Shown in pieces: positions 1-64,000 of a DNA stretch of 64,000 bases. The stretch lies in assembly GCF_009696605.1 (NCBI RefSeq), contig NZ_VULR01000005.1, positions 1 to 64,000 on the forward strand. The letters run 5' to 3'. Positions within the stretch are counted from its first letter, which is position 1; the number at the start of each line of letters is the position of its first letter. The translations under genes were made by a program, and so were the position numbers. Below the pieces are notes generated by a model that saw nothing but the letters and a program-made list of their open reading frames with translations, had not been told where the DNA came from and did no database searches. The stretch comes from Anaerosalibacter bizertensis. Its GTDB lineage: Bacteria; Bacillota; Clostridia; Tissierellales; Sporanaerobacteraceae.

Positions 1-80
1 TGCTATACCTAAAATTAGACTAAGAAAAATATATTTGAATTTATAGAAACTTAGGTACTTCAGTTGTTAACTTGAACATA

Positions 81-133
81 AAAAAAGAGGCATTTCATAA
101 CTGATAAATCAGTTATGAAACAGCCCCTTTTTT
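81..133 (-). terminator. Rho-independent terminator of the L,D-transpeptidase gene
   Basis: A perfect 12-bp stem (93-104 with 109-120, loop TAAA) is extended by GC pairs and followed, in the minus direction, by a T-run (plus-strand A-run at 81-86). It lies just downstream of the stop at 140. Confidence 0.85.
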
Positions 134-139
134 ATATGT

Positions 140-1528
140 TTATTTTATTGTTATAACTGCAGTATCATTAGGATCTGCCCAGTTATATATAAATTTAGCA
201 TGGCTAGTATAATTTCTAACACATTTATGAGATCTAGGCATGGTTCCTATAGTAAATAAATATTCTTTTATACCTGGATCTACATTTTTTCCATCCTTTT
301 TAACAAAATCTACAGGAATTCCATGTATATAAGCACCTTGGGCAAATCTAACTGCATAAGGAGCATATCCTGATATCTGTCTAGTATTATCATCTAAATA
401 ATAAAACCTATCTTTCTTTTCTAAAGCTTTGAATTTTCCTATTGGTGTTTCAAATTTACGTTTTTCCTTGACTCCCGTAGTTGCTAAAGTATAGGATATC
501 AATGTCCATTTATCACCTCTTTTTTCAAATACACCTTGATTTTGATTTGTAGTATCAACTACTACAGCTTTTGAAAAACTATCTAAATTATTGTCAAAAG
601 AAATATATTTTTTTGGAACCCAATATTCCCCTTCATAGTCCAAGCTCTTTACTTTGAAATAACCTTTTTCTTCCCCTAAAATAAAAACTATTATTCCATC
701 GGGGAAATATCTAAAATTGTTCTCATTATTTAAATCAATATATGCTGGTGCACTTTGATAGGCCTGCATACCATATTTATCCATTGCCTTTCCGTTAATT
801 AAAGGTGGGGAGCCATTTACATCTTTATAATTTGATATATATCCATATTTATATTTTGTTAATTCATTTTCTAATTCCTTGATTGAACTATACATATTAT
901 CAAACCTAAAACTTCTTATTTGACTAACACCTTCAGGTATGAATCCATAAAGCATCTTGCCATCTTTATTATACCAAGATACACCAAACCATTTATCAGA
1001 ACCGGTATCTTTTATTGTTTCACCTTTTACTTCGTTTACAAGTTTTAGTTTATCAAAGGTATTTCCTTTACCTATTACATTTCCTCCAAAAGAAGGGGTA
1101 TTGTATATATTGACCCCATCTTTATTAATCAGACAATAGTCATAGGGCATTAAATATTTTCTATAAGCCAAATCTACATCTACTTCTTTTGGTACTCCAG
1201 TATTAAAGGTTTTATTTACTTTAAGATTTCCTGCACTAAAATTGGCAATTAACTCTTTATTTGATAATAAATTATCCTCACTTAATAGATAATCAATATT
1301 TCTTTCTTTTAAAGCCTTTTCTGTTATCTTGTTATCATCTTTTATACTAAAAAAATTGACATAAGGTTCTATATCATCTTCACTGTATTCCGAACTCTCT
1401 CCTACTTTTTCTTCATTTTCTACAGGAGGATTTTCAACATTAGGTTTTAAATCCTGCTTAGGAGAGCAAGATGTCATTAGAATACTAAGTAGCAAAATAC
1501 AGGTTAAATACATACTAGTTTTTTTCAT
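140..1528 (-). CDS. Lipoprotein L,D-transpeptidase (YkuD domain)
   Basis: Predicted secreted, membrane-anchored peptidoglycan cross-linking enzyme. The N-terminus is a lipoprotein signal (MKKTSMYLTCILLLSILMTSC) with a lipobox Cys. The middle part, with two GxxxY-like bacterial SH3-type stretches, is probably wall-binding. The C-terminal roughly 130 residues carry the YkuD signature: an HGIP histidine followed by SHKCVRN, where Cys is the catalytic nucleophile; the family usually has SHGC, so Gly is replaced by Lys. I start at the ATG at 1528 because GGAGG sits 9 nt upstream; a TTG six bases earlier is too close to it. The gene is monocistronic, with its own terminator. Confidence 0.85.
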   Translation of the reverse strand: MKKTSMYLTCILLLSILMTSCSPKQDLKPNVENPPVENEEKVGESSEYSEDDIEPYVNFFSIKDDNKITEKALKERNIDYLLSEDNLLSNKELIANFSAGNLKVNKTFNTGVPKEVDVDLAYRKYLMPYDYCLINKDGVNIYNTPSFGGNVIGKGNTFDKLKLVNEVKGETIKDTGSDKWFGVSWYNKDGKMLYGFIPEGVSQIRSFRFDNMYSSIKELENELTKYKYGYISNYKDVNGSPPLINGKAMDKYGMQAYQSAPAYIDLNNENNFRYFPDGIIVFILGEEKGYFKVKSLDYEGEYWVPKKYISFDNNLDSFSKAVVVDTTNQNQGVFEKRGDKWTLISYTLATTGVKEKRKFETPIGKFKALEKKDRFYYLDDNTRQISGYAPYAVRFAQGAYIHGIPVDFVKKDGKNVDPGIKEYLFTIGTMPRSHKCVRNYTSHAKFIYNWADPNDTAVITIK

Positions 1529-1613
1529 TTTCAAATACCTCCTCTTTTTAAAATTTTTATATGATATCTTTACTATTGCTTATATTATTCCGCTTAAATG
1601 CTAATTAAATTCA

Positions 1614-1648
1614 TAAAAAAAGGCCCTTTCAAAATGGGCCCTTTTTTA
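1614..1648 (-). terminator. Terminator after pmbA/tldE
   Basis: GGCCC pairs with GGGCC around a short A-rich loop, flanked by A and T runs, immediately downstream of the stop codon at 1654. Confidence 0.8.
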
Positions 1649-1653
1649 TTCCA

Positions 1654-3006
1654 TTATTCACCTGATACAGATAAACTTTTGACCTTTACAGACGGTGATC
1701 CTACTTGTCCACCCATACCAGGTAAAACGAATTTCAAGTCATTTCCTATTTTTTCTATATTTTTTAATGTATCATAAAAGTTTCCTGCAATAGTTATTTG
1801 ATTTACTGGTCTCTTTATTTTTCCACCTTCTATTTCATATCCATAAGCAGATAATGAGTAATCTCCCGATACTGCATTTGCTCCTGAGTGCAATCCTTGT
1901 ACATCTATTATTAATAATCCATGATCTATACTTTTAATTAAATCTTCAAATGAATCCTTGCCACTTTCTACATATAGATTGGTTGGTGCAATAGATAGGG
2001 ATGATTTATAAGAACCTCTATATCCATTACCTGTAGAACTTACTCTATCTTTTTTAGCAGTTTTCCAATTATAAAAATAAGTTTTTAATGTACCTTTGTC
2101 TATTACTTTTTTAAACTTAGTTGCCATTCCCTCATCATCAAAGGCTCTAGAAGCCACTCCGTCTTTTATAAATGGATCATCTGACAAAGTAAGAATAGGA
2201 GATGCTATTTCACTATCTATTCTATCTTTCAATAGTGATAATCCCTTTTGTACGTTTTCAGCTGAAAAAACAGGCACAAAAGTTTCTAAAATATTGGCAA
2301 ATACATCATTTCTAAATATAATAGGATAATTTCCTGATTCTATAGATTTAGCACCTAGCATTGATAATCCTTCTTCCACTGCTTCTTTTGCTAGGGATTT
2401 ATAATCATAATCTGAAAAATCATTGGATATTATATAGCTGGATCCAGTTTTTATATCTTCATTCTCCTTAACTACTACTGATATATAACAATAAGCTATA
2501 TTTTTCTTTTCTTCTAAATCTACACCTTTTGTATTTTGCAAAATCCTATGTTGTTCTACTTCTCCATAACTACAACCAGAGACTGAAACTACTCTCTCAT
2601 CTAAGGATAGTGCTTCTTTCTCTAAAGCTTTTACAAAATCTATTTTCTTTTCTAAAGATACCTGGCTAAGATTTTCATTATATAGCTCTACTTCTTCATA
2701 TTTACTAGAACCAGAAAAAATCTCTTCTTTATCTGGAGAATCTATATATTTACTATTTTCTATAACATCATTAATAATTAAATCTATTGAGCTTTCATCT
2801 ATTTTTTCAGTATAAGAATAACCCATCTTTCCATTTGATATTCCTCTAAGAGAAAGCCCTCCACTTTCTGCAATATTGTATTTATTTAATTCTCCTTCAA
2901 ATACATCTATTTCTATTTCTTTCCCGTTTTCAATAAATACTTCCATATCCTCTAGGGAACCTTTTCCACTTTCAAATATTTTTTCTATTATAGAATTATA
3001 TTCCAT
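1654..3006 (-). CDS. pmbA: TldE/PmbA-family metalloprotease subunit
   Basis: This is the non-catalytic partner of TldD. In known systems TldD/TldE form a heterodimeric metalloprotease that trims unfolded or ribosomally made peptides. The protein has about 450 residues, the usual length, and the family's conserved C-terminal blocks (SGANAVSGDYSLSAYGYEIE, then TIAGN and GGQVGSPSVKVKSLSVSG). It lacks the HExxxH motif found in its neighbour, as expected for TldE. A longer frame from 3030 exists, but the ribosome site GAAAGGGGG (3016-3024) fits the ATG at 3006, one base after the tldD stop, so the two genes are translationally coupled. Confidence 0.88.
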   Translation of the reverse strand: MEYNSIIEKIFESGKGSLEDMEVFIENGKEIEIDVFEGELNKYNIAESGGLSLRGISNGKMGYSYTEKIDESSIDLIINDVIENSKYIDSPDKEEIFSGSSKYEEVELYNENLSQVSLEKKIDFVKALEKEALSLDERVVSVSGCSYGEVEQHRILQNTKGVDLEEKKNIAYCYISVVVKENEDIKTGSSYIISNDFSDYDYKSLAKEAVEEGLSMLGAKSIESGNYPIIFRNDVFANILETFVPVFSAENVQKGLSLLKDRIDSEIASPILTLSDDPFIKDGVASRAFDDEGMATKFKKVIDKGTLKTYFYNWKTAKKDRVSSTGNGYRGSYKSSLSIAPTNLYVESGKDSFEDLIKSIDHGLLIIDVQGLHSGANAVSGDYSLSAYGYEIEGGKIKRPVNQITIAGNFYDTLKNIEKIGNDLKFVLPGMGGQVGSPSVKVKSLSVSGE

Positions 3007-3007
3007 T

Positions 3008-4399
3008 CTATTCATCCCCCTTTCTTCCACCTACTGTTAGGTTTTTAACCCTTATTGTTGGTTGTCCTACATTCACTGGTACAAGCCCACTTACAGAGCC
3101 ACACATTCCTTGAGCTAGTTTAAGGTTATTTCCAACCATATCTATTTTATCCAATACTTCTGTTCCATTTCCTATAAGAGTAGCTCCTCTTACTGGTTTA
3201 GTTATCTTTCCATTTTCTATTAAATATCCTTCCATTACTGCAAAATTGAAATCCCCTGTTGCTGGATTTACACTGCCACCTCCAAGTTTCTTTGCAAACA
3301 ATCCACTTTCAGTATTAGAGATTATTTCTTCAAAGGTAGATTTTCCATTTGCAATATACGTATTGTTCATCCTAGAAGTTGGAGGAAGCTTATAGGACTG
3401 TCTTCTGGATGAACCTGTAGGCTCATAGTCCATTCTTCTTCCATTTAACTTATCTACTAAATATCCTTTTAATATACCATTTTCTATAAGAAGGTTTTTC
3501 CTAGTTGGAGTCCCTTCATCATCAATATTTGTAGTTCCCCATTCATTAGGAATAGTCCCATCATCTATAGCTGTAACTACTGAAGATGCTACTTTTTCAT
3601 TTAATTTATTGGAGAAAACCGATGTATTCTTAGCTACAGAAGTTGCTTCTAATCCATGACCACAAGCTTCATGGAATAACACTCCCCCAAATCCATTGTG
3701 TATAACTACAGGCATTTTGCCACTTGGACAAAATTCTGCATCGATCATAGTTTTCGCTATTCTAGAAGCTTCTCTACCATGTTCCTCTATATCTATGTTT
3801 TCGTAAAACTCAAATCCCATAGATGCTCCTGGAGCTGAAAAACCTATTTGCATTTCCCCAGATTTTGTAGCTACTGATTGAATAGCCATTCTTGTCCTTA
3901 CCCTCTTATCTTCTGCCATTAAACCTTCTGAATTAGCTATAAGTACATTTTGTTCCTCATCTAAATAGCTAACTGTAACTTGAGATATAACCTCATCATA
4001 GTTTTTAGCACTTAGATATCCATTTTTCATAATTTCTATTTTCTTTGCTTTTTCCACAGATCTAGGCAATGTTATTATTTTATTATTATTTTTTACATCA
4101 TTTTTCATAAGATTTAAAACAATATTCTTTTTATCTAAGTTTATTGCTAATGCAGCTTCTTTAGCAACTTTGATTAAGTTTTCTTCTGTAGAATCATTGG
4201 TATAGGCATAAATACTGTTAAATCCATTAAATATCCTTATACCAACACCATAATCTCTCCCTGAAATACTGTCTTCAAGTATTCCTCCTATCATTTTCAT
4301 ATTTGTAGTATACTTATCTTCTACAAAGATCTCAGCAAAATCTCCTCCAGTAGATAGTGCTGCATATAATACATTTTCTATAGTTTTTTTATTTAGCAA
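3008..4399 (-). CDS. tldD: TldD-family metalloprotease, catalytic subunit
   Basis: Zinc protease of the TldD/TldE pair, cytosolic. The metal-binding helix HEACGH (H243, E244, H248) is present, with the downstream C-terminal blocks GGGSVNPATGDFNFAVMEGYLIENG and GVRIFNG-like N-terminal repeats typical of the family. The 463 residues match the usual length. The start is a TTG, with GGGGGG 7 nt upstream. It is the first gene of a two-gene unit with pmbA. The substrate cannot be read from context: no bacteriocin or RiPP precursor lies nearby. Confidence 0.9.
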   Translation of the reverse strand: MLNKKTIENVLYAALSTGGDFAEIFVEDKYTTNMKMIGGILEDSISGRDYGVGIRIFNGFNSIYAYTNDSTEENLIKVAKEAALAINLDKKNIVLNLMKNDVKNNNKIITLPRSVEKAKKIEIMKNGYLSAKNYDEVISQVTVSYLDEEQNVLIANSEGLMAEDKRVRTRMAIQSVATKSGEMQIGFSAPGASMGFEFYENIDIEEHGREASRIAKTMIDAEFCPSGKMPVVIHNGFGGVLFHEACGHGLEATSVAKNTSVFSNKLNEKVASSVVTAIDDGTIPNEWGTTNIDDEGTPTRKNLLIENGILKGYLVDKLNGRRMDYEPTGSSRRQSYKLPPTSRMNNTYIANGKSTFEEIISNTESGLFAKKLGGGSVNPATGDFNFAVMEGYLIENGKITKPVRGATLIGNGTEVLDKIDMVGNNLKLAQGMCGSVSGLVPVNVGQPTIRVKNLTVGGRKGDE

Positions 4400-4460
4400 A
4401 CTAAATCCCCCCTATATATCTAATATAATATATTTCGACACTGAAAGCTTTTTTCCTTTT

Positions 4461-4499
4461 AAAATAAAAAATTAACACAGTAGATTTTTTCTACTGTGT
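4461..4499 (-). terminator. Terminator after the 55-residue membrane peptide gene
   Basis: A 10-bp stem (4475-4484 with 4490-4499) is followed in the minus direction by a T-rich tract (4461-4473). Confidence 0.75.
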
Positions 4500-4531
4500 C
4501 AAGATTGATATTAAATTAAGTACATTTATTT

Positions 4532-4699
4532 CTAGAAGCCGGAAAATAATATTAATATGAAGAATAAGAAAATAAATGTTTCATCAAAGCCACCATGGAA
4601 CCAATCTGAATCCCCAGAAAACAATAATAAGATTATTAAAAGAAGCAATAGCATTTCATTGTCCCCACCAAATATATTTGCAAAGATATCTTGAAGCAT
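4532..4699 (-). CDS. Small hydrophobic glycine/phenylalanine-rich protein (55 aa)
   Basis: Short frame with a strong ribosome site (AAGGAGG, 7 nt before the ATG at 4699) and its own terminator downstream. The product starts MLQDIFANIFGGDNEM, followed by a leucine/isoleucine-rich stretch (about residues 16-28), a polar turn with GDSDWFHGG, and a second hydrophobic stretch (about 41-52) ending FSGF. That is two short membrane-spanning segments around a loop. Such small peptides are common and usually unnamed in clostridia, some of them linked to sporulation. The function is unknown. It fills the otherwise empty 4400-4795 gap. Confidence 0.7.
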   Translation of the reverse strand: MLQDIFANIFGGDNEMLLLLLIILLLFSGDSDWFHGGFDETFIFLFFILILFSGF

Positions 4700-4780
4700 G
4701 ACTAAACCTCCTTTATTTTAAACTATTCATTATATACTATTCAAATAATGAGTTTTGGTTACTAACTTTGTTAGCTTAAA

Positions 4781-4816
4781 ATAAATAAAAAAGGCCTAGT
4801 CATTCAAACCTAGGTC
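4781..4816 (-). terminator. Weak terminator overlapping the CYTH gene stop
   Basis: A 7-bp imperfect stem (4793-4799 with 4810-4816) is followed on the minus strand by a run of T residues. The stem includes the last codons of the CYTH gene. Confidence 0.5.
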
Positions 4817-5344
4817 TTCTCTCAATTCAACTATAGATTTAGTTGAAATATTTTTTTCATCTATATTTAAAATTTTAATAGCTTTATTTAAATCTTCTTC
4901 TTTCTCTACTTCAATTTCCATATAAGTATATGGATAGGTATCTTTGTCCCAAGTATCTATATCAAATCTTATATCATTATATTTATAAGAAATTCTTTCT
5001 TTAAATCCTTTACTTATTGTGTGAACTCCTAAGACTTCTAATATATATAATAGAGCATTTTTATTTTCTACTTTAGTGTTTATCTCTATATTTTCTCTAA
5101 TACCATCCCTTGCAACATTTTCTTTAAGAGTAAAAATATAATCTACTTTTCCAGTTTCTAAATCTTTCTTTTCTCTAAGTCTTAAATAACTGTCATGTTC
5201 ATTTTGAATTTTATTTTCCTTTGAATCTAATAAATAATTTATTTGTTCTTCTCGACTTATTAGAGAAGCTCCTATTCCAATTAATTGCTTTTCTATACTT
5301 TCTTTATCAATATTTAATACCTTAACTTCTAATTCTTTAGCCAT
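4796..5344 (-). CDS. CYTH-domain protein (CyaB/thiamine-triphosphatase-like)
   Basis: The protein begins MAKELEVKV, which contains the ExExK signature (E4, E6, K8) that binds triphosphate and metal in the CYTH superfamily. Further charged strands (YLRLREK, YIFTLKE, FDIDTW, YMEIEVE) alternate as expected for the closed triphosphate tunnel. With 182 residues it is the size of the class IV adenylate cyclase or triphosphatase type. Which substrate it uses (ATP, thiamine triphosphate or tripolyphosphate) cannot be decided from sequence. It overlaps the 3' end of nagA by 16 nt, so it is probably co-transcribed with nagB-nagA. Confidence 0.8.
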   Translation of the reverse strand: MAKELEVKVLNIDKESIEKQLIGIGASLISREEQINYLLDSKENKIQNEHDSYLRLREKKDLETGKVDYIFTLKENVARDGIRENIEINTKVENKNALLYILEVLGVHTISKGFKERISYKYNDIRFDIDTWDKDTYPYTYMEIEVEKEEDLNKAIKILNIDEKNISTKSIVELREDLGLND

Positions 5345-6489
5345 ATAGTCTTTCCTCCTACCATTGAAGCCAGTATGTTTATTTCCCTATCAAACAATAT
5401 TAAATCTGCATCTTTTCCGACTTCTATGCTACCTTTTTTATTATCTACACCTATTGCTTTAGCTGAGTTTAAACTAGCCATTCTTACTGCTTCATGAATA
5501 GGTACATTTTTCTTATATACCATATTATAAACTGCATCTCTCAAATTAAGGGTGGAACCAGCCAATGCACCACTTTCAAGCCTTGCTTCACCTTTTTTTA
5601 CCAATACTTTTTGTCCTCCTAGTTCATATTCTCCATCATCAAGCCCTGCAGCTCTCATAGCATCAGATACTAGAATGATTTTTTCAACTCCCTTTGTTCT
5701 TAAAGCTATATCTACACTTCCATCATGAAGATGTATTCTATCATATATGATTTCACAATATACCCTATCATCTGTTAAAGAAACACCTATTATTCCTGGC
5801 TCCCTATGAGAAAAACTTCTCATACCATTATATAAATGGGTAGCTAGTGTTATGCCTTCATGTACCCCTTTTTTTGCTTGTTCAAAGGTTGCATTGCTAT
5901 GAGCCATAGCGGAAATTATATTTTTAGATTTTAAATATCTAATAACTGAACTAGCCCCTTCTAATTCTGGTGCAATAGAAACTACTTTAAGCATTCCATT
6001 TGATAATTCCTCTAGTTCTTTTATTCCATTTAAATCAGGGCCTTTAATATGTTTGGCAGGTTGAGCCCCTTTCTTTTCCATGGAAAAGAAAGGGCCTTCT
6101 AAATGGATTCCAATTATTTTAGATTTTATTTCTTTATTTTTGTAATCTACAATATTTTGGATAGCTTTTTTCATATCTTCACAAGAAGATGTAATTATAG
6201 TTCCTAGAAATGACGTAACTCCATTTTGCAAATGAAAATCTGCAATATTATCTATAGCTTCTTCTGTAGAATCCATGAAATCATAACCTGAGTTTCCATG
6301 ATTGTGTATATCTATAAAACCTGGAGCTAAAAAATTATGTTGACCATCAATTACATTATCTACATTTTCTCTCTTAAAGTTTTCTTCTTTATCAATTCTT
6401 TTAATAACACCTTTTTCAATTAAAACTCCATGTCCATATATTATCTCATAAGGCGTTACTATATTTACATTTTTAATCAATACTTTCAT
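5329..6489 (-). CDS. nagA: N-acetylglucosamine-6-phosphate deacetylase
   Basis: Converts GlcNAc-6-phosphate to glucosamine-6-phosphate in the cytosol. This amidohydrolase-fold protein of 386 residues carries the metal-site motif DIHNHG, the HLEGPF strand, the conserved THLYNGM and the catalytic Asp in LVSDAMRAAG. It lies directly downstream of nagB (34-nt gap), giving the classical two-step route to fructose-6-phosphate. With the mur operon 7 kb away it would handle the GlcNAc-6-P arising from cell-wall sugars. Confidence 0.93.
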   Translation of the reverse strand: MKVLIKNVNIVTPYEIIYGHGVLIEKGVIKRIDKEENFKRENVDNVIDGQHNFLAPGFIDIHNHGNSGYDFMDSTEEAIDNIADFHLQNGVTSFLGTIITSSCEDMKKAIQNIVDYKNKEIKSKIIGIHLEGPFFSMEKKGAQPAKHIKGPDLNGIKELEELSNGMLKVVSIAPELEGASSVIRYLKSKNIISAMAHSNATFEQAKKGVHEGITLATHLYNGMRSFSHREPGIIGVSLTDDRVYCEIIYDRIHLHDGSVDIALRTKGVEKIILVSDAMRAAGLDDGEYELGGQKVLVKKGEARLESGALAGSTLNLRDAVYNMVYKKNVPIHEAVRMASLNSAKAIGVDNKKGSIEVGKDADLILFDREINILASMVGGKTIWLKN

Positions 6490-6523
6490 TTAACTCTCTC
6501 CCTATCCCTTTGAATACAGTTTT

Positions 6524-7258
6524 CTATTTTAGATATTCACTTGCTGATTCTTCATCTAATATTATGGTTACATCTGGATGTAATAATAGTAAAGAAGCAG
6601 GATTGTAAGTTGATACAACCTCATCTTTTAATAATTTTCCAATTATATTGGCTTTATTTTTTCCATTAGCTAAAAGAAGTATTTTTTTAGCCTTCATTAT
6701 ACTTCCTAGTCCCATAGTTATAGCTTTTTTAGGTACTTCTTCTATAGAATCAAAAAATCTTGCATTAGCTCTTATTGTAGATTCTGTTAAATCTGTTATA
6801 TGGGTTCCTAAATAAAGTTTATCATCTGGCTCATTAAAAGCTATATGTCCATTTTCTCCTATTCCTAATATTTGTAAATCTATTCCACCTTGTTTTTCAA
6901 TATCTTCATCATAAGATTTACAATATTCTTCTACATTTTCTGGATTTCCATTTGGAATATTAATATTATCTTCATCTATATTAATATGTTTAAAAAGATT
7001 ATCATACATAAAATAATGATAACTATTTATATGATCATGAGGAATTCCTAAATATTCATCTAGATTGAATGTAGTAACTTTAGCAAAATCTAGACCTTCT
7101 TCTTTATGTCTTCTAATAAGCTCTTTATAAGTCCCTACAGGTGTACTTCCTGTAGCCAAGCCTAGGATTAAATTCGGCTTATTTTTTATTTCTTTCTCTA
7201 TAATATCTGCAGCTTTTTTACTTAAATCTGAATAGTTTTTTTCAATAATAATTTTCAT
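6524..7258 (-). CDS. nagB: Glucosamine-6-phosphate deaminase
   Basis: Converts glucosamine-6-phosphate to fructose-6-phosphate and ammonia. The sequence shows the family blocks LGLATGSTPVGTY, FNLDEYLG and LGIGENGHIAFNEP, with the catalytic Asp and His in place. It has 244 residues, the short Gram-positive form, without the C-terminal allosteric extension of the E. coli hexamer. AAGGAGG precedes the ATG. It is the promoter-proximal partner of nagA. Confidence 0.94.
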   Translation of the reverse strand: MKIIIEKNYSDLSKKAADIIEKEIKNKPNLILGLATGSTPVGTYKELIRRHKEEGLDFAKVTTFNLDEYLGIPHDHINSYHYFMYDNLFKHINIDEDNINIPNGNPENVEEYCKSYDEDIEKQGGIDLQILGIGENGHIAFNEPDDKLYLGTHITDLTESTIRANARFFDSIEEVPKKAITMGLGSIMKAKKILLLANGKNKANIIGKLLKDEVVSTYNPASLLLLHPDVTIILDEESASEYLK

Positions 7259-7288
7259 GTTTAATTCCTCCTTATATATTAAATGTAT

Positions 7289-7972
7289 CTAATAAATTTT
7301 TAATGGATTAAAATCTATATAATCACTAGATACACATAAAAACTGTATACCTTCAATTACATCTTCAACTACATATCTATGACCTTCTGAATGAAGATGA
7401 CCATAGATACAAATATCTACATTATATTCTTTCATTAAATAAACAAATTCATTTGGAGAAGAATCTAAATTGAAGGGTGGATAGTGAAGCATTGCTATAA
7501 TCTTATCTGGTCTACCTCTGATAGAATTTAAAGATAAATTTAGTCTATTTAATTCCCTATTGTACATTTTTTCATCATGCTCTGTGAAATCTTCACTATC
7601 CTTAGGTTTCCAACCTCTACTGCCAACTATGTCTATATTTTTATAGGAATAGCTATCATTTTGAAGAAAAAATATAGTATCAAGTTCTAAAGAATTCATT
7701 TTCTTCTTACTTTCCCACCAATAATCATGATTTCCTTTAGTTATGACCTTTTTGCCTGGAAGTTCATTGACTTTTTTCAAATCATTATACGCTTGGTCTA
7801 GTTTTAATGCCCATGATATATCTCCTGGTATAAGTACTAAATCTTCATCAGTTATTTTTTCTTCCCAGTTTTCAAATATTTTTTCCTCATGACCTACCCA
7901 GTTTTCTCCAAATATATCCATAGGTTTTTCTCTAGAATAGTCTAGATGCAAATCTCCTATTCCATATATCAT
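7289..7972 (-). CDS. Calcineurin-type metallophosphoesterase
   Basis: Dinuclear-metal phosphoesterase. Motifs in order: GDLHLDYS (residues 6-13), PGDISW, GNHDYWW, MLHYPPFN and the final GHLHSEGH. The 227 residues are almost only the catalytic domain, with no signal peptide, so it should be cytosolic. Close relatives are annotated simply as phosphohydrolases and the substrate is unknown. Position between nagB and the yhaO-yhaN pair on the same strand makes it likely to be the first gene of the nag transcript. Confidence 0.82.
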   Translation of the reverse strand: MIYGIGDLHLDYSREKPMDIFGENWVGHEEKIFENWEEKITDEDLVLIPGDISWALKLDQAYNDLKKVNELPGKKVITKGNHDYWWESKKKMNSLELDTIFFLQNDSYSYKNIDIVGSRGWKPKDSEDFTEHDEKMYNRELNRLNLSLNSIRGRPDKIIAMLHYPPFNLDSSPNEFVYLMKEYNVDICIYGHLHSEGHRYVVEDVIEGIQFLCVSSDYIDFNPLKIY

Positions 7973-7991
7973 TTATTTCACCTCAGTTAAT

Positions 7992-8010
7992 GTTAAAGTT
8001 TAACTTTAAC
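7992..8010. promoter_or_regulatory. Palindrome upstream of the phosphoesterase gene (candidate operator)
   Basis: GTTAAAGT and ACTTTAAC form a perfect 8-bp inverted repeat around TTA, 20 nt upstream of the start codon at 7972. Another GTTAA-containing inverted repeat lies at 8038-8064. A repressor site is an inference from symmetry only. Confidence 0.35.
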
Positions 8011-8037
8011 CCCCAAATGGCTATTTTTACAGTTCCA

Positions 8038-8064
8038 ATAGGTTAAGGTAACTCTTTAACCTAT
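8038..8064 (-). terminator. Hairpin at the end of the yhaN-like gene
   Basis: ATAGGTTAA pairs with TTAACCTAT (8038-8046 with 8056-8064) across the stop codon region. The T-tract after it is poor, so termination may be incomplete and allow readthrough into the phosphoesterase gene. Confidence 0.4.
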
Positions 8065-10793
8065 AAATTTAAGTAGTTGAATTCACTATTATTTCTATCT
8101 AGTATATCCTTTTCTCTTGTATGGCAAGTAAATAAAATAATTTGTCTTTTCTTACTTTCTCTTATTAAAAATTTCAAGATATTTTCAAGTCTATTTTTAT
8201 CATACTGTATAAAACAATCATCTAATATTAGTGGGGTTTTTTCTTCTTTCAAAATATCTGCGATACTAAATCTTGTGGCAAAATATATTTGATCCATAGT
8301 GCCACCACTCAATCTACCTATATCTACTAATGCATTGCTCTCAGGTTCCACTACAGAAATATCCATTTTTTCATTTATTTTAACCTCTTTATATTTATCT
8401 TCAGTAACTATAGATATAGTGTCGCTTACTTTCTTGTTTAGAGTAGGAGCAAAATCCCTTTGTATATTTTTAGATATTTTTTCAATAGTATCTCTTGCTA
8501 ATGTTAAAGATTTTAGTCTTTTTTCATACTCTTTTTTTGATTTTTCTTTTCTTAAAATATCTTCATCTATTTCTACTAAAGGTCTAAAATTCTTAAATAA
8601 ACTGTTGATTCTTTCTTCGATTCTAGTCATATTTTTTTGTTTTTCAGATAGTCTATTATCTACATCTTTTAAACTATTTAATAAACTATCCTTTTCTAAA
8701 AGTTTATGATCATATTCTAAATCTTTATTTATTAAAATAGACTCTTTTTTTAAATACTCTAAATTATTATTACCCAAAATTTTATTTAACAATAATTCCT
8801 TACTCTCTATATCCTTTATAAAATTATTATATTTTTCTTTTTTTATAAGACCTTCTTTAAATTCTTCAATACTAGAAGAGCAATTTTTTGAAAAAATTTC
8901 TTCTATATCTTTAGATATCTGTCCTAATTCTATATGACAACCATTTATCTTATCCCTTAATTCTTTTTGCTCTTTTAATAATTCAGATTCCTTGTCTTTT
9001 TTAGTAATAAATTCAAAATATTTTCTTTCAATATTTTTTATATCTTCAATAGTAAAGTCTTCTTCAACTTTTAATAAAATATTAAAATCCTTTAATTCAT
9101 CTTCAATCTCAGCTATTTTTTTAATTAAAATTTCCTCTTCTTCTTTTAATAACTTAAATGCTTTATCCCTATTTTTAATATTTAAACTAGCTTCATAATT
9201 TTCATCTAAAAGTCGCTTTAATTCTATTTTTGTAGAACAATTATATTTTTTTAAAATAGTATCCATCTCATAGTCTAATTTCTCTAATTCTGTGTTTTTT
9301 TCTCTTTCTTTTTCCCCAAGCTGTTGTATTTGTCTATTCAAATTTCCAATATAAGCTTTAGAATCTTTATTTGAATAAAGATTGTAAATAAGAAATAAAG
9401 AAATTGGCAATATTAATATGAAAAATAAATTATTTTTAAAACCTAAAGCAATAAAGGTAAGTATAGTTAAAGATGATGCGAAACTTAATAGTTTCTTTTT
9501 CTTAAGTTCTTTTGTTTTTTCTTCTAGTCTAGTTTTAAGGAAAAGCACACTTGTATCCTCTTTTTTATAAAAAATAGCATTCTTTTTTTCTTCTATCTCT
9601 TCATACTGATATACATCCTCTATTAGATCTCTCATATTTTCTTCGTCTAATATTTTATTCTCTATTTTAACATTATTTATTTTATTTTGTACAACTTCTA
9701 ATTTTTCTCTTTTCCTATAAATTTCTTTATATTTTTCAATTATATTTTCAAATTCTTCACCATTTACAATATTATATTTTTTTAAGCTATTTAAATCTTC
9801 TATTAATTCATTTAAGCTATTGTTTATATTCTTTAATTCTTCATTCCACTCATATATATTATTTTTTAAGTTATCTTCCTCTTTTTTTAGACTAATTAAA
9901 TAAGTATAGTCGTCAAAATTAAGACTTGAATATTCTTTTAATCTTTCTGTTTCTTTATATAAATTGTCTATTTCCCTGGTAATTTTTTTTGCCTCTTCAT
10001 ACTTTTCTCTTATTTCTAATCTTTTTATATTGTCTATTTTCTTATCTAAAAACTCTCGTTCTTGCTTTAAAGCAGATACCTTGTTTTTTAAATCATTTAA
10101 CTGAATCTCTTGAACTTTTATTTGTTCAATATATTTTAAAGCTATTTTTCTTTCTTCATATAATTTTTCTAATCTGTCCACAGTCTTTCCATAAGGAGAA
10201 GTTTTTCTCTGCCCTGCTGTACCTATAAAATTTATTTCCCTATTCAATTCCTCAATTGCATTCTTCACAGAAATATCCTCATCTAAACTTCCGCCAATAT
10301 TAATTAAACTATCTTTTATTTCTTTAGCCAATATTTTATCTGTCTTATTTCCTAACTGCCTAATATTTATTGTATTATTATATACTACACTATTAAATCC
10401 TAACGCAGTGCTAGGTGAATATAGTCTCAAAACTGGATCATAATCAAATAGATGTGTTATATCTTCTCCAGTTTTATCATCAAATATTTTTACTTCATCA
10501 AAGCCTTTGATAAAATTTCTTTCTATCCTATATACTTCTCCCTTATGAATAAACTTTAAAACTCCTCTATATTCTGTACTATTCCAAGGAAAATATCTTT
10601 CATAATCTTTAGTATATATTTTCCTCTTTGAATAAGGTTTGAAAAAACCAAAAAACATTCCTTCGATAAATTTATGAATAGTTGTTTTTCCTGCCTCATT
10701 ATTTCCATATATTATGTTCATTCCATCACTTAAAGTTAAACTTTTTTCTTCAAATTTTCCAAAGGAAATAAGATCCAATTGTTTAATAATCAT
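8061..10793 (-). CDS. YhaN-like SMC/Rad50-type ATPase
   Basis: Large coiled-coil ATPase, the partner of the adjacent SbcD-like nuclease. The N-terminus MIIKQLDLISFGKF leads to the Walker A motif GNNEAGKTT. Two long charged coiled-coil arms flank a central hydrophobic hairpin (around residues 435-475, LLSFASSLTILTF to ISLFLIYNLYS), which is characteristic of YhaN rather than SbcC. The C-terminus has the ABC signature LSGGTMDQIYFATR and Walker B LILDDCF. It overlaps the nuclease gene by 4 nt (ATGA). Known relatives process DNA ends and take part in DNA repair. Confidence 0.85.
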   Translation of the reverse strand: MIIKQLDLISFGKFEEKSLTLSDGMNIIYGNNEAGKTTIHKFIEGMFFGFFKPYSKRKIYTKDYERYFPWNSTEYRGVLKFIHKGEVYRIERNFIKGFDEVKIFDDKTGEDITHLFDYDPVLRLYSPSTALGFNSVVYNNTINIRQLGNKTDKILAKEIKDSLINIGGSLDEDISVKNAIEELNREINFIGTAGQRKTSPYGKTVDRLEKLYEERKIALKYIEQIKVQEIQLNDLKNKVSALKQEREFLDKKIDNIKRLEIREKYEEAKKITREIDNLYKETERLKEYSSLNFDDYTYLISLKKEEDNLKNNIYEWNEELKNINNSLNELIEDLNSLKKYNIVNGEEFENIIEKYKEIYRKREKLEVVQNKINNVKIENKILDEENMRDLIEDVYQYEEIEEKKNAIFYKKEDTSVLFLKTRLEEKTKELKKKKLLSFASSLTILTFIALGFKNNLFFILILPISLFLIYNLYSNKDSKAYIGNLNRQIQQLGEKEREKNTELEKLDYEMDTILKKYNCSTKIELKRLLDENYEASLNIKNRDKAFKLLKEEEEILIKKIAEIEDELKDFNILLKVEEDFTIEDIKNIERKYFEFITKKDKESELLKEQKELRDKINGCHIELGQISKDIEEIFSKNCSSSIEEFKEGLIKKEKYNNFIKDIESKELLLNKILGNNNLEYLKKESILINKDLEYDHKLLEKDSLLNSLKDVDNRLSEKQKNMTRIEERINSLFKNFRPLVEIDEDILRKEKSKKEYEKRLKSLTLARDTIEKISKNIQRDFAPTLNKKVSDTISIVTEDKYKEVKINEKMDISVVEPESNALVDIGRLSGGTMDQIYFATRFSIADILKEEKTPLILDDCFIQYDKNRLENILKFLIRESKKRQIILFTCHTREKDILDRNNSEFNYLNL

Positions 10794-11890
10794 TTCATCA
10801 CCTTTTCTTTAAGAAGAGTTTCTAGACCAATGTAGAGTGCTTCTTTGTTAATTTCATCATTTAAATCTTTTTTTCTCATTTCCTCAATAAAAAGTCCAAT
10901 AATATTGTTTTTATTTTCTATTTCCAGCCTCTCTAAATCATAATCTGGAGTAGTATTATCAACAAGTTCTAAATAATAAAATTCACTAGACAGTACTTCA
11001 ACTAAATCTTCTAGATCAAAATCAATATCCCTATCCCTTATTCCCTTTAAAACTATTCTATATAAATTTTTATTCCTCATAGGAAAGTTATCACATTTTC
11101 TAATTTTATCTAGTATCTCATTATAAGTCATAGTTTCAGAAATATTTATTTCTTTAATTATAAAAGACCTTTTAGATAAGGGAAAAAGGCTCATAGTCAC
11201 ATTTTCCTTTTCAATGGTTCCTTCAATTATTCCATGTATACCTATTTCTCCAAAATCTAAAGGTTCCGGGCTGCCACAATAACAAATTTTATCTGTTATA
11301 AATTGAGGCTTATGGATATGACCTAATGCAACATAGTCGAAACCTTTCGACTCTAACACTTCCTTGTCCATAGGTAAATAAACCGAATCCTTATTCAATA
11401 AATCTCCATGAATTAGTAATATATTTATCTTTTCTTCTTTTTCTATTGCAATTTCTGATAATATATCTTTTTTTTCTTCTTTTTTATCCCAACTATATCC
11501 CCAAATGACTGTATCTAATTCTTTAAATTCTATAAAATCTACAGCTTTTGAACCAAATATATGTACATTTTTAGGCCAATCAACTTTTCTATAAAGACTA
11601 TTTTCTCCTAAAGGATCATGATTACCTGTGGTAATTATGATATTAGTATTTTTTGCTTCTTCCAGTTTGTCTCTAACCCTTTTTATATCCCCTATAGTAA
11701 AATATTTTTCTTCATATAAATCACCAGTAATAAATAAAAAATCTGTATTATTTTCTATAGCTCTATCAACTATTCTTTCAAAGGTTTCCCATATTTCCAA
11801 ACGTCTCTGTTTTGCATATACTCCATCAAAACTTGCATTTCTAAACTGAGAACCTAAATGTAAATCTCCAGTATGTATGCATTTTATCAT
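10790..11890 (-). CDS. YhaO/SbcD-like exonuclease
   Basis: Mre11-type metallophosphoesterase acting on DNA ends together with the ATPase encoded next. Motifs: HTGDLHLGSQF at the N-terminus, TGDLYEEK, GNHDPLG, HGDLL and GHIHKPQ, all in the order seen in SbcD. A further 19 codons are open upstream, but GGAGG sits 7 nt before the ATG at 11890 and the protein then begins MIKCIHTGD, as family members do. A good promoter lies just upstream. Confidence 0.87.
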   Translation of the reverse strand: MIKCIHTGDLHLGSQFRNASFDGVYAKQRRLEIWETFERIVDRAIENNTDFLFITGDLYEEKYFTIGDIKRVRDKLEEAKNTNIIITTGNHDPLGENSLYRKVDWPKNVHIFGSKAVDFIEFKELDTVIWGYSWDKKEEKKDILSEIAIEKEEKINILLIHGDLLNKDSVYLPMDKEVLESKGFDYVALGHIHKPQFITDKICYCGSPEPLDFGEIGIHGIIEGTIEKENVTMSLFPLSKRSFIIKEINISETMTYNEILDKIRKCDNFPMRNKNLYRIVLKGIRDRDIDFDLEDLVEVLSSEFYYLELVDNTTPDYDLERLEIENKNNIIGLFIEEMRKKDLNDEINKEALYIGLETLLKEKVMK

Positions 11891-11928
11891 TTGTTTTCCT
11901 CCAATACGCCAAACTTCACTATTTGTAT

Positions 11929-11957
11929 ATAATAGAGTATACCACAAAATGTTTAAA
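11929..11957 (-). promoter_or_regulatory. Sigma-A-type promoter of yhaO-yhaN
   Basis: On the minus strand TTTAAA (11952-11957), a 17-nt spacer and TATTAT (11929-11934), about 40 nt upstream of the start codon. Confidence 0.55.
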
Positions 11958-11960
11958 CTA

Positions 11961-12000
11961 GATAAAAATACCCTTATTATTACATTAGGGTATTTTTATC
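11961..12000. terminator. Bidirectional terminator between crr and yhaO
   Basis: A perfect 14-bp stem (11961-11974 with 11987-12000) has A-rich and T-rich arms, so U-tracts follow it in either direction. It ends the mur operon transcript. Confidence 0.8.
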
Positions 12001-12022
12001 TATGTTCTTATTTTATTGAAGA

Positions 12023-12505
12023 TTATTCATAAATTAAACTAATTATTTCATCTTCACCTTTTTCAACTTTTCCACTATTTTTAATTATATCTTTTAATTC
12101 ATCTCCATTAGTTATAACAACAGGTGTAATAGGAGATTTACCTTCTCCTTTTACATAATCTATATCAAATTCAACTAATAAATCACCTTTTTTAACTTTA
12201 TCATTTTGCTCAACATATCCTTTAAATCCTTTTCCCTTTAACTCAACAGTATCTAATCCAATATGAATCAATATTTCCAATCCATCTTTAGTTTTTAAAC
12301 CAACAGCATGATTAGTAGGAAATATACTCACTATTTCACCATCTACAGGTGATACTACTACTCCTTCAGCAGGATCTATAGCCACACCATCTCCAAGCAT
12401 TTTTTCCGAAAAAACCTTATCAGGAACATTTTCTATTGGTACTATTTCTCCTGTCATAGGTGCTATTATTTTTTCAGTTCTTTTCTTCTTAAAAAAATTC
12501 AACAT
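12023..12505 (-). CDS. PTS glucose-type EIIA protein
   Basis: Soluble phosphocarrier of 160 residues that passes phosphate from HPr to an EIIB domain. The active histidine is H81 (LIHIGLDTVEL), with the auxiliary histidine H66 in PTNHAVG. Other family strands are IIAPMTGEI and DGEIVSIFP. It is the last gene of the mur operon, 19 nt after murR. The operon's EIIBC protein has no IIA domain, so this stand-alone IIA very likely serves it, though Crr-type proteins often serve several permeases. Confidence 0.9.
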   Translation of the reverse strand: MLNFFKKKRTEKIIAPMTGEIVPIENVPDKVFSEKMLGDGVAIDPAEGVVVSPVDGEIVSIFPTNHAVGLKTKDGLEILIHIGLDTVELKGKGFKGYVEQNDKVKKGDLLVEFDIDYVKGEGKSPITPVVITNGDELKDIIKNSGKVEKGEDEIISLIYE

Positions 12506-12523
12506 AGAAATTCCTCCTTACTG

Positions 12524-13378
12524 CTATTTTTTAATTTTAAAATCATCCACTATCATTCTTGTTCCTTTCAAATACTCCGAAATTGCTCCAAAATCTTTTT
12601 TAGCTAATCCTACAAATAATATATCTATTACAGTTAATTGAGCAATTCTGGAAGCAATAGCTCCTACTCTTAAATTTCCTTCTATTCCTCCAGTACATAA
12701 TTTTATATCAGATATATTACTTAAAGGATTGTCCCCATATCTAGTAATAGAAATAGTTTTAGCACCTTTTTTATTTGCCATTTCCATTGCTTTAAATACT
12801 TCAAGAGTTCTTCCACTATGGGATATACCTACCGCCACATCATCTTTCTGAATATTTACTGCTGTAGAAAGCTGAGTATGACTGTCTAAATACATAAAAG
12901 CATTCCTACTGATACGCATGAGTTTATATTGGAAATCTAAGGCTACCAATCCTGAGGCTCCTACTCCATATAAAAATATATTATTTGCATTATTCAATAC
13001 CTCTACAGCCTTTTCAACTTCATCATAATCTAACAAATCCACAGTATTTTCTATAGATTTGATATTCCCTGCTGAAATTTTACCAACAATATCTTCAATT
13101 GTATCATCTACTCTAACATCTTCATAGACTATATTCTGACTTTTCTTCGAATCGGATATTCCCTTTGCAAGTTCTATTTTAAAATCTTGAAACCCTTCAA
13201 AACCCATTTTTTTGCAAAATCTTACTATACTAGAAGGGCTAGTATTACATTTTTTTGCTAAATCTTGAATAGATAAATTATAAACTTCTTCCTCATCATC
13301 TAATACACAACTAGCAATTTTTTGTTCTGAATTAGTTAACTGATCCTTTACTTGGTTCATTTTTAAAAACAGGCTCAT
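12524..13378 (-). CDS. murR: RpiR/MurR-family transcriptional regulator
   Basis: Sugar-phosphate-sensing DNA-binding protein of 284 residues. The N-terminal 75 residues form the RpiR helix-turn-helix (SIQDLAKKCNTSPSSIVRFCKKMGF). From about residue 125 a SIS domain follows (FLYGVGASGLVALDFQYKL, VGISHSGRTLEVFKAM). It lies inside the MurNAc operon, 3 nt after mupG, so its ligand is probably MurNAc-6-phosphate. Two matching 17-bp palindromes at the operon promoter (16870-16918) are the likely binding sites. The gene name rests on context. Confidence 0.85.
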   Translation of the reverse strand: MSLFLKMNQVKDQLTNSEQKIASCVLDDEEEVYNLSIQDLAKKCNTSPSSIVRFCKKMGFEGFQDFKIELAKGISDSKKSQNIVYEDVRVDDTIEDIVGKISAGNIKSIENTVDLLDYDEVEKAVEVLNNANNIFLYGVGASGLVALDFQYKLMRISRNAFMYLDSHTQLSTAVNIQKDDVAVGISHSGRTLEVFKAMEMANKKGAKTISITRYGDNPLSNISDIKLCTGGIEGNLRVGAIASRIAQLTVIDILFVGLAKKDFGAISEYLKGTRMIVDDFKIKK

Positions 13379-13380
13379 TT

Positions 13381-14427
13381 CTAATCCTCCATTATATAAA
13401 ACTTAAATTTCTCCCCTGGTTCTAATAAATCTATAAGAATACTACCAGCCCCTGAATCCCCCACTACATTTACTCTTTCATCTGCTGGAAGTTCTTTCTT
13501 TAGTATCTGAAATTCTCCTTCATACCTTTTATACTCCTTATTATCTATTGTAACAGAATATTTATTCCTTGGTAACCTATTATTCTTTGGTACAATTTCT
13601 CCATTCTTTATAAGTCTAGATTCTTGTGAACGTATGGCATACTCTCCTGGGTCCATACGATTTGTGTGAATACTATTTAACAGTTCCAATTCTACTTTTG
13701 ATAAATTGTCATTTAACTTTATAGGAATAACATTTACACCTTTTTCTAAAGTAGTTAAACTCTCTAACTCTTCATCTGAAGCAATAGCATCGCCTATAAC
13801 TACAAAGTCTACACCTAGTTTAAATAGATGCTGAGCACTAACCATAGGCAAAACATCCCTATGCTTCTCTAATGTTGGCAATCCTTCATATACTGGCCCT
13901 CTTCTCCCATCCCTTGATGGTATGAAAGCCATAGTTTTTATACCATATCTTTGGAAAATTTTATTTCTTTCTATAAACAATTCTTCAGATATACCTGTCC
14001 CTTTCCTTGGATAAAAGTTGTGACAAGCATTTATTTTTTCTACATTTCCACCAAATTTTATAAAATTCTCTATATCTTCTGAAGTAAAGGTTGTAGCATT
14101 TACTGTTATTCCAAAATCATATTCGTTTGTCATCTTAGCTGCTTCTTCTAATGTAAAACCATAGTCTAATCTTAAATAATCTATTTTATATCTACCCATA
14201 TCCAACTTTTCAAAATAATTTTTAGATATATCTATAATAGTTGTAAAACCTAATTTTGATGATTCTTCTAAAAGAATTTTTAAATCCTCTAAAAAATTCT
14301 CATCAGTTTCTGGTATATGGGCAGAAGTAAATAGTGTCTGCACTCCAAAACTGCGAGCTTTATTTAAATATTCAACAATTTCTTCAATTGAATTGTCCAT
14401 TCCTGCATAGACAGATATACCGATCAA
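13381..14427 (-). CDS. mupG: MupG-type 6-phospho-N-acetylmuramidase (DUF871)
   Basis: This family has an outer TIM barrel and a small C-terminal beta domain. In Staphylococcus aureus, MupG hydrolyses MurNAc-6-phosphate-GlcNAc taken up by a PTS. Family features seen: IGISVYAG at the N-terminus, LRLDYGFT, INACHNFYPR, a GRRGPVYEGLPTLEKHR block, DFVVIGDA, and a C-terminal VVGDSGAGSI strand. A GTG at 14436 opens the frame, but AGGAG sits 1 nt before it; the TTG at 14427 has proper spacing. Being between the MurNAc permease and murR agrees with a role in splitting the imported disaccharide. Confidence 0.88.
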   Translation of the reverse strand: MIGISVYAGMDNSIEEIVEYLNKARSFGVQTLFTSAHIPETDENFLEDLKILLEESSKLGFTTIIDISKNYFEKLDMGRYKIDYLRLDYGFTLEEAAKMTNEYDFGITVNATTFTSEDIENFIKFGGNVEKINACHNFYPRKGTGISEELFIERNKIFQRYGIKTMAFIPSRDGRRGPVYEGLPTLEKHRDVLPMVSAQHLFKLGVDFVVIGDAIASDEELESLTTLEKGVNVIPIKLNDNLSKVELELLNSIHTNRMDPGEYAIRSQESRLIKNGEIVPKNNRLPRNKYSVTIDNKEYKRYEGEFQILKKELPADERVNVVGDSGAGSILIDLLEPGEKFKFYIMED

Positions 14428-14456
14428 ATCAATCACTCCTAATCATTAATCATTTT

Positions 14457-14498
14457 ATTATTACACAAGGTACTCTTCCGAGTACCTTGTGTAATAAT
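14457..14498. repeat. Perfect 19-bp hairpin between murP and mupG
   Basis: Arms 14457-14475 and 14480-14498 are exact complements with a TTCC loop. No T-run follows on the minus strand, so this is not a simple terminator. It probably stabilises or processes the murQP mRNA and lowers expression of the downstream genes. Confidence 0.7.
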
Positions 14499-14513
14499 AT
14501 ATCTATTTTAATT

Positions 14514-15866
14514 TTATTCTTCAACTGGATCGTCAAAACCTAATATCAATGTTGCTATGAAACCACCTACATAAGCACCTATAATTCCTAATATAAATCT
14601 ACCTACTCCACCTGGTGCAATAAGCAATGCTAGTGGTAGTCCTGAAATACCCATACCCATTGCTCCTACCTTAGCTGGTGCAACTATAGCACCTCCTACT
14701 GCTCCTCCAATACAAGCTCCTAAAAATGGTTTACCTAATGGTAATGTTACACCATATATTAGTGGCTCGCCAATACCAAGTATTCCAACTGGCAATGCAC
14801 TACCAATAGTTTGTTTCAATCTTTTATTTTTAGTTCTAGCTAATACTGCAAAACTTGCTCCTACTTGCCCAGCTCCAGCCATAGCTAGAATTGGAAGTAA
14901 AGTAGTTACTCCTGTTGTATCAAGTAAGTCGGCATGAATTGGAGTCAACCCTTGATGCAATCCAGTCATAACTAATGGTAAGAATGTTCCACCAAGTATA
15001 GCTCCTGTAAATGCTCCACCTTTTTCAATAGCACCTGATACTGCTACACCTATACCATCAGAAATAGCTCCACCTATAGGTTGTAAGATTAATACTGCAG
15101 CAAATCCAGAAATTAATATTGTTAATAGTGGTGTAAGGATTAATTCCAATACACTTGGAAGTGATTTCCTTAATTTCTTTTCAATAACAGAGGCAAACCA
15201 AACTACTAATATTACAGAAATAATTCCTCCACGTCCTGGTACTAATTGTCTGCCAAATAATTCTACTCCTTCTAATACTGGTGAAATTGTTATACCACCC
15301 ATTAATCCACCTATTGCTGTTGATGCTCCAAATACCCTTGCTGCATTCATACCTACCATTATTGCCATATATCCAAATACTGCTCCTGAAAATGCTCCCA
15401 ATAGTCCAATAACATTTTCACTTGCAAGTCCTTGAGTATTTAAAATATTGTTAATACCCATTATAAGTCCTGAACCTATGAATGCTGGAATAAGTGGAAT
15501 AAAGATTTGGGCTATTTTGTTTAAAAATCCACTTCCCGGCGCCTTGTATTGCTCTTTAACTTGCTTTTTCATTTCATCTGCCTGACCAAATTCTGGATTG
15601 TCAGTAACCTTAATTGATGTGTTTTCTTTTACATAATTTGATACCTTTGAAGCTGTACCAGGTCCAACTATTACTTGAACTTCTTGTCCTGATTTTACAA
15701 CCCCCATTACTCCTTCTACTTTCTCTAGTTTTGCTTTATTAAGTAATGAGTCATCTTTTAATGAAATTCTTAACCTTGTCATACAGTTTTCAAAACTGAT
15801 AATGTTTTCTTCTCCTCCAATATTTTGAAGGATTTCATTACCTAAATTTGAAATCTTTGCACTCAT
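14514..15866 (-). CDS. murP: PTS EIIBC permease, N-acetylmuramic acid type
   Basis: Membrane transporter that phosphorylates its sugar during entry. The N-terminal EIIB domain has the phosphocysteine C28 (FENCMTRLR), then a linker (about residues 90-110) and an EIIC domain with some ten membrane segments and the family motif GIGEPLIYGVTLP. It has 450 residues and no IIA domain. Specificity for MurNAc or MurNAc-GlcNAc is inferred from its place between murQ and mupG. In this EII subfamily sucrose and trehalose permeases look similar, so the substrate is context-based. Confidence 0.86.
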   Translation of the reverse strand: MSAKISNLGNEILQNIGGEENIISFENCMTRLRISLKDDSLLNKAKLEKVEGVMGVVKSGQEVQVIVGPGTASKVSNYVKENTSIKVTDNPEFGQADEMKKQVKEQYKAPGSGFLNKIAQIFIPLIPAFIGSGLIMGINNILNTQGLASENVIGLLGAFSGAVFGYMAIMVGMNAARVFGASTAIGGLMGGITISPVLEGVELFGRQLVPGRGGIISVILVVWFASVIEKKLRKSLPSVLELILTPLLTILISGFAAVLILQPIGGAISDGIGVAVSGAIEKGGAFTGAILGGTFLPLVMTGLHQGLTPIHADLLDTTGVTTLLPILAMAGAGQVGASFAVLARTKNKRLKQTIGSALPVGILGIGEPLIYGVTLPLGKPFLGACIGGAVGGAIVAPAKVGAMGMGISGLPLALLIAPGGVGRFILGIIGAYVGGFIATLILGFDDPVEE

Positions 15867-15902
15867 TTTTACTCCCCCTTTTTTAGATTTTATATAAAAG
15901 CT

Positions 15903-16808
15903 TTATTTAGAAAGCCCTTCTTCTATAGCTTTACTTAAATATCCTTTATTGTTATTTAATACTTTAACTGCTTCTTCTAAATCTAAGTTTGTTTCTATTA
16001 ATAATATAGATAATTTTACATTATAGTCGGTTTTTTCTAATACCTTTGTAGCTTCTTCTATTGAAGTTCCTGTTGCCTCAACAACCAATCTTTTAGCTCT
16101 TTCAACTAACTTAGCATTTTGTGCCTTTACATCTACCATTAAATTTCCATAAACCTTACCTAGTTTTACCATAACTCCTGTAGATATCATATTTAGCACC
16201 ATCTTTTGTGCAGTACCTGCTTTTAATCTTGTTGATCCAGATATTACCTCTGGGCCTACAATTGGATTAATGGAAACTTGTGCTACTTTTGAAAGTTCTG
16301 AATCTGGATTACATGTAATTCCTACAGTGAATCCACCTAATTCATTAGCATATTCTAAACCACCAATTGTATAAGGTGTTCTTCCACTAGCTGCTAATCC
16401 TATTAAAACATCTTTTGAAGTAAATTCTATTTCTTTTAAATCTTCTTTTGCTAATTCCTTACTATCTTCTGCACCTTCCACAGCTTCAAATATAGCTCTA
16501 TGACCTCCTGCAATTAGACCTTGAACTAAATATGGATCTACTCCAAAAGTAGGCGGACATTCAGAAGCATCCAATATGCCTATCCTTCCACTAGTTCCTG
16601 CACCTATATATATAAGTCTTCCACCTTCATAAATTTTCTTTGCTATTATATCAATTGCTTCTGCAATTTTAGGAAGTACTTCTTCTATAGCAAGAGCTAC
16701 TTTTTTATCTTCTTCATTTATCATTTTTACCATTTCCAAAGTAGATACTTTGTCTATACTTTGAGTATTCTCATTTATTCCTTCTGTTATCAATTTATTT
16801 AAGTCCAT
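15903..16808 (-). CDS. murQ: N-acetylmuramic acid 6-phosphate etherase
   Basis: Cleaves the lactyl ether of MurNAc-6-phosphate to give GlcNAc-6-phosphate and D-lactate, linking this operon to nagA-nagB. The 302-residue protein carries the SIS-domain signature [21 protein letters not shown] in two blocks, the AGG substrate loop and the C-terminal UBA-like helix region ([29 protein letters not shown]). A longer open frame begins at 16886, but AAAGGTGAT precedes the ATG at 16808 and the promoter lies inside the extension. First gene of the operon. Confidence 0.94.
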
Positions 16809-16857
16809 ATTTAGTATCACCTTTCTTTCATATAATAACGTTTTCTTCTTTAAATAG

Positions 16858-16886
16858 ATTATAGCATGTTTGAAATATTTTTTCAA
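16858..16886 (-). promoter_or_regulatory. Sigma-A promoter of the mur operon
   Basis: Minus strand TTGAAA (16881-16886), 17-nt spacer, TATAAT (16858-16863), 50 nt before the murQ start. The -35 box is part of a palindrome at 16870-16886. Confidence 0.8.
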
Positions 16887-16918
16887 TGTTTTTTGTAGTT
16901 TATGAAAAAAAGTTTCAT
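16870..16918. promoter_or_regulatory. Twin 17-bp palindromes, candidate MurR operators
   Basis: TTGAAA-N5-TTTCAA (16870-16886) and ATGAAA-N5-TTTCAT (16902-16918) share the pattern WTGAAA-N5-TTTCAW. Their centres are 32 bp apart, about three helical turns, and the first overlaps the -35 box. An RpiR-type repressor is encoded in the same operon. Confidence 0.65.
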
Positions 16919-17037
16919 TTTTATTTAAAAATATCCTGCTATTTACTCATCTATTTCTATTCTAAAAATTCATTTCTTTTGAATATTAAATTTTTTTATT
17001 GGAATAATATTCTTATACTAAAAAAAGGAGTGAAAAT

Positions 17038-17232
17038 ATGGATACATTAGCTTTAACTTTAGTTATAATAGGAGCCTTAAATTGGGGCCTAATTGGATTA
17101 TTTCAATTTGATTTAGTAGCTAATATCTTTGGTGGCTCTAGTTCAATATTGAGTAGAATAATATATAGCTTAGTAGGAATAGCAGGAATATATTCTTTTA
17201 AATTTTATTCCGATAGAGAAAAAACTTCTTAG
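17038..17232 (+). CDS. DUF378 small membrane protein
   Basis: A 64-residue protein with two hydrophobic segments (about residues 5-22 and 38-55). The first contains the DUF378 hallmark ALNWGLIGLFQFDLV. AAAGGAG lies 7 nt before the ATG. It is one of the few plus-strand genes and stands alone between the mur promoter and a convergent gene. The family is widespread and has no established function. Confidence 0.82.
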   Translation: MDTLALTLVIIGALNWGLIGLFQFDLVANIFGGSSSILSRIIYSLVGIAGIYSFKFYSDREKTS

Positions 17233-17248
17233 ACATAAGTTTTATAAA

Positions 17249-17285
17249 AGCAAATAGGTAGGATATATATAGCTACCTATTTGCT
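17249..17285 (-). terminator. Terminator of the HECYH protein gene
   Basis: A 13-bp stem (17249-17261 with 17273-17285) overlaps the stop codon region of the minus-strand gene and is followed by CTTTTATAAAA. It may also slow plus-strand transcription from the DUF378 gene. Confidence 0.55.
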
Positions 17286-18221
17286 AATTACATATAACCA
17301 CTCTTCCACTTCAGTACTAAATCCTGAGCTAATATCTTTATCTCTACATATATCTATATAGGTTTTTATAGGATCTTTATAGTTAAAATTTATAGTCCAT
17401 TCATTTAAAACAACAATACCTTTATGCTTATAAATGGTCTTTGATATTATATAACCTAAAACATAGGGATTAATCTTACATATTAAATTATAATCTGGAT
17501 TTTCATTTTTTATTGACAAAAGAGATTCATTTAAAATTTCAAAATACTCCTTACTTAAAAGCATATCCCTACTAGTTAAAGTCCCTATAGGATCGTCATT
17601 GCAAAAGTTAACACCATGTTGTACAAGACAAGCTATGCCTTCTTCTAATATTCTCCCTAAAGTATCATACATAGCTTTTTCAGGATAAAAACTCATTTTA
17701 AAAAATAAAGAAACCTTTCTTTTAAAAGGAATTTTTCTTGCATGATAACATTCATGAGCAAGTAACTTCTCAAATTCTTTTAAATTTCCAATATATCTTC
17801 CTATATTTACATAGACATCTTTAGTAAAAGTAGCAAATCCTCCATCAAACCCTCCTAGATATATTATTATATTAGGATCTACTTCTATATTCTTTGGTAA
17901 ATATTCATATACTTGTATACATACCCTTTCAAAAATTTCTCTTTCATTCTCTTTTATATAATTAATATCTTTCTCTAACTGCACAATATTTCTCTTTAGA
18001 ATAGAAAAGCCATAATCATCATCATACTTTTCATTTAAAAATACTCTTTTCAACTCATTTTTTATCTTTTTTTTATTTGTATCTCTTTTCAATCTTTTTT
18101 CATGTTTTAAAAAAATTTTCATTTGTGGAGAGGATATATAATCTTTAAATTTCTTTTCATTAAAATTACTCTCTTTTAAAAAATCTATAATAATATCTAT
18201 TCCGTCAGTGATTACCTTCAA
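17277..18221 (-). CDS. Putative zinc metallopeptidase (HECYH motif)
   Basis: The 314-residue protein has no signal peptide. About residue 155 carries LLAHECYHAR, an HExxH zinc-binding helix, and roughly 40 residues later RILEEGIACLVQHG supplies a Glu in the position expected for a third zinc ligand. This is the pattern of the DUF2268/DUF5700-like putative peptidases. The N-terminal 110 residues are charged and helical. The start is TTG with GGAGG upstream. The substrate is unknown, and the gene is not clearly in an operon. Confidence 0.65.
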   Translation of the reverse strand: MKVITDGIDIIIDFLKESNFNEKKFKDYISSPQMKIFLKHEKRLKRDTNKKKIKNELKRVFLNEKYDDDYGFSILKRNIVQLEKDINYIKENEREIFERVCIQVYEYLPKNIEVDPNIIIYLGGFDGGFATFTKDVYVNIGRYIGNLKEFEKLLAHECYHARKIPFKRKVSLFFKMSFYPEKAMYDTLGRILEEGIACLVQHGVNFCNDDPIGTLTSRDMLLSKEYFEILNESLLSIKNENPDYNLICKINPYVLGYIISKTIYKHKGIVVLNEWTINFNYKDPIKTYIDICRDKDISSGFSTEVEEWLYVISK

Positions 18222-18278
18222 AATATACCTCCTTCCTATAAATGTATACTAAATATAGAAAGGAGGTATGCTAAAAAC

Positions 18279-19166
18279 TCAATATGTTTTTACATTATTT
18301 TTTAAACTATTTAACCATTTTTTCAAATCATCTATTTGTTTCATAGCTTCACTATAACCTTGCTCATATAAATCATTTAATTTAGAAACATCTTTTTCTA
18401 ATCTATCTACTTTCATTTCCTCAATAGGTCTAAAAACAAAAACTTTACCTTCATCTTCTAATTTATCTATTTTGTCCAATACTTTATTGTAACGAATATG
18501 CCTAGTTTTAATAGCTTCATAAAGTTTAGGATGTTTTTTCAAAAACCTTTTACTTATTATGCCTAACTTCTGAGGACCTTTTCTATAGTCTTTATTCCTT
18601 GTAAGTATAATTATATTATAATCATTTCCATCTTCAATGGATTTTTCAATAGGAATAGAGTCTACAATTCCACCATCGTAGTATAGTTCACCATTGATTT
18701 CTACAGGTTGAGATATAATAGGTAAACTACTAGAAGCTCTAAGTATAACCTCTCCATAATATTTAGAATCAAAATCGCTTTTTTCAAAATAAACTGGTTT
18801 CCCCGTTTCGCAATGGGTAACACAAGCTTTAAAAACTACTTTAGATTTATCAAAAGCTTCATAGTCAAAAGGTACTACTTCATTAGGAAGTTCACCATAT
18901 AAAAAATCCATATTAAAATAACTTTTTTTCTTAATCCAATGTGTGAAACCAGAATACTCTTTATCTTTTACATGGTCTACAAAAACCTTTTTATTTCTTT
19001 CTCTCTGTCCCGACACATAGTTTGCCCCATTACTTGCCCCTGCTGAAACACCAATTACATAAGGAGTTCTTATATCCCCATCCATAAAAGCAGCCAATAC
19101 CCCTGATGTATAAGCTCCTCTCATTCCTCCACCTTCCAATACAAGTCCTACATTTTTATCCATCAT
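18279..19166 (-). CDS. Patatin-like phospholipase
   Basis: Predicted cytosolic or membrane-associated lipid acyl hydrolase with a Ser-Asp dyad. The oxyanion loop is GGGMRGAYTSGVL (residues 12-24), the nucleophile elbow is GVSAGAS (about 39-45) and the catalytic Asp lies in DGGIVDSIP. With 295 residues it is close to the YjjU subgroup. The C-terminus is lysine-rich and helical and lacks any transmembrane part. The lipid substrate is unknown. Confidence 0.86.
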   Translation of the reverse strand: MMDKNVGLVLEGGGMRGAYTSGVLAAFMDGDIRTPYVIGVSAGASNGANYVSGQRERNKKVFVDHVKDKEYSGFTHWIKKKSYFNMDFLYGELPNEVVPFDYEAFDKSKVVFKACVTHCETGKPVYFEKSDFDSKYYGEVILRASSSLPIISQPVEINGELYYDGGIVDSIPIEKSIEDGNDYNIIILTRNKDYRKGPQKLGIISKRFLKKHPKLYEAIKTRHIRYNKVLDKIDKLEDEGKVFVFRPIEEMKVDRLEKDVSKLNDLYEQGYSEAMKQIDDLKKWLNSLKNNVKTY

Positions 19167-19248
19167 CTATATCACCCTTCTAACTTTCATCTTATTACCT
19201 TATTTTCTCAAATTTTCACGTTAAAATCAATAATCCCATTACAATATT

Positions 19249-19281
19249 AAAAAAAGATAGTGACATCACTATCCTTTTTTA
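19249..19281. terminator. Bidirectional terminator
   Basis: GATAGTGA and TCACTATC form a stem flanked by A and T runs, so it works in both orientations. It follows the YkuK-like gene on the minus strand. Confidence 0.75.
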
Positions 19282-19290
19282 ATCATATGC

Positions 19291-19752
19291 TCACTTTGAA
19301 TATTTATCTGCTATAGAAGAAGCTGCATAAGAATTAGGCTTAGTTTCACAGTTAAAACCACAAGCTTTTATCCAACCTACTATCTCTGGAATTAGCTTTG
19401 ATGTTTTTCCATTGTTACCTGCATCTACATGGATACTTATTCCCAAACCTATATCCTCTTCCTTCAATGCTTTTGACAATAGATTAGCTATTTCTAAACT
19501 CATGCTTGTTTCAAAAAATAGCTTCTGACTAGTATTAGTAATCTTTTCTACCTTTCTTATATCATAAAAGAATATTCCACCATTTCCAACCCTATGAATA
19601 GCTACAACTACTACAGTTTTTGTATAACCAAAATTTTGGCTATCGGTACCAACAGATATATTATATTTACTATGAGGTGATTTAGATATAAATCTTTTAA
19701 TAATTTGAATCATTTCCCTATAAGAAACTTCACCATACGTTGGACTATGCAT
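19291..19752 (-). CDS. YkuK-family ribonuclease H-like protein
   Basis: About 153 residues matching the YkuK family, which is predicted to have an RNase H-like fold: an N-terminal SPTYGEVSY box, a core strand SVGTDSQN with a conserved Asp, a second acidic strand HVDAGNNGKTSKLIPEI, and a C-terminal SYAASSIADKYSK block. No activity is established for the family; the fold suggests a nuclease or nucleic-acid-binding role. The ATG at 19752 is preferred over a GTG six bases upstream because of AGGGG spacing. Confidence 0.78.
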   Translation of the reverse strand: MHSPTYGEVSYREMIQIIKRFISKSPHSKYNISVGTDSQNFGYTKTVVVVAIHRVGNGGIFFYDIRKVEKITNTSQKLFFETSMSLEIANLLSKALKEEDIGLGISIHVDAGNNGKTSKLIPEIVGWIKACGFNCETKPNSYAASSIADKYSK

Positions 19753-19899
19753 ATTCACCCCTACTTTCTATAACTATTACTTTTAATATTTGTTTATTTT
19801 CCCAATTGATATTGTAGCTAATAGTTTGAATTTTGTTAACATTATTTACACTTCTATTATATCCTTCCTATATATTCTATACAAATATTTTAAAAATTA

Positions 19900-19948
19900 T
19901 AAAAAGAAAAAAGGAGGGCATATACCTAAACAGGCATTTCCCTCCTTT
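19900..19948 (-). terminator. Terminator after the creatininase remnant
   Basis: AAAGGAGGG (19910-19918) pairs with CCCTCCTTT (19940-19948), followed on the minus strand by a long T-rich tract. Confidence 0.75.
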
Positions 19949-19968
19949 ATAATTAACTATATTTAGCT

Positions 19969-20262
19969 TTAATCAAAAGCCTCTTTTACTATTTTTTTAA
20001 ACTTTTCAATTACTTCTTTTGTCATTAGTTCACCTTTTTCTTTGGAACTAGTTCTCGCTGTTGCCAGTAGTCCAGAAGGAGGTACTATTCCATTTGCTTC
20101 CTTTGCCAATAATAATGCTAAATTATAAGATATAATCGTATCTGTAGATAGTGGTAAATGGGGACCATGTTGTTCCAATGATCCTATTGGTAATATAACT
20201 ACTGCTTCATCTTTTCTATCATTAAATTCTTGCCGATTCATTTTTTTCATTTCTATTTCCAT
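19969..20262 (-). pseudogene. Creatininase-family protein, internally deleted
   Basis: The first 70 residues match the start of creatininase-fold amidohydrolases, including LPIGSLEQHGPHLPLSTD with its metal-binding Glu, His and Asp. The sequence then jumps to SSKEKGELMTKEVIEKFKKI, which resembles the family's final helix (the usual ASxEKG block). Family members have about 230-260 residues; this one has 97, so roughly 140-150 residues of the core are missing in frame. The remaining metal ligands and most of the fold are gone, so an active enzyme is unlikely. It retains a terminator and a plausible start. Confidence 0.7.
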
Positions 20263-20313
20263 AATTTCAAAAATTACCTCCCAGTATTTGATAAATATTT
20301 ATTTCTATAACTA

Positions 20314-21231
20314 TTACCACATAACTTTTCCTTTCATAACTATAACTGCACTACCTCCAACTTTTACATCCTTAACCTTTCCATTGTCATGTGAAATTTC
20401 TGCAATAATTTCACTTGGTCTATCCATTATATGACCTTGCTCTACTCTCATAATTATTTTTTCTTCTTCTAAAGAAACTGCCTTATTTTCAATTAGATAA
20501 GCTGCCAATGCACCATTTGCTGTTCCTGTAGCTGCTTCTTCATTAATCTCTACCGATGGTGCAAAATCCCTTGTATGAATATCATTATTTGGATCTTCTG
20601 TTTCAAAAGTAAATGCATGAATACTAACAAAACCTTTTTCTTTTTGATATCTTGCCAACCTACCAAAATCAGGACTTGCTTTTTTTAATGTATTTAAATC
20701 TTTGATTGGCACCATCATATCAGGTAAACCTGTAGAAACAACTTGTAGTGGCAAATTATTTAGTTTTAAATCTGAAGCTTTTAGACCTAATAGATCTGCA
20801 ATTTCAGAAACTTCATCACTAGTTCTAATTATTTCAGGCAATGTCTGACCCATAACTACCCTATCTAATTCCCCATTATCTGAGGCTATTAGATATACAG
20901 GTAGTATTCCAGCTTTGGTCTCCTGAAATACAAGTTTTTCTTTGGAATCTAATTTTATTTTACCTTCTTTAAACAAAGCATGAAAAGTTGCTATAGTAGC
21001 ATGGCCGCATAAATCCACTTCTTCAGATGGAGTAAAGAAACGGACTTTAAAATCAGCTTTTGAATCTGTAGCAGGTAGTACAAAGGCTGTTTCAGAACAA
21101 TTCATTTCTCTAGCAATATTTTGCATTTCTTCTTCACTAAGTCCATTGGCCTCTGTTACAACACCAGCAGGATTTCCCCCAAAAGACTGTCTAGTAAATG
21201 CATCCACTTGATAAATTTCTACACTCTTCAA
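20314..21231 (-). CDS. PhzF-family isomerase
   Basis: Two-domain epimerase-fold protein of about 305 residues. The catalytic Glu lies in NCSETAFV; other family blocks are FGGNPAGVV, the CGHATIATFHAL motif and GTANGALAAYL. The frame can be opened at an ATG (21273), but that overlaps the upstream gene by 20 nt. A TTG at 21231 has AGGGGG 7 nt upstream and gives LKSVEIYQVDAF, the normal PhzF N-terminus. Without phenazine genes nearby the substrate is unknown. Confidence 0.85.
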   Translation of the reverse strand: MKSVEIYQVDAFTRQSFGGNPAGVVTEANGLSEEEMQNIAREMNCSETAFVLPATDSKADFKVRFFTPSEEVDLCGHATIATFHALFKEGKIKLDSKEKLVFQETKAGILPVYLIASDNGELDRVVMGQTLPEIIRTSDEVSEIADLLGLKASDLKLNNLPLQVVSTGLPDMMVPIKDLNTLKKASPDFGRLARYQKEKGFVSIHAFTFETEDPNNDIHTRDFAPSVEINEEAATGTANGALAAYLIENKAVSLEEEKIIMRVEQGHIMDRPSEIIAEISHDNGKVKDVKVGGSAVIVMKGKVMW

Positions 21232-21253
21232 TACGATTCCCCCTATCTCTTTA

Positions 21254-21481
21254 TTATTTATCTTCTGTATCATTATCTATATCATCTTTTAAAGAATCTC
21301 TATCTACTTCTTTTTCTTTACCTATATTATTTTTATTTACATTATTATTTTTCTTAATATAAATATTTAAAACTTTTATACCCTTATATATTAAGAAAAG
21401 AAGCAGTATTTCTTTTGCTAAACTAATAATAAATACAATAACATTTAAAAAACCAAATGCTTTCATTCCTAATGACTCCAT
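21254..21481 (-). CDS. Small membrane protein of unknown function
   Basis: About 75 residues: a hydrophobic half (GFLNVIVFIISLAKEILLLF, one or two membrane segments) followed by a very polar, Asn/Lys/Asp-rich tail. GGGAGG lies before the ATG at 21481; a slightly longer frame starts at 21496. It is encoded 19 nt after the TIM-barrel gene and 22 nt before the PhzF gene's preferred start, so the three are probably one transcript. I do not recognise the family. Confidence 0.6.
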   Translation of the reverse strand: MESLGMKAFGFLNVIVFIISLAKEILLLFLIYKGIKVLNIYIKKNNNVNKNNIGKEKEVDRDSLKDDIDNDTEDK

Positions 21482-21500
21482 TAAAACCCCTCCCATATAA

Positions 21501-22268
21501 TTATTTAAAAATTTCTCTAACCCTGTTAACTTCTTCTGTTATATTATCCACTTCATATTCTAAGGCTATGATTGGACATATATTATATTCTTTCAAAATA
21601 CTATAAAAGTATTTTAAATTAGAATCTGTTGGAACATTATGCTCATCAAAAATCTTGTTATTCCAATGGAGATGAATATATTTTATTCTATCACCTAAAA
21701 CATCAAACCACTCTTTAAGTTCTGTTTCTTCGCTAAGGTTTGCATGACCAATATCTAGACAAACTTTAATATTTGGTTGTTTTATTTCATCTATTAGAAC
21801 AGCCAATTCTTCAGGATCATTATCAAAAACATTTTCTATTATAATATTTATATCATAATTATCTAAACTATCCATAACTTTTTCCCAAAATACATTAGTT
21901 ATTTTGTTCCTTGCTTCTTTCAATCTCGGATCCTTAAGCCAAGGATTTATTTGACTATGAAAAACTATATGTTCTGCCTTTAACTCTTTTGCAATATTTA
22001 ATGATTGCATATATCTATTCCAAGTAATTTCTTCAACTTTTTTATCTGGACTTGATGGATTTAAATCTAAAAAACTACCATGTAAAGATAGAATACCTTT
22101 GAAATCTTCAGTTAATTTTTTATATTCTTCTAATCTATGTTCCCAATCATTGTCTAATAAATAGGGACTTGCAAAATCTTGAATTTCAACCCCTATATTC
22201 AAATCTTCAAAAATCTCTTTAGAAAATTTTTTAGGGTCATTAACACATTTAACAATTTTGTATTCCAT
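21501..22268 (-). CDS. Sugar-phosphate isomerase/epimerase-like TIM-barrel protein
   Basis: About 255 residues of the AP-endonuclease-2/xylose-isomerase-like fold: LSLHGSFLDLN, HIVFHSQI, IIIENVFD, VCLDIGHANL, YIHLHWNN and ALEYEV, with the His, Glu and Asp residues that bind a divalent metal in this superfamily. The exact substrate is not predictable. Start at the ATG at 22268, where AGAGGTG is correctly spaced; a longer frame to 22349 has no ribosome site. Confidence 0.75.
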   Translation of the reverse strand: MEYKIVKCVNDPKKFSKEIFEDLNIGVEIQDFASPYLLDNDWEHRLEEYKKLTEDFKGILSLHGSFLDLNPSSPDKKVEEITWNRYMQSLNIAKELKAEHIVFHSQINPWLKDPRLKEARNKITNVFWEKVMDSLDNYDINIIIENVFDNDPEELAVLIDEIKQPNIKVCLDIGHANLSEETELKEWFDVLGDRIKYIHLHWNNKIFDEHNVPTDSNLKYFYSILKEYNICPIIALEYEVDNITEEVNRVREIFK

Positions 22269-22372
22269 TTTTTTGCACCTCTTTTCCAATGTAATTATAA
22301 CATAAAACATATAATTTAACTCACCTTTAGAACCAAATATGAATAACATGGTTAAAAAGGAGGTTTTTTTAT

Positions 22373-22864
22373 ATGTACTATAACTCTATTAATGGTATGG
22401 TTAATACTGCTATAGCTGAAATAAAAGGCGGGCCTCTTGCCCCTCAAATCTATGGCACTGCCACATTTTCCGATGTGCCAGGTGGAACAGAAGTATTTGT
22501 TGAAATTTGGGGCCTTCCTCCATATAAACCGGCTGAAAACAATGAAGCTCCTATAGGACCTCATGGATTTCATATTCATGAATTTGGTTGTTGCCAAGTG
22601 GGAGATCCTTATAATCCTTTTGAATGTGCTGGTGGTCACTGGAACCCAACAAACCAACCTCATGGAAATCATGCAGGAGATTTCCCCGTAATATTTTCAA
22701 ACAACGGCTATGCTAGGATGACTTTTTTTACAGATAAATTTAAACCTATAGATATTATAGGAAAATCGGTAATAATTCACCAAAATCCTGATGATTATAG
22801 ATCACAACCTGCTGGAAATGCAGGAAAACGACTGGCTTGTGGAGTTATATATAGTCTTTGTTGA
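22373..22864 (+). CDS. Cu/Zn superoxide dismutase-like protein
   Basis: Has the complete metal site of Cu/Zn SOD: two Cu histidines in GFHIHEFG, the bridging His in GGHWNP, Zn ligands in the following PHGNHAGDFP (His, His, Asp), the last Cu His in IIHQNPDDY, the active-site Arg region and Cys pair (ECAGGHW, LACGVIY). There is no signal peptide, which is unusual since bacterial SodC proteins are normally exported; Bacillus YojM and spore-coat-associated forms are exceptions. AAGGAGG precedes the ATG. Stand-alone plus-strand gene. Confidence 0.85.
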   Translation: MYYNSINGMVNTAIAEIKGGPLAPQIYGTATFSDVPGGTEVFVEIWGLPPYKPAENNEAPIGPHGFHIHEFGCCQVGDPYNPFECAGGHWNPTNQPHGNHAGDFPVIFSNNGYARMTFFTDKFKPIDIIGKSVIIHQNPDDYRSQPAGNAGKRLACGVIYSLC

Positions 22865-22868
22865 TGGG

Positions 22869-22897
22869 AAAAGGTCAGATTTTTAATCTGACCTTTT
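22869..22897. terminator. Bidirectional terminator after the SOD gene
   Basis: A 12-bp stem (22870-22881 with 22885-22896) has T-runs on both strands. It is shared with the convergent gene ending at 22949. Confidence 0.85.
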
Positions 22898-22948
22898 TGA
22901 TTTAATATTTTCAGATGCACAAATAAGATAATAATAAAAATAAAATGA

Positions 22949-23308
22949 TTAATCTTCAACCTTTCTAATATTAAACCCACCTAAATCTTTAGGAATTATA
23001 AGTCTAGGAGTTAAATAAACTAATATACCAACTAATGCCATGAAAATAAAAGTTATAATTATTCCATTTTTGAAATCATTATTGGTAGCATCTTTAGCTA
23101 ACATATTAAAATCTCTGTCTAATATATATCTATATATAAAAGTTCCTGCAAAGACTTCTAAAAATAAAACAATGTTTTTAATACTAATTAAATTCTTCAT
23201 CCTATTACAAATTAAATAATTTCCGTCTTTTAACTCTAATTTGTTAGGATTTTTGCCAAAACCTATAACCCCATTGTGCATAATTTGCTTTCTTAAATAA
23301 TCATCCAT
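22949..23308 (-). CDS. Hypothetical membrane protein
   Basis: 119 residues. The N-terminal third is polar (a KNPNKLELKDGNYLIC stretch), followed by two hydrophobic segments (about 46-60 and 83-103) and a short C-terminal tail ending GGFNIRKVED. No motif is recognised. It stands alone between the SOD terminator and the restriction island. Confidence 0.55.
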   Translation of the reverse strand: MDDYLRKQIMHNGVIGFGKNPNKLELKDGNYLICNRMKNLISIKNIVLFLEVFAGTFIYRYILDRDFNMLAKDATNNDFKNGIIITFIFMALVGILVYLTPRLIIPKDLGGFNIRKVED

Positions 23309-23705
23309 ACTATTATACCTTTCTAGTTTTAGTGAACCCTAATTTATAAGTTAATTATATAATAGATTTATATTTTAATATACTTTTTTATAGTTATTAA
23401 AATATAAAGTCTTGAACTTTTTTATAAGCTCAAGACTTTTATCTCTATTTCCATTTGATTTTTATAGCCAGATACCGTCATATTCAAGGTAATAAATAAT
23501 AACATTCTTTGATATTAATTTTGGATTATATTATTATAATCTTTCAAATATTAAAATCTTCTATAGACAAACTTTTTCTTCCATTGGAATTAAATAATAT
23601 ACTTAATTCTGCTATATGCAATTAAATATACCTTCAATCTGTATCTTGCAAGACCAATTATAACCTTTTCATAAAAGCAAGTTAAAATAATCTAACTTAC
23701 TTATT
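23309..23705. other. Gene-free gap left of the restriction island
   Basis: No intact coding frame. It contains a hairpin with 10-bp arms (23406-23415 with 23430-23439) and the hsdS terminator at its right end. Short open stretches on the minus strand, such as one reading AELSILFNSNGRKSLSIEDF around 23600, may be the debris of a lost gene, but they are too short and interrupted to name. Confidence 0.5.
23672..23703 (-). terminator. Terminator after hsdS
   Basis: AAGCAAGTTA and TAACTTACTT (23675-23684 with 23693-23702) pair and are followed on the minus strand by TTTTATG. Confidence 0.6.
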
Positions 23706-24824
23706 TTATATAAACATTCTCTGCATTAATCCTTTTTTAAACTTTTTATATTCTTCTAATTTTTCTTCTTCTAATCCTATTTTTTTATCTATGGAAGATA
23801 GGAGATTGGCTATTTTAATTTGTTCTTCTTTTATGGGAACAAATATGGAACATGTTTCAAAGTTATCCATTCTCAAAGATTTAACTGTGCTTCCTACTGC
23901 CATCCTTAAAAAATGTTTATTTCTCATTCCCAACATATAATTTAAATACATCATATTTATTCTATTAGATGTTATAGAATACGCTCTTTGATGTAACGCA
24001 TACTTTCCTTTATAATATCTGGGATGAAATTCACTTCCTTCTCCAGGATATATAATAGCTTCTTCATCATAATTATATATATCTATCCTTTTTACCACTA
24101 TTGATCTATCAAAAAAAATATACTTTCCATTATCTACAGCATCTTGAACATTTGTACTACCAGTTTTAATATTTGATATCTCCCCTAACTTCTTCTCTTC
24201 CCAATCAGGATAATCCTTACCATTATCATCTTTAAATCTTATCTCTTGACTGAAAATTCTTTGCATCATGCCTTTTTTATATTTTTTAAGATTCTCTATT
24301 TTTTCTTGTTGTAGTTCTAATTTTTTATCTATTTTATAGAAAAAGTCTCCTATTTTTTGTTGTTCTTGGGGATTTGGTATTATTAAAGAAAACTTATTTA
24401 TAGCATCACTATTTATTGCTGTGAAAGTACTTCCTTGTTCATATCTTTTCCATAATTTTTCATTTCTTATTAAGTAAAAATAGATAAAATTTTCTTGTTT
24501 AGTTTTAATAACACATACACCTCTACCTATACATGCATGATGTTCAGATCTTGATATATGTCCTACTGGAGCTCTTACAGATAAAATTAAATCTCCTATA
24601 TCACAAGTCTTTGTAATTTCACTTGTATAAAACTGTGGTTTTGTTTTCCTATCTTTTATATCTGCATTTCCCTGTATTAATGGAATTCCAATTTCTTTGT
24701 CATTATAATTTTCTGATTTTGGTGATTGTCCCATAATAATTTCACAAACTTCCCCTAATTTCTTTTCTTCCCATTCTCCTTCAAACTCTGGAAATCTCAG
24801 TTCTGGTACTAATTGTTCTTTCAA
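23706..24824 (-). CDS. hsdS: Type I restriction-modification specificity subunit
   Basis: Supplies the DNA recognition domains of the type I complex. The 372 residues fall into two target-recognition domains, each introduced by a WEEKKLGE-type segment (about residues 17 and 208), separated by a conserved helix (QQEKIENLKKYKKGMMQRIF) and closed by a second one (LEEEKLEEYKKFKKGLMQRMF). The two-domain, two-spacer layout predicts a bipartite target. It is the last gene of the operon, 15 nt after hsdM. Confidence 0.9.
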   Translation of the reverse strand: MKEQLVPELRFPEFEGEWEEKKLGEVCEIIMGQSPKSENYNDKEIGIPLIQGNADIKDRKTKPQFYTSEITKTCDIGDLILSVRAPVGHISRSEHHACIGRGVCVIKTKQENFIYFYLIRNEKLWKRYEQGSTFTAINSDAINKFSLIIPNPQEQQKIGDFFYKIDKKLELQQEKIENLKKYKKGMMQRIFSQEIRFKDDNGKDYPDWEEKKLGEISNIKTGSTNVQDAVDNGKYIFFDRSIVVKRIDIYNYDEEAIIYPGEGSEFHPRYYKGKYALHQRAYSITSNRINMMYLNYMLGMRNKHFLRMAVGSTVKSLRMDNFETCSIFVPIKEEQIKIANLLSSIDKKIGLEEEKLEEYKKFKKGLMQRMFI

Positions 24825-24839
24825 ATTGCTACCTCCTTC

Positions 24840-26384
24840 CTACAGTCCTAGTTCTTTTAAATATTTATCTATTTCTTCATCTATTTCACTTATTTCTTTA
24901 TCTATTTCATTTAATCTTACCTTTACTTCATCTATATCTATTCTTGGTTCTGGTTCGAAGGTATCTACATATCTTGGGATGTTTAAGTTATAATCATTTT
25001 CTTCTATTTCTTGTAATGTAGCATTGTGAGAGTACTTGTCTATTTCTTTCCTATTTGCATAAGTATTAATTATCTTTTCTATATCTTCTTCTCTTAATGT
25101 ATTCTTATTTCCTACTTTTTCGAATCCCTTTGATGCATCTATAAAAAGTATACTATCGTCTTCTTTTCTACATTTCTTATATACTAATATGACTGTAGGT
25201 ATTCCTGTACCATAGAATAAATTTTCTGGAAGTCCTATTACTGCATCTAAATAGTTCTTATCTTTAATCAAATACTTTCTAATATCTTCTTCTGCTCCTC
25301 CTCTGAATAATACTCCATGAGGTAGTACTACTGCCATTGTTCCATTGTCTGCTAAATGATGAATCATATGTTGAACAAATACATAATCTGCACGAGATTT
25401 TGGTGCAAGTTTTCCATATCCTGAAAATCTTTCGTCTTGTTCAAATTTCTTATCACTACTCCATTTTGAACTATATGGTGGATTTGCTACTACTGCTTCA
25501 AACTCCATTCCCATATGTTGTGGTTCTTCTATCGTATCTGCATTTTGTATATCAAATCTTGAATAATGTACTTCGTGAAGCAACATATTCATTCTTGCTA
25601 AATTATAGGTTGTAGAATTTAGTTCTTGACCATAAAACTTACCTACCTTAGCTTCTCTATTTACTCTTAAAAGAAGTGAACCTGAACCACAAGTTGGGTC
25701 ATATACGTCTTTTAATTCTTCTTTTCCTAATGCTACAATCTTAGCTAATACTTTACTTACTTCTTGTGGTGTATAAAATTCTCCAGCTTTTTGTCCTGCA
25801 TTTGCAGCAAATTTACCAATTAGATATTCATAAGTATCTCCTAATATATCTATTTCTGTATCATCTTGTGTAAAGGAAATTTCATTTACAAGCACTAATA
25901 TTTTAGCCATTAAATTAGATCTTGATTTCACTGTTTTACCTAATTTTGTAGATGAAAGATCCATATCATCAAATAAGTTTTCAAATGTTTCTTGTGAGTC
26001 TTGTCCTAATGTAGATTCTGTTATACTGTTTATTGCTTGTATAAGATATTCTACATCAAATTTCCCACTATCACCTTTTTCAATTTCTTCTATCATAGTT
26101 GAAAAAAGATAATCTGGCTCTATCATATATCCTCTTTGATCTATTAGAGCTTTCGTCAATGGTTCTCTTATTTCTTCAATTTCCCAAGCTTCCTTGTATG
26201 TCATGTTATCATTTTTTAAAATATAATTTGCCCTTTTTTCTACCTTTTCAGATAGATATCTATAGAATATTATTCCTAATATATAATCCTTAAACTCATT
26301 AGCATTCATATTCCCTCTTAGTTCATTGGCCATATTCCATAACTTTTTATATAGTTCCTGTTGATGCAATTTTTCTTTAACCAT
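24840..26384 (-). CDS. hsdM: Type I restriction-modification methyltransferase subunit
   Basis: N6-adenine methylase of 514 residues. An N-terminal helical domain (HsdM_N) is followed by the AdoMet-binding motif DPTCGSGSLLLR and the catalytic NPPY (VVANPPYSSKW), then a C-terminal coiled region that contacts HsdS. Its start overlaps the end of the half-size S gene by 8 nt, so translation is coupled. Confidence 0.94.
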   Translation of the reverse strand: MVKEKLHQQELYKKLWNMANELRGNMNANEFKDYILGIIFYRYLSEKVEKRANYILKNDNMTYKEAWEIEEIREPLTKALIDQRGYMIEPDYLFSTMIEEIEKGDSGKFDVEYLIQAINSITESTLGQDSQETFENLFDDMDLSSTKLGKTVKSRSNLMAKILVLVNEISFTQDDTEIDILGDTYEYLIGKFAANAGQKAGEFYTPQEVSKVLAKIVALGKEELKDVYDPTCGSGSLLLRVNREAKVGKFYGQELNSTTYNLARMNMLLHEVHYSRFDIQNADTIEEPQHMGMEFEAVVANPPYSSKWSSDKKFEQDERFSGYGKLAPKSRADYVFVQHMIHHLADNGTMAVVLPHGVLFRGGAEEDIRKYLIKDKNYLDAVIGLPENLFYGTGIPTVILVYKKCRKEDDSILFIDASKGFEKVGNKNTLREEDIEKIINTYANRKEIDKYSHNATLQEIEENDYNLNIPRYVDTFEPEPRIDIDEVKVRLNEIDKEISEIDEEIDKYLKELGL

Positions 26385-26934
26385 TTATCATTTCCTCCTC
26401 ATTTACAGTTATTAATAATTTTTCTAGTAGCTCTTCTCTTTCTAAAAATAGTTGTTTTCGCCTTCTATTCAGGCTATTTACTTTTCCTAGTTTTCTTTGA
26501 AATTCAATATTAGGTAATTTAATATTTATTTTTCTAAATTCGTTTATAGGAATACTCATAATTATTGAGCCTTGTTTAATTTTATGAAGTTCTCTTTTAA
26601 AACTTTCACTTTTATCTATATACCATTCTAAATAGTCTGGATCTACAGTATCTCTATTTTTAACCTTTATGATTATATAATTTGAAGGTATAACCTTTCC
26701 TAAATCTGTCTTTTCTGCTTTTTTAGCATTATAGGATGTAAGATTGAGTAATATCATATCTTCTTCTACTAGCGGTATGTTTTGATTAATTTCTTCTGTA
26801 AGCTTTGGTACTGCTACACTAGATTCATTTTCAAAGGAATATACTGTCCTTTCCTCTGTTTCAATAGTACTATTTATTCTAATCCTACTTAAAGGTATAC
26901 CTTGGGTTATTTCCACTATTTTTTCAAGTCTCAT
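26377..26934 (-). CDS. Half-size HsdS-like specificity protein
   Basis: 185 residues with one target-recognition domain only: an N-terminal RLEKIVEITQGIPLSR start, the SYNAKKAEKTDLGKVIPSNYIII core strand, KQGSIIMSIPINEFRKINIKLP, and a C-terminal helix with QRKLGKVNSLNRRRKQLFLEREELLEKLL. Normal HsdS has two such units. It lies between hsdR and hsdM in frame with the operon, so it is not an obvious pseudogene. It could dimerise into an alternative specificity subunit, regulate the operon, or be a relic of duplication. Confidence 0.72.
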   Translation of the reverse strand: MRLEKIVEITQGIPLSRIRINSTIETEERTVYSFENESSVAVPKLTEEINQNIPLVEEDMILLNLTSYNAKKAEKTDLGKVIPSNYIIIKVKNRDTVDPDYLEWYIDKSESFKRELHKIKQGSIIMSIPINEFRKINIKLPNIEFQRKLGKVNSLNRRRKQLFLEREELLEKLLITVNEEEMING

Positions 26935-26945
26935 TCCAACCCTCC

Positions 26946-29705
26946 TTATTTATATTCTTCTGCTACTTCTCTTATAAATATTTCTAGTTCTTGAGTTTTT
27001 TCAACATTTTCTAAAAAAGAGTATTTTGCTTCTGTCAAAGTATCGCTTATTTCTTCTTTATCTATTATTCCACTAAATTCATACTCTTGTATCAATCCTT
27101 CTACTTGTTCTTCTGGAAGTCTATTCTTTACTGCAAAGTCATTTATGACTCTTTCTTTTCTTTCTATTTCAAACTCTGTAAATGCATTGTCTATAGAATC
27201 TTCACTGTCTAATTTTGGTACTACTTTATCTAAAAATTCTTTAATAAGTTCTACTTTATTTCTAAGTTCTATACTATCAGCTCTATCTAATTCTTTTATG
27301 ATATAGTTTATATCTTCTTTTCGTTTTTCTTCATTTTCCAAATCTATCTCTCTAATTAAATTCATAATATAATCTACATTTATCTTGTCTCTATGCATTA
27401 TTTCAAGAGCAAAATCTATATCATCAAGAATAGAAACTTTTTCTATTTTATTCTTATCGTGATTTTCTTTAATAAGTAGATACTTACTTCTATAATCTTG
27501 ATAATCTTGAATATCCATTCCTATTTTTTCTTCTGTGAATTCAAATTCATTAAAATTTTCCATTCTGATTAAAGTCTTAGTTAAGTCTCTAAAAACTACT
27601 ACAAACTCTTTTTGTTTTTCTTCACTTTCCATACTGTCTATACTTTCAGGTGTTGGAGCAATACTTAAAAGTGCATTTACTTGTTCTTTGAACAATGCTA
27701 AATACTCATCAAAAGACTTAGCTAAAACTGAATCTATATCATCAGTTTTTGAGAATGTTCTTAAAGCTTCATCTGTAGCTTCTTTTAAATTTCTAAAACA
27801 TACTATATTTCCATATGGTTTTTTATCAGAGTCAAGTCTATTAGTTCTTGAATATGCTTGAAGTAAATTGTGATATTTTAAGTTCTTATCTACATAAAGT
27901 GTATTTAGTTTTTTAGAGTCAAATCCCGTTAAAAACATATTTACAACTAAAAGTATATCTATCTTTGCTTCTCTTACTTTCTTGTCTACATCTGCTCTAT
28001 ATCCATCATAATTATCTGTAGAAAAATTAGTATTAAACATTTCATTATAATCATTAATCATTCTTTCTAAGCTATCTCTTCCATGAACTTTTCCTTCGCT
28101 TAAATCTGGATTTTCTTCATAGCTAAATATACTAGCTATTTTAAAATCATGGTCCAATTCTTTAAATTTATCATAATATTTTACTAAAGATTCTACACTG
28201 TCAGTTGCAAATATTGCATTATATCCCTTACTTCTTGATCTTTGATCATGGTATTGTATTATATGTCTTGCTACCAAATCTATTCTTTCCTCTGCTTGCC
28301 ACACTTCTTCTGTATTTATAGCTTGAACTTTTTCTGCAGCTATTTCATCTAATTTAGCTCCTAATGTATTTACATAGGTTACTGAAAAACCTAGAACATT
28401 TCCATCATGGATTGCATCTTTTATAAGGTAATAATGTAAACATTTATCAAATAGATCTGCTGTAGTTCTATCATCTTCTGATTTATTTTCTGGAAGTCTT
28501 GGAGTACCTGTAAATCCAAAATATTGGCTGTTTTGGAAATGCTCTTTTATAGCTGTATGCATCTTTCCAAATTGAGATCTATGACATTCATCTATTATGA
28601 ATATAACTTTTTTATTTCTATAGGGTTCCATGATATCTTTATACTTAGGGTTTTTAATGGCATTACTCATTTTCTGAATAGTAGTAACTATAATAGGATT
28701 CATAATGTCTTTTATTTGTTTTACTAGATTTTCTGTACTATCTGTTCTATCTACTGAACCTGGTTGAAAATCATTAAACTCTTTTTCTGTCTGATGGTCT
28801 AAATCTTGTCTATCTACTAAGAAAAATACCTTATCTATACTTTCTTCATTAGAAAGTATTTGACTTGCTTTAAAAGAAGTTAGTGTTTTACCTGACCCTG
28901 TTGTATGCCAAATATAACCGTTATTATTAGTTTCTAAAGCTCTTTTTACTATTTCTTCTACTGCATATACTTGATATGGTCTTAGTACTAGCAATTGTTT
29001 TTCTGTTTCTTTAAGTACCATATATCTTGCTATCATCTTAGATATATGACATTTTTCTAAAAACGTTGTGCTAAAATCTTTTAAATTTGTAATTCTATTG
29101 TTTTCTTTATCTGTCCAAAAGAAAGTATATTTATAATTTAAATTTCCATCAGAATTTGCAAAATACTTTGTATCCACACCATTTGATACTACAAATATTT
29201 GAATATATCTAAAAAGTCCTGTATATGACTGTACTTTATATCTGCAAATTTGATTAAATGCTTCTTTCATATCCAATCCTCTTCTTTTTAGTTCTATTTG
29301 AACTAATGGCAGGCCATTTATAAGTATTGTTACATCATATCTATTTTCATACTTTCCCCTTACTGTAACTTGATTTGTAACTTGAAATAAATTTTTGCAC
29401 CATTTTTGTGTATCCATTATAGTAAGGAAAAGTCTTTCACCATTCTCTCTTTCGATTTCAAGTTTATCTCTTAAAATCTTAGCTGATTCAAATACCCCCT
29501 TACCTTCAATCCTGTTCATAATTATTTGAAATTCTTTATCTGTAAGAGGTTTTCCTTTCAATTTATCTTCGTTAAATTTACTAATCTGTTTTCTAAAATT
29601 ATTCTTTAAATCTTCTTCACTATTTATATTAACTAATTCATAGCCATTTCTACTTAGTAACTTCAAAAGATTTTGTTCTAATACTGCTTCAGATTGATAT
29701 GACAA
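26946..29705 (-). CDS. hsdR: Type I restriction endonuclease subunit R
   Basis: Motor and nuclease subunit of about 920 residues. The N-terminal nuclease domain has a D...ExK site (YDVTILINGLPLVQIELKRRG). The SF2 translocase follows: Walker A TGSGKTLTS, DECH box (IDECHRSQFGKMH), motif III TGTPR, and motifs V-VI DILLVVNMFLTGFDSK with QAYSRTNR. A helical C-terminal domain binds HsdM/S. The frame opens at a GTG (29714) that falls within the ribosome site AGAAAGGGTGG; the TTG at 29705 (then SYQSEAVLEQ) is better spaced. Confidence 0.92.
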   Translation of the reverse strand: MSYQSEAVLEQNLLKLLSRNGYELVNINSEEDLKNNFRKQISKFNEDKLKGKPLTDKEFQIIMNRIEGKGVFESAKILRDKLEIERENGERLFLTIMDTQKWCKNLFQVTNQVTVRGKYENRYDVTILINGLPLVQIELKRRGLDMKEAFNQICRYKVQSYTGLFRYIQIFVVSNGVDTKYFANSDGNLNYKYTFFWTDKENNRITNLKDFSTTFLEKCHISKMIARYMVLKETEKQLLVLRPYQVYAVEEIVKRALETNNNGYIWHTTGSGKTLTSFKASQILSNEESIDKVFFLVDRQDLDHQTEKEFNDFQPGSVDRTDSTENLVKQIKDIMNPIIVTTIQKMSNAIKNPKYKDIMEPYRNKKVIFIIDECHRSQFGKMHTAIKEHFQNSQYFGFTGTPRLPENKSEDDRTTADLFDKCLHYYLIKDAIHDGNVLGFSVTYVNTLGAKLDEIAAEKVQAINTEEVWQAEERIDLVARHIIQYHDQRSRSKGYNAIFATDSVESLVKYYDKFKELDHDFKIASIFSYEENPDLSEGKVHGRDSLERMINDYNEMFNTNFSTDNYDGYRADVDKKVREAKIDILLVVNMFLTGFDSKKLNTLYVDKNLKYHNLLQAYSRTNRLDSDKKPYGNIVCFRNLKEATDEALRTFSKTDDIDSVLAKSFDEYLALFKEQVNALLSIAPTPESIDSMESEEKQKEFVVVFRDLTKTLIRMENFNEFEFTEEKIGMDIQDYQDYRSKYLLIKENHDKNKIEKVSILDDIDFALEIMHRDKINVDYIMNLIREIDLENEEKRKEDINYIIKELDRADSIELRNKVELIKEFLDKVVPKLDSEDSIDNAFTEFEIERKERVINDFAVKNRLPEEQVEGLIQEYEFSGIIDKEEISDTLTEAKYSFLENVEKTQELEIFIREVAEEYK

Positions 29706-29760
29706 TAGGACCACCCTTTCTCAAAATGTCTAAATAGATCATTACTACTTAAATATAGTT

Positions 29761-29826
29761 GTTATTTTGTATAATAACATAATACCATTTAAAATAATTT
29801 TGTCAATAGTTATTATTTATAATAAC
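29761..29826. promoter_or_regulatory. Two palindromic operator-like sites flanking the hsd promoter
   Basis: GTTATTAT-N2-ATAATAAC (29809-29826, perfect 8+2+8) lies just upstream of the -35 box. A degenerate copy, GTTATT-N6-AATAAC (29761-29778), lies just past the -10 box near the expected transcription start. This arrangement suits a dimeric repressor controlling restriction gene expression. No candidate repressor gene is adjacent. Confidence 0.6.
29779..29806 (-). promoter_or_regulatory. Promoter of the hsd operon
   Basis: Minus strand TTGACA (29801-29806), 16-nt spacer, TATTAT (29779-29784), about 75 nt upstream of hsdR. Palindromes abut both sides. Confidence 0.75.
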
Positions 29827-29832
29827 ATAAAA

Positions 29833-30199
29833 TCATTTTATAACAATATATAAATAAAATTTGGATACTTTTCTCATTGCAGGAATAAAGATATCGTTAT
29901 AGCCACCTGATTGTCTAAATGATTTCATAACTTCCATTAGTTTTTTATCTATAAAGAGTCCGCTCTCTTTAAATAAAGAAAAGTCACATTCTTTGTTGGA
30001 ACAATAAAAATTCTTCTTTCCTTCAAAAATGTGACTCTTACATATTGGATAATTCCCTAATACTTCTCTATTTGATTGAAATTTTTATTAAGACTAATTT
30101 TATACTCTTAAATCCTAGATTTATGACTTCCTTCCCTATATCTACTATTAGAGCTAATGTAGGTGTTTGAACTCTTCCTACACTTAAAGAAGTATTGAT
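29833..30199 (-). pseudogene. Remnant of DNA topoisomerase III (topB)
   Basis: Two broken frames. 30068-30199 reads LSVGRVQTPTLALIV, the signature that follows the active tyrosine region of type IA topoisomerases, then runs to a stop. After a frameshift, 29833-30084 reads a zinc-ribbon-like stretch, with cysteines in NYPICKSHIFEGKKNFYCSN and KECDFSLFKES, then a helical tail. This order and the Cys-rich end fit topoisomerase III, with the N-terminal two thirds and the middle lost. No start codon or ribosome site is left. It separates the type I operon from the MmeI-like gene. Confidence 0.68.
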
Positions 30200-32166
30200 T
30201 TAGTATAAAGTTTCATTAAATATTCAACACAATCTGATTCAGAATCTATATCCCATGATTTACCATAAGCCTCCCACACAGCTTTATCTAGTTCTTTATG
30301 GGCCTTTAACAAATCTCTAGGCATAAATAATGGATCATATAAGTCTGCATAACTCCAATCCTTATATTTTTGTCTTACTTTTAAAACCAACTCCGCTTTT
30401 TTAGAAACTATTATTTTAACTTTCTCATTTGTCTTAGACCATGGAAAATTATTATATACTATATTTTTAGAATATTTATAATCTCCTTTTAGTCTGCCTC
30501 CTACTACTCTCATCCATGCGTTATGAACATTGGAAGTTAATATTCCAAAATGATATATACTTGCATTAGGCATTATCAAAACAGCATCACTTGCTATACT
30601 ATTAGTTGACATAAATCCTATTGGAATATACTTTCTATTTTCTGATGTTACCCTAGGAATTAACAGATAATTGCTTTTGGAAATATTTGTCGTTTGAAAC
30701 TTAGTAGGTGTATTTGCTATTTTTAAAGTATTTTTTCTAGTACTCTTTAATCTAAATTCTCTAACATTCTTAACTCTTTCCATAACAAGAGACATAGTTC
30801 TTATTTTGCTTGGTTTTAAATCTCCTAAGTACAAGCAATATCTTGGATTGTTATTTATAAACTCCCTTGCACCATACCATTCCATGAAATACTTTTTAGA
30901 TTGAGGCTCCTCTTTTATAAACTTTTCCATTTCCTCTTTTGTAAATAAATAATTCCCATCATCTATTGGTTGATTACCCATACCTATTTCTTGAACATCA
31001 CATAATGGCTTTCTTCTAGACTCTATATAAACATTATCAGCATCTACTAAATAACCATTGATATTCTCAACTTCTTGAAACGTCCCTTCATTTTCATATA
31101 TTATCTTTTTATCAATTCTCTTATTCATACTAGAAAAACCTATTATAACACAATACACAGCTGCTTTATATTTTGCATCATTACTCCATTTAAATGTTCT
31201 ATAAGCAAAATCTATCTTGCAAAAATTGTCTTCTAATATATACTTCCACAAAATACTAACCTGTTCTCCTTGACATATGCTATTAGTAGAAACAAAAGCA
31301 ACCCTTAAATCTTTATTTCCTTTTATCATTTTTGCAGACTTAGCATACCAAGCTGAAACATAATCTAAGTTTCCTATGTTTTTTATACCGTTAAAGACAA
31401 GGTTTATATCAGAGTTTTGTTCACTATTCATTAATCTAGCACCCACAAATGGAGGATTTCCTATAATATAATCTAGTTCTTTAGCATCTATTAATTCATT
31501 CCAATCTATTCTTAGGGCATTAGTATTAATAATATTTGCATTTTCTCTTATTGGAAAATCTATTATATTAAAACCGAAATAATTACTAATTTTTTGATCC
31601 ATTAAATGCTTTATAAGTATCATGGATACTTTAGCTATCTCTACAGGAAATTCTTCGTACTCTATACCATAAAATTGATTTATATGTACTATATTTTTTG
31701 CTCCTATCATTTGAAGTTCTCTATGATCATAAATCATTTTCATAACTTCAAATTCTAATTCTCTTAACTTTTGATAAGCCATTATTAAAAAGTTTCCTGA
31801 ACCACAGGCAGGATCTAAAAACTTTAATAATGCTAATTTCCGTTGAAAATTCTTAAGTTCTTTAACCGTACTTTTGGATCTTTCAAATTCATCATATAAT
31901 TCATCTAAAAATAAAGGCTCTAATACCTTCATAATATTTTCTTCAGATGTGTAATGAGCTCCTAAATTCCTTCTCTGCTCTTGGTCCATAACTCCCTGGA
32001 ATATAGCACCAAATATAGCTGGATTTATTTCTGACCAATTAAACTTACAGCATTCTAATAAAAGATTTCTCATATTTTGATTAAATGAAGCTAATGGTAA
32101 ATCCTCTTTAAACAAATTACCATTTATATATCTAAATCTTTTTAATTCTGGGGATAAATTATTCAT
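30184..32166 (-). CDS. MmeI-like adenine DNA methyltransferase portion (gene broken)
   Basis: 660 residues homologous to the methylase and recognition part of MmeI-type single-chain restriction-modification enzymes: LGAHYTSEENIMKV, AdoMet motif FLDPACGSGNFLI, catalytic GNPPFVGARL, a long C-terminal recognition region and a final helical bundle. Intact relatives have about 900 residues with a nuclease domain in front; here that domain is in a different frame (32159-32473) and the linker between the two, about 150-200 residues, is missing. The frame is long and clean, so a solitary methylase could still be made. The 3' end abuts the topoisomerase remnant. Confidence 0.75.
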   Translation of the reverse strand: MNNLSPELKRFRYINGNLFKEDLPLASFNQNMRNLLLECCKFNWSEINPAIFGAIFQGVMDQEQRRNLGAHYTSEENIMKVLEPLFLDELYDEFERSKSTVKELKNFQRKLALLKFLDPACGSGNFLIMAYQKLRELEFEVMKMIYDHRELQMIGAKNIVHINQFYGIEYEEFPVEIAKVSMILIKHLMDQKISNYFGFNIIDFPIRENANIINTNALRIDWNELIDAKELDYIIGNPPFVGARLMNSEQNSDINLVFNGIKNIGNLDYVSAWYAKSAKMIKGNKDLRVAFVSTNSICQGEQVSILWKYILEDNFCKIDFAYRTFKWSNDAKYKAAVYCVIIGFSSMNKRIDKKIIYENEGTFQEVENINGYLVDADNVYIESRRKPLCDVQEIGMGNQPIDDGNYLFTKEEMEKFIKEEPQSKKYFMEWYGAREFINNNPRYCLYLGDLKPSKIRTMSLVMERVKNVREFRLKSTRKNTLKIANTPTKFQTTNISKSNYLLIPRVTSENRKYIPIGFMSTNSIASDAVLIMPNASIYHFGILTSNVHNAWMRVVGGRLKGDYKYSKNIVYNNFPWSKTNEKVKIIVSKKAELVLKVRQKYKDWSYADLYDPLFMPRDLLKAHKELDKAVWEAYGKSWDIDSESDCVEYLMKLYTKSILL

Positions 32167-32473
32167 TCTTTTTTCTATCTGGTTTTAAAGAGTGAACATA
32201 GCCCATAGCTTGTGTATATGCTTTGGCTAAAGATTGTCCCTTAGACTTCATTTCAATTAGGATTTTTCCTGGCATAAAATAGTCAATATATCCTATAGAT
32301 CCATCTTTCAAAGTTATTTGATGTTCATGAAATCCATCTTTCCAGTCAACTCCAAATATATTCATAAAATCTTTTTCAAAAGTTTGACCCTCTTGTCTCT
32401 CATTACCATCACAGTTTTTCCAATGCATTTGAAATTTGACTGCTCTATCTTCAATTTTGTTCCAACTTAACAT
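32159..32473 (-). pseudogene. N-terminal nuclease domain of the MmeI-like enzyme (detached)
   Basis: About 104 residues from MLSWNKIEDRAVKF to a stop just past the ATG of the methylase frame. It carries the PD-(D/E)xK pattern of MmeI-type enzymes: YIDYFMPGKILIEMKSKG, with Asp, Glu and Lys of the active site. GGGGAG precedes the ATG at 32473. The overlap ATGAATAA with the next frame reflects a deletion and frameshift in a once single gene. Cleavage by this fragment alone is unlikely. Confidence 0.7.
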
Positions 32474-32587
32474 AGCTAACTCCCCTAGCCCAGTATTACT
32501 TGTTAAAAATATCATTTCCATATATTAATTTTTAATACACAGCTATTGGGAATTGATTATTTTACCGACATTTTTAAATAATATTAT

Positions 32588-32632
32588 TTAAAAAGTCTTG
32601 ATACCTTTGTTTCCTAAGATATCAAGACTTCC
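32588..32632 (-). terminator. Hairpin terminator downstream of decayed genes
   Basis: AAGTCTTGATA and TATCAAGACTT arms around a roughly 20-nt loop, followed on the minus strand by TTTTTAAAT. It resembles the hairpin at 23406-23439. Confidence 0.6.
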
Positions 32633-32637
32633 ATTTA

Positions 32638-32793
32638 CTACTCCTGCAATAAGGTGCAAAATTTACTCCTTATTAATTCTTTATTTTTTGTATGATATAC
32701 ATACATTTCTCTACCTTTATCTTTTTTATATTTTTCAGCATACTGTTTTAAAGCTTCTCTTTCTATTTTTTCCTTATCATTAGCTTCTACTTA
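32638..32793 (-). pseudogene. Unidentified C-terminal coding fragment
   Basis: A minus-strand frame without a start codon reads EANDKEKIEREALKQYAEKY, then a lysine-rich stretch including GREMYVYHTKNKELIRSKF, and stops at 32638. The codon use looks like coding sequence. It lies downstream of the permease fragment and is probably the tail of another lost gene. I cannot assign it. Confidence 0.3.
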
Positions 32794-32799
32794 CACAAA

Positions 32800-32957
32800 T
32801 CAACTTTCTATAATCTCTCTTTTATACTTATTGTACATCTTTGATATAGAAAGATATATTATCAAAATATATCCTACAATAACTATAATAAATAGATGAT
32901 TTAAGTTTAATAAAAAATCTATTGGTCTAAATATCGTAAATAGTTTAGACATTTTAA
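32800..32957 (-). pseudogene. C-terminal fragment of an FtsX/BceB-like ABC permease
   Basis: In a frame different from the kinase remnant, the minus strand reads a hydrophobic segment, LNHLFIIVIVGYILIIYLSI, then SKMYNKYKREIIES and a stop. That is how BceB-type permeases end: last membrane segment plus a short basic tail. It follows directly on a truncated Bce-like sensor kinase, which in intact loci precedes bceAB, so one deletion probably removed the kinase end, all of bceA and most of bceB. Confidence 0.5.
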
Positions 32958-33838
32958 AACTTCTTCCTCTAATCCCTTTCCATTATCCTTTATCCTTATT
33001 TCTCTATATATTGGATTGGATATAAACTCTATTTTAATCTTATCTAAAGTATGTTCTAGGGAATTTTTTATTATATTTAAAAATCCTTCATAAAGCCAAA
33101 CCTCGTCTCCTAAAACTGTGAAATCCTCTCCAGTATACTCTACTCTAACATTTCTGTCTCTATTTAAACTATTTACTATATCTTCTATTATTTCCCTTAC
33201 GGAAAGTTTTTCATATCTATAATCTATAGTATTTGAATTTACTTTAGATAATTTTAAAAGTACCTCTGTAAAGTTTTTAAGTCTATCTAATTCCAAATAC
33301 AATTTTTCCAAGTATATATCTGTATTTTCTTTATCTGTTTTAATTAACTCTGCCATAAATCCTATTGAGGTTATAGGTGTTTTAAGTTGATGGGCTATAT
33401 TTGCTAAGTCTTTCTTTAAATTGGATTTTTGTCTTTTAGATTCTTCTTCTAAAGATTTTAAATTTACTATAATCTTATATAATTCATCTCTAAGAATACT
33501 GTACTCATCATCTTCTTTTATTTGTATAGAATAGTCTCCGCTATTTATCCTTATTAAATATTCTTCTAATTCCTTAATTTTAAATTTGAGTTCTTTATCT
33601 TTTTTTCTATTAAATAATATATATATTCCATATATGATTATAGAAATAATGAGAATAAGTAAAATTCCATATATCTTATGAACAAATATACTTTCATTGT
33701 AGTATCCTAAGGATTTTAAAGTAATCTCACTATTAAATCCTTTAGTATCTAGGATATTTGAAATTGTACTATAAAAATATCTGTCCATTCCTGTTATTAA
33801 AAGGCTGATAATTAAAAATACTATTATAAAAAACTCAT
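32919..33838 (-). pseudogene. Sensor histidine kinase (BceS-like), frameshifted and truncated
   Basis: The surviving frame has one clear membrane segment (IYGILLILIISIIIYGIYILF), a HAMP-like linker, the phospho-His box ANIAHQLKTPITS, the N box NIIKNSLEHT and the first glycine box DNGKGL, and then ends abruptly; the second glycine box and ATP lid are missing. At the 5' end the ATG at 33838 is joined to the body only if one T is added to the T-run near 33828-33833; as it stands the gene stops after four codons. The kinase cannot be functional. Confidence 0.75.
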
Positions 33839-33839
33839 A

Positions 33840-34303
33840 TTAATCCCTCACAAATCTATAGCCAATTCCCCTAACTGTTTCTACTACATAGCCATAATCC
33901 TTTAGTTTTTTTCATCAAGTACTAAACCTTTATAGTTTAACTTTTCTTCTACTCCATCTACTCGCCTTAAAACACTTTCTATTTTCGCTTTTAATATTGG
34001 AAGTTTAAAAGGCTTTGTTATATATCCATCAGAAATATTAAGTCCCTTTACTATATCTTCCTCTGAATCATTAACTGTTAAAAATATTACTGGTGTAGAT
34101 TCTATATTAAATATCTTTAAAAAATCAAAACCTGTCCCATCTGGTAAATTTACATCTAAAAGAATTAAATTAAAATCATAAGTAAAGTTTTTTTTAGCTT
34201 CCTCTAAAGATTTACTAATTACTATATCATAGCCATTATTAACTAAATAGGCTTTTATTCCAAAACCTAAGGTTTCATCATCTTCTAGTAAAAATATTCT
34301 CAT
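33840..34303 (-). pseudogene. OmpR-type response regulator (BceR-like), internally deleted
   Basis: The receiver domain is recognisable (LLEDDETLG, phospho-acceptor Asp in LILLDVNLPDGTGF, YITKPF), although the expected GADDY is altered to ISDGY. After VLDEKN the frame stops; one base out of frame it continues as KLKDYGYVVETVRGIGYRFVRD, the end of a winged-helix domain. About 70-75 residues of the DNA-binding domain are lost. It lies just upstream of the decayed kinase. Confidence 0.75.
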
Positions 34304-34412
34304 TTAATCACCTCAAAGATATTCTACATCATAAATAATTTTGCAAGTATATTTATAATATAAATTTTATTTGAAAAATGTCTTCTCTACAACTAAATAT
34401 TACCATAGGAAT

Positions 34413-34440
34413 GAAAAAACGGTAAGATTAATCCTACCGT
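34413..34440 (-). terminator. Terminator after the uvsE remnant
   Basis: A near-perfect palindrome, 34419-34440 (ACGGTA...TACCGT), is followed on the minus strand by six T residues. Confidence 0.7.
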
Positions 34441-34490
34441 AAATTTTTAATATTAGATTTTTTACCAAATGATTTCATGTCTTATTCCAA

Positions 34491-35158
34491 CTAACTCATA
34501 GTTTCGTCTGAAGTCTTCGAAGGTTCAGCTTCATCTATAAGATTATAAAAATCTATCACTGGGTAATTATTTTTATCCTTAAGTATCTCTCTTATTTTAT
34601 TATAATGATAATTAGAATGCTCTAAAACCCTATATTTATATTTACTCCACTCTATTTCTAATTTTCTTATATCTTTAATACTTGATATACTATTTATACA
34701 TTTAATGGCTGAAAGATTCTTATCTTTAACTTCAAGCATAATATCTATTTCATCATCTAATTTATTACTGAAACTCGTAAATTCAGTTAAATCTATTGTC
34801 CTCGAATGAGAACCTGGTCTTTTTTCCAAGTTTTTTTACATTTATTTATAAAGTATAATTCGTCTTTAGATTTATCATAAGGTAATATCTTATTGTGGAG
34901 ATTATCAAATACTACTGGTATGTCTAATGTTTTTCCTATTTTTAGAACATCTCCAATATTGTAGGATTTGTCATCATTTTCAATAACCAGCCTATCCTTA
35001 ACTTTAGGAGAAAGGAGATTATAATTATGGATAAATCTATCTATAGCTTTTTCTTTATCACCATATACTCCTCCTATATGAAGGACTATCTTGCTATCCT
35101 TTAACAAAATGGAATTTTTGTGGAACATAGGAAATAGTAATCCCCTAACAAGCAACAA
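34491..35158 (-). pseudogene. uvsE: UV-damage endonuclease (UvsE), 5'-truncated and frameshifted
   Basis: Two overlapping frames together match the middle and end of UvsE: KIVLHIGGVYGDKEKAIDRF, LVIENDDKSY and VVFDNLHNKI in the first, then KRPGSHSRTIDL and IDIMLEVKDKN in the second. They join at the A-run near 34812-34820 (TWKK|RPGSHS), so a single-base change broke the gene. About 110 N-terminal residues are absent: the frame begins at a TTG inside the last codons of hypA. Not functional as a repair enzyme. Confidence 0.8.
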
Positions 35159-35486
35159 TCTCTTTGATTAAAAACTCCCTACCACAAAGTAATTCCCAAT
35201 CTTCGCTCCCGCAACTTGGACATTCTCCCTTATGTTCAATTAAATTAAATACCTTTTTACAATTATCACATATACAATTGCCTGGCAATATTTCAATTTC
35301 TAATTTCGTATTCTGTAGCATAGTTCCATCTACCGCAGCTGGATAACAGGCTTGGACAAATCTTGGTACAACTGAAGACAGTTCTCCAATTTGAAGTACT
35401 AATGTGTCAATTTCTGTGATTCCATTTTGTTTTGCAAAATTTTCAACTGTTTCTACAACATTAATCATAATTCCTAGCTCATGCAA
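35145..35486 (-). CDS. hypA: Nickel-insertion protein HypA
   Basis: A 113-residue metallochaperone that delivers nickel to hydrogenase or urease precursors with HypB. It begins with the Ni-binding MHELG (His2, Glu3) and has the structural zinc site, CDNCKKVFNLIEHKGECPSC. Length and both ends are complete (GREFLIKEIVAC). Third gene of an operon with hypB and a flavoprotein; no other hyp gene or hydrogenase is in the window, so the client enzyme is elsewhere or not a hydrogenase. Its last codons overlap the truncated uvsE. Confidence 0.92.
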   Translation of the reverse strand: MHELGIMINVVETVENFAKQNGITEIDTLVLQIGELSSVVPRFVQACYPAAVDGTMLQNTKLEIEILPGNCICDNCKKVFNLIEHKGECPSCGSEDWELLCGREFLIKEIVAC

Positions 35487-35523
35487 ATTAATTCACCCCT
35501 ATCTGCTAATAAATAAAGAATAT

Positions 35524-35545
35524 AGGGTGGGTATTATCCCACCCT
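35524..35545. repeat. GC-rich hairpin between the oxidoreductase gene and hypA
   Basis: AGGGTGGG pairs with CCCACCCT around TATTAT. There is no good T-run on the minus strand, so it may attenuate rather than end transcription into hypA. Confidence 0.5.
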
Positions 35546-35560
35546 TTTATTCTTCAAATA

Positions 35561-38254
35561 CTAACTTGATTTATCTTTTTTACCAGTAAAGGTTTTTTTG
35601 ATACTATGGGTTATCATTCTACCTTTACGTGCAATTACATTTTTAACGATTACTGGCTTTAAATCCTCAAATTCCACATTTTGAGCATCATATTTCCTTA
35701 CAAGAGATATAGCATCAAATTTACATTTAGTAGTACATTGTCCGCATCCTATGCACAGATACTCATCTACAACTGTAGCTCCGCAACTTAGACAACGTTC
35801 TGTTTCTTTTCTAACTTGATCCTTTGTAAGAGTTGGTCGTAAATCTTTAAAAGAGGTCTTAGCCTTATCACCGTCTACATGTGGTGTTCTTTGTCTTGGA
35901 AGACGGTCATAGCCTGCCAAGTCTATATTTTCCTTATCAAATGCCTTAAATTCTCTTCTATCTCTACCAAGTATTAAATCCTGTCCTGGTTGAACATAGC
36001 GATGGATCGAAATTGCTCCTTCCTTTCCTAAAGCTATAGCATCAATTGCAAATTTAGGTCCTGTAGCAACATCTCCACCTGCAAATATATCTGGTTCACC
36101 TGATTGTAATGTAAATGGATCTACTTTAATTGTATTGTTTGGATTTAATTCTACTTTTGAACCTTCTAATAGTCTACCCCAATCTATTGATTGGCCTATT
36201 GAAAGCAACACCTTATCTGCCTTAACAACTTTTGTATCATTTTCATCAAACTTAGGACTAAATCTTCCATCTTCATCAAAGACCGATAGACACTTTTTAA
36301 ATTCTATTCCTACAACATGTCCATTCTCTGTAACAATACGATTAGGACCCCAAGAATTATTTACACCTATGTCTTCAGACATTGCCTCTTCAATTTCTTC
36401 ATCAAGGGCTGGCATTTCTTCTCTGCTTTCCAAACAGTACATCTCAACTGTTGAAGCTCCCGCCCTTGTAGCTGTTCTTGCTACATCTATAGCAACGTTA
36501 CCGCCACCAATAACTACAATGTCTCCCTCCATGTCTACATCTTTACCTAAATTAACATCCAATAAGAAGTCCACCCCAGATATAACCCCTTCTGCCTCTT
36601 CTCCTTCAATGCCTAGTTTTCTACCAGATTGAGCACCAATTGCAAGATAAAATGCTTCATATCCCTGATTTCTTAGTTCATCAAGAGTAATATCTTTCCC
36701 TACTTCTATACCAGTTTTAAATTCTACTCCTAATTCCTTTAATATGTTAACTTCTGCATTTACTACATCTTTTTCTAACCTATATGAAGGAATTCCAAGG
36801 GTTAGCATACCACCAAGAGCCTCTTGTTTTTCAAATACTGTTACATTATAACCATCTATGGCTAAATAATATGCACAAGAAAGTCCAGAAGGTCCAGCAC
36901 CTACGATAGCAATTTTCTTTCCATAATTGTGCCTTTTCTTAGGTATATATCGCACATCTGCATTTAAATCTTGTTCTGCAATAAATTTTTTAATATCATC
37001 AATAGCTACAGGCTCGTCTACATCTCCTCTAGTACATACTGATTCACATTTTCTAGGGCAAATACGTCCACATACTGCTGGAAAAGGATTTTGTTTTTTG
37101 ATTAATTCCAATGCTTCTGTATATCTTCCTTGAGAAGCTAATTTAATATAACCTTGTACAGGAATATGGGCCGGACATTGGGTTATACAAGGGCTAGTTC
37201 CACTTTCTAAAACATTTTTTCTATTAATTCTATAATCTGGATTCCATTTATCTGGTCCCCATTTACTATTGGATGGTAAATCTATTCTTTCCTCAATAAC
37301 TTGTGCTTCTTCACATAATTTTTGACCTAATTGGAGTGCATTAACAGGACAAACCTGAACACATTCACCACAAGCTACACATTTATCCTTATCTACATGA
37401 GATACATAATTTGAACGTACCATATCATTGTTTAAAAACATTGTAGCAGTTCTTAAAGAGAAACAACTACAACTACAGCAATTGCAAATAGCATGGGTTT
37501 TTCCCGGCCCGTCTGTATTAGGAATTTGGTGCATTAAACCGTTTTCCTCAGCTTTCTTTATGATTTCAAAAGCTTCTTCCCTAGTTATCTGTCTGCCTCT
37601 ACCGGTTCGTATATAGTATTCAGCAGCATGATCTAATTGGATACACATATCTTCTTTTAAATGTCCACAGCCTTCTCCCATAATCTCTCTAGCTGTACGA
37701 CAAGAACAGTCTGAAACAGAGAAAACTTCAGCTTCATTTAGATATTTTGATATTTCCTCATAGGATGCCCTTCTACTTTCACCATCAATAGCCATTTCAA
37801 TAGGAATAACACGCATAAGACCTGTTCCTACTGGGAATATTCCTGCTGTTTGAGGGCCTCTTATCCTTCCGTAAGCCTCAAAAGCCTCAGCAATTTGAGG
37901 GTACTTCCTAACATTTTCCTTATTATTCACCATCATTTCCATAACCCCAGGTATCCAGGTTTCAAGCCAATATTTATCTACTCCATCTTTATCTCCAACA
38001 AAACAAGCACCTGCAACTGCTAATTCCCACAAAAGTTTTCCTGTTTCTTTTACAGGTTTTCCACATATTTTTGCCACTTCTTCTGCACTCTTAGGTTTCC
38101 TAAACTCCAAACAAAGTCCCACTTCTGCCATTTCATCTGTAACAACAGGTTCCAAAATCATATATTCAGGATCTGTATATTTATATGATGATTTAGAACC
38201 ATGTTTTTTACCGCCTATGTGATTAGCTAGTTGCAATACTTTTTCTTTTGTCAT
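35561..38254 (-). CDS. Large FAD/NAD(P) and Fe-S oxidoreductase (GltD-like)
   Basis: 897-residue multi-cofactor protein. Around residue 188 and 260 are unusual Cys clusters (SDCSCRTAREIMGEGCGH; CNCCSCSC). A ferredoxin motif CVACGECVQVCP lies near 295, then a GltD-type N-terminal Fe-S domain (CITQCPAH to CGRICPRKCESVC, about 356-400), an FAD-binding VGAGPSGLSCAYYL (about 450), an NAD(P)-binding VIGGGNVAIDVART (about 583), and a last ferredoxin-like motif CIGCGQCTTKC (about 836). It should move electrons between a pyridine nucleotide and low-potential Fe-S partners. Its place between hypB and hypA suggests a role in metal-centre maturation or reduction; that is inference. Confidence 0.8.
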   Translation of the reverse strand: MTKEKVLQLANHIGGKKHGSKSSYKYTDPEYMILEPVVTDEMAEVGLCLEFRKPKSAEEVAKICGKPVKETGKLLWELAVAGACFVGDKDGVDKYWLETWIPGVMEMMVNNKENVRKYPQIAEAFEAYGRIRGPQTAGIFPVGTGLMRVIPIEMAIDGESRRASYEEISKYLNEAEVFSVSDCSCRTAREIMGEGCGHLKEDMCIQLDHAAEYYIRTGRGRQITREEAFEIIKKAEENGLMHQIPNTDGPGKTHAICNCCSCSCFSLRTATMFLNNDMVRSNYVSHVDKDKCVACGECVQVCPVNALQLGQKLCEEAQVIEERIDLPSNSKWGPDKWNPDYRINRKNVLESGTSPCITQCPAHIPVQGYIKLASQGRYTEALELIKKQNPFPAVCGRICPRKCESVCTRGDVDEPVAIDDIKKFIAEQDLNADVRYIPKKRHNYGKKIAIVGAGPSGLSCAYYLAIDGYNVTVFEKQEALGGMLTLGIPSYRLEKDVVNAEVNILKELGVEFKTGIEVGKDITLDELRNQGYEAFYLAIGAQSGRKLGIEGEEAEGVISGVDFLLDVNLGKDVDMEGDIVVIGGGNVAIDVARTATRAGASTVEMYCLESREEMPALDEEIEEAMSEDIGVNNSWGPNRIVTENGHVVGIEFKKCLSVFDEDGRFSPKFDENDTKVVKADKVLLSIGQSIDWGRLLEGSKVELNPNNTIKVDPFTLQSGEPDIFAGGDVATGPKFAIDAIALGKEGAISIHRYVQPGQDLILGRDRREFKAFDKENIDLAGYDRLPRQRTPHVDGDKAKTSFKDLRPTLTKDQVRKETERCLSCGATVVDEYLCIGCGQCTTKCKFDAISLVRKYDAQNVEFEDLKPVIVKNVIARKGRMITHSIKKTFTGKKDKSS

Positions 38255-38283
38255 AGATTTCCCTCCAATTTGAATTTACATTC

Positions 38284-38955
38284 TCACTGTTCCTGCCACT
38301 TTTTTATTTCATCAAGAAGCCAATCCGCCCATTCATCAATGCCTTCCCCTGTTTTTGCAGAAATAGGGATAATTTTAATATTTGGATTTAGCTTTTTTGC
38401 CCTTTCTTTAACAGCTTCTAAATCGAAGTCAAAATAATCCATGGTATCAATTTTATTAATTAATAAAACATCTACCTTCGAAAACATTAGAGGATACTTC
38501 AAAGGTTTGTCATCTCCTTCTGGTACACTTAAAATCATAGCATTTTTAGATGCACCAGTATCAAATTCTGCTGGACACACTAGATTACCTACATTTTCTA
38601 AAATAATAAAATCTATATCATCTGCACCAAGTCCTAATAAACCTTGTTTTGTCATATCAGCATCTAAATGGCACATTCCACCGGTATGCAACTGAATAAC
38701 CTTTGTACCAGTTTTAGCAACTGCATGAGAATCCACATCAGAATCAATATCTGCCTCCATGACACCAATATTAATATCTGATTTTAAAGCTTCAATAGTT
38801 CTTAAAACTGTAGTTGTTTTACCTGAACCTGGTGATGACATGAGATTTAATAAAAAAGTTTTTCTCTTTTTCAATTCTTCTCTAAGCAAATCTGCTTGTC
38901 TGTTATTGTCTTTAAAAACGCTTTCCTTGATTTCTAAAACTTTAAAACTCTTCAT
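38284..38955 (-). CDS. hypB: Hydrogenase/urease nickel-incorporation GTPase HypB
   Basis: GTPase that drives nickel transfer together with HypA. The SIMIBI-class P-loop SSPGSGKTT lies near residue 41, followed by EADIDSDVDSH, the metal-site HTGGMCHLDADM, LENVGNLVCPAEFD and the base-recognition NKID. The 223-residue form lacks the His-rich and CxxCGC N-terminal extensions, so it is the minimal HypB without nickel storage. First gene of the hypB-oxidoreductase-hypA operon, behind promoter module A. Confidence 0.93.
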   Translation of the reverse strand: MKSFKVLEIKESVFKDNNRQADLLREELKKRKTFLLNLMSSPGSGKTTTVLRTIEALKSDINIGVMEADIDSDVDSHAVAKTGTKVIQLHTGGMCHLDADMTKQGLLGLGADDIDFIILENVGNLVCPAEFDTGASKNAMILSVPEGDDKPLKYPLMFSKVDVLLINKIDTMDYFDFDLEAVKERAKKLNPNIKIIPISAKTGEGIDEWADWLLDEIKKWQEQ

Positions 38956-39042
38956 ATTTTATTCCACCTTCCCATAAATTTTTATTTAACTTTGCATTTT
39001 ACAGGATATTTTGATGAAAATTGTTATTATTTTATCATTTTC

Positions 39043-39071
39043 ATTGTATGCAAAATAGAAATAGTTGTCAA
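39043..39071 (-). promoter_or_regulatory. Promoter of the hypB operon (module A)
   Basis: Minus strand TTGACA (39066-39071), 17-nt spacer, TACAAT (39043-39048), about 90 nt upstream of hypB. Confidence 0.8.
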
Positions 39072-39081
39072 AAAAAACAAA

Positions 39082-39217
39082 CGTTGAGATTTCAATGCTT
39101 ATCCACTTTATATTTTAAGTTCAGTTTACACTTATAGTAATGAAAAGACTCATATTTTAAAATTAAACTTGAACTTTTCTTAAATATATATGTAAACTTA
39201 ACTTGAATGTAAAAAAC
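39082..39217. promoter_or_regulatory. Upstream control region A, shared with the fmdE promoter
   Basis: Three blocks upstream of the -35 box: an imperfect palindrome CGTTGAGATTTCAATG (39082-39097); a 27-bp block 39105-39131 containing AAGTTCAGTTTACA; and a distal inverted counterpart TATATGTAAACTTAACTT (39187-39204) followed by GTAAAAAAC (39209-39217). The same blocks occur at 42997-43132 with identical spacing. The region has no open frame. Confidence 0.75.
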
Positions 39218-39300
39218 TTAAAAAAATATAGTTTTACAGATTAACTATATAACTATTATATATAGTCAATCTAATTTATATTTCCAAATAATGCTAATAT

Positions 39301-40428
39301 CTATAATCCTTCTTTCAAATTTATCTTAATATATCCACCATATTTTTCGGCCATTATGTTGTATAATGGTTTACCTAACATAAAAGTATATATCTCATCT
39401 GCTTTTTCTATGACATCAATATCTTTAAACTCATTAGGATATAAAGTCTTGCCTAGAAAATATATATCAGCCATAGCAGTCTCAATATTATTATAATATG
39501 AAACATATGGCAATTGACCATATACCTTGTCATTTTTTACAGCAGATAATTCATTATAATAATCTGGATTTTTATTATAATCTTCATTTACAATATTCAT
39601 TCCATTTTCATCAATTATAAGTATATCTGGATCCCATTCTATAAGTTGTTCCTTATCGATCATTATAGAACCAGATTTTCCTATTTCATCTGCAACATTT
39701 TTAGCACCAATGATATCCAATACTGGAGAATTTCCAGTTGTACTTTCAATTCCATGAACCCCTTTATAGCTTAATCCTCCCATGTATACACTTGGTTTTT
39801 TATCTTCTGGAATATCCTTTGTAAGATTGGTAAGTTCAGTCTTACAGTCCTCCATATATTCAATTAACTCCTTTGATCTTTCTTCCTTTCCAACTATTTT
39901 GCCAATAATAGTTAGTGCCTTATACATATCTTGATCAAAAACTGCTGAGGAACCACAATTTACAATTACAATTGGTACCCCTATTTTTTTCTGAAGCTCT
40001 TCTATTTGAGCTATATCTAAAATATCTCCAGCAATAATAACATCAGCATTTACATCTATAAGTAATTCTGGATCTGGGTTGGCTGGAAACCCTTCTCCTA
40101 TTATTGGAATCTTTTCTAATTCAGGATTAGCAATTATATATGGTCGTCCAGTTTCTTTAGACTGCTGCTTTCTTTCAACTCCTACAAGTTTTTCAGTTCC
40201 ATTGACATAAGTATAAAGCCTAAGGGCAGAACCTATTGCCACTACTCTTTCAACAGGTCTATCTAAAACAATGTTACGCCCTGCCATATCTGTTATTTCA
40301 ATAACATGGGAACTATCTTTAGTTTCATCCTCTTCTACTTTTGCTGATTGTTTAGATTGAGTACATCCAGTCAATATTGATAATAAAAACATCATTATTG
40401 CTAAAAATATACTTAATTTTTTCTTCAC
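39301..40428 (-). CDS. Metallophore-type ABC transporter substrate-binding lipoprotein
   Basis: Captures a metal complex outside the cell. The start is a GTG at 40428 (ribosome site AAGGGGAG), giving a signal ending in the lipobox LLSILTGC. The mature part is a two-lobe, helix-linked binding protein of the FecB/BtuF type: VIEITDMAGRNIVLDRPVERVVAIG, NADVIIAGD, IGAKNVAD, LIEWDPDILIIDE. Ligand could be an iron, cobalamin, nickel or molybdenum chelate. Last gene of the fmdE-permease-ATPase-binding protein operon. A 12- to 13-bp AT-rich hairpin (39239-39272) follows the stop. Confidence 0.88.
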   Translation of the reverse strand: MKKKLSIFLAIMMFLLSILTGCTQSKQSAKVEEDETKDSSHVIEITDMAGRNIVLDRPVERVVAIGSALRLYTYVNGTEKLVGVERKQQSKETGRPYIIANPELEKIPIIGEGFPANPDPELLIDVNADVIIAGDILDIAQIEELQKKIGVPIVIVNCGSSAVFDQDMYKALTIIGKIVGKEERSKELIEYMEDCKTELTNLTKDIPEDKKPSVYMGGLSYKGVHGIESTTGNSPVLDIIGAKNVADEIGKSGSIMIDKEQLIEWDPDILIIDENGMNIVNEDYNKNPDYYNELSAVKNDKVYGQLPYVSYYNNIETAMADIYFLGKTLYPNEFKDIDVIEKADEIYTFMLGKPLYNIMAEKYGGYIKINLKEGL

Positions 40429-40487
40429 TTTTTTATCTCCCCTTTCTTTATTCACCAATAAAAATTTTAATCTAATATTTAAATGAT

Positions 40488-41240
40488 TTATATAGGGATA
40501 ACTACTGGAATACCTGAAAATTCTTCTATTGCAACATCAATATCATATACATTTTTAATCAATTCTGAATTTAAAATTGTAGCATCACCAAAATCAAATA
40601 CTTCACCTTCTTTTAGCAGAAGAAATTTGTTAGCAAAACGTAATGCTAGATTCAAATCATGCATGGCAACTATTGCTGAAATCTTTCGTTCATTAACAAT
40701 ATACTTAATTGTCTTAAGCACTTCTATTTGATTTTTTAAATCAAGATTGCTAGTAGGCTCATCCATTAACAAAACCTTTGGTTCTTGAACAAGTGCCCTA
40801 GCTATAATGACTTTTTGAAGTTCACCACCGCTAAGTTCATTAGTATATCTCATAGAATAGTTTTCTAAATTTAACAATTTTAAAACATTTTCAACAATAT
40901 CAATATCTCTTTGAGTTACATCCCATTTTATATAAGGTTTTCTTCCAAGTAAGATAGAATCAAAAACTGTTTTTTTTGAACAATCATGGCTTTGTGGCAC
41001 ATATGCAATGTTCTTTGCAAGTTCTGGACCTTTTAATCTAGAACTATCGATGCCATTAATATATACAACACCTGATTGTGGTTTCAATATTTTGTTTAAA
41101 CATTTCAAAAGAGTAGATTTTCCAGCTCCATTAGTTCCTAAAACTGCTAGATAATCTCCTTGTTTTAGTGAAAATGCTATATTATTGATAACATCCTTTT
41201 TTGGATATGAAAAACTTATATTATTAACTAATAAGGTCAT
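40488..41240 (-). CDS. ABC transporter ATP-binding protein (FecE/BtuD type)
   Basis: ATPase subunit, 250 residues: Walker [13 protein letters not shown]-loop AYVPQSH, signature LSGGELQKVIIARAL, Walker B LLMDEPTSNLD and the switch His in AMHDLNLAL. It starts immediately after the permease stop codon (41241), so the two are coupled. Chelate-import family by closest motif pattern. Confidence 0.93.
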   Translation of the reverse strand: MTLLVNNISFSYPKKDVINNIAFSLKQGDYLAVLGTNGAGKSTLLKCLNKILKPQSGVVYINGIDSSRLKGPELAKNIAYVPQSHDCSKKTVFDSILLGRKPYIKWDVTQRDIDIVENVLKLLNLENYSMRYTNELSGGELQKVIIARALVQEPKVLLMDEPTSNLDLKNQIEVLKTIKYIVNERKISAIVAMHDLNLALRFANKFLLLKEGEVFDFGDATILNSELIKNVYDIDVAIEEFSGIPVVIPI

Positions 41241-42320
41241 CTATTCACTCTCCTTTATAAGAAAATAAATGAACAACGGTGCTCCAAGAAAAGATGTTAC
41301 AGCCCCTACTGGTAAAGTCTGCGGTGATAATACTACTCGTGCTAGTGTATCAGATATGAGTAATATAAGGGAACCCATGATTGCTGATGTAGGTATAAGG
41401 TATCTATTATCACTACCTACTAATCTCTTTGCTATTTGAGGAGATATTAAACCAATGAAACCTATTATTCCTAAAAAAGATACAATAACAGCAACAACAA
41501 TTGATGCCACAAACATTCCACTTAGTCTAACCCTCTCAACATTTACTCCTAGACTCTTTGCAGTATCATCTCCACTATCTAGAGCATTATAATCCCATCT
41601 ACGATATATAAAATAAACTATAGATGCCAAAATTAATATTCCCATCATTATAATTTCATCCCAAGATGCCCTACCTAAATCTCCAAAAGTCCAAAATATA
41701 ACAGCAGCTACTTTAGTTGTATCTTCTGAAAAATATTGAATAATCATAGTACCTGCTGAAAAAAGTGAACTTAATGCTACTCCCGCTAAGACTATGCTTT
41801 GTGTAGAAAAATATCCTAATTTTGATAAACTAATAATCAATAGTGTGGAACCTATTGAAAAAGCCATTGCACAAATTGTAACGATATAAGGATTTAAAAT
41901 TTGTATATCGCCTAATCCAGTATTTACTACATTACCTGCCCCTAACAAGATAATAGCAACATTGGCTCCAAAAGCAGCAGCATTTGATATTCCAAGTGTA
42001 GAAGGGGATGCTAATGGATTTTTTAAGTTATTCTGCATAATACATCCTGCTACTGATAACCCTGCACCTGCTAGTATTCCTGCTACTACCCTTGGCATAC
42101 GAATATTCATTACTGTAGAAATTGATTTAGTGTCTCCTAATCCTAAAATAGCTAAAACTACCTGTTTAGGCCCAATACTCATAGCACCAGCATTTATAGC
42201 CAAAAAAAATACAATAATAGTAGCAATCAGTAAAGCAATAATGATAAGCCTTTTCTTGATTATATGTTTTTTATATTCATCATATTGAAATAATAGCTCT
42301 TTATCTTTATTAATATCCAC
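41241..42320 (-). CDS. FecCD/BtuC-type ABC transporter permease
   Basis: 359 residues with about ten membrane helices. Family landmarks are RMPRVVAGILAGAGLSVAGCIMQ near residue 85 and GFIGLISPQIAKRLVGSDNRYLIPTSAIMG near the C-terminus (the ATPase-contact helix). The start is GTG at 42320, with the ribosome site inside the end of fmdE, 3 nt before. Imports the chelate delivered by the binding protein. Confidence 0.92.
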   Translation of the reverse strand: MDINKDKELLFQYDEYKKHIIKKRLIIIALLIATIIVFFLAINAGAMSIGPKQVVLAILGLGDTKSISTVMNIRMPRVVAGILAGAGLSVAGCIMQNNLKNPLASPSTLGISNAAAFGANVAIILLGAGNVVNTGLGDIQILNPYIVTICAMAFSIGSTLLIISLSKLGYFSTQSIVLAGVALSSLFSAGTMIIQYFSEDTTKVAAVIFWTFGDLGRASWDEIIMMGILILASIVYFIYRRWDYNALDSGDDTAKSLGVNVERVRLSGMFVASIVVAVIVSFLGIIGFIGLISPQIAKRLVGSDNRYLIPTSAIMGSLILLISDTLARVVLSPQTLPVGAVTSFLGAPLFIYFLIKESE

Positions 42321-42323
42321 AGA

Positions 42324-42848
42324 TTACCACCCTCTTGAATATTCATTAAAACAGTCTAGACAAACTTTCTTACCTCCCTGAATTCGAATTTTATTCTCAG
42401 AAGCCATTTCGTTGCATTTTTCACAAGCTATGGTATCAAATATTCTTGCTTTCTCTGGCAATTCAATATTAACCTCTTCAACTTTAAATATATTTTCTTC
42501 TGGACCTTCTAAAATATATTGTTGTCTTTTTTCCCTTTCCATTTCTCTATCATTTTGTTTTAATATTAATCTAATACTTCTTCCATCTTTTCGTCTTATA
42601 AAGGTAAAAGCCATCTTTCCTGTATCTTTGAAAATTAGATTACCTTTTCCTAGTGTACAACTAGTTATGACTTGGATTGCATCTACACCACATGCATCAT
42701 TTTCTGTTATACAAACTATTTCCTCATCTCTAGAAAAACTTAATGACATTTTCTCTTTTGCTATTTCGGCTGCCCTAAATCCAATAGCTAAACCAGGGCA
42801 TTCATGTCCATGAAATTCAACACATTTTTTCCATAATTCCTTATCCAT
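42324..42848 (-). CDS. FmdE-family metal-binding protein
   Basis: 174 residues related to subunit E of molybdenum formylmethanofuran dehydrogenase, a family widespread in bacteria without that enzyme. It shows FHGHECPGLAIGFRAA and ENDACGVDAIQVITSCTLGKGN with conserved His and Cys, and a C-terminal zinc ribbon (CEKCNEMASENKIR ... CLDCF). Family members often sit beside metal-chelate ABC importers, as here, where it is the first gene of the operon. A role as an intracellular metal acceptor or sensor is plausible but unproven. Confidence 0.85.
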   Translation of the reverse strand: MDKELWKKCVEFHGHECPGLAIGFRAAEIAKEKMSLSFSRDEEIVCITENDACGVDAIQVITSCTLGKGNLIFKDTGKMAFTFIRRKDGRSIRLILKQNDREMEREKRQQYILEGPEENIFKVEEVNIELPEKARIFDTIACEKCNEMASENKIRIQGGKKVCLDCFNEYSRGW

Positions 42849-42957
42849 TTTCGCTCCCCCTTTAATATTAATTTTAAACCAATAATTCTAAACCTAAAAT
42901 ACCTTAATTACCATAAATGTTCACTTTATTCAAATATTACAAAACATTTTAATTAAA

Positions 42958-42986
42958 ATTTTATATAAATTTAAAATGTATGTCAA
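42958..42986 (-). promoter_or_regulatory. Promoter of the fmdE-ABC operon (module B)
   Basis: Minus strand TTGACA (42981-42986), 17-nt spacer, TAAAAT (42958-42963), about 110 nt upstream of fmdE. Confidence 0.8.
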
Positions 42987-42996
42987 AAAACAAGGA

Positions 42997-43132
42997 TGTT
43001 GAAATTTCAACGTTCATTAACTTTATATTTTAAGTTAAGTTTACACCTATGATAGAAATGAATGGCATATTTAACATTCATTCCAAAGGTTTTTATAGCA
43101 CTATATGTAAACTTCACTTAAAAGTAAAAAAC
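42997..43132. promoter_or_regulatory. Upstream control region B, shared with the hypB promoter
   Basis: Contains the perfect palindrome GTTGAAATTTCAAC (42998-43011), a 27-bp block 43020-43046 with AAGTTAAGTTTACA that differs from module A at one position, and a distal inverted counterpart TATATGTAAACTTCACTT (43102-43119), then GTAAAAAAC. Distances from the -35 box are the same as in module A (34 and 116 nt); only the 55 bp between the inverted elements is not conserved. Confidence 0.75.
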
Positions 43133-43190
43133 CCTTTAAAATGAGATAAAACTACTCAAAGAAGTTTCGTAGCTATAAGCTAAATAATAC

Positions 43191-43232
43191 AAAAATCTCC
43201 TTAAATCACTGCTAATTTAAAGGAGATTTTTT
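43191..43232 (-). terminator. Terminator after the amine-oxidase-like gene
   Basis: AAATCTCCTTAAAT and ATTTAAAGGAGATTT pair and are followed by a T-run on the minus strand. Confidence 0.8.
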
Positions 43233-43245
43233 GGAAAAATATTTT

Positions 43246-44499
43246 TTAAAAGAATCTATCTATCAGATTTTCTGAATATCGAATACAATTTTCAATTGAA
43301 AGCATACTCATGATTTCCCCTGCTAAAAATATATTGTTTTTACCCTGAATAGATTCCATTTTATCATAAAATCCATTTTCTAATGTATGAGTATCTACAT
43401 AGGGACAATGTTTCCAACACTTAGTCTGATAAAGTCTTGCATTTTTTACTCCTAACCTTGATAAATCATCCTTAATATAATCTAAGGATGATTTCTTAGA
43501 ATTAAAAGGAGGATTGTATGCATAAAGTATCACCATTTCCTCATCATTAGACACATCCCATCTAGAATCCCATATAGTAATATGTCCACGTCTACTAGGG
43601 GATAAGTTTTCCAATATACAACCACATCCTTCTGGAACCTTGTCTACAATGAAGGCATATACATTAAAAATTTGATATTTTATATTACTTAAACATTTCT
43701 TTGTATCCTCGTCCCAAAGATTTAGATGTGAAAATTGTTCCAGTGGAACAGTAATAATAACTTTATCAAACTCAAGTCTTTCAAATTGAGTTTCTAGCCA
43801 TATGGTTCCTTTTGAGGATAAGGAAATGTCTATTACCTTTTGTCCTAATCTAATATATTTAATTTTCCTACTCAAGTGTTCTGCCAATATAGAAACCCCA
43901 TCGTTCCATGTGTAAAACTCTGGAATCTTCATAAAAGACATTAGATGATCATAATTCATAATTCTGAGTACATAAAGAGCGGGAACTTCTTCAATATTGC
44001 CTAAACCAAAGATAGTGAAGTAGTGTACATAAATAGTTTTTAAAACTTTAAATTTATGCATATCACACCACTTTGAAAAGGGTAACATCAATGGTTTTTC
44101 TGTATTTTTAGCACTAATATTTTTCAATGATTTGTACTTATCCAGTACTAGGGGCAATCTTTCTAACTCCTCAATAAATCCTTCTAAATCTTCTTTAGGT
44201 AATGGCATAATTTTTTGACCATCTGCATTATAATTAGTCCGTGATAGTTTAGGACCATCTGCTTTTATATTTAATCTTTTCATCAATAATTTAAGATTTA
44301 AATAAGAAGGTAGTCCAAAAATTGCACCTAATTCATAAGACTTCTCATTGTAACAGATAGTATGTAGCTTACCACCTAGACGTTCTTCTTTTTCAAAAAC
44401 GGTAGTATTTTCATATCCCCTTCTGTATAAGCCTTCAGCTATAACCAAACCAGAAAGCCCTCCACCTATAACTGCAATCCTACAGTCTCTCTTATTCAT
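43246..44499 (-). CDS. FAD-dependent amine-oxidase/protoporphyrinogen-oxidase-like protein
   Basis: 417 residues with the FAD-binding VIGGGLSGLVIAEGLYRRG at the N-terminus, an FEKEERLGGKLHT second FAD strand, and a C-terminal IFLAGEIMSMLSIENCIRYSE that closes the flavin site. These are the landmarks of the flavin amine oxidase family. The substrate is unknown, and no haem or carotenoid genes are nearby. It starts 10 nt after the transposase-like gene, with GAGGTGG as ribosome site, so the two are co-transcribed. Confidence 0.78.
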   Translation of the reverse strand: MNKRDCRIAVIGGGLSGLVIAEGLYRRGYENTTVFEKEERLGGKLHTICYNEKSYELGAIFGLPSYLNLKLLMKRLNIKADGPKLSRTNYNADGQKIMPLPKEDLEGFIEELERLPLVLDKYKSLKNISAKNTEKPLMLPFSKWCDMHKFKVLKTIYVHYFTIFGLGNIEEVPALYVLRIMNYDHLMSFMKIPEFYTWNDGVSILAEHLSRKIKYIRLGQKVIDISLSSKGTIWLETQFERLEFDKVIITVPLEQFSHLNLWDEDTKKCLSNIKYQIFNVYAFIVDKVPEGCGCILENLSPSRRGHITIWDSRWDVSNDEEMVILYAYNPPFNSKKSSLDYIKDDLSRLGVKNARLYQTKCWKHCPYVDTHTLENGFYDKMESIQGKNNIFLAGEIMSMLSIENCIRYSENLIDRFF

Positions 44500-44509
44500 C
44501 TATACCACC

Positions 44510-45556
44510 TCATTTTGAATAATTAATCAGTGCTAAAAGCCAAAGTGGTAATGTATCTAAATCAGCGCCATTTTCTATTGCCCTTTCTAAAACAACTTCA
44601 GCAGGTGTTTTTCCTGCTTTAGGTCCATTAGGAATTATACTGTGAAAATTATATTTCCTTATAAAATCATTAATGGCAGCTTCAACTTTTACAAAAGAGT
44701 CTAATTTGTCATTTAAAGGAATTTTATTGTAAAACTCCATCATTAAAAACTCATTAAACTCTCTCATACCATCTAATATATCAATATATTCAGGAGAAAT
44801 AAATATATGATTAATATTAAAATCTTCTAAGATCTCTTTATATTTATTACCTTTCACAAAGTAAGGTAAAAACTCTCTTTCCTTTTCAGTAACTAAATTT
44901 TCAATATTTAAACTAAAAGTTTCCAATAGATAAATTAACTTGCGTTCAAAATAATGCCAAATATCAATATCCTGCTTCTTATTGTATATTTTTACCTCTC
45001 CCCATCTTGAAACAGTGTCATAAAAACTATATTGATATATCCTACCTATTCCCTCAAAAGTGCCTATAAAATCAATTCTCTGAATTACTAAATAGCCTGG
45101 ATAAGAATCCTTTGCATTTGAAAAAATAGACATATCCTTTTTATCCCTTTTCTTGATATTTATATGTGATTTTTCATCCATAGAATATTCTATTCTCTGG
45201 GCTTTTCTTGTTAAATTATATCGTTTAAGCACATTATAAATTCCTGTTTCTCCTATATCAAATCCTTGGGATATTAATTCATAGTAAATCCTCTTAGGCC
45301 CATCTGCTGGATATTTTGTAACATATGATAATATTTCTTGTTCAATATCTTTACTGACTTTATTTGGCATTTTAGGCTTTCTGCGTTCTCTATTATCCAA
45401 TCCAGCCATTCCATGTTTCTCATAAGCATTTTTCCAATTATAAAATGTTGTTCTTGATATTCCAAACAATTCACATGTTTGAGAAACGTTATTCCCTTTC
45501 AAAGCATGTTGTAATATCTTATATTTAGTATATGCATTAAACCCCTTAGATCTCAT
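44510..45556 (-). CDS. IS481/IS3-like transposase-derived protein, probably domesticated
   Basis: 348 residues. Residues 1-120 have two helix-turn-helix units (NNVSQTCELFGISRTTFYNW; then DGPKRIYYELISQGFDIGETG). From about 155 an integrase-like fold follows: strand with Asp162 (VIQRIDFIG), SFYDTVSRWGEVKI, then ISPEYIDILDGMREFNEFL with Glu266. The second catalytic acid, normally in a TDNGSEF motif, is replaced by TEKEREF (Glu224). There are no terminal inverted repeats around the gene, and it is coupled to a metabolic gene. These points suggest a regulatory or structural role rather than transposition. Confidence 0.72.
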   Translation of the reverse strand: MRSKGFNAYTKYKILQHALKGNNVSQTCELFGISRTTFYNWKNAYEKHGMAGLDNRERRKPKMPNKVSKDIEQEILSYVTKYPADGPKRIYYELISQGFDIGETGIYNVLKRYNLTRKAQRIEYSMDEKSHINIKKRDKKDMSIFSNAKDSYPGYLVIQRIDFIGTFEGIGRIYQYSFYDTVSRWGEVKIYNKKQDIDIWHYFERKLIYLLETFSLNIENLVTEKEREFLPYFVKGNKYKEILEDFNINHIFISPEYIDILDGMREFNEFLMMEFYNKIPLNDKLDSFVKVEAAINDFIRKYNFHSIIPNGPKAGKTPAEVVLERAIENGADLDTLPLWLLALINYSK

Positions 45557-45725
45557 AATAGCCCCCCTTTATTTAAAAGGAAACTTATCAGTTGTTTTAA
45601 CTTCAAATATATGTTTACATAATAATATCATATAACCCTTTATAAAAAAAGTAGAACAAATATTTATAATATTTTTAAAGATAATTAGATCTTTTTATAC
45701 TATGAAATAATAATTAAAATCATAT

Positions 45726-45757
45726 AAAATAGATCGAAGAAACTCTCCGATCTATTT
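45726..45757 (-). terminator. Terminator after the DUF362 gene
   Basis: AAATAGATCG (45727-45736) pairs with CGATCTATTT (45748-45757), followed by ATTTTATATG on the minus strand. Confidence 0.65.
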
Positions 45758-45758
45758 A

Positions 45759-46910
45759 TCATCTTCTATTAAATATTTTCTTATTCAATCCTTCTTTTTT
45801 AATATCTATTGCTTTTTTAGGACATAATTCATGACAACAGAAACATCTAATACATTGTTTCAAATCAACTTCTGGATATTTACTGGACATATCAATGGCT
45901 TTAGGTGGGCAACTATTGGCACATATTCCACAAGAAATACACATATCATGGTTGAATACTGGACTCGGCCTAAAGTTATTTAAAACCCATTTTTCTAAAA
46001 ACTTCGGTACCCTTCCTCCAATAAAATTTATACTAGTTGAAGCAGGAAGTTTAAATGGTTCTATATCTATTTCTTCAATTTTTGTACCTACTACTTCTAT
46101 GTCATCAATATCCCCACTAAATAATTCCCTTTCCTTAGCTCTTTTTATAGTAGGTATAGATAATGGTTCTATGCCTACTATATATGAAGCTATTGTATCT
46201 AAAGCATGTGGATTTTCTGAAGCCATAAGAAGACCTACAAATCTTTTATCTCCAGAAGAAGGACCATCCCCTTCCATACCTTCAATTCCATCAATTATTG
46301 AAAATACTGGTTTTACATACTCACATATATCAACTAATGCATTGGAAAAATTGTCTATACTATTCATTCTAAAATGATAATCAGCTTTAGTTAAACCTGG
46401 TATTGTTCCAAATAAATTTTTAACTGCTCCTGTATAGGTCATCATAGCATGAGTTTTTAGCTTAGCTGCAGAAACAACAAAATCCACTTCATTAAAAGCT
46501 TTAACTATCTTCATATGCTTAAGAAGTTTTGCATTATCATTATTTATTTCAACATATGATGTATCAAAGTTAAGCTGGCAACCAGTCCTCTTTTGTACTT
46601 CAAACATCCCTGTAGCTTTGTATGTGGTTCTAAGGGACTTCTCATTGAAAGGTCCCCCTGGACTATCTCCAACAATAACTTCACAACCTAATTTTTGTAA
46701 ATATCTAACTACTCCTTCTACTACATAAGGATGTGTTGTTACAGCTTCATCGGGAAAATTCTTTTTCAATAAATTTGCTTTTACTAGTACTTTGTTGCCT
46801 TTTTTAATTTGTTTTTTTAAAGAATCTATATTATCTAAGCATTCAAAGACTTTTTTCTCTACCTTTTTATAATCATAGCTATCACATTCTACAATACTTA
46901 CTTTTTCCAA
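45759..46910 (-). CDS. DUF362 protein with two [4Fe-4S] clusters
   Basis: About 383 residues. The N-terminal DUF362 domain shows VLVKANLLKKNFPDEAVTTHP, VGDSPGGPF and AKLKTHAMMTYTGAVKNLFG. The C-terminus has a ferredoxin pair, CISCGICANSCPPKAID and CIRCFCCHELCPKKAID. The family is common in anaerobes, with no defined reaction. The frame is open to an ATG at 46928, which lacks a ribosome site; AAAGGA precedes TTG codons at 46913 and 46910, and the protein then begins EKVSIVECDSYD. Confidence 0.83.
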   Translation of the reverse strand: MEKVSIVECDSYDYKKVEKKVFECLDNIDSLKKQIKKGNKVLVKANLLKKNFPDEAVTTHPYVVEGVVRYLQKLGCEVIVGDSPGGPFNEKSLRTTYKATGMFEVQKRTGCQLNFDTSYVEINNDNAKLLKHMKIVKAFNEVDFVVSAAKLKTHAMMTYTGAVKNLFGTIPGLTKADYHFRMNSIDNFSNALVDICEYVKPVFSIIDGIEGMEGDGPSSGDKRFVGLLMASENPHALDTIASYIVGIEPLSIPTIKRAKERELFSGDIDDIEVVGTKIEEIDIEPFKLPASTSINFIGGRVPKFLEKWVLNNFRPSPVFNHDMCISCGICANSCPPKAIDMSSKYPEVDLKQCIRCFCCHELCPKKAIDIKKEGLNKKIFNRR

Positions 46911-46948
46911 CAAGACCAATCCTTTCATAAAAGTACTAGATCCATATT

Positions 46949-47143
46949 CTAATTATCTAATTTTTCATTTATTTCGTCTATGGACCTTTCGACCCCTTTT
47001 AGTACTTCCCTAAGTTCTCTAAAATATTTTATTATTTTTATTCCTAAAAAAACAAATAAAATAATCATAAATACCAAAAACACTATAGGTATTATTTCAA
47101 CTAAAAAGGCCTTTGGGGGCAAAACTCTAATATCAAAATTCAT
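46949..47143 (-). CDS. Small single-pass membrane protein
   Basis: 64 residues: a short outside segment, one membrane helix (FLVEIIPIVFLVFMIILFVFLGIKII), and a charged amphipathic tail (RELREVLKGVERSIDEINEKL) likely to form a coiled coil. AGGAGG precedes the ATG. It lies 38 nt upstream of the DUF362 gene on the same strand. Family unknown. Confidence 0.62.
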   Translation of the reverse strand: MNFDIRVLPPKAFLVEIIPIVFLVFMIILFVFLGIKIIKYFRELREVLKGVERSIDEINEKLDN

Positions 47144-47225
47144 TTTATACCTCCTGAACTAGTATAACAATACTATATTCAAAAACATATTATGTAAATA
47201 TAGTCTATAATTTCCCATAATATTA

Positions 47226-47951
47226 TTAGTTCTCATAATTTCTAAATCTAAAGTTAAAATAAATAAACATTATAATACATATGATTGTAACTATTAGACC
47301 TGACTCTGGTATAACAGAATAGCCTGTCCATAATCCTTCACTTACTTCTAAATTAATCAATCCTTTAATATTATATTTATAGTCCATAAATATAATACTT
47401 TGTATCAAGTTCCAAGATAAATGATATCCTAGAGGTAACATAAGGGATCCTGTTCTAACAACAATTATTGATAATATAATCCCAATCAAAGTAGCATTTA
47501 TTATACCTATCCAAATAGTTTCACTTGTAGAATACGCTTGAAAGTGGAATAATCCAAAAAATACTGAAGGAATAATTATAGCAATATTAGTTGGAAGAAT
47601 AATGGATAATTTGCTTAACATATATCCTCTAAAAAAAGATTCTTCTAAAAGCGAAACACTTAAATAAGCAAATAATCCTGATAAAACCATGACCAATGTA
47701 TGTTTTGCACCTTCAGTTGAAATATAGATTTTACCTTCTCCAATAATAGTTGTTATCAAAGGATATAATGTAAAAAATAAAATACCACTTAAAATTCCTT
47801 CTAAAAATAACCTTCTACCTCTTTTATCAAAATGCAGTAAAAAACTTCCAACATTTTCTTGATGAATCATTTTCCTAAAAAATATTATTAGTAAAAACAA
47901 AATTAAATTAATAATTCCTGTAGCAATATTATCTTGAACCATTTCCTTCAT
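47226..47951 (-). CDS. CPBP-family intramembrane metalloprotease
   Basis: 241 residues with about seven hydrophobic segments. The family motifs are SLLEESFFRGYML (paired Glu and Arg), FFGLFHFQAYS (His in the second metal motif) and PLGYHLSWNLIQ (third motif His and Asn). Relatives include prenyl-protein peptidases and bacteriocin-immunity proteins; no substrate gene is adjacent. Confidence 0.83.
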   Translation of the reverse strand: MKEMVQDNIATGIINLILFLLIIFFRKMIHQENVGSFLLHFDKRGRRLFLEGILSGILFFTLYPLITTIIGEGKIYISTEGAKHTLVMVLSGLFAYLSVSLLEESFFRGYMLSKLSIILPTNIAIIIPSVFFGLFHFQAYSTSETIWIGIINATLIGIILSIIVVRTGSLMLPLGYHLSWNLIQSIIFMDYKYNIKGLINLEVSEGLWTGYSVIPESGLIVTIICIIMFIYFNFRFRNYEN

Positions 47952-48099
47952 CCTTTTTTAAATAATTTTAATATTTTTCTAATAAATAATTCCTTCTTTT
48001 TATATTTTTATTTTATCACAATAAATATATTAAAGCTTTATTTTTTAATTACATGGAACTTGATATTTTTTTCACAAATAGTCTAAATATATTTATATG

Positions 48100-48129
48100 T
48101 TAGAATTTTGAGATAATTTATGGTATAAT
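48100..48129 (+). promoter_or_regulatory. Possible promoter of brnQ
   Basis: TATAAT at 48124-48129 with TTAGAA at 48100-48105, spacer 18 nt. The -10 box is good and the -35 box is weak. Confidence 0.45.
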
Positions 48130-48180
48130 AAAAAAACATGACCACAAAGAGTTAATTTAAAACAAGAGGGGGATATGTTA

Positions 48181-49476
48181 ATGAAAAAGCTTAGCTCTAA
48201 AGAGGTCCTGGTTATAGGCTTTGCATTATTTGCTATGTTCTTTGGTGCAGGAAATTTAATTTTTCCACCATCTATTGGCCTATTAGCAGGGGAAAAATGG
48301 AAAGCTGCTTTATTAGGATTTTCTTTAACTGGTATAGGTCTTCCTATACTTGGAGTACTATCTGTAGCTATATCAGGTGGCTCTATTAATAGTTTGTTAA
48401 ATAAAGTTGGTCCTAAGTTTGCTTTAATTTTCAGTATCTTAATAATGGTTCTAATTGGTCCACTATTGGCAATACCCAGAACTGGAGCAACTGCCTTTGA
48501 AATAGGCATCCAACCACTATTTCCTTCAATAGGTCCAGTTATAAGTTCACTTATATTTTTTGGATTAACCTTATTTTTAACAATAAGTTCTACTAGCATC
48601 ATTGATGTTATTGGAAAATTTTTAACACCAATACTTTTGATCATGATATCTACTATAATAATTAAAGGTATTCTCAATCCTATAGGTGTACCTATAGATA
48701 CTAATATGACCCAGCCATTTTCCACAGGATTTGGAGATGGGTACCAGACTATGGATTTACTAGCTGCAATAGTATTTGGTGGTATTATAGTAGATGATAT
48801 AAAAAATAAGGGAATAACGGAAAAGAATGAACAGTTTAAAACTATTGCCAAAACAGGTCTTATTGCTGGTATTGGATTAGGAATTGTATATGGAGGTCTT
48901 CTATATCTGGGAGCTGCTGGTAGCTCTGTATTTCCACAAGGAATAGAAAAAGTATCTTTAACAACTAATATAACCATAACAATTCTAGGTCATTTAGGTA
49001 AAATAGTACTAGGAATATGTGTTTATTCCGCATGTCTTACTACATCTGTTGGACTTACCGCCACTGTAGGACATTTCTTTAGCAATATAAGTAAAGAAAA
49101 ATTTAATTATAAAACCATTGTTATAATATCCACCATAGTAAGTATCATTATTTCAAATATCGGTGTTGAAAGTATAATTACTTTTGCAGATCCTATCTTG
49201 AAAATAGTATATCCAATCGCTATTATATTAGTTATTATAAATGTATTTGATAATTTAATTGAAAATAAAAAAATTTATTTAGGTGCAACTATTGGTACAT
49301 TTTGTGTAAGTCTAGTAGATGGATTGTCTGCTATGGGTGTCAATACCTCTTTTATAGGAGAATTTATACAAACCCTTCCATTCGCTGACAGTGGATTTGG
49401 TTGGATATTCCCTGCAATTTTAGGAATAATATTGACCCACTTAATCACAAAACTAAAAGAAAATGCTTTTGCATAA
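48181..49476 (+). CDS. brnQ: Branched-chain amino acid carrier BrnQ
   Basis: Sodium-coupled uptake carrier for Leu, Ile and Val, about 431 residues with twelve hydrophobic segments. The N-terminal GFALFAMFFGAGNLIFPPSIGLLAG and the AIPRTGATAFEIG-like block (LAIPRTGATAFE) are diagnostic. GAGGGGG is correctly spaced to the ATG at 48181; the in-frame ATG at 48175 is too close. It is the first of a plus-strand pair with the small gene at 49548. Confidence 0.92.
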   Translation: MKKLSSKEVLVIGFALFAMFFGAGNLIFPPSIGLLAGEKWKAALLGFSLTGIGLPILGVLSVAISGGSINSLLNKVGPKFALIFSILIMVLIGPLLAIPRTGATAFEIGIQPLFPSIGPVISSLIFFGLTLFLTISSTSIIDVIGKFLTPILLIMISTIIIKGILNPIGVPIDTNMTQPFSTGFGDGYQTMDLLAAIVFGGIIVDDIKNKGITEKNEQFKTIAKTGLIAGIGLGIVYGGLLYLGAAGSSVFPQGIEKVSLTTNITITILGHLGKIVLGICVYSACLTTSVGLTATVGHFFSNISKEKFNYKTIVIISTIVSIIISNIGVESIITFADPILKIVYPIAIILVIINVFDNLIENKKIYLGATIGTFCVSLVDGLSAMGVNTSFIGEFIQTLPFADSGFGWIFPAILGIILTHLITKLKENAFA

Positions 49477-49547
49477 AAATAACTTTATGCTATCTCTAAT
49501 AGTCAGAAGATTCATTGTTTTCTCTAAGCCTTTAGGAGGTACACAAA

Positions 49548-49796
49548 GTGGGATTGAATTCATTAGCACCTAATTTAAACTTTATTAGTGACATACTAAA
49601 ATGGTATCTATATAAATACGGTCTTCTCAGCTATACTTTGATTATTGTAGGAAGTATTTATTTTATATGTATAAGAGCCTTATTCATTAATATAAAAAAC
49701 AATCACTACGACAGAGTTCTTATGTTGATAATACTTATGTTAATAGTTCTCGGTGGTCTTATAGGCTTTGGAATTGAAAGTTCTTTAAATCAATAG
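49548..49796 (+). CDS. Small two-helix membrane protein
   Basis: 82 residues, starting at a GTG with AGGAGGT 7 nt upstream. Two membrane helices (about residues 28-45 and 58-75) with a short charged loop. It follows brnQ by 71 nt and precedes a strong terminator. No family recognised. Confidence 0.6.
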   Translation: MGLNSLAPNLNFISDILKWYLYKYGLLSYTLIIVGSIYFICIRALFINIKNNHYDRVLMLIILMLIVLGGLIGFGIESSLNQ

Positions 49797-49802
49797 AAAT
49801 AA

Positions 49803-49847
49803 AAAATAACTTAGCCGTTTCATTTAAGTGGGACGGCTAAGTTATTA
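49803..49847. terminator. Bidirectional terminator
   Basis: A 12-bp stem (49807-49818 with 49833-49844) separates two convergent genes, with A and T tracts on both sides. Confidence 0.8.
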
Positions 49848-49849
49848 AT

Positions 49850-50830
49850 TTATCTCTCATTTTTTAATTTATAATATAGGATTCCATTTTCATTAGTTCT
49901 TTCTGCTTCCCCAATAGAATAAAGATGTTCTAAGTGAGACATAGCCTCTCCTGAAGCAAACCATTTTTGTGGATTAGGAAACTCTTCCCAGCTACTACAT
50001 CTTAAATCCCAATGCATGTTAGCAGCTGTATCTCTAACTGTCATTTTTTTATCTTTAATTATTTCTCTAACTTCATCAAGACGATTTTTATGATGTTCAA
50101 ATAATTCATCAATTCTCTTTTTATGATTTGTAACAATATTTCTATGGGCTGTGAAAAGATAATCTATTTCATAATCATAAACTTTTCTTAAACTTTCGAA
50201 GTATACAGCAAGTATATCTTGTTCATATCCCCAGAAAGCAATATTTGGTGTTATTCTATCCAATATATGATCTCCACAGAAAAATATCTTTTTATTTCTT
50301 TCATAAAGTCCAATATGTCCAGGAGTATGTCCAGGAATATCTATTATTTCAAAAGTATAATCACCAATTTCTATTTTATCCCCTTCTTCAAGAGGAATAA
50401 AATCAATAGGATTTTTAGGACAATATTTATATCCAGGATGATCATCAAAGGATATATTATCTTTTTCTAAATCAAATTCTTTTTTAAGTTCATTGAAATT
50501 TTCCCAATATTCTATTCCAGTCATAGCATTGATCATCTTGCCATCTATCTTTCCTGCATATATCCTAGCACCTTCTTTGTTTAAAGCTGCAGCAAGTCCA
50601 CAATGATCTGAATGTAGGTGGGTAATGAACAGATCTGTTTTATTGAAATCAATACCTAGTTCTTCAATCCCCTTCATAAAAGCTTCCTTACATTCTTTCC
50701 TATTAAATCCTGTGTCCACTATTAGATTTCTATCTTCAGAAACTATTATATAACTATTAATAGCCCTAAGAGGATTATTAGGTAGTGGAATCTCTTGTTT
50801 ATAGATATTTGGATAAACTTCTTGTAACAT
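49850..50830 (-). CDS. MBL-fold metallo-hydrolase
   Basis: 326 residues. The metallo-beta-lactamase metal motif is THLHSDHCG (about residue 89), followed by IPGHTPGHIGLY, FFCGDHIL and a later AHRN histidine. The C-terminal 80 residues, after the hydrolase fold, form a helical region (EVREIIKDKKMTVRDTAANMHWDL) as in the LACTB2-like MBL subgroup. The substrate is unknown. Confidence 0.84.
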   Translation of the reverse strand: MLQEVYPNIYKQEIPLPNNPLRAINSYIIVSEDRNLIVDTGFNRKECKEAFMKGIEELGIDFNKTDLFITHLHSDHCGLAAALNKEGARIYAGKIDGKMINAMTGIEYWENFNELKKEFDLEKDNISFDDHPGYKYCPKNPIDFIPLEEGDKIEIGDYTFEIIDIPGHTPGHIGLYERNKKIFFCGDHILDRITPNIAFWGYEQDILAVYFESLRKVYDYEIDYLFTAHRNIVTNHKKRIDELFEHHKNRLDEVREIIKDKKMTVRDTAANMHWDLRCSSWEEFPNPQKWFASGEAMSHLEHLYSIGEAERTNENGILYYKLKNER

Positions 50831-50852
50831 TTTATCACCCTTATCTTATTTT

Positions 50853-51401
50853 TTATTTTATAAGTTTAGATAATACCTTAAATTCTGGTGTACCGGCTTT
50901 TTTCAATAAATCAAATACAACTGTTTCTGTATTAGTTATTACGGCACCCATGGATTTCATCAAATCTAATCCATTTAAATAATCTCCTTTTTTTCTAGAA
51001 CAAACTCCATCATTCACTATAAATACTTCATAACCGTCATTAATTAAATCTCTCGCCGTTTGGAATACACATACATGGGTTTCCATCCCTGTTATTATAA
51101 CTTTTTTTCTTTCTGTTTCTTTAATAGCTTCTTTTATTTCATCTATATATACTGAAAAATTAACTTTTTCAAATTTTTTAGCATTTTGAAGATTTTGTTC
51201 TAGTTCTGGAACTGTACTACCTAATCCCTTTGGATATTGTTCTGTAACTATAATTGGCATTTCCATTTCTTCTGCCGTAGAAATTAAAATATTTGTTTTA
51301 TCTATTACTTGATCCCCATATTTCATAGCCTTTACTAATCTCTCTTGAATGTCAATAATAAGTAACATTGTTTCCTTACTATCCAATTTAAATTTTTCCA
51401 C
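50853..51401 (-). CDS. Isochorismatase-family cysteine hydrolase
   Basis: 182 residues: catalytic Asp in LLIIDIQERL, Lys in FEKVNFSVY, and nucleophile Cys in TGMETHVCVFQTARDL, the usual triad order. The start is GTG with AGGAG upstream. Related proteins hydrolyse nicotinamide or other amides; the short form without an extra domain does not settle which. Transcribed just upstream of the MBL gene (22-nt gap). Confidence 0.85.
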   Translation of the reverse strand: MEKFKLDSKETMLLIIDIQERLVKAMKYGDQVIDKTNILISTAEEMEMPIIVTEQYPKGLGSTVPELEQNLQNAKKFEKVNFSVYIDEIKEAIKETERKKVIITGMETHVCVFQTARDLINDGYEVFIVNDGVCSRKKGDYLNGLDLMKSMGAVITNTETVVFDLLKKAGTPEFKVLSKLIK

Positions 51402-51554
51402 AATATCACACTCCTATCTAAAATTAAGCCTTTAGTATATCTTTTTACCCATATACTGCTATTTAAAAACTTTTAATTCTACAAAATTATATTCTCCTTG
51501 AATAAAGTATTTCCTTTTTTATTTTTTAAAATGTTATTTAAAATAATCATACCA

Positions 51555-51583
51555 TTTAAATCTTCTCTTATTTCTAGTATAAT
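51555..51583 (+). promoter_or_regulatory. Promoter of the small gene and yidC
   Basis: TTTAAA (51555-51560), 17-nt spacer, TATAAT (51578-51583), 33 nt upstream of the start at 51617. Confidence 0.6.
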
Positions 51584-51616
51584 AGATATATTATAAATAG
51601 ATTGAATGGTGATGAT

Positions 51617-51841
51617 ATGATTAATTTCGATATACTTCAATTAGTTTACTTATTTTCAATGTTTTTTGTATTGTTTTTGTGTATTACTAAAATTGTTTTA
51701 CACAATATAAATAGACCTGTATATAGTAACTATCCTACTAATAGGGTTTTTAATAAGTATACTAGACTAAATAACCTTACTGTTGATGATTATACCACAT
51801 ATAATAAATTCTTAATATGGCTATTTGTATCTGAATTTTAG
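51617..51841 (+). CDS. Small membrane protein upstream of yidC
   Basis: About 74 residues: one hydrophobic helix at the N-terminus (LVYLFSMFFVLFLCITKIVL), then a polar, Asn/Tyr-rich tail. The ribosome site GGTGAT and the promoter just upstream favour the ATG at 51617 over a TTG at 51602. It ends 50 nt before yidC and is probably co-transcribed. No known family. Confidence 0.55.
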   Translation: MINFDILQLVYLFSMFFVLFLCITKIVLHNINRPVYSNYPTNRVFNKYTRLNNLTVDDYTTYNKFLIWLFVSEF

Positions 51842-51891
51842 GTCATAGTATTTTAAAATTATAAATTAATTAAATGGAGGTTTTGAATACT

Positions 51892-52503
51892 ATGACAAAT
51901 ATTTTTAGCCAATTATTTAATGTCATATTCAATTTTACTAATGATTATGGCATAGCTATAATAGTTTTTACAATTTTAGTTAAACTTGCTTTAATGCCTT
52001 TAAATATTAAACAAAAAAAATCTATGAAGGTTCAACAAAAATTATCATTAGAAATGAATGTATTGAAAGAAAAATATAAAGACGATCAAGAAAAACTTAA
52101 TGAGGAAATGGTAAACCTATATAAAGAAAATCCTGGTAGCGGGATAGGATTTTTACTATTATTTGCTCAAATGCCTATATTGATAGCAATGTATAGGGCT
52201 TTTTCTAATAATATAGTAAATTCTCCAACAATTATTTTGCCTTGGATAAATAATTTATCCAAACCAGACCCTTATTTCTTAATTCCTATAATATATATAG
52301 TAAGCCAAGCATTACCTAGTCTATTAGTTACTATAGGAGCAATTAAAAATTCTACAATTCCAAAATTCTCTATAACAATGCTAATTCCTACTTGTATAAT
52401 TGCTATATTAATTTTAACTAAGTCACCTGCTGCTTTAGGTCTATATTTTATTATATCCAATATAATATCAACTGTCGAACAATTAATGCCTGTTTCAGAA
52501 TAG
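51892..52503 (+). CDS. yidC: Short YidC/Oxa1-family membrane insertase
   Basis: About 203 residues with five membrane segments: the family core IIVFTILVKLALMPLNIKQ with a basic residue (Lys in place of the usual Arg), the cytosolic charged hairpin (QKLSLEMNVLKEKYKDDQEKLNEEMVNLYKE, in two parts), LLLFAQMPILIAMYRAF and a C-terminal GLYFIISNIIST. There is no lipoprotein signal, unlike standard SpoIIIJ-type insertases, and it is not in the usual rnpA-yidC-jag locus, so it is a second, accessory copy. The ATG at 51892 has GGAGG 11 nt upstream. Confidence 0.85.
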   Translation: MTNIFSQLFNVIFNFTNDYGIAIIVFTILVKLALMPLNIKQKKSMKVQQKLSLEMNVLKEKYKDDQEKLNEEMVNLYKENPGSGIGFLLLFAQMPILIAMYRAFSNNIVNSPTIILPWINNLSKPDPYFLIPIIYIVSQALPSLLVTIGAIKNSTIPKFSITMLIPTCIIAILILTKSPAALGLYFIISNIISTVEQLMPVSE

Positions 52504-52569
52504 TAAAAGCCTCATATGGGGCTTTTAATTTTGTATATTTTCATGATATAATATTTACTGGTGATTGAA

Positions 52570-52815
52570 ATGTGCTATATATATATTCTTGAATGCTCAG
52601 ATAAAACACTGTACACTGGTTGGACTAATAATCTTGAAAAAAGAATAGAAACCCATTCTAAAGGAAAAGGTGCTAAATATACTAGGGCTAGACTTCCTGT
52701 AAAGCTTGTATATTTTGAAAAATATAATGATAAAATATCTGCTCAAAAAAGAGAATATGAAATAAAACAAATGTCTAGAAAAGAAAAACTTAAATTAATA
52801 AATGATATAAGTTAA
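52570..52815 (+). CDS. GIY-YIG nuclease-fold protein (UPF0213/YhbQ type)
   Basis: 81 residues, one GIY-YIG domain: CYIYILECSDKTLYTGWTNN with the catalytic tyrosines, Arg in LEKRIETH, HSKGKGAKYTRARLP and a final Glu in QKREYEIK. GGTGAT lies before the ATG at 52570. Family members have weak or uncharacterised nuclease activity on nucleic acids. Confidence 0.85.
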   Translation: MCYIYILECSDKTLYTGWTNNLEKRIETHSKGKGAKYTRARLPVKLVYFEKYNDKISAQKREYEIKQMSRKEKLKLINDIS

Positions 52816-52828
52816 TTAACTATATCTA

Positions 52829-52871
52829 AATATAAAATATCCTTCAAGATATCTTGAAGGATATTTTATAT
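52829..52871. terminator. Bidirectional terminator, long perfect palindrome
   Basis: Perfect inverted repeat centred near 52850 (CCTTCAAGATATCTTGAAGG extended by A and T flanks). It serves both the GIY-YIG gene and the convergent metal transporter operon. Confidence 0.8.
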
Positions 52872-53987
52872 TCCATTAACTATTTCTTCAGCATTAGATA
52901 TAGCTAAATCCCTACCTTTCTCCGTAACCTTTATTATATCATCTTCTATATAAACTAAATTACTACTATAAAGATTGTTAAATATATCTTTAACAAATTC
53001 CTTATTCCAACCTAAATGCTCATGGATTGTATTTTTACCTAGTTCTTCTCTTTCATCTTCTGCTCCTTCATGGTTTATTACATGCATTAAAAAGGATATT
53101 TGAGCAAAATCATATTTCTGCCTTTTTTTCCTTCTCATTATAGAAAGGAGTCCTCTATCTGGAGCAAAGAAAAATATTAGTAAAAACACTACTCCTACCA
53201 TTACAGCCATCATACCTGCAATAGCTACATCAAAGATTCTAGCTGTCCAATAGCCTAAAATAACTGAAATTGTTCCAATTATACCACTTAAAAATATCAT
53301 ATCTTTTAAATCATCTGTCAAAAGATAAGCAGCTGTAGGAGGCCCAACCATAAACGCTACTACCAGTATTGCTCCTACTGCATCAAAGGCACCTACTGCA
53401 GTAAGTGACACTAAAGTCATAAGAGAATAATGCATAATACCTGGTGATATTCCTAAAACCATTGCCAAACCAGGATCAAAAGTAGATATCTTTAATTCTT
53501 TGTAAAATAATGATACATATATAATATTTATAATTAATATTGTACCCATAACATAAAGTGAACTAGGTCCAATATCTACTCCATTGACTACAAATCTATT
53601 AAAAGGAGCAAATGCTATCTCACCTAATAAAACAGAATCTGTATCTAAATGTACATCTCCTGCATACAAACTTATGAGTATTACTCCAATACTAAAAAGT
53701 AAAGGGAATATAAGCCCTATAGAAGAATCTTCACTTACCAATTTAGTTTTATTAATAGATTCTACTAAAAAAACTGTCAAAGTTCCTGTTAAAGCTGCTC
53801 CTATTACAAGTAATGGGGAGTTTAAATCATGGGTTATAAAAAATGCTACTACAATTCCAAAAAGGATAGTATGGCCTATAGCATCAGCCATCATAGCCAT
53901 TTTTCTCAATATGAGAAATACACCCAATGTGGAACATGCTAAAGCTACGACTATTGCAATAAGTTGTATTTCTATTTGAACATTCAT
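52866..53987 (-). CDS. Zn/Mn-type ABC transporter permease with C-terminal winged-helix extension
   Basis: 373 residues. Residues 1-265 are a ZnuB/TroD-like permease (about nine helices; GHTILFGIVVAF, AVGAFDAVGAILVVAFMVGPPTAAY). After FFAPDRGLLSIMRRKK comes a cytosolic domain of roughly 90 residues whose pattern (FLMHVINHEG, TIHEHLGWNKEFVKDIFNNLYSSNLVYIED, then IKVTEKGRDLA) looks like a winged helix. Overlaps the other permease gene by ATGA. Standard permeases lack such a tail; chlamydial YtgCR is a known permease-repressor fusion. Confidence 0.85.
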   Translation of the reverse strand: MNVQIEIQLIAIVVALACSTLGVFLILRKMAMMADAIGHTILFGIVVAFFITHDLNSPLLVIGAALTGTLTVFLVESINKTKLVSEDSSIGLIFPLLFSIGVILISLYAGDVHLDTDSVLLGEIAFAPFNRFVVNGVDIGPSSLYVMGTILIINIIYVSLFYKELKISTFDPGLAMVLGISPGIMHYSLMTLVSLTAVGAFDAVGAILVVAFMVGPPTAAYLLTDDLKDMIFLSGIIGTISVILGYWTARIFDVAIAGMMAVMVGVVFLLIFFFAPDRGLLSIMRRKKRQKYDFAQISFLMHVINHEGAEDEREELGKNTIHEHLGWNKEFVKDIFNNLYSSNLVYIEDDIIKVTEKGRDLAISNAEEIVNGI

Positions 53988-55108
53988 TCTCCTAACCCCC
54001 CTCTAAAGTCTTCTATTTCATTTATGCCTTTTTCTGTTATATACCATTTTTTATCCTTTACTTTGACTAAATCCAATGTCTCAAGGTTTTCTAATTCTTT
54101 TTCCAGAGTATTTATAGGAAAGTTAAAATCTCCTTTAGATATAGATAGATCTTCTAAACTATATCCTTGAGTTCCATTGCCTTCTGTACTTAAATTATAG
54201 ATATTATTCAATATTATATTTCTATTTAATCTTTTTTTATTCTTTTTATCTCTCATACGTCTCCATATAATTCCTCTACCTGGTGCAATAAATAAGGATA
54301 TAATTGATATAGCACTTATAATAACTACTATTACAGGCCCTGTAGGTAGGTTTCTTGTAGAGGAGCTTATTATAGTACCTATTACCCCTGATAATCCACC
54401 AAAAACTGAAGATAGTATTACCATAACACTTAACTTATCAGTCCATTGTCTTGCTGCAACAGCAGGTGCTATGATCATAGCACTCATAAGGACTACTCCT
54501 ACTGTTTGAAGTCCTGTAACTATTGCTATTACTATTAGAGTAGTAAGGATTAAATCCAATTTTTCTTTAGGAAATCCAGAAACTTGACAAAACTCCGGGT
54601 CAAAAGAAAGCAATTTAAATTCTTTCCATAACAATGCAACTATGATTATAATTGCTCCTCCAACTATACTCATTACTATAACATCACGTTTTAAAAGGGT
54701 TGAAGCCTGACCGAACAAAAAGCCTTCTAGTCCTGCTTGATTAGAATCTGGTATCTTTTGTATATATGTTAGTATGACTAGACCTAATCCAAAAAACACC
54801 GATAACATCATTCCTAAGGCACTATCATACTTTACCCTACTATGCTTTATTATAATATTAACTATATATATAGAAAGCCATCCAGATATAAATGCGCCTA
54901 ATAGGAGCCATTCTATATTTTTAGAGCCTGTTAAAAGGAATGCTATACCTATACCTGGCAACGCTGCATGGGATACTGCATCTCCTACAAGACTTTGCTT
55001 TCTCAAAACTGCATAAGTTCCTATAACACCACTCATTGCTCCAAGTAAAGCAGAACCTAAGGCTACAGTCCTAAGTGTATAATCTGAGAATATATTTATT
55101 AAACTCAC
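53984..55108 (-). CDS. Zn/Mn-type ABC transporter permease with C-terminal winged-helix extension
   Basis: 374 residues, the second permease of the same transporter (TroC-like): GDAVSHAALPGIGIAFLLTG near the N-terminus, VGVVLMSAMIIAPAVAARQ, then FIAPGRGIIWRRMRDKK. The C-terminal 90 residues again resemble a winged helix, with IILNNIYNL, SLEDLSISKGDFNFPINTLEKELENLETLDLVKV and WYITEKGINEIE. It is the DtxR-like side of the fusion known from YtgCR-type proteins, though the helix-turn-helix is only weakly matched here. Confidence 0.85.
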   Translation of the reverse strand: MSLINIFSDYTLRTVALGSALLGAMSGVIGTYAVLRKQSLVGDAVSHAALPGIGIAFLLTGSKNIEWLLLGAFISGWLSIYIVNIIIKHSRVKYDSALGMMLSVFFGLGLVILTYIQKIPDSNQAGLEGFLFGQASTLLKRDVIVMSIVGGAIIIIVALLWKEFKLLSFDPEFCQVSGFPKEKLDLILTTLIVIAIVTGLQTVGVVLMSAMIIAPAVAARQWTDKLSVMVILSSVFGGLSGVIGTIISSSTRNLPTGPVIVVIISAISIISLFIAPGRGIIWRRMRDKKNKKRLNRNIILNNIYNLSTEGNGTQGYSLEDLSISKGDFNFPINTLEKELENLETLDLVKVKDKKWYITEKGINEIEDFRGGLGE

Positions 55109-55124
55109 AATATCATCTCCATTT

Positions 55125-55853
55125 CTAGCTAAATAATTTGTCTACTTTACTTTTATATGCTTTCATTAAATTTTCTTCGTTAAATACTTTTTCAACTGGT
55201 CCACTAGCTATTATTACTTTATTTAGAAGGGTAACCCAATCAAAATATTCTTCTACGGTTTGTAAATCATGGTGAACTACAACAACAGTTTTCCCTATAC
55301 TACGTAATTCTCTCAATAAACTTATTATAGCTCTTTCAGTTTTAGCATCTACTCCTTGAAAAGGTTCATCCATAAAATAAATATCAGCATTTTGAACAAG
55401 AGCTCTAGCTAGAAATACTCTCTGCTGCTGTCCTCCTGAAAGTTGGCTTATTTGTCTATCTGCAAATGGAAGCATATCTACTTTTTCTAGGGCCCTTATA
55501 GCTATTTCTTTTTCTTTTTTTCCTGGCCTTTTAAACCATCCTAACTCTCCATAAGTTCCCATTGTAACAACATCTAATACATTAGTAGGAAAATCCCAAT
55601 CTACACTGCCTCTTTGAGGTACATAACCTATGTTTTTTCTTTGTTTCTCATAAACTTCTCCCCAAAATCTAGTCTCTCCTGTAACGGGTTTTATCATATT
55701 GAGCATAGTTTTTATAAGTGTAGATTTTCCCGCTCCATTAGGACCAACTATTGCCATAAGAACCCCACTAGGTATTTCTAAATCTATATCCCATAATACT
55801 GGTTTTTTATGATAAGCTACAGTTAAATCATTTACTGCTACTGCATATTCCAT
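55125..55853 (-). CDS. Zn/Mn-type ABC transporter ATP-binding protein
   Basis: 242 residues: Walker [15 protein letters not shown]-loop [21 protein letters not shown] (the WDFP segment is typical of manganese, iron and zinc importers), signature [15 protein letters not shown], Walker [12 protein letters not shown] and switch [12 protein letters not shown]. Lies 16 nt upstream of the TroC-like permease gene. Confidence 0.93.
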
Positions 55854-55854
55854 A

Positions 55855-56796
55855 TTATTTCACTCCTTTAATTAAAGCATCTACAATAGTATCTACGTTA
55901 TATTTTACAGTACCTATATAAGTACCTTCTTCTGTACCTGGATTTCCTAGGGAGTCTGAATACAACTCTCCACCTATTTCCACATTAAATCCTCTATTAT
56001 GGACTGCTGCCTGTAATGCCTCAATATTCTTTGTTGGAACAGATGATTCAACAAATATTGCTGGTATCTTTCTTTCAGCTATAAAATCGGCTAATTCTTT
56101 TACATCTAGTGTTCCTGCTTCAGCAACAGTACTTATACCCTGTAATCCTTCGACTTGAAAACCATAAGCATTTCCAAAATAACTAAAAGCATCATGGGCT
56201 GTTATAAGGACCCTTTGTTCATCTGGAATTTCTTTGGCCCTATCTTTTATATATTTATCTAGTTCTTCAAGTTCTTTTTTATATTCTTCTCCATTAGATA
56301 TATAAAAATCTTTATTTTCACTATCTAATTCAATCAAACTATCCATTATTACATCTACTACTTCTGTCCAAAGTTTTACATCGAACCATATATGTGGATC
56401 ATAATTCCCTTCAAATTCAGAGGATTGTATTAACTTCGAGCTGTCAATTATATCACCAGGAGCTATAGTCTTTACATCAATCTGGCCTAATTTCTCAAAT
56501 ATATCTGACATCTTCCCTTCAAGATGGATTCCATTGAATATTATAAGATCAGCATTCATCATCTTTTCAACATCTCCAGCACTTGCCTTATAAAGATGAG
56601 GATCAATACCTGGCCCCATTAATGACTCTACCTCTACCTTATCTCCACCTATATTTCTAACAGCATCTTCTAATATTGTAGTAGTTGTTACTACATTTAA
56701 TTTTTCTGGATCTTTTTGTATTTTTTTATTGCTTCCGTAACTGGCTATACTTGTAAAAATAATTATCATTATCAATAGTAAAATCCACTTTTTCAA
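55855..56796 (-). CDS. Zn/Mn-binding ABC transporter substrate-binding protein (TroA/ZnuA type)
   Basis: About 313 residues with a hydrophobic signal segment ([18 protein letters not shown]) and no clear lipobox Cys. Metal ligands fit the A-1 cluster: His in GPGIDPHLY, His in FNGIHLEG-like strand or DPHIWFD, and Asp or Glu in the C-terminal half ([20 protein letters not shown]). The frame is open to 56826, but TAGGAGGGAT fits the TTG at 56796. First gene of the four-gene transporter operon. Confidence 0.88.
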
Positions 56797-56903
56797 TAAA
56801 ATCCCTCCTATATCTAATATATACATTATTACTCCGAATTATTTAACAATAAATATTCTGCTAACTCTACTATAATATACATACCCATAAAATTATATTT
56901 TCC

Positions 56904-56940
56904 ACAAAAAATACCCTTCAAACTCTTTGAAGGGTGTTTT
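56904..56940 (-). terminator. Terminator after the MATE gene
   Basis: ACCCTTCAAA and TTTGAAGGGT (56911-56920 with 56924-56933) with flanking A and T runs, directly after the stop at 56941. Confidence 0.85.
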
Positions 56941-58290
56941 TTATTCTCCTATTTTTTTAAGTATGGTTATAAACCAAATTGTAAGTACTATTCCTTTAAA
57001 TACACTACTCATACTAATACTCCACCATACCCCTTTTAAACCTAAGGAAGTATGGGATGATAGTATTATAGAGGCTGGTATTCGAAGGCCATTGAATACT
57101 ATACCTACTACTGAAGGTGGAATTGTTTTTCCTAATCCATTAAATGCTCCCCCAGTAGCTATTTCTATAGTCATAAATAATTGGGATAGTCCCAGTATTC
57201 TCAAATATATTATTCCTTCCCTTATGGCTTCTTCATCATTTGGAATAAATAATCTAAATATAGGCCTTGCTCCAAATATAAGTAAACAAGTAGCAAATAC
57301 ACCTATTACTCCTACTATAAACATGCCTTTCCTATAACCTTCATGTATTCTATCCCATTCTTCAGCTCCATAGTTCTGGCCTACAAAGGCACTTAAGGCA
57401 GTAGAAAAACCTCCTGCGGTAAGCCATGAAATTGATTCTATCTGTGAACCTACCTTTTGGACTGCTATTGGAGTAGGACCCCACTGTGCTATTACTTTTG
57501 CTATAACCATGGCAATCATTGCAAATAGTCCATTTTGCAATGAGGCTGGGAATCCTAGCTTAAATATTTTTTTAATATAGTTTTTATCTGGAATTTGAAA
57601 TATATTAAACCCACAAAATAAACTTAATTTATCTCGACTTATTTTAACAAATATAATGGTAGCTATAAACTGAGAGATTATTGTAGCTAATGCCGCCCCT
57701 TTTATACCCATTTTAGGAAAAGGACCAAGTCCTAAAATCATCATGGGATCAAGAACTACATTTAAACCTAAACCAATTGCATTTATTAGAAATGGAGTAG
57801 TACTATTTCCTGAACCATTAAAAATCCCTGAAAAAACTGGATTTAAAAAATAAAATACCATTCCAAAAGATACTATAAACAAATAATCTGTAGCCATTTT
57901 TACTACTTGGCTATCTCCCAAATCAAAAAAACTTATAAGTTTATGCCTAAATAATATAAGAAATAAAGAGTATATTAATCCAATAATTATATCCAGCTGT
58001 ATAGTATGGAAAACATAATTTCTAGCACTATCCATATCATCCCTACCATAAGATTGAGCAACTCCTACCTCTGCTCCTATTTTAGGTATCAAAAATAGGG
58101 CTGAGCCAAACCAAGTAAAAAAACCAGCAGTTCCTGCTGCTGCAACTGCATTTGTACTTACTCTACCTAGCCATATCATATCCATCATATTATAAGCCAT
58201 TTGTACAAAAGAAGTAGCCATAATAGGTATTGCTAATTTTACTAATGTTTTAGTTATATTTCCTTGTGTAAGCTTAATATCTCTCTCCAT
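56941..58290 (-). CDS. MATE-family efflux transporter
   Basis: 449 residues with twelve hydrophobic segments in two pseudo-repeats. N-terminal motifs: LVKLAIPIMATSFVQMAYNMMDMIWLGRV; second half: LGFPASLQNGLFAMIAMVIAKVIAQWG and ALSAFVGQNYGAEEWDRI. Na+- or H+-driven drug or metabolite exporter of the NorM/DinF class; no regulator is adjacent, so the cargo is unknown. GGGGGAAG precedes the ATG. Confidence 0.9.
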   Translation of the reverse strand: MERDIKLTQGNITKTLVKLAIPIMATSFVQMAYNMMDMIWLGRVSTNAVAAAGTAGFFTWFGSALFLIPKIGAEVGVAQSYGRDDMDSARNYVFHTIQLDIIIGLIYSLFLILFRHKLISFFDLGDSQVVKMATDYLFIVSFGMVFYFLNPVFSGIFNGSGNSTTPFLINAIGLGLNVVLDPMMILGLGPFPKMGIKGAALATIISQFIATIIFVKISRDKLSLFCGFNIFQIPDKNYIKKIFKLGFPASLQNGLFAMIAMVIAKVIAQWGPTPIAVQKVGSQIESISWLTAGGFSTALSAFVGQNYGAEEWDRIHEGYRKGMFIVGVIGVFATCLLIFGARPIFRLFIPNDEEAIREGIIYLRILGLSQLFMTIEIATGGAFNGLGKTIPPSVVGIVFNGLRIPASIILSSHTSLGLKGVWWSISMSSVFKGIVLTIWFITILKKIGE

Positions 58291-58356
58291 ATTCTTCCCC
58301 CTATTCTATTATGTTTTAATAATATTATTTCGCTTCACTAAACAATTCTATACTAT

Positions 58357-58395
58357 AAAAAAATATCCTTCAAGACATCTGAAAGATATTTTTTA
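58357..58395 (-). terminator. Terminator after the DUF5714 gene
   Basis: AAAATATC with GATATTTT plus inner paired TTCA and TGAA, followed by T residues on the minus strand. Confidence 0.7.
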
Positions 58396-58409
58396 TAATA
58401 AATACTGAT

Positions 58410-59141
58410 TTAATTGGCAGTATTGAATAAACAATCTTTTCCTAAACATTGTTTATTCATATTGGAAAATGTGCAAATTATATCATAATTTTTATAGTCG
58501 TACATATTTAGATTAAAATGTTCTTCTACAAAAATCACTGCTTCTTTAATAGCTATAAAGCTATCTCTCTTGCAACAACGTGGTCCTCCTAATTTCCCAA
58601 TAGATATCAAAGCCCTACCAGTCATTTCATTGGCTAATCCCCAGCCCTTTTTAGATAGAGGGGTTGATTCTGTAATAATACTTATAAATATACCTGTACC
58701 TACTGCTGCACCACAACTTCCATAAAAACCACAAAATCCTCCAGGAACTTTTTTTGCTCTTTCTCTAGCAATTTTCAATTTCTCATTTTTAATATCCCTT
58801 TCTCCCTTTAGATTATAAAAGGAACTTATTAATACTGCAGGTACTAAGTAATGATGTTCTGGTCCATGCATATTTATTCTATGATGTTTCATAATTTCAT
58901 TTGCCATTTCTATAGGATTTGTTTTATCTGTAGACTTACAATATTCTTCAATAACATCTATTGCACTTGCACTATGGCACTTATCACAAATATAATGTCC
59001 ATTTTTGCATACTACATTTGTTCTAAACTTATTATGACAATAAACACATTCTTGCTCTTTATAATTTTGGCTATATAATAACTCACTCCCACATAGCATG
59101 CAATTTTGCCTATGTTCATTGACTAAGCCTTTTTTCTGCAT
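58410..59141 (-). CDS. DUF5714 cysteine-rich protein
   Basis: 243 residues. The N-terminus has two zinc-ribbon-like pairs (CMLCGSELLY, ECVYCHNKF), then CKNGHYICDKCH. The body carries MHGPEHHYLVPAVLISSFYNL, GGFCGFYGSCGAAVGTGIF, GGPRCCKRDSF and a C-terminal CLGKDC. This many conserved Cys and His residues suggests a metal or Fe-S cofactor. The family is common in anaerobes, often beside radical-SAM or methyltransferase genes, which are absent here. Function unknown. Confidence 0.75.
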   Translation of the reverse strand: MQKKGLVNEHRQNCMLCGSELLYSQNYKEQECVYCHNKFRTNVVCKNGHYICDKCHSASAIDVIEEYCKSTDKTNPIEMANEIMKHHRINMHGPEHHYLVPAVLISSFYNLKGERDIKNEKLKIARERAKKVPGGFCGFYGSCGAAVGTGIFISIITESTPLSKKGWGLANEMTGRALISIGKLGGPRCCKRDSFIAIKEAVIFVEEHFNLNMYDYKNYDIICTFSNMNKQCLGKDCLFNTAN

Positions 59142-59171
59142 CAGTAAATCATCCTCTCTACCTTAAAAATA

Positions 59172-59903
59172 TTAAATATCTATTATATCTACATCTGGAT
59201 TTAATTTATATATTAAATCTTTCCTTTCTACTATTATTAAAACTTTTTCATATAATTCTTCGTCTACTTTTATAACTTTTAATAGGTCCTTATTAGGATT
59301 TATTGCTACAGGATTTCCTACCATTCTAAGCATAGATAAATCTCCTACAGTGTCTCCATAAGAATAACTTAAATCCAAATTTACATCATATTTATTGACA
59401 AACTCATCTATAGTTCTCTGTTTATTATAAGAATCCCACATCCTTATGATTTCACCAGTAAAATTATTCTTTTCATCTACTACATATTCACTTCCTCTAT
59501 ACTCAGTTACTCCATATTTTTCAGCCATTTTTTCTACTAAGAAATCAGGACTACCAGATATAAAAAATACCTTATGCCCCATTTTTTTGTGCCATTCTAT
59601 TCTAGATCTTGTATACTTATAGACCTTATCTCCATTTAATTTTATTACTTGGTTAGCTATAAAACTTATATAATCCTTATTTATTCCCTTAAGTTCTCTA
59701 ACATAATAATCAGCAAGTTCTTCTAAATAATCCTCAAAGTCTCCATATCTTTTTTCCCATTCAGAATAAGTATGTTTTACATGATTGTGCCATATTGCTG
59801 GATCTATAACTTCATATTTAATCAACTTTTTAAAATGTTGTATCATTAGAGAATTTCTATAAAGTGTGCCATCTATATCAAAAAAAGCAGCTATATTTCC
59901 CAT
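59172..59903 (-). CDS. HAD-IB family phosphatase
   Basis: 243 residues: DxDGT nucleophile motif (FFDIDGTLY), a helical cap, ISGSPDFLVEKMAEKYG (motif II region) and YGDTVGDLSMLRMVGNPVAINPN with the metal-binding Asp residues. The pattern is that of SerB-like or lipid/phosphate monoester phosphatases. Substrate unknown. Ribosome site GAGGTGA. Confidence 0.86.
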   Translation of the reverse strand: MGNIAAFFDIDGTLYRNSLMIQHFKKLIKYEVIDPAIWHNHVKHTYSEWEKRYGDFEDYLEELADYYVRELKGINKDYISFIANQVIKLNGDKVYKYTRSRIEWHKKMGHKVFFISGSPDFLVEKMAEKYGVTEYRGSEYVVDEKNNFTGEIIRMWDSYNKQRTIDEFVNKYDVNLDLSYSYGDTVGDLSMLRMVGNPVAINPNKDLLKVIKVDEELYEKVLIIVERKDLIYKLNPDVDIIDI

Positions 59904-59921
59904 AAAATCACCTCAACAATT

Positions 59922-60269
59922 TTATTTCTTTTTAAAATACATTTCATTACAATATTCTTTTTCCCTAAATTCTATATAATAATCACTATAGTCCATTTCA
60001 AAATTAACTATAGATGATTGGAGATCTATATTATTCAACAGATGAATAGTACAAACTTCATCTCCTTCTTTCTTTGAAAAACGTATTATAGCACTCCTAA
60101 CTTGAGAAAATTGGAATCTTTTTTTAATATAATTTGGAAGTCCTTCAATATACAAATTTAAAATTCTCATATCAATAGGGATAAACAAATCTATATCATC
60201 ATTTTCTTCTCTCAATACTCTTATCTCAAAATCACTTATCAATAGAAGATTTCCATTTTCATATTTCAT
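59922..60269 (-). CDS. Hypothetical protein (115 aa)
   Basis: Mostly beta-strand-like and charged, no membrane segment; AAGAGGTG precedes the ATG. Segments include LLLISDFEIRVLREENDD and IVNFEMDYSDYYIEFREKEY. It is encoded 18 nt before the HAD gene, so it is likely co-transcribed. No family recognised. Confidence 0.55.
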   Translation of the reverse strand: MKYENGNLLLISDFEIRVLREENDDIDLFIPIDMRILNLYIEGLPNYIKKRFQFSQVRSAIIRFSKKEGDEVCTIHLLNNIDLQSSIVNFEMDYSDYYIEFREKEYCNEMYFKKK

Positions 60270-60300
60270 GTCATTGCACCTCTTATTTAACTTTATTGAA

Positions 60301-60342
60301 TTTTATAAAAAGACCTGAAGAGTATACTCTCCAGGTCTTTTA
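60301..60342. terminator. Bidirectional terminator between the cold-shock gene and the 115-aa gene
   Basis: AAAGACCTG and CAGGTCTTT (60309-60317 with 60332-60340) with inner AGAGTATACTCT palindrome, flanked by T and A runs. Confidence 0.75.
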
Positions 60343-60367
60343 TGGTTTTCATTTAGATTCGTCTATA

Positions 60368-60568
60368 TTAAATAATAGTTACGTTCGCTGCTTGTGGTCC
60401 TTTTTGTCCTTCAACGATTTCAAATTCAACTTCTTGGTCTTCTTCTAATGTTTTGAAACCTTCTTTGTTGATTTGAGAGAAGTGAACAAAAACATCATTT
60501 CCATCTTCTGCTGTGATAAATCCAAATCCTTTTTCTGCATTAAACCATTTAACTGTACCTTTAGTCAT
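60368..60568 (-). CDS. Cold-shock protein (CspA family)
   Basis: 66 residues, single cold-shock domain with the RNP-1 and RNP-2 motifs [10 protein letters not shown] and [12 protein letters not shown] chaperone and transcription antiterminator. TGGAGG lies before the ATG at 60568. Upstream, 60569-60827 holds no gene, which fits the long regulated 5' leader of cold-shock genes. Confidence 0.93.
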
Positions 60569-60827
60569 GTAAAAAACCTCCAAAAATTTTATTCCTTTAA
60601 TTCCCCATGAAGCAATTTATGTATAAAAATCTCCGAAATTATCATATTCAGTAAAGTATAGATGTCAAAGATGTTAAAAAAATAATTTCATCATGAATTT
60701 TTAAAACAAAATATCCCTTGTGAATTAAAGCTAACTTATTATACCATTATATTTAAAACTTTGCAACCACATTTTTAAAATATATTTTTTTATTTTTAAT
60801 CTCTAATGTATTTATACTTTACCTACT

Positions 60828-61436
60828 TTATAAATGTGAAGTATCGGCATATATTGGTATCTTTATATCTTCTCCATCTATTTCTATTAAACTTAAACTA
60901 GTATTTCTAATATGTGGTGTTTCCCATAGCTTTTCTATGGGGCGATTTTCAAAATATGCCATAATAACCCTTGCAGTTACACCATGAGTTACAATTAAAA
61001 CATTTTGATATTTACCATCATCAATTATTTTGTTTATTATAGAAATTGCTCTTTCTTGAAGCTGAAAAAAAGTTTCTCCACCATTAGCATTAGGTTTATA
61101 TAGATGAGGTGTGTTTTGATATGCATAATATTCTTCAGGATATAACTTTTCAACATCTTGCAAAGTATTTCCTTCCCATTTTCCTGTGTGTATTTCTCTA
61201 AGATCATCCTCTGGTTTTATCTCTATATTTCTTCCTCTAGTAATAATCTTTGATGTCTCTATAGCTCTCATACTTGAACTAGAAAAAATCATATCTAAAT
61301 CAACAGTTTTTAGTCTTTCTCCCAATAATGCTGCTCCTTCTCTACCTTTTGAAGTAAGGTTTGAATTCTTCCAACCCTGCAATCTTTTTTCTAAATTCCA
61401 TTCAGTTTGTCCATGTCTTGTTAGATATATTTTCAC
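60828..61436 (-). CDS. Histidine phosphatase family protein (phosphoglycerate-mutase-like)
   Basis: 202 residues. The phospho-His motif LTRHGQTEWN is at the N-terminus; the second catalytic His is in VTHGVTARVIMAYF. The frame is open to 61466, but GAAAGGAGA fits the GTG at 61436, which places LTRHG at residue 5 as usual. CobC-type phosphatases and phosphoserine phosphatases share this sequence pattern, so the substrate is open. Confidence 0.87.
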   Translation of the reverse strand: MKIYLTRHGQTEWNLEKRLQGWKNSNLTSKGREGAALLGERLKTVDLDMIFSSSSMRAIETSKIITRGRNIEIKPEDDLREIHTGKWEGNTLQDVEKLYPEEYYAYQNTPHLYKPNANGGETFFQLQERAISIINKIIDDGKYQNVLIVTHGVTARVIMAYFENRPIEKLWETPHIRNTSLSLIEIDGEDIKIPIYADTSHL

Positions 61437-61602
61437 TGATATTCTCCTTTCAGATAATTTCCCCAATTACTATTAGTTTTTCTTTATCAGATAATATGAA
61501 AATATCTAATTTATAGAAATCAATTAATATAATTTTATCATAGAAAAAAACTCTTGTATATTATTTTGAAATTTTTATTATATTATCATAATCCTACATA
61601 AA

Positions 61603-61637
61603 AATTAAAGCCTTTCATGCCAAAAGGCTGAAAGGCT
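61603..61637 (-). terminator. Terminator at the end of the cysteine desulfidase gene
   Basis: AGCCTTTCA (61609-61617) pairs with TGAAAGGCT (61629-61637), overlapping the stop codon, with TTAATTTTTATG after it on the minus strand. Confidence 0.7.
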
Positions 61638-62919
61638 AAGAATTCATTATATCTACTATTACTTTATCTGTATTTGACATTCCTTTGCTACTTAAAATAC
61701 CTATATTTTCTATAGTTTCTTCTGCTGTGGTGCCTAAAATACCATTGTCAGGCTTCACTATTATATTATCTAATGCAAGATATGAAGATAGTACTGCTTC
61801 TCCTGCTGATGTGGAAAGTTTTAATGTACAGGTTTCCTTAGCTCCGTCACATACCATGCCAGTAAGATTTGCTAACATATTTTGTACAGAACCAGATATT
61901 TGTTCATCATTTCCACCTAACATCCAAGTAATAGCTGCACTAGCTCCTACTCCTGCTGATATGGCACAACCACAAAGAGCTGACAATTTTCCAACATAGG
62001 ATTTTACAAACTTATTTATTATATGACCATAAAATATTGCTCTAATAAGTTTTTCTCTTTCAATATCTCCATATTCATAAACTGCTACAATAGGTAGAAT
62101 AACCCCAAGGCCTTGATTGCCACTACCTCCACTAGTCATTATTGGGCAATCTCCACCGCCCATTCTAAAATCTGCTCCTGCTGCAGTCAATATTCTAGCT
62201 TTCATAAATGGATTGTTCCCTACTTTTCCTTCTTGCTGAAATTTTGACAGTCCACATCCTAAACCTAGTCCACTTTTATGTTCAATCCCCTTTTCAGCTG
62301 CAGCCTTGTTCATCTCTATACCATCTTCAATAAAATCCAACTTTTCTATAGATATACTTTCGCATATTTCTCTAAACTCTTTTAATGTAAATTGTTTTAA
62401 AAAGTCTGATGAATTCTTTTCTTCATCCAGGACATCTTCATAAACTACTTTCCCATTTAATTTGACTTTTTCAATATGAGCATGGCTATCTTTTAATATT
62501 ACTTCTACATTGTTCTTTTCATTTTCCATAACTACTTTTACATAAACATGTGGTGTATTATTTTCCATTAATAATATGATTTTTTCTTCTTTAACCATGT
62601 TTTTAGCAATTTTTATATATTCTTCATTTACATTTTTTAGTACACAAAGTCCTTCTTCTACCACTCCACAAACTGCACCTAAAGCAGCTGCTAACTCCAA
62701 TCCACTTTCACTTGTCTTTGGAATTATAACGAACTTACCATTTTTAAATATATTTAAACTTACGTTAACCCTAATCTTATTTACTTTTCCATTTAAATAT
62801 TTTTTAGCAACAGCAGATGCATAAGCTACTGCCACTGGCTCTGTACAACCTATAGCTGGTATAGTTTCTTTTTTTACCATTTTTAATAAAGTATCTTCAA
62901 AATCTTTTTTATCCATCAT
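61636..62919 (-). CDS. L-cysteine desulfidase (CyuA/UPF0597 family)
   Basis: Predicted [4Fe-4S] enzyme that converts cysteine to pyruvate, ammonia and sulfide in the cytosol; the family also resembles the serine dehydratase alpha subunit. Cys ligands are visible in IPAIGCTEPVAVAYA (about residue 25), ALCGCAISAG and MVCDGAKETCTLK; glycine-rich blocks GLGCGLSKF and GGGDCPIMTSGGSGNQGL follow. 427 residues, full length. Its promoter is sigma-54 type, and the likely activator gene is just upstream. Confidence 0.9.
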   Translation of the reverse strand: MMDKKDFEDTLLKMVKKETIPAIGCTEPVAVAYASAVAKKYLNGKVNKIRVNVSLNIFKNGKFVIIPKTSESGLELAAALGAVCGVVEEGLCVLKNVNEEYIKIAKNMVKEEKIILLMENNTPHVYVKVVMENEKNNVEVILKDSHAHIEKVKLNGKVVYEDVLDEEKNSSDFLKQFTLKEFREICESISIEKLDFIEDGIEMNKAAAEKGIEHKSGLGLGCGLSKFQQEGKVGNNPFMKARILTAAGADFRMGGGDCPIMTSGGSGNQGLGVILPIVAVYEYGDIEREKLIRAIFYGHIINKFVKSYVGKLSALCGCAISAGVGASAAITWMLGGNDEQISGSVQNMLANLTGMVCDGAKETCTLKLSTSAGEAVLSSYLALDNIIVKPDNGILGTTAEETIENIGILSSKGMSNTDKVIVDIMNS

Positions 62920-62935
62920 TATATCAACTACCTTT

Positions 62936-62960
62936 CAAATATAGTTGTTAACTATATTTG
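62936..62960. promoter_or_regulatory. 25-bp inverted repeat at the desulfidase transcription start
   Basis: CAAATATAGTT-N3-AACTATATTTG, perfect 11-bp arms. It begins at the -12 element and runs past the expected start site (about 62951), a position for a repressor. Confidence 0.5.
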
Positions 62961-62978
62961 TTGCAATAATTATGCCAA
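62960..62978 (-). promoter_or_regulatory. Sigma-54 (-24/-12) promoter of the cysteine desulfidase gene
   Basis: TTGGCATAATTATTGCAAC on the minus strand; the GG and GC elements are exactly 12 bp apart, and TTGGCA-N6-TTGCA matches the consensus closely. The start codon is about 40 nt downstream. Confidence 0.88.
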
Positions 62979-63047
62979 AATACTATCACATCTGTTAAAG
63001 TCTGTAAGCAAGTTAAATACTGCATTCTGTTTTTTAAAAAATTCATA

Positions 63048-63089
63048 TAAAAAACAAAAGTTATTCGCATTTCTGCAAATAACTTTTGT
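63048..63089 (-). terminator. Terminator of the sigma-54 activator gene, with a palindromic half of the activator motif
   Basis: A 16-bp stem (63054-63069 with 63074-63089, one wobble pair, GAAA loop) followed by a T-run on the minus strand. The stem contains TTTGCA-N4-TGCGAA (63064-63079), resembling the upstream sites at 63152-63187. Confidence 0.75.
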
Positions 63090-63151
63090 ATAAAAACAAT
63101 ATATTATAATAGATACACTTATCATCCTTGTTTTGGATGGTTTAAAAATCA

Positions 63152-63187
63152 TTTGCATATTTGCAAATGGTTTTGCATTATTGCAAA
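63152..63187. promoter_or_regulatory. Paired activator-binding palindromes (UAS)
   Basis: TTTGCA-N4-TGCAAA occurs twice (63152-63167 and 63172-63187), centres 20 bp apart, about 190 bp upstream of the sigma-54 promoter, overlapping the end of the activator gene. Position and symmetry match enhancer sites for a dimeric sigma-54 activator. Confidence 0.75.
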
Positions 63188-64000
63188 TCATATTTAGTTA
63201 ATTTCCTATAAAAGGTAGCTAAATTTATATCCAAAATATTAGAAATTTGCTTTTTAGCCTTAGTACTAGTTCCGTATTCTTTCAACATAGAAGTAATTAT
63301 ATGTTTTTCATAGTTTTCCATCTGTTGTTTAAGTGTTAATTTATTAGAGTCTATATGCTCTAAACCTTTATTTGAAGAGCCTTTTATACTATCTGGAAGA
63401 TCATCTATTGTTATAGTGTCTTTATTTGATATATTGACTAAGTACTCTATTATGTTTTCAAGCTCCCTTATATTTCCTGGCCAATTGTATTTTATAAAGG
63501 CTTCTTTTACTTCAGAAGAAAATCCTTCAATGTCTTTTTCTAATTTAATACAATATTTTTTTAGCATAGCTTCACTTAAGATTAATATGTCCTTTTTCCT
63601 ATTCCTAAGGGGCGGGATATAGATTGGTATAATATTTAATCTATAGTATAAATCTTCTCTAAACTTCCCTTCCTTAACCATTTCTTCTAGATTTTTATTA
63701 GTAGCAGCTATTAATCTAAAGTTAATAGAAATCAATTCTTTCCCACCTATCCTCATAAAAGATTGTTCTTGCAATACTCTTAAAAGTTTAGGTTGAAGAT
63801 GTATTGGCAAATCCCCTATCTCATCTAAAAATAGGGTTCCTCCATTAGCTAGTTCAAACTTTCCCATTTGTCCTTCCCGTTTAGCTCCTGTAAATGCTCC
63901 CCCTTCATATCCAAATAGCTCCGACTCCAATAAATTATCTGGTATAGAGGCACAGTTTATTGGAATTATAGGTGCATGTTTTCTTGGACTGGCATAATGA
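63178..64000 (-). CDS. Sigma-54-dependent transcriptional activator (partial, runs off the right edge)
   Basis: The AAA+ domain is visible from its N-terminal part: [19 protein letters not shown], then GAFTGA (contact with sigma-54), Walker [31 protein letters not shown] and [13 protein letters not shown]. The C-terminus holds a Fis/TyrR-like helix-turn-helix ([23 protein letters not shown]). The N-terminal sensor domain lies outside the window. The adjacent -24/-12 promoter and palindromes suggest that it controls the cysteine desulfidase gene, so its signal may be cysteine or a related amino acid. Confidence 0.9.

Follow-up and report, generated by a model that had tools for sequence, protein, structure and literature searches.

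The promoters of the hypB and fmdE operons of Anaerosalibacter bizertensis share a paired half-site architecture. This architecture is likely the operator of a dedicated regulator, TnpL, a descendant of an IS481-type DDE transposase.

Paired half-sites at the hypB and fmdE promoters

In the window (the whole stretch of 64,000 nucleotides that was analysed), a 26-bp half-site, TGTAAACnnAACTTGAAnGTAAAA, stands twice, in inverted orientation, ahead of each of the two promoters, and a palindrome and then the −35 and −10 elements follow (Table 1). The minus-strand TTGACA-17-TAnAAT promoters lie where the first-pass annotation had placed them. The palindrome it noted 11 nt upstream of the −35 box (GTTGAAATTTCAAC at fmdE, ATTGAAATCTCAAC at hypB) and its 27-bp block, identical at 26 positions between the two promoters, are likewise present, as are the distal inverted block and GTTTTTTAC, at equal offsets in both. 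The distal block and GTAAAAAAC together make up a single half-site of 26 bp that repeats the proximal block in inverted orientation.

Table 1 Features of the two operons and of the tnpL–amOx pair (window coordinates)
Feature	Coordinates	Strand	Basis or remark
hypA	35145..35486	-	Pfam HypA 4e-31
IsrA-like FAD/Fe-S oxidoreductase, 897 aa	35561..38254	-	domain order, length, HypA/HypB neighbours
hypB	38284..38955	-	TIGR00073, 252.8 bits (cut-off 121.2)
hypB promoter	39043..39071	-	TTGACA 39066-39071, 17 nt, TACAAT 39043-39048
hypB operator palindrome ATTGAAATCTCAAC	39083..39096	none	
hypB operator proximal half-site TGTAAACTGAACTTAAAATATAAAGT	39105..39130	-	sequence, weight matrix
hypB operator distal half-site TGTAAACTTAACTTGAATGTAAAAAA	39191..39216	+	sequence, weight matrix
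ABC substrate-binding protein, Peripla_BP_2	39301..40458	-	
ABC ATPase	40488..41240	-	
FecCD-type ABC permease	41241..42320	-	
fmdE, first gene of the transporter operon	42324..42848	-	FmdE domain and C4 zinc finger; Pfam FmdE 1.2e-38
fmdE promoter	42958..42986	-	TTGACA 42981-42986, 17 nt, TAAAAT 42958-42963
fmdE operator palindrome GTTGAAATTTCAAC	42998..43011	none	11 nt upstream of -35 box
fmdE operator proximal half-site TGTAAACTTAACTTAAAATATAAAGT	43020..43045	-	sequence, weight matrix
fmdE operator distal half-site TGTAAACTTCACTTAAAAGTAAAAAA	43106..43131	+	sequence, weight matrix
AmOx, FAD amine-oxidase-superfamily protein, 417 aa	43246..44499	-	Pfam Amino_oxidase; co-operonic with tnpL
TnpL, 348 aa	44510..45556	-	N-terminal helix-turn-helix domains, degenerate integrase-like core; candidate regulator
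Single half-site-like sequence TGTAAACATATATTTGAAGTTAAAAC	45594..45619	-	upstream of tnpL, this genus only

At both promoters, the half-sites are separated by 60 bp, tip to tip. The spacer, earlier described as equal in length and not conserved, is indeed equal in length and is weakly conserved, with 52% identity between the two copies overall and 48% across the inner 48 bp. A half-site weight matrix exceeds 12 bits in the 64-kb window at the four operator half-sites only. When the matrix is built from Paenibacillus sites alone, three of the four are among its strongest matches and the fourth (39105) scores lower. Among 100 genomes, the paired-block pattern matches in the A. bizertensis genome and one congener only, with zero matches for the reversed control, which is more than chance would give.

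The fixed spacing noted before holds only among near relatives. Across the wider family, the tip-to-tip distance is mostly 59-65 bp, with other values of 48-50, 81-87, 106, 134-148, and ~204 bp, and helical phasing of the spacing is unsupported (collapsed spacing classes, p 0.95). The variable spacing and the failed phasing weaken a rigid-loop model. Because the blocks are inverted half-sites, a complex that bridges them, as proposed earlier, is plausible.

The genes downstream of the hypB promoter resemble a putative isoprene reductase (isr) operon. In Acetobacterium wieringae, hypA and hypB lie beside a gene for a ~900-aa FAD/Fe-S oxidoreductase (PMC10134865). In A. bizertensis, a ~900-aa FAD/NAD/4Fe-4S oxidoreductase gene adjoins hypA and hypB, a likeness of domain order, length, and neighbours; a DUF5692 gene as a frequent neighbour is a further trait shared with the A. 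wieringae operon type. Unlike the A. wieringae operon, that of A. bizertensis has one hypA and no extra ferredoxin gene, and it adds the fmdE-ABC importer and the proposed TnpL–AmOx control; the text of the A. wieringae study makes no mention of a transposase. We read the importer and hypB-(IsrA-like)-hypA as one module that would bring nickel to an IsrA-type oxidoreductase.

TnpL and its flavoprotein neighbour AmOx

The tnpL gene is located two genes upstream of fmdE. The first-pass annotation overlooked this transposase-like gene, the likely regulator. Its product carries the database annotation 'IS481 transposase' and matches NCBIfam transpos_IS481 over residues 11-321 (E 1.9e-38, 132.6 bits, below the cut-off of 224). 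Of the Pfam models, HTH_28/29/32 are matched and rve is unmatched. The DDE triad is broken in all TnpLs aligned with IS481-type transposases. The first D is replaced by R, N, S, A, or G and the second by E, K, or N, and the third residue is mostly non-E; one TnpL retains the acidic E at the third position, together with neither D. The structures closest to the predicted fold are IstA, a CAST transposase, integrases, and Mu, and a Foldseek search against viral structures added retroviral integrases and transposases only.

TnpL shows two marks of a domesticated transposase, namely catalytic loss combined with purifying selection (dN/dS 0.08-0.16, finite estimates) and stable linkage to non-transposon genes. 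We rejected an active IS481-family transposon, since the DDE residues are lost and terminal inverted repeats around its own gene are absent. In particular, paired half-sites were not found as terminal inverted repeats around tnpL, no half-site above 10 bits was found upstream of tnpL in loci outside this genus, and no living transposon bearing half-site-type ends was found. An invertible promoter was set aside by argument, as the inverted pair does not enclose the promoter and TnpL is without catalysis. IS481-type elements have TG..CA or TGT...ACA ends (PMC10045372), and the operator half-sites share the TGT...ACA-type ends with them. TnpL is most likely a domesticated transposase that would bridge transposon-end-like operators with AmOx as partner. 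The lone half-site-like sequence before tnpL may possibly serve autoregulation.

Across 40 loci that range from Tissierella to Paenibacillus, tnpL and amOx are adjacent in 39, the remaining locus lying at a contig edge, and the distances of TnpL and AmOx correlate at 0.95. AmOx is a candidate sensor or partner of TnpL.

Distribution of the element and rival explanations

When this genome and its relatives are searched for the paired blocks, as suggested earlier, 17 of the 249 genomes covered in this order prove to carry related elements. TnpL, either full-length or (in G006) cut by a contig edge, is encoded in exactly those 17. Weak element-model matches in G126 and G044 lie in unrelated contexts and were set aside. 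An IsrA homologue is encoded in 26 genomes; the element and TnpL are both present in 17 of them, and 9 have neither the element nor a full-length TnpL (Fisher p 3e-7, for points that linkage makes non-independent). As the element, TnpL, and AmOx are mostly side by side, the co-occurrence partly mirrors this linkage.

TnpL–AmOx pairs and the element also occur in Clostridium, Alkaliphilus, Fusibacter, and ~16 Paenibacillus relatives, where TnpL identity is no more than 34-43%. In Paenibacillus, the operator lies between AmOx and the usual next gene, which encodes a DUF5692 membrane protein, and metal genes are absent. In Fusibacter bizertensis, hypB-isrA-hypA has the element in front of it, at a distance of 5.4 kb upstream of tnpL-amOx, and Clostridium sp. 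CF012 has a second copy before hypB, 12 kb from the first copy. Therefore, the element tracks the target promoter, not AmOx. A. bizertensis also carries a decayed paralogous tnpL-amOx pair, for which a separate paired operator is present in front of a gene for a flavoenzyme.

Because one operator type is conserved before orthologous fmdE and hypB, a small transporter and HypAB regulon is well founded. Thus, the shared control of both promoters inferred in the first-pass annotation is supported, but metal sensing is not, given the DUF5692 genes of Paenibacillus and the decayed operator before a flavoenzyme gene. A conventional repressor that responds to metals (NikR-, Fur-, MntR-, or ModE-like) and is encoded at another locus could bind the blocks and control metal import and the HypAB genes; both A. 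bizertensis operons are metal-related by family, and the authors of the Acetobacterium isr study suggested Fur or NikR sites near isrA (PMC10134865). We consider such a repressor unlikely. NikR itself is rejected, as NikR_C is missing in this genome and in 29 of 30 TnpL-bearing genomes tested, in line with the earlier remark that the blocks did not match known NikR sites; the Paenibacillus operator usually stands before DUF5692; and among the 26 genomes the element tracks TnpL rather than the IsrA gene. It is similarly improbable that the AT-rich palindrome beside the −35 box is the switch of another regulator, with TnpL on the half-sites playing a purely architectural role. Wherever it is clear, the palindrome keeps its GTTGA-N4-TCAAC symmetry from Tissierella to Paenibacillus and begins at a near-constant 33-35 nt past the proximal tip. 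However, it is degraded while the half-sites are intact in loci L166, L172, L179, L190, L193, and L198, and no conserved second regulator gene was found accompanying the locus.

The resemblance of the half-sites to transposon ends and the transposase-type gene close by would also fit MITE-like or transposon-end relics with no present role. Neutral relics would decay and scatter, but both half-sites keep a fixed distance to promoter and palindrome in different genera and families and in two classes, in front of several kinds of target gene, and this genome has just two copies that are intact and one that has decayed. We therefore regard relics as very unlikely. Least credible is a transcribed structured RNA, such as a riboswitch or attenuator, with a stem formed by the two blocks. 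As inverted complements the blocks are able to pair, but they lie upstream of the conserved −35 and −10 elements, and the loop would range from 48 to ~204 nt and lack a conserved core.

Proposed mechanism and comparison with known systems

In our proposed mechanism, TnpL has lost the DDE residues but probably still has its tandem helix-turn-helix domains and still binds 26-bp transposon-end-like sequences. A TnpL multimer would occupy both inverted half-sites and hold them together as a transposase pairs transposon ends, which would create a short DNA loop upstream of the sigma-70-type promoter. AmOx, the FAD protein encoded in the same operon as TnpL, would probably act as sensor or partner. 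The regulon in A. bizertensis would comprise the fmdE-ABC importer and hypB-(IsrA-like)-hypA. As the half-sites are upstream of the promoter, activation is slightly favoured over repression at the twin promoters. More tentatively, the dead DDE transposase and the flavoprotein might form a redox- or ligand-gated switch. In this switch, two transposon-end-like operators upstream of a promoter would be synapsed by an inactive transpososome-like complex, and expression of fmdE/hypB/isrA or DUF5692 would depend on the state of AmOx. Such a system would constitute a family of bacterial transcription factors that derives from a complete DDE transposase.

Domestication of transposases into transcription factors is well known in eukaryotes and, via TnpB, in bacteria. 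In the open-access literature, we found no description of a bacterial regulator derived from an inactivated DDE transposase, IS481-derived ones included, that uses transposon-end-like operators. If TnpL acts as proposed, it offers a regulatory entry point to IsrA-type HypAB-associated oxidoreductases and DUF5692 membrane proteins. A regulator family across Clostridia and Paenibacillus may be overlooked, because such genes are annotated as mobile elements and then discarded.

As proposed for TnpL, the nuclease-dead TnpB derivative TldR (PMC13418256) is a bacterial transposon protein that has lost catalysis, keeps DNA targeting, has non-transposon gene partners, and acts in transcription. TldR, however, is RNA-guided, whereas TnpL is of DDE/IS481 type and apparently reads fixed transposon-end-like targets through its helix-turn-helix domains. 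FHY3/FAR1 and other eukaryotic DDE-derived factors (PMC13306707) are DDE transposases domesticated as sequence-specific transcription factors, as TnpL would be, but they are of Mutator-like origin, and neither a paired transposon-end operator nor a flavoprotein partner is implied for them. With IS481/IS3/IS21-type transposases (IstA), TnpL shares the domain plan, the predicted fold, the recognition of paired inverted terminal repeats (putative in TnpL), and TGT...ACA-type ends; it differs in lacking the catalytic triad, in being mostly single-copy and locked to AmOx, and in having putative targets that do not flank its own gene. AraC- or lac-type looping resembles this arrangement in having a pair of operators, both upstream of a single promoter, that one protein complex could bridge, but the candidate protein here is not related to those regulators, and the half-sites are 26 bp long and look like transposon ends.

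Architecture and specificity of the paired element

When the minus-strand upstream sequences of hypB and fmdE are aligned ungapped on their -35 boxes, all blocks that the first-pass annotation reported for these twin promoters are found in both, at the offsets it gave. Each element comprises, in order, an inverted half-site, about 60 bp, a half-site, 8 nt, a palindrome, 11 nt, and TTGACA-17-TAnAAT, with the half-sites at about 34-60 and 120-146 nt upstream of the -35 box; the two elements are 4 kb apart. A half-site spans 26 bp, TGTAAACnnAACTTGAAnGTAAAA, which makes the annotation's distal block and GTAAAAAAC one unit. The spacer, previously described as unconserved in sequence, is indeed poorly conserved but retains 52% identity between the two elements (48% in the inner part). 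The palindrome, GTTGA-N4-TCAAC, adjoins both -35 boxes; its distance from the proximal half-site is near-constant where it is present, and it could be part of the operator, the site of a second regulator, or a structural feature.

Of 100 genomes, only this one and a single congener match the paired-block pattern, and a reversed-control pattern gives no matches in the same search. In the window, only these four half-sites exceed 12 bits with the weight matrix. An iterative matrix locates half-site pairs in 44 regions; the proximal site is weak at one locus (L192). The two half-sites of one element are 67% identical (27% expected by chance), compared with 65% for half-sites shuffled between elements.

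Features of the window and of two further contigs of this genome
Feature	Position	Strand
Two short overlapping ORFs, one with a partial UvdE domain	34491-35158	-
hypB start	38955	-
Palindrome, hypB promoter	39083-39096	
fmdE start	42848	-
Palindrome, fmdE promoter	42998-43011	
AmOx gene	43246-44499	-
TnpL gene	44510-45556	-
Broken tnpL and amOx, contig 15	L027:311-2026	
Second IsrA-like oxidoreductase gene, contig 42	29210-31819	+

Association with TnpL and AmOx

In relatives, fmdE and hypB orthologues have the same element upstream. Ten copies were used to build a sequence-only model, whose strong matches fall in 17 of the order's 249 genomes and in one additional genome of the 391 that were searched in the class; weak matches in G003, G126, and G044 were handled apart. 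In gene maps of the element loci, the constant neighbours are the genes for TnpL, a transposase-like protein annotated as IS481, and AmOx, an FAD amine-oxidase-like protein. In a TnpL alignment search, orthologues, full-length or at a contig edge, occur in exactly the 17 strong-element genomes. The IsrA-like oxidoreductase is present in 26 genomes, of which nine lack both full-length TnpL and a strong element (Fisher p 3e-7 within IsrA-positive genomes, the three features being linked and related genomes not independent). Two of these nine deserve mention: G060, in which a contig edge cuts into a TnpL fragment, and G003, whose TnpL-AmOx pair is 34% identical and has its own element before an amine-oxidase-like gene.

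Scanning 84,980 species genomes yields 40 TnpL loci, spanning Tissierella, Anaerosalibacter, Clostridium, Alkaliphilus, Anaeromonas, Fusibacter, a Halanaerobiales MAG, and about 16 Paenibacillus relatives (TnpL identity 34-43%). TnpL adjoins AmOx in 39; the remaining locus is a contig end. In Paenibacillus, the next gene is usually DUF5692, and these loci have neither HypB nor IsrA; the interval from AmOx to DUF5692 nevertheless holds the same half-sites, in most cases along with a palindrome that can be recognised, and DUF5692 is apparently the operator's target there. With a matrix trained on 15 Paenibacillus elements, three window half-sites are among the strongest matches; that at 39105 scores lower. 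The DUF5692 membrane-protein gene recurs as a neighbour at L161, L164, and L182-L198.

In Fusibacter bizertensis, hypB-isrA-hypA follows an element with 60-bp spacing that is located 5.4 kb upstream of tnpL-amOx, and Clostridium sp. CF012 carries a second element before hypB at a distance of 12 kb from the first. Together with the window hypB element, these remote copies argue for action in trans, and elements located away from AmOx argue against a mere AmOx-terminator feature. The element goes with the target gene, not with AmOx. On contig 15, a decayed paralogous tnpL-amOx pair with internal deletions is followed by its own paired operator, in which the half-site core is altered to GGG/CCC, and by an intact 523-aa flavoenzyme gene, so the module has also had other flavoenzyme targets.

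Nature and proposed action of TnpL

The NCBIfam IS481 profile aligns over TnpL residues 11-321, with a score below its cut-off, and Pfam detects helix-turn-helix domains only. Aligned with a triad-keeping IS481-type transposase, all TnpLs lack the first two catalytic acids, and most also lack the third. The predicted structure (pLDDT 82.8) matches IstA, a CAST transposase, retroviral integrases, and Mu transposase; we attribute the low global TM-scores to differing domain orientations. The dN/dS of TnpL is 0.08-0.16 for pairs with finite dS, and TnpL distances correlate with those of AmOx (0.95) and IsrA (0.85).

In the reading that we favour most, TnpL would bind each half-site via its two helix-turn-helix regions, a TnpL multimer would bridge the pair, and AmOx would serve as its sensor or partner. 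Most half-site spacings are 59-65, but there are other classes too, and a test on these classes found no helical phasing; a rigid loop is therefore unnecessary. Tests for NikR rule it out as the regulator in almost every genome that they covered, and we disfavour both neutral relics as an account of the half-sites and RNA structure as an account of the region. Sites at such positions upstream of the -35 box are commoner for activators, and the Paenibacillus promoters look weaker by eye; we lean slightly towards activation as the mode of putative TnpL control.

Probable target operons and known systems

HypB, an 897-aa FAD/Fe-S oxidoreductase, and HypA are the products of the hypB operon; the second operon consists of fmdE and a FecCD-type ABC importer. 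In the simplest joint reading, the two together would provide for the supply of metal, probably nickel, to the IsrA-type enzyme. Contig 42 carries a second IsrA-like oxidoreductase, 56% identical to the first, at which the element model finds no strong element. ECF-transporter S-component-like and methyltransferase genes recur downstream of hypA in several relatives (L101, L100, L090-L092) and are possibly further module members. The overlapping window ORFs resemble a UV-endonuclease gene that has been split or truncated.

IS481-type elements end in TG..CA, and several families in TGT...ACA (PMC10045372); the half-sites share ends of this type. By protein length, domain order, and HypA/HypB neighbours, the window hypB operon resembles the isr operon of Acetobacterium wieringae, in which the 901-aa IsrA is a proposed isoprene reductase, with HypA, HypB, and DUF5692 as frequent neighbours (PMC10134865).

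Follow-up and report, generated by a model that had tools for sequence, protein, structure and literature searches.

Transcription factors derived from transposases are well known in eukaryotes, and among bacteria the TldR proteins are derived from TnpB. The TldR proteins are described as RNA-guided transcription factors (PMC13418256), and they would share with the protein considered here, tnpL, the conversion of a bacterial transposon protein into a transcription factor, whereas TnpB is a nuclease guided by RNA and tnpL is of the DDE transposase type with a helix-turn-helix (HTH) DNA-binding domain. A review of recruited prokaryotic mobile elements lists HTH regulators derived from antitoxins and phages, as well as Cas1 (PMC8987985). 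In the open-access literature, where TldR was found, no report of a bacterial regulator derived from a DDE transposase was found; earlier reports elsewhere are possible.

The known systems closest to that of tnpL include the IS481 family, whose ends start with TGT and whose target duplications step by about one helical turn (PMC10045372). The HTH domain joined to an RNase H-like core, the TGT tips and the discrete lengths about a helical turn apart are common to this family (ISfinder; PMC10045372) and the tnpL system; however, tnpL lacks the D-D-E triad, the terminal repeats and an intact second copy, its gene neighbourhood is fixed, and the associated arms lie at promoters with their tips inward. 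The synaptic complexes of IstA (IS21) and of retroviral integrases (8b4h, 8q4d, 7pel) resemble tnpL in the HTH region and the core fold; these proteins are active enzymes that bind paired ends, and the comparison covers the fold alone. The putative isoprene reductase operon of Acetobacterium wieringae encodes an oxidoreductase of about 900 aa with NADH, FAD and 4Fe-4S sites together with HypA and HypB (PMC10134865), the same combination as at the tnpL locus, and DUF5692 proteins are neighbours in the wider family in both cases; the regulators mentioned there are TetR or an unnamed HTH protein, along with predicted Fur/NikR sites, and none is derived from a transposase. The flavoprotein gene next to tnpL, here called AO, encodes a homologue of the Propionibacterium acnes fatty-acid (CLA) isomerase PAI (2b9w), to which it is similar in full-length homology, fold and the equivalents of Arg88 and Phe193, making it a putative isomerase; unlike PAI, it is coupled to tnpL.

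The analysed window comprises 64,000 nt of Anaerosalibacter bizertensis contig NZ_VULR01000005.1 (positions 1 to 64,000), in which the following genes and protein regions were considered:

44510-45556, minus strand: tnpL, domesticated IS481-type transposase-like protein of 348 aa, proposed regulator
45179-45535, minus strand: two HTH units of tnpL, residues 8-126 (Pfam matches, model and alignment)
44657-45103, minus strand: RNase H-like core of tnpL, residues 152-300, D-D-E triad missing (model, structure matches and alignment)
43246-44499, minus strand: AO flavoprotein, homologue of 2b9w and partner of tnpL
42324-42848, minus strand: fmdE (FmdE and zinc ribbon), proposed target
39301-42320, minus strand: FecCD-type ABC transporter (permease, ATPase and binding protein), 3' of fmdE
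38284-38955, minus strand: hypB, nickel GTPase, proposed target
35561-38254, minus strand: isrA-like NAD(P)H/FAD/4Fe-4S oxidoreductase of 897 aa, proposed target
35145-35486, minus strand: hypA, last gene of the hypB-isrA-hypA operon (from the sequence and the same end position in the operons of relatives)

Elsewhere in the window, at 23706-32521, Type I restriction-modification-like genes were seen (specificity, methylase and helicase subunits, assigned by eye); a second large methylase-like protein comes after them.

The tnpL protein exceeded the Pfam cut-offs for HTH_28, HTH_29, HTH_32 and HTH_Tnp_1, and it matched the NCBIfam IS481 profile over residues 11-321 with 132.6 bits, under the cut-off of 224 bits. 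Its AlphaFold2 model (pLDDT 85.6) contains an RNase H-like integrase core, for which the top matches among solved structures were the IstA transposase and retroviral integrases. Within the main clade the mean pairwise identity was about 71% for the HTH units versus about 62% for the core. The catalytic triad columns were set by aligning two annotated plasmid IS481 transposases, both with D, D and E, and by this yardstick the triad was present in none of the 35 family members. The first column, in which the placement of the Asp may be off by one or two residues, holds R/W/Q/K/G/S, the second E/K/N/F/D/Q/A/V/C/Y and the third R/N/D/M/K/S/T/Q; Asp162 near the first column is common in the main clade and gives way to N, G, S, T or E in other members. 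Where true IS481 proteins have the TDNG motif, tnpL has TEKE. An HTH protein with an integrase fold, the TEKE substitution, the lack of terminal repeats and the coupling to a flavoprotein gene had all been described from the sequence-only reading, and each of these was confirmed.

No convincing terminal inverted repeats were detected around the gene, and a search of the genome for many near-identical copies with such repeats, which the earlier reading had named as the mark of an active insertion sequence, yielded one intact tnpL and one frameshifted paralogue on contig C15 beside a broken flavoprotein gene. Further intact or near-identical copies were absent from this genome, whose other transposases were distant matches; no relatives were found in viral contigs, and the plasmid matches were ordinary IS481 proteins at about 30% identity. 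The contig C15 locus (L065, 6326-11690) holds, besides the paralogue and the broken AO, a half-conserved operator pair and a flavoprotein and ferredoxin-reductase-like gene; it is a second system in decay. A tnpL remnant with a stop codon was seen in another genome (G044; L066, 8047-8397), in which an isrA-like gene was absent at the search threshold.

In about 30 genomes from several clostridial families tnpL was found, always with AO as partner and almost always beside the hypB-isrA-hypA operon. A GTDB genome scan returned 14 full-length orthologues with 58-92% identity in Tissierella, Clostridium, Alkaliphilus, Vallitalea, Anaeromonas and MAGs. AO lay directly 3' of tnpL in all 14 scan loci and in every later locus with a visible neighbour, and hypB and/or the iron-sulphur flavoprotein of about 897 aa was next in line in 12 of the 14; in nearly all tnpL loci hypB and/or isrA adjoins or comes a few genes downstream. 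Three homologues of 28-31% identity have tnpL-AO divergent from hypB and the iron-sulphur gene. Surveys of the order, class and phylum showed a single tnpL per genome with unchanged neighbours. The AO start lies 10 nt past the tnpL stop in the window, and the two genes overlap in many relatives. With dN/dS values of 0.07-0.22, tnpL is under purifying selection. Single-copy orthologues, selection and conserved synteny, the last two having been proposed earlier as a check, strongly support from comparative sequence data that tnpL is domesticated. An ordinary insertion sequence decaying without function beside the operon would account for the transposase-like profile match and for the frameshifted paralogue; given purifying selection, an AO pairing conserved across families, the absence of terminal repeats and the lack of another intact copy, this is the least credible of the explanations weighed, and the conservation had already refuted it.

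The elements upstream of the target genes and of tnpL were as follows:

43020-43131, minus strand: candidate operator pair before fmdE, arms at 43106-43131 and 43020-43045, tips inward, 60 bp apart
39105-39216, minus strand: candidate operator pair before hypB, arms at 39191-39216 and 39105-39130, tips inward, 60 bp apart
45594-45619, minus strand: weak half-site 5' of tnpL, present otherwise in the sister species alone
42958-43019, minus strand: predicted fmdE promoter, hairpin and T-run, then TTGACA (42981-42986), 17 bp and TAAAAT (42958-42963)
39043-39104, minus strand: predicted hypB promoter, hairpin and T-run, then TTGACA (39066-39071), 17 bp and TACAAT (39043-39048)
39020-39036, minus strand: conserved box GATAAAATAATAACAAT just 3' of the -10, from site comparison

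Each pair consists of two inverted arms with the 26-bp consensus TGTAAACTATACTTGAAAGTAAAAGA, whose TGTAAAC tips face inward; this orientation was found at all loci, the outward one at none. The two pairs scored 57-58, and no score above 20 occurred in 4 Mb of first-order Markov sequence. Scanning the whole genome with the pair profile returned strong sites only before fmdE (E 1.8e-17) and hypB (9.9e-15), the next-best site having E=0.59. Column identity was 0.83-0.85 for the arms versus 0.55 for the spacer. Among 41 pair matches in total, a few being the same site counted twice, the gaps between inner tips fell at 48-50 or 58-62 bp, apart from gaps of 71 and 82 bp at one site each and of 84 bp at a weak pair that was counted three times in overlapping loci. 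These steps resemble helical turns; the periodogram does not favour 10.5 bp, a 12-bp period fits at least equally, and, the loci being mutually related, phasing by helical turns is no more than a suggestion.

The inverted pairs before fmdE and hypB had been noticed earlier with a distance of about 55 bp; the pairs are real, the distance is 60 bp. The motif TATGT-AA-ACATA that had been pointed out at 45610-45621 is present as well. Taken as a half-site it scored 6.5, versus 26-32 for true arms and 8.8 for the maximum of 200 null sequences. Autoregulation through this site, suggested at the time, was rejected on the weak score and on conservation that extends no further than the sister species.

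Inverted arms around a short segment, close to a gene for a protein with an integrase fold, might also point to a recombinase still able to invert or move that segment (phase variation). This is very unlikely, since the catalytic triad occurs in no member, the promoter lies outside the inter-arm segment and the spacer keeps its orientation among close relatives (same orientation 0.64-0.95 versus inverted 0.27-0.38), on which ground an invertible switch was rejected.

Sigma-A-type promoters are predicted 3' of the right arm, with a TTGAC-like -35 and 17-19 bp to the -10 in 33/34 sites; from the end of the right arm to the -35 the distance was 33-37 bp, likewise in 33 of 34. A hairpin palindrome with a T-run lies in between (39072-39104 and 42987-43019), at a fixed distance in about 30 loci. 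In the hairpin alignment 74% of the cells pair, and the covariation of 0.249 exceeded all 500 shuffles and all slid versions; RNAalifold by itself predicted no structure. Hairpin and T-run may be a terminator, an insulator or the palindrome of another protein, and they probably insulate the promoter from upstream transcription. The box GAYAAAATAATAACAAT at 39020-39036 is conserved in most loci, and no convincing match to it was found in operons without tnpL.

The distribution of the pair follows that of tnpL. At the level of the order 199 genomes were surveyed; a strong pair (E up to 1e-6) turned up in 17, and exactly these 17 carry a close tnpL. Among 391 genomes of the class the pair was found in the genome of the window and in one other, which has a close tnpL. 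As tnpL and the pair are mostly within 10 kb of each other, this co-occurrence partly reflects linkage. Three genomes from two families (G053, G078 and G090), the only controls without tnpL, have kept hypB-isrA-hypA and lack the pair; their operons are accompanied by a divergently transcribed GntR/FCD (FadR-like) regulator, seen in none of the tnpL loci, an apparent non-orthologous replacement of the regulator. These genes are located at 6436-7140 (L153), 5652-6470 (L154) and 7481-8248 (L155). The three homologues of 28-31% identity are accompanied by changed arms, TGTWAACA...AAAGTAA, still inward and 62-63 bp apart, and a homologue of 43% identity by another arm variant with a 70-bp gap. Where the hypB-isrA part of the locus has been relocated (G063), no pair was found there. 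In a genome whose tnpL is 35% identical (G004), an operator-like pair was seen away from tnpL before a flavoprotein gene (L149, 5795-9952), a candidate target that comes after genes read as lysine 5,6-aminomutase subunits.

The pair could instead be the operator of a different, unlinked regulator, with tnpL employed otherwise, for example in binding nucleic acid or a partner together with AO. Such symmetry is usual for many dimeric regulators, HTH-containing relatives of transposases are common elsewhere, and the binding of tnpL is what we infer. Nevertheless, this alternative appears improbable, as pair and tnpL come and go together, the operons without tnpL have a GntR regulator and no pair, and a changed tnpL goes with a changed site. 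The proposal from the sequence-only reading, that tnpL may be a transposase turned regulator recognising paired inverted elements, passed all of these comparative tests.

The proposed targets were previously labelled a metal regulon; they are probably a nickel-chaperoned reduction system for unsaturated compounds. The isrA-like protein of about 900 aa has the domain order Fer4, Fer4_20, NAD(P)H/FAD, Fer4 and HypA/HypB neighbours, and its assignment to the IsrA type (putative isoprene reductases, clade 9) rests on this architecture and these neighbours rather than on direct alignment with IsrA. In several relatives a DUF5692 membrane protein gene lies behind a pair of its own or shares a divergent pair. 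AO is about 30% identical to 2b9w over the full length (TM 0.90, E=5e-67); the product of the P. acnes enzyme is conjugated linoleate. Across its family the equivalent of Arg88 is invariant and that of Phe193 nearly so. Both are active-site residues of the P. acnes isomerase. Since a conjugating isomerase would here stand beside a reductase proposed for conjugated double bonds, the arrangement suggests that unsaturated fatty acids or similar compounds undergo biohydrogenation, and hypB, isrA-like and hypA (35145-38955) with AO (43246-44499) form a candidate cluster for unsaturated fatty-acid or alkene reduction.

A variant compatible with regulation by tnpL would make tnpL and AO a single regulator, in which AO as a flavin co-regulator senses redox or fatty acids and gates tnpL. 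The two are always adjacent and closely coupled, and their distance matrices correlate with r=0.99 (0.89 for tnpL and the iron-sulphur protein), values that linkage alone could also give. The conserved equivalents of Arg88 and Phe193 point to an enzyme instead, as does an AO-like gene that joins hypB-isrA in a genome where tnpL was not found (G180), leaving a co-regulator role possible but rather doubtful.

The explanation preferred here, with a probability of roughly 0.8, is that tnpL is a domesticated, non-catalytic IS481-type transposase that controls its targets via the paired arms. For binding, looping, activation, signal and pathway we infer the following course. An ancestor of these clostridia would have domesticated an IS481-type transposase, whose catalytic activity disappeared and whose HTH end-binding domain and integrase fold persisted. 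A dimer or tetramer of tnpL would occupy both inverted arms on one face of the DNA, so that the intervening stretch of approximately 50 or 60 bp forms a loop. This transpososome-like complex would control the sigma-A-type promoter, which follows at a fixed distance of 33-37 bp, with activation somewhat likelier than repression (about 60:40). Under its control would stand hypB-isrA-hypA, the operon of fmdE and the transporter and, in relatives, DUF5692, which would jointly make up a nickel-chaperoned pathway reducing conjugated double bonds; AO would produce the conjugated substrate for this pathway and might also sense that substrate. Because IS481 elements have TGT ends and steps of about a helical turn, transposon ends are a plausible origin of both arms and spacing. 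Counted against this explanation were the tips-inward arms, which are the reverse of an intact transposon, and the retained core fold, for which a pure need for DNA binding would give no reason.

It is reasonably likely that tnpL represents a family of bacterial transcription regulators that arose from a DDE (IS481-type) transposase, the recognition of paired ends having become a looped operator of biohydrogenation genes and the synapse having been reused as a switch. In dozens of genomes both protein and operator can be traced, along with a change of specificity and a takeover by a GntR regulator, so that the evolution from transposase to regulator and from ends to operator is directly testable. 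Moreover, putative alkene or fatty-acid reductases that have been without a regulator gain a candidate for that role in tnpL.
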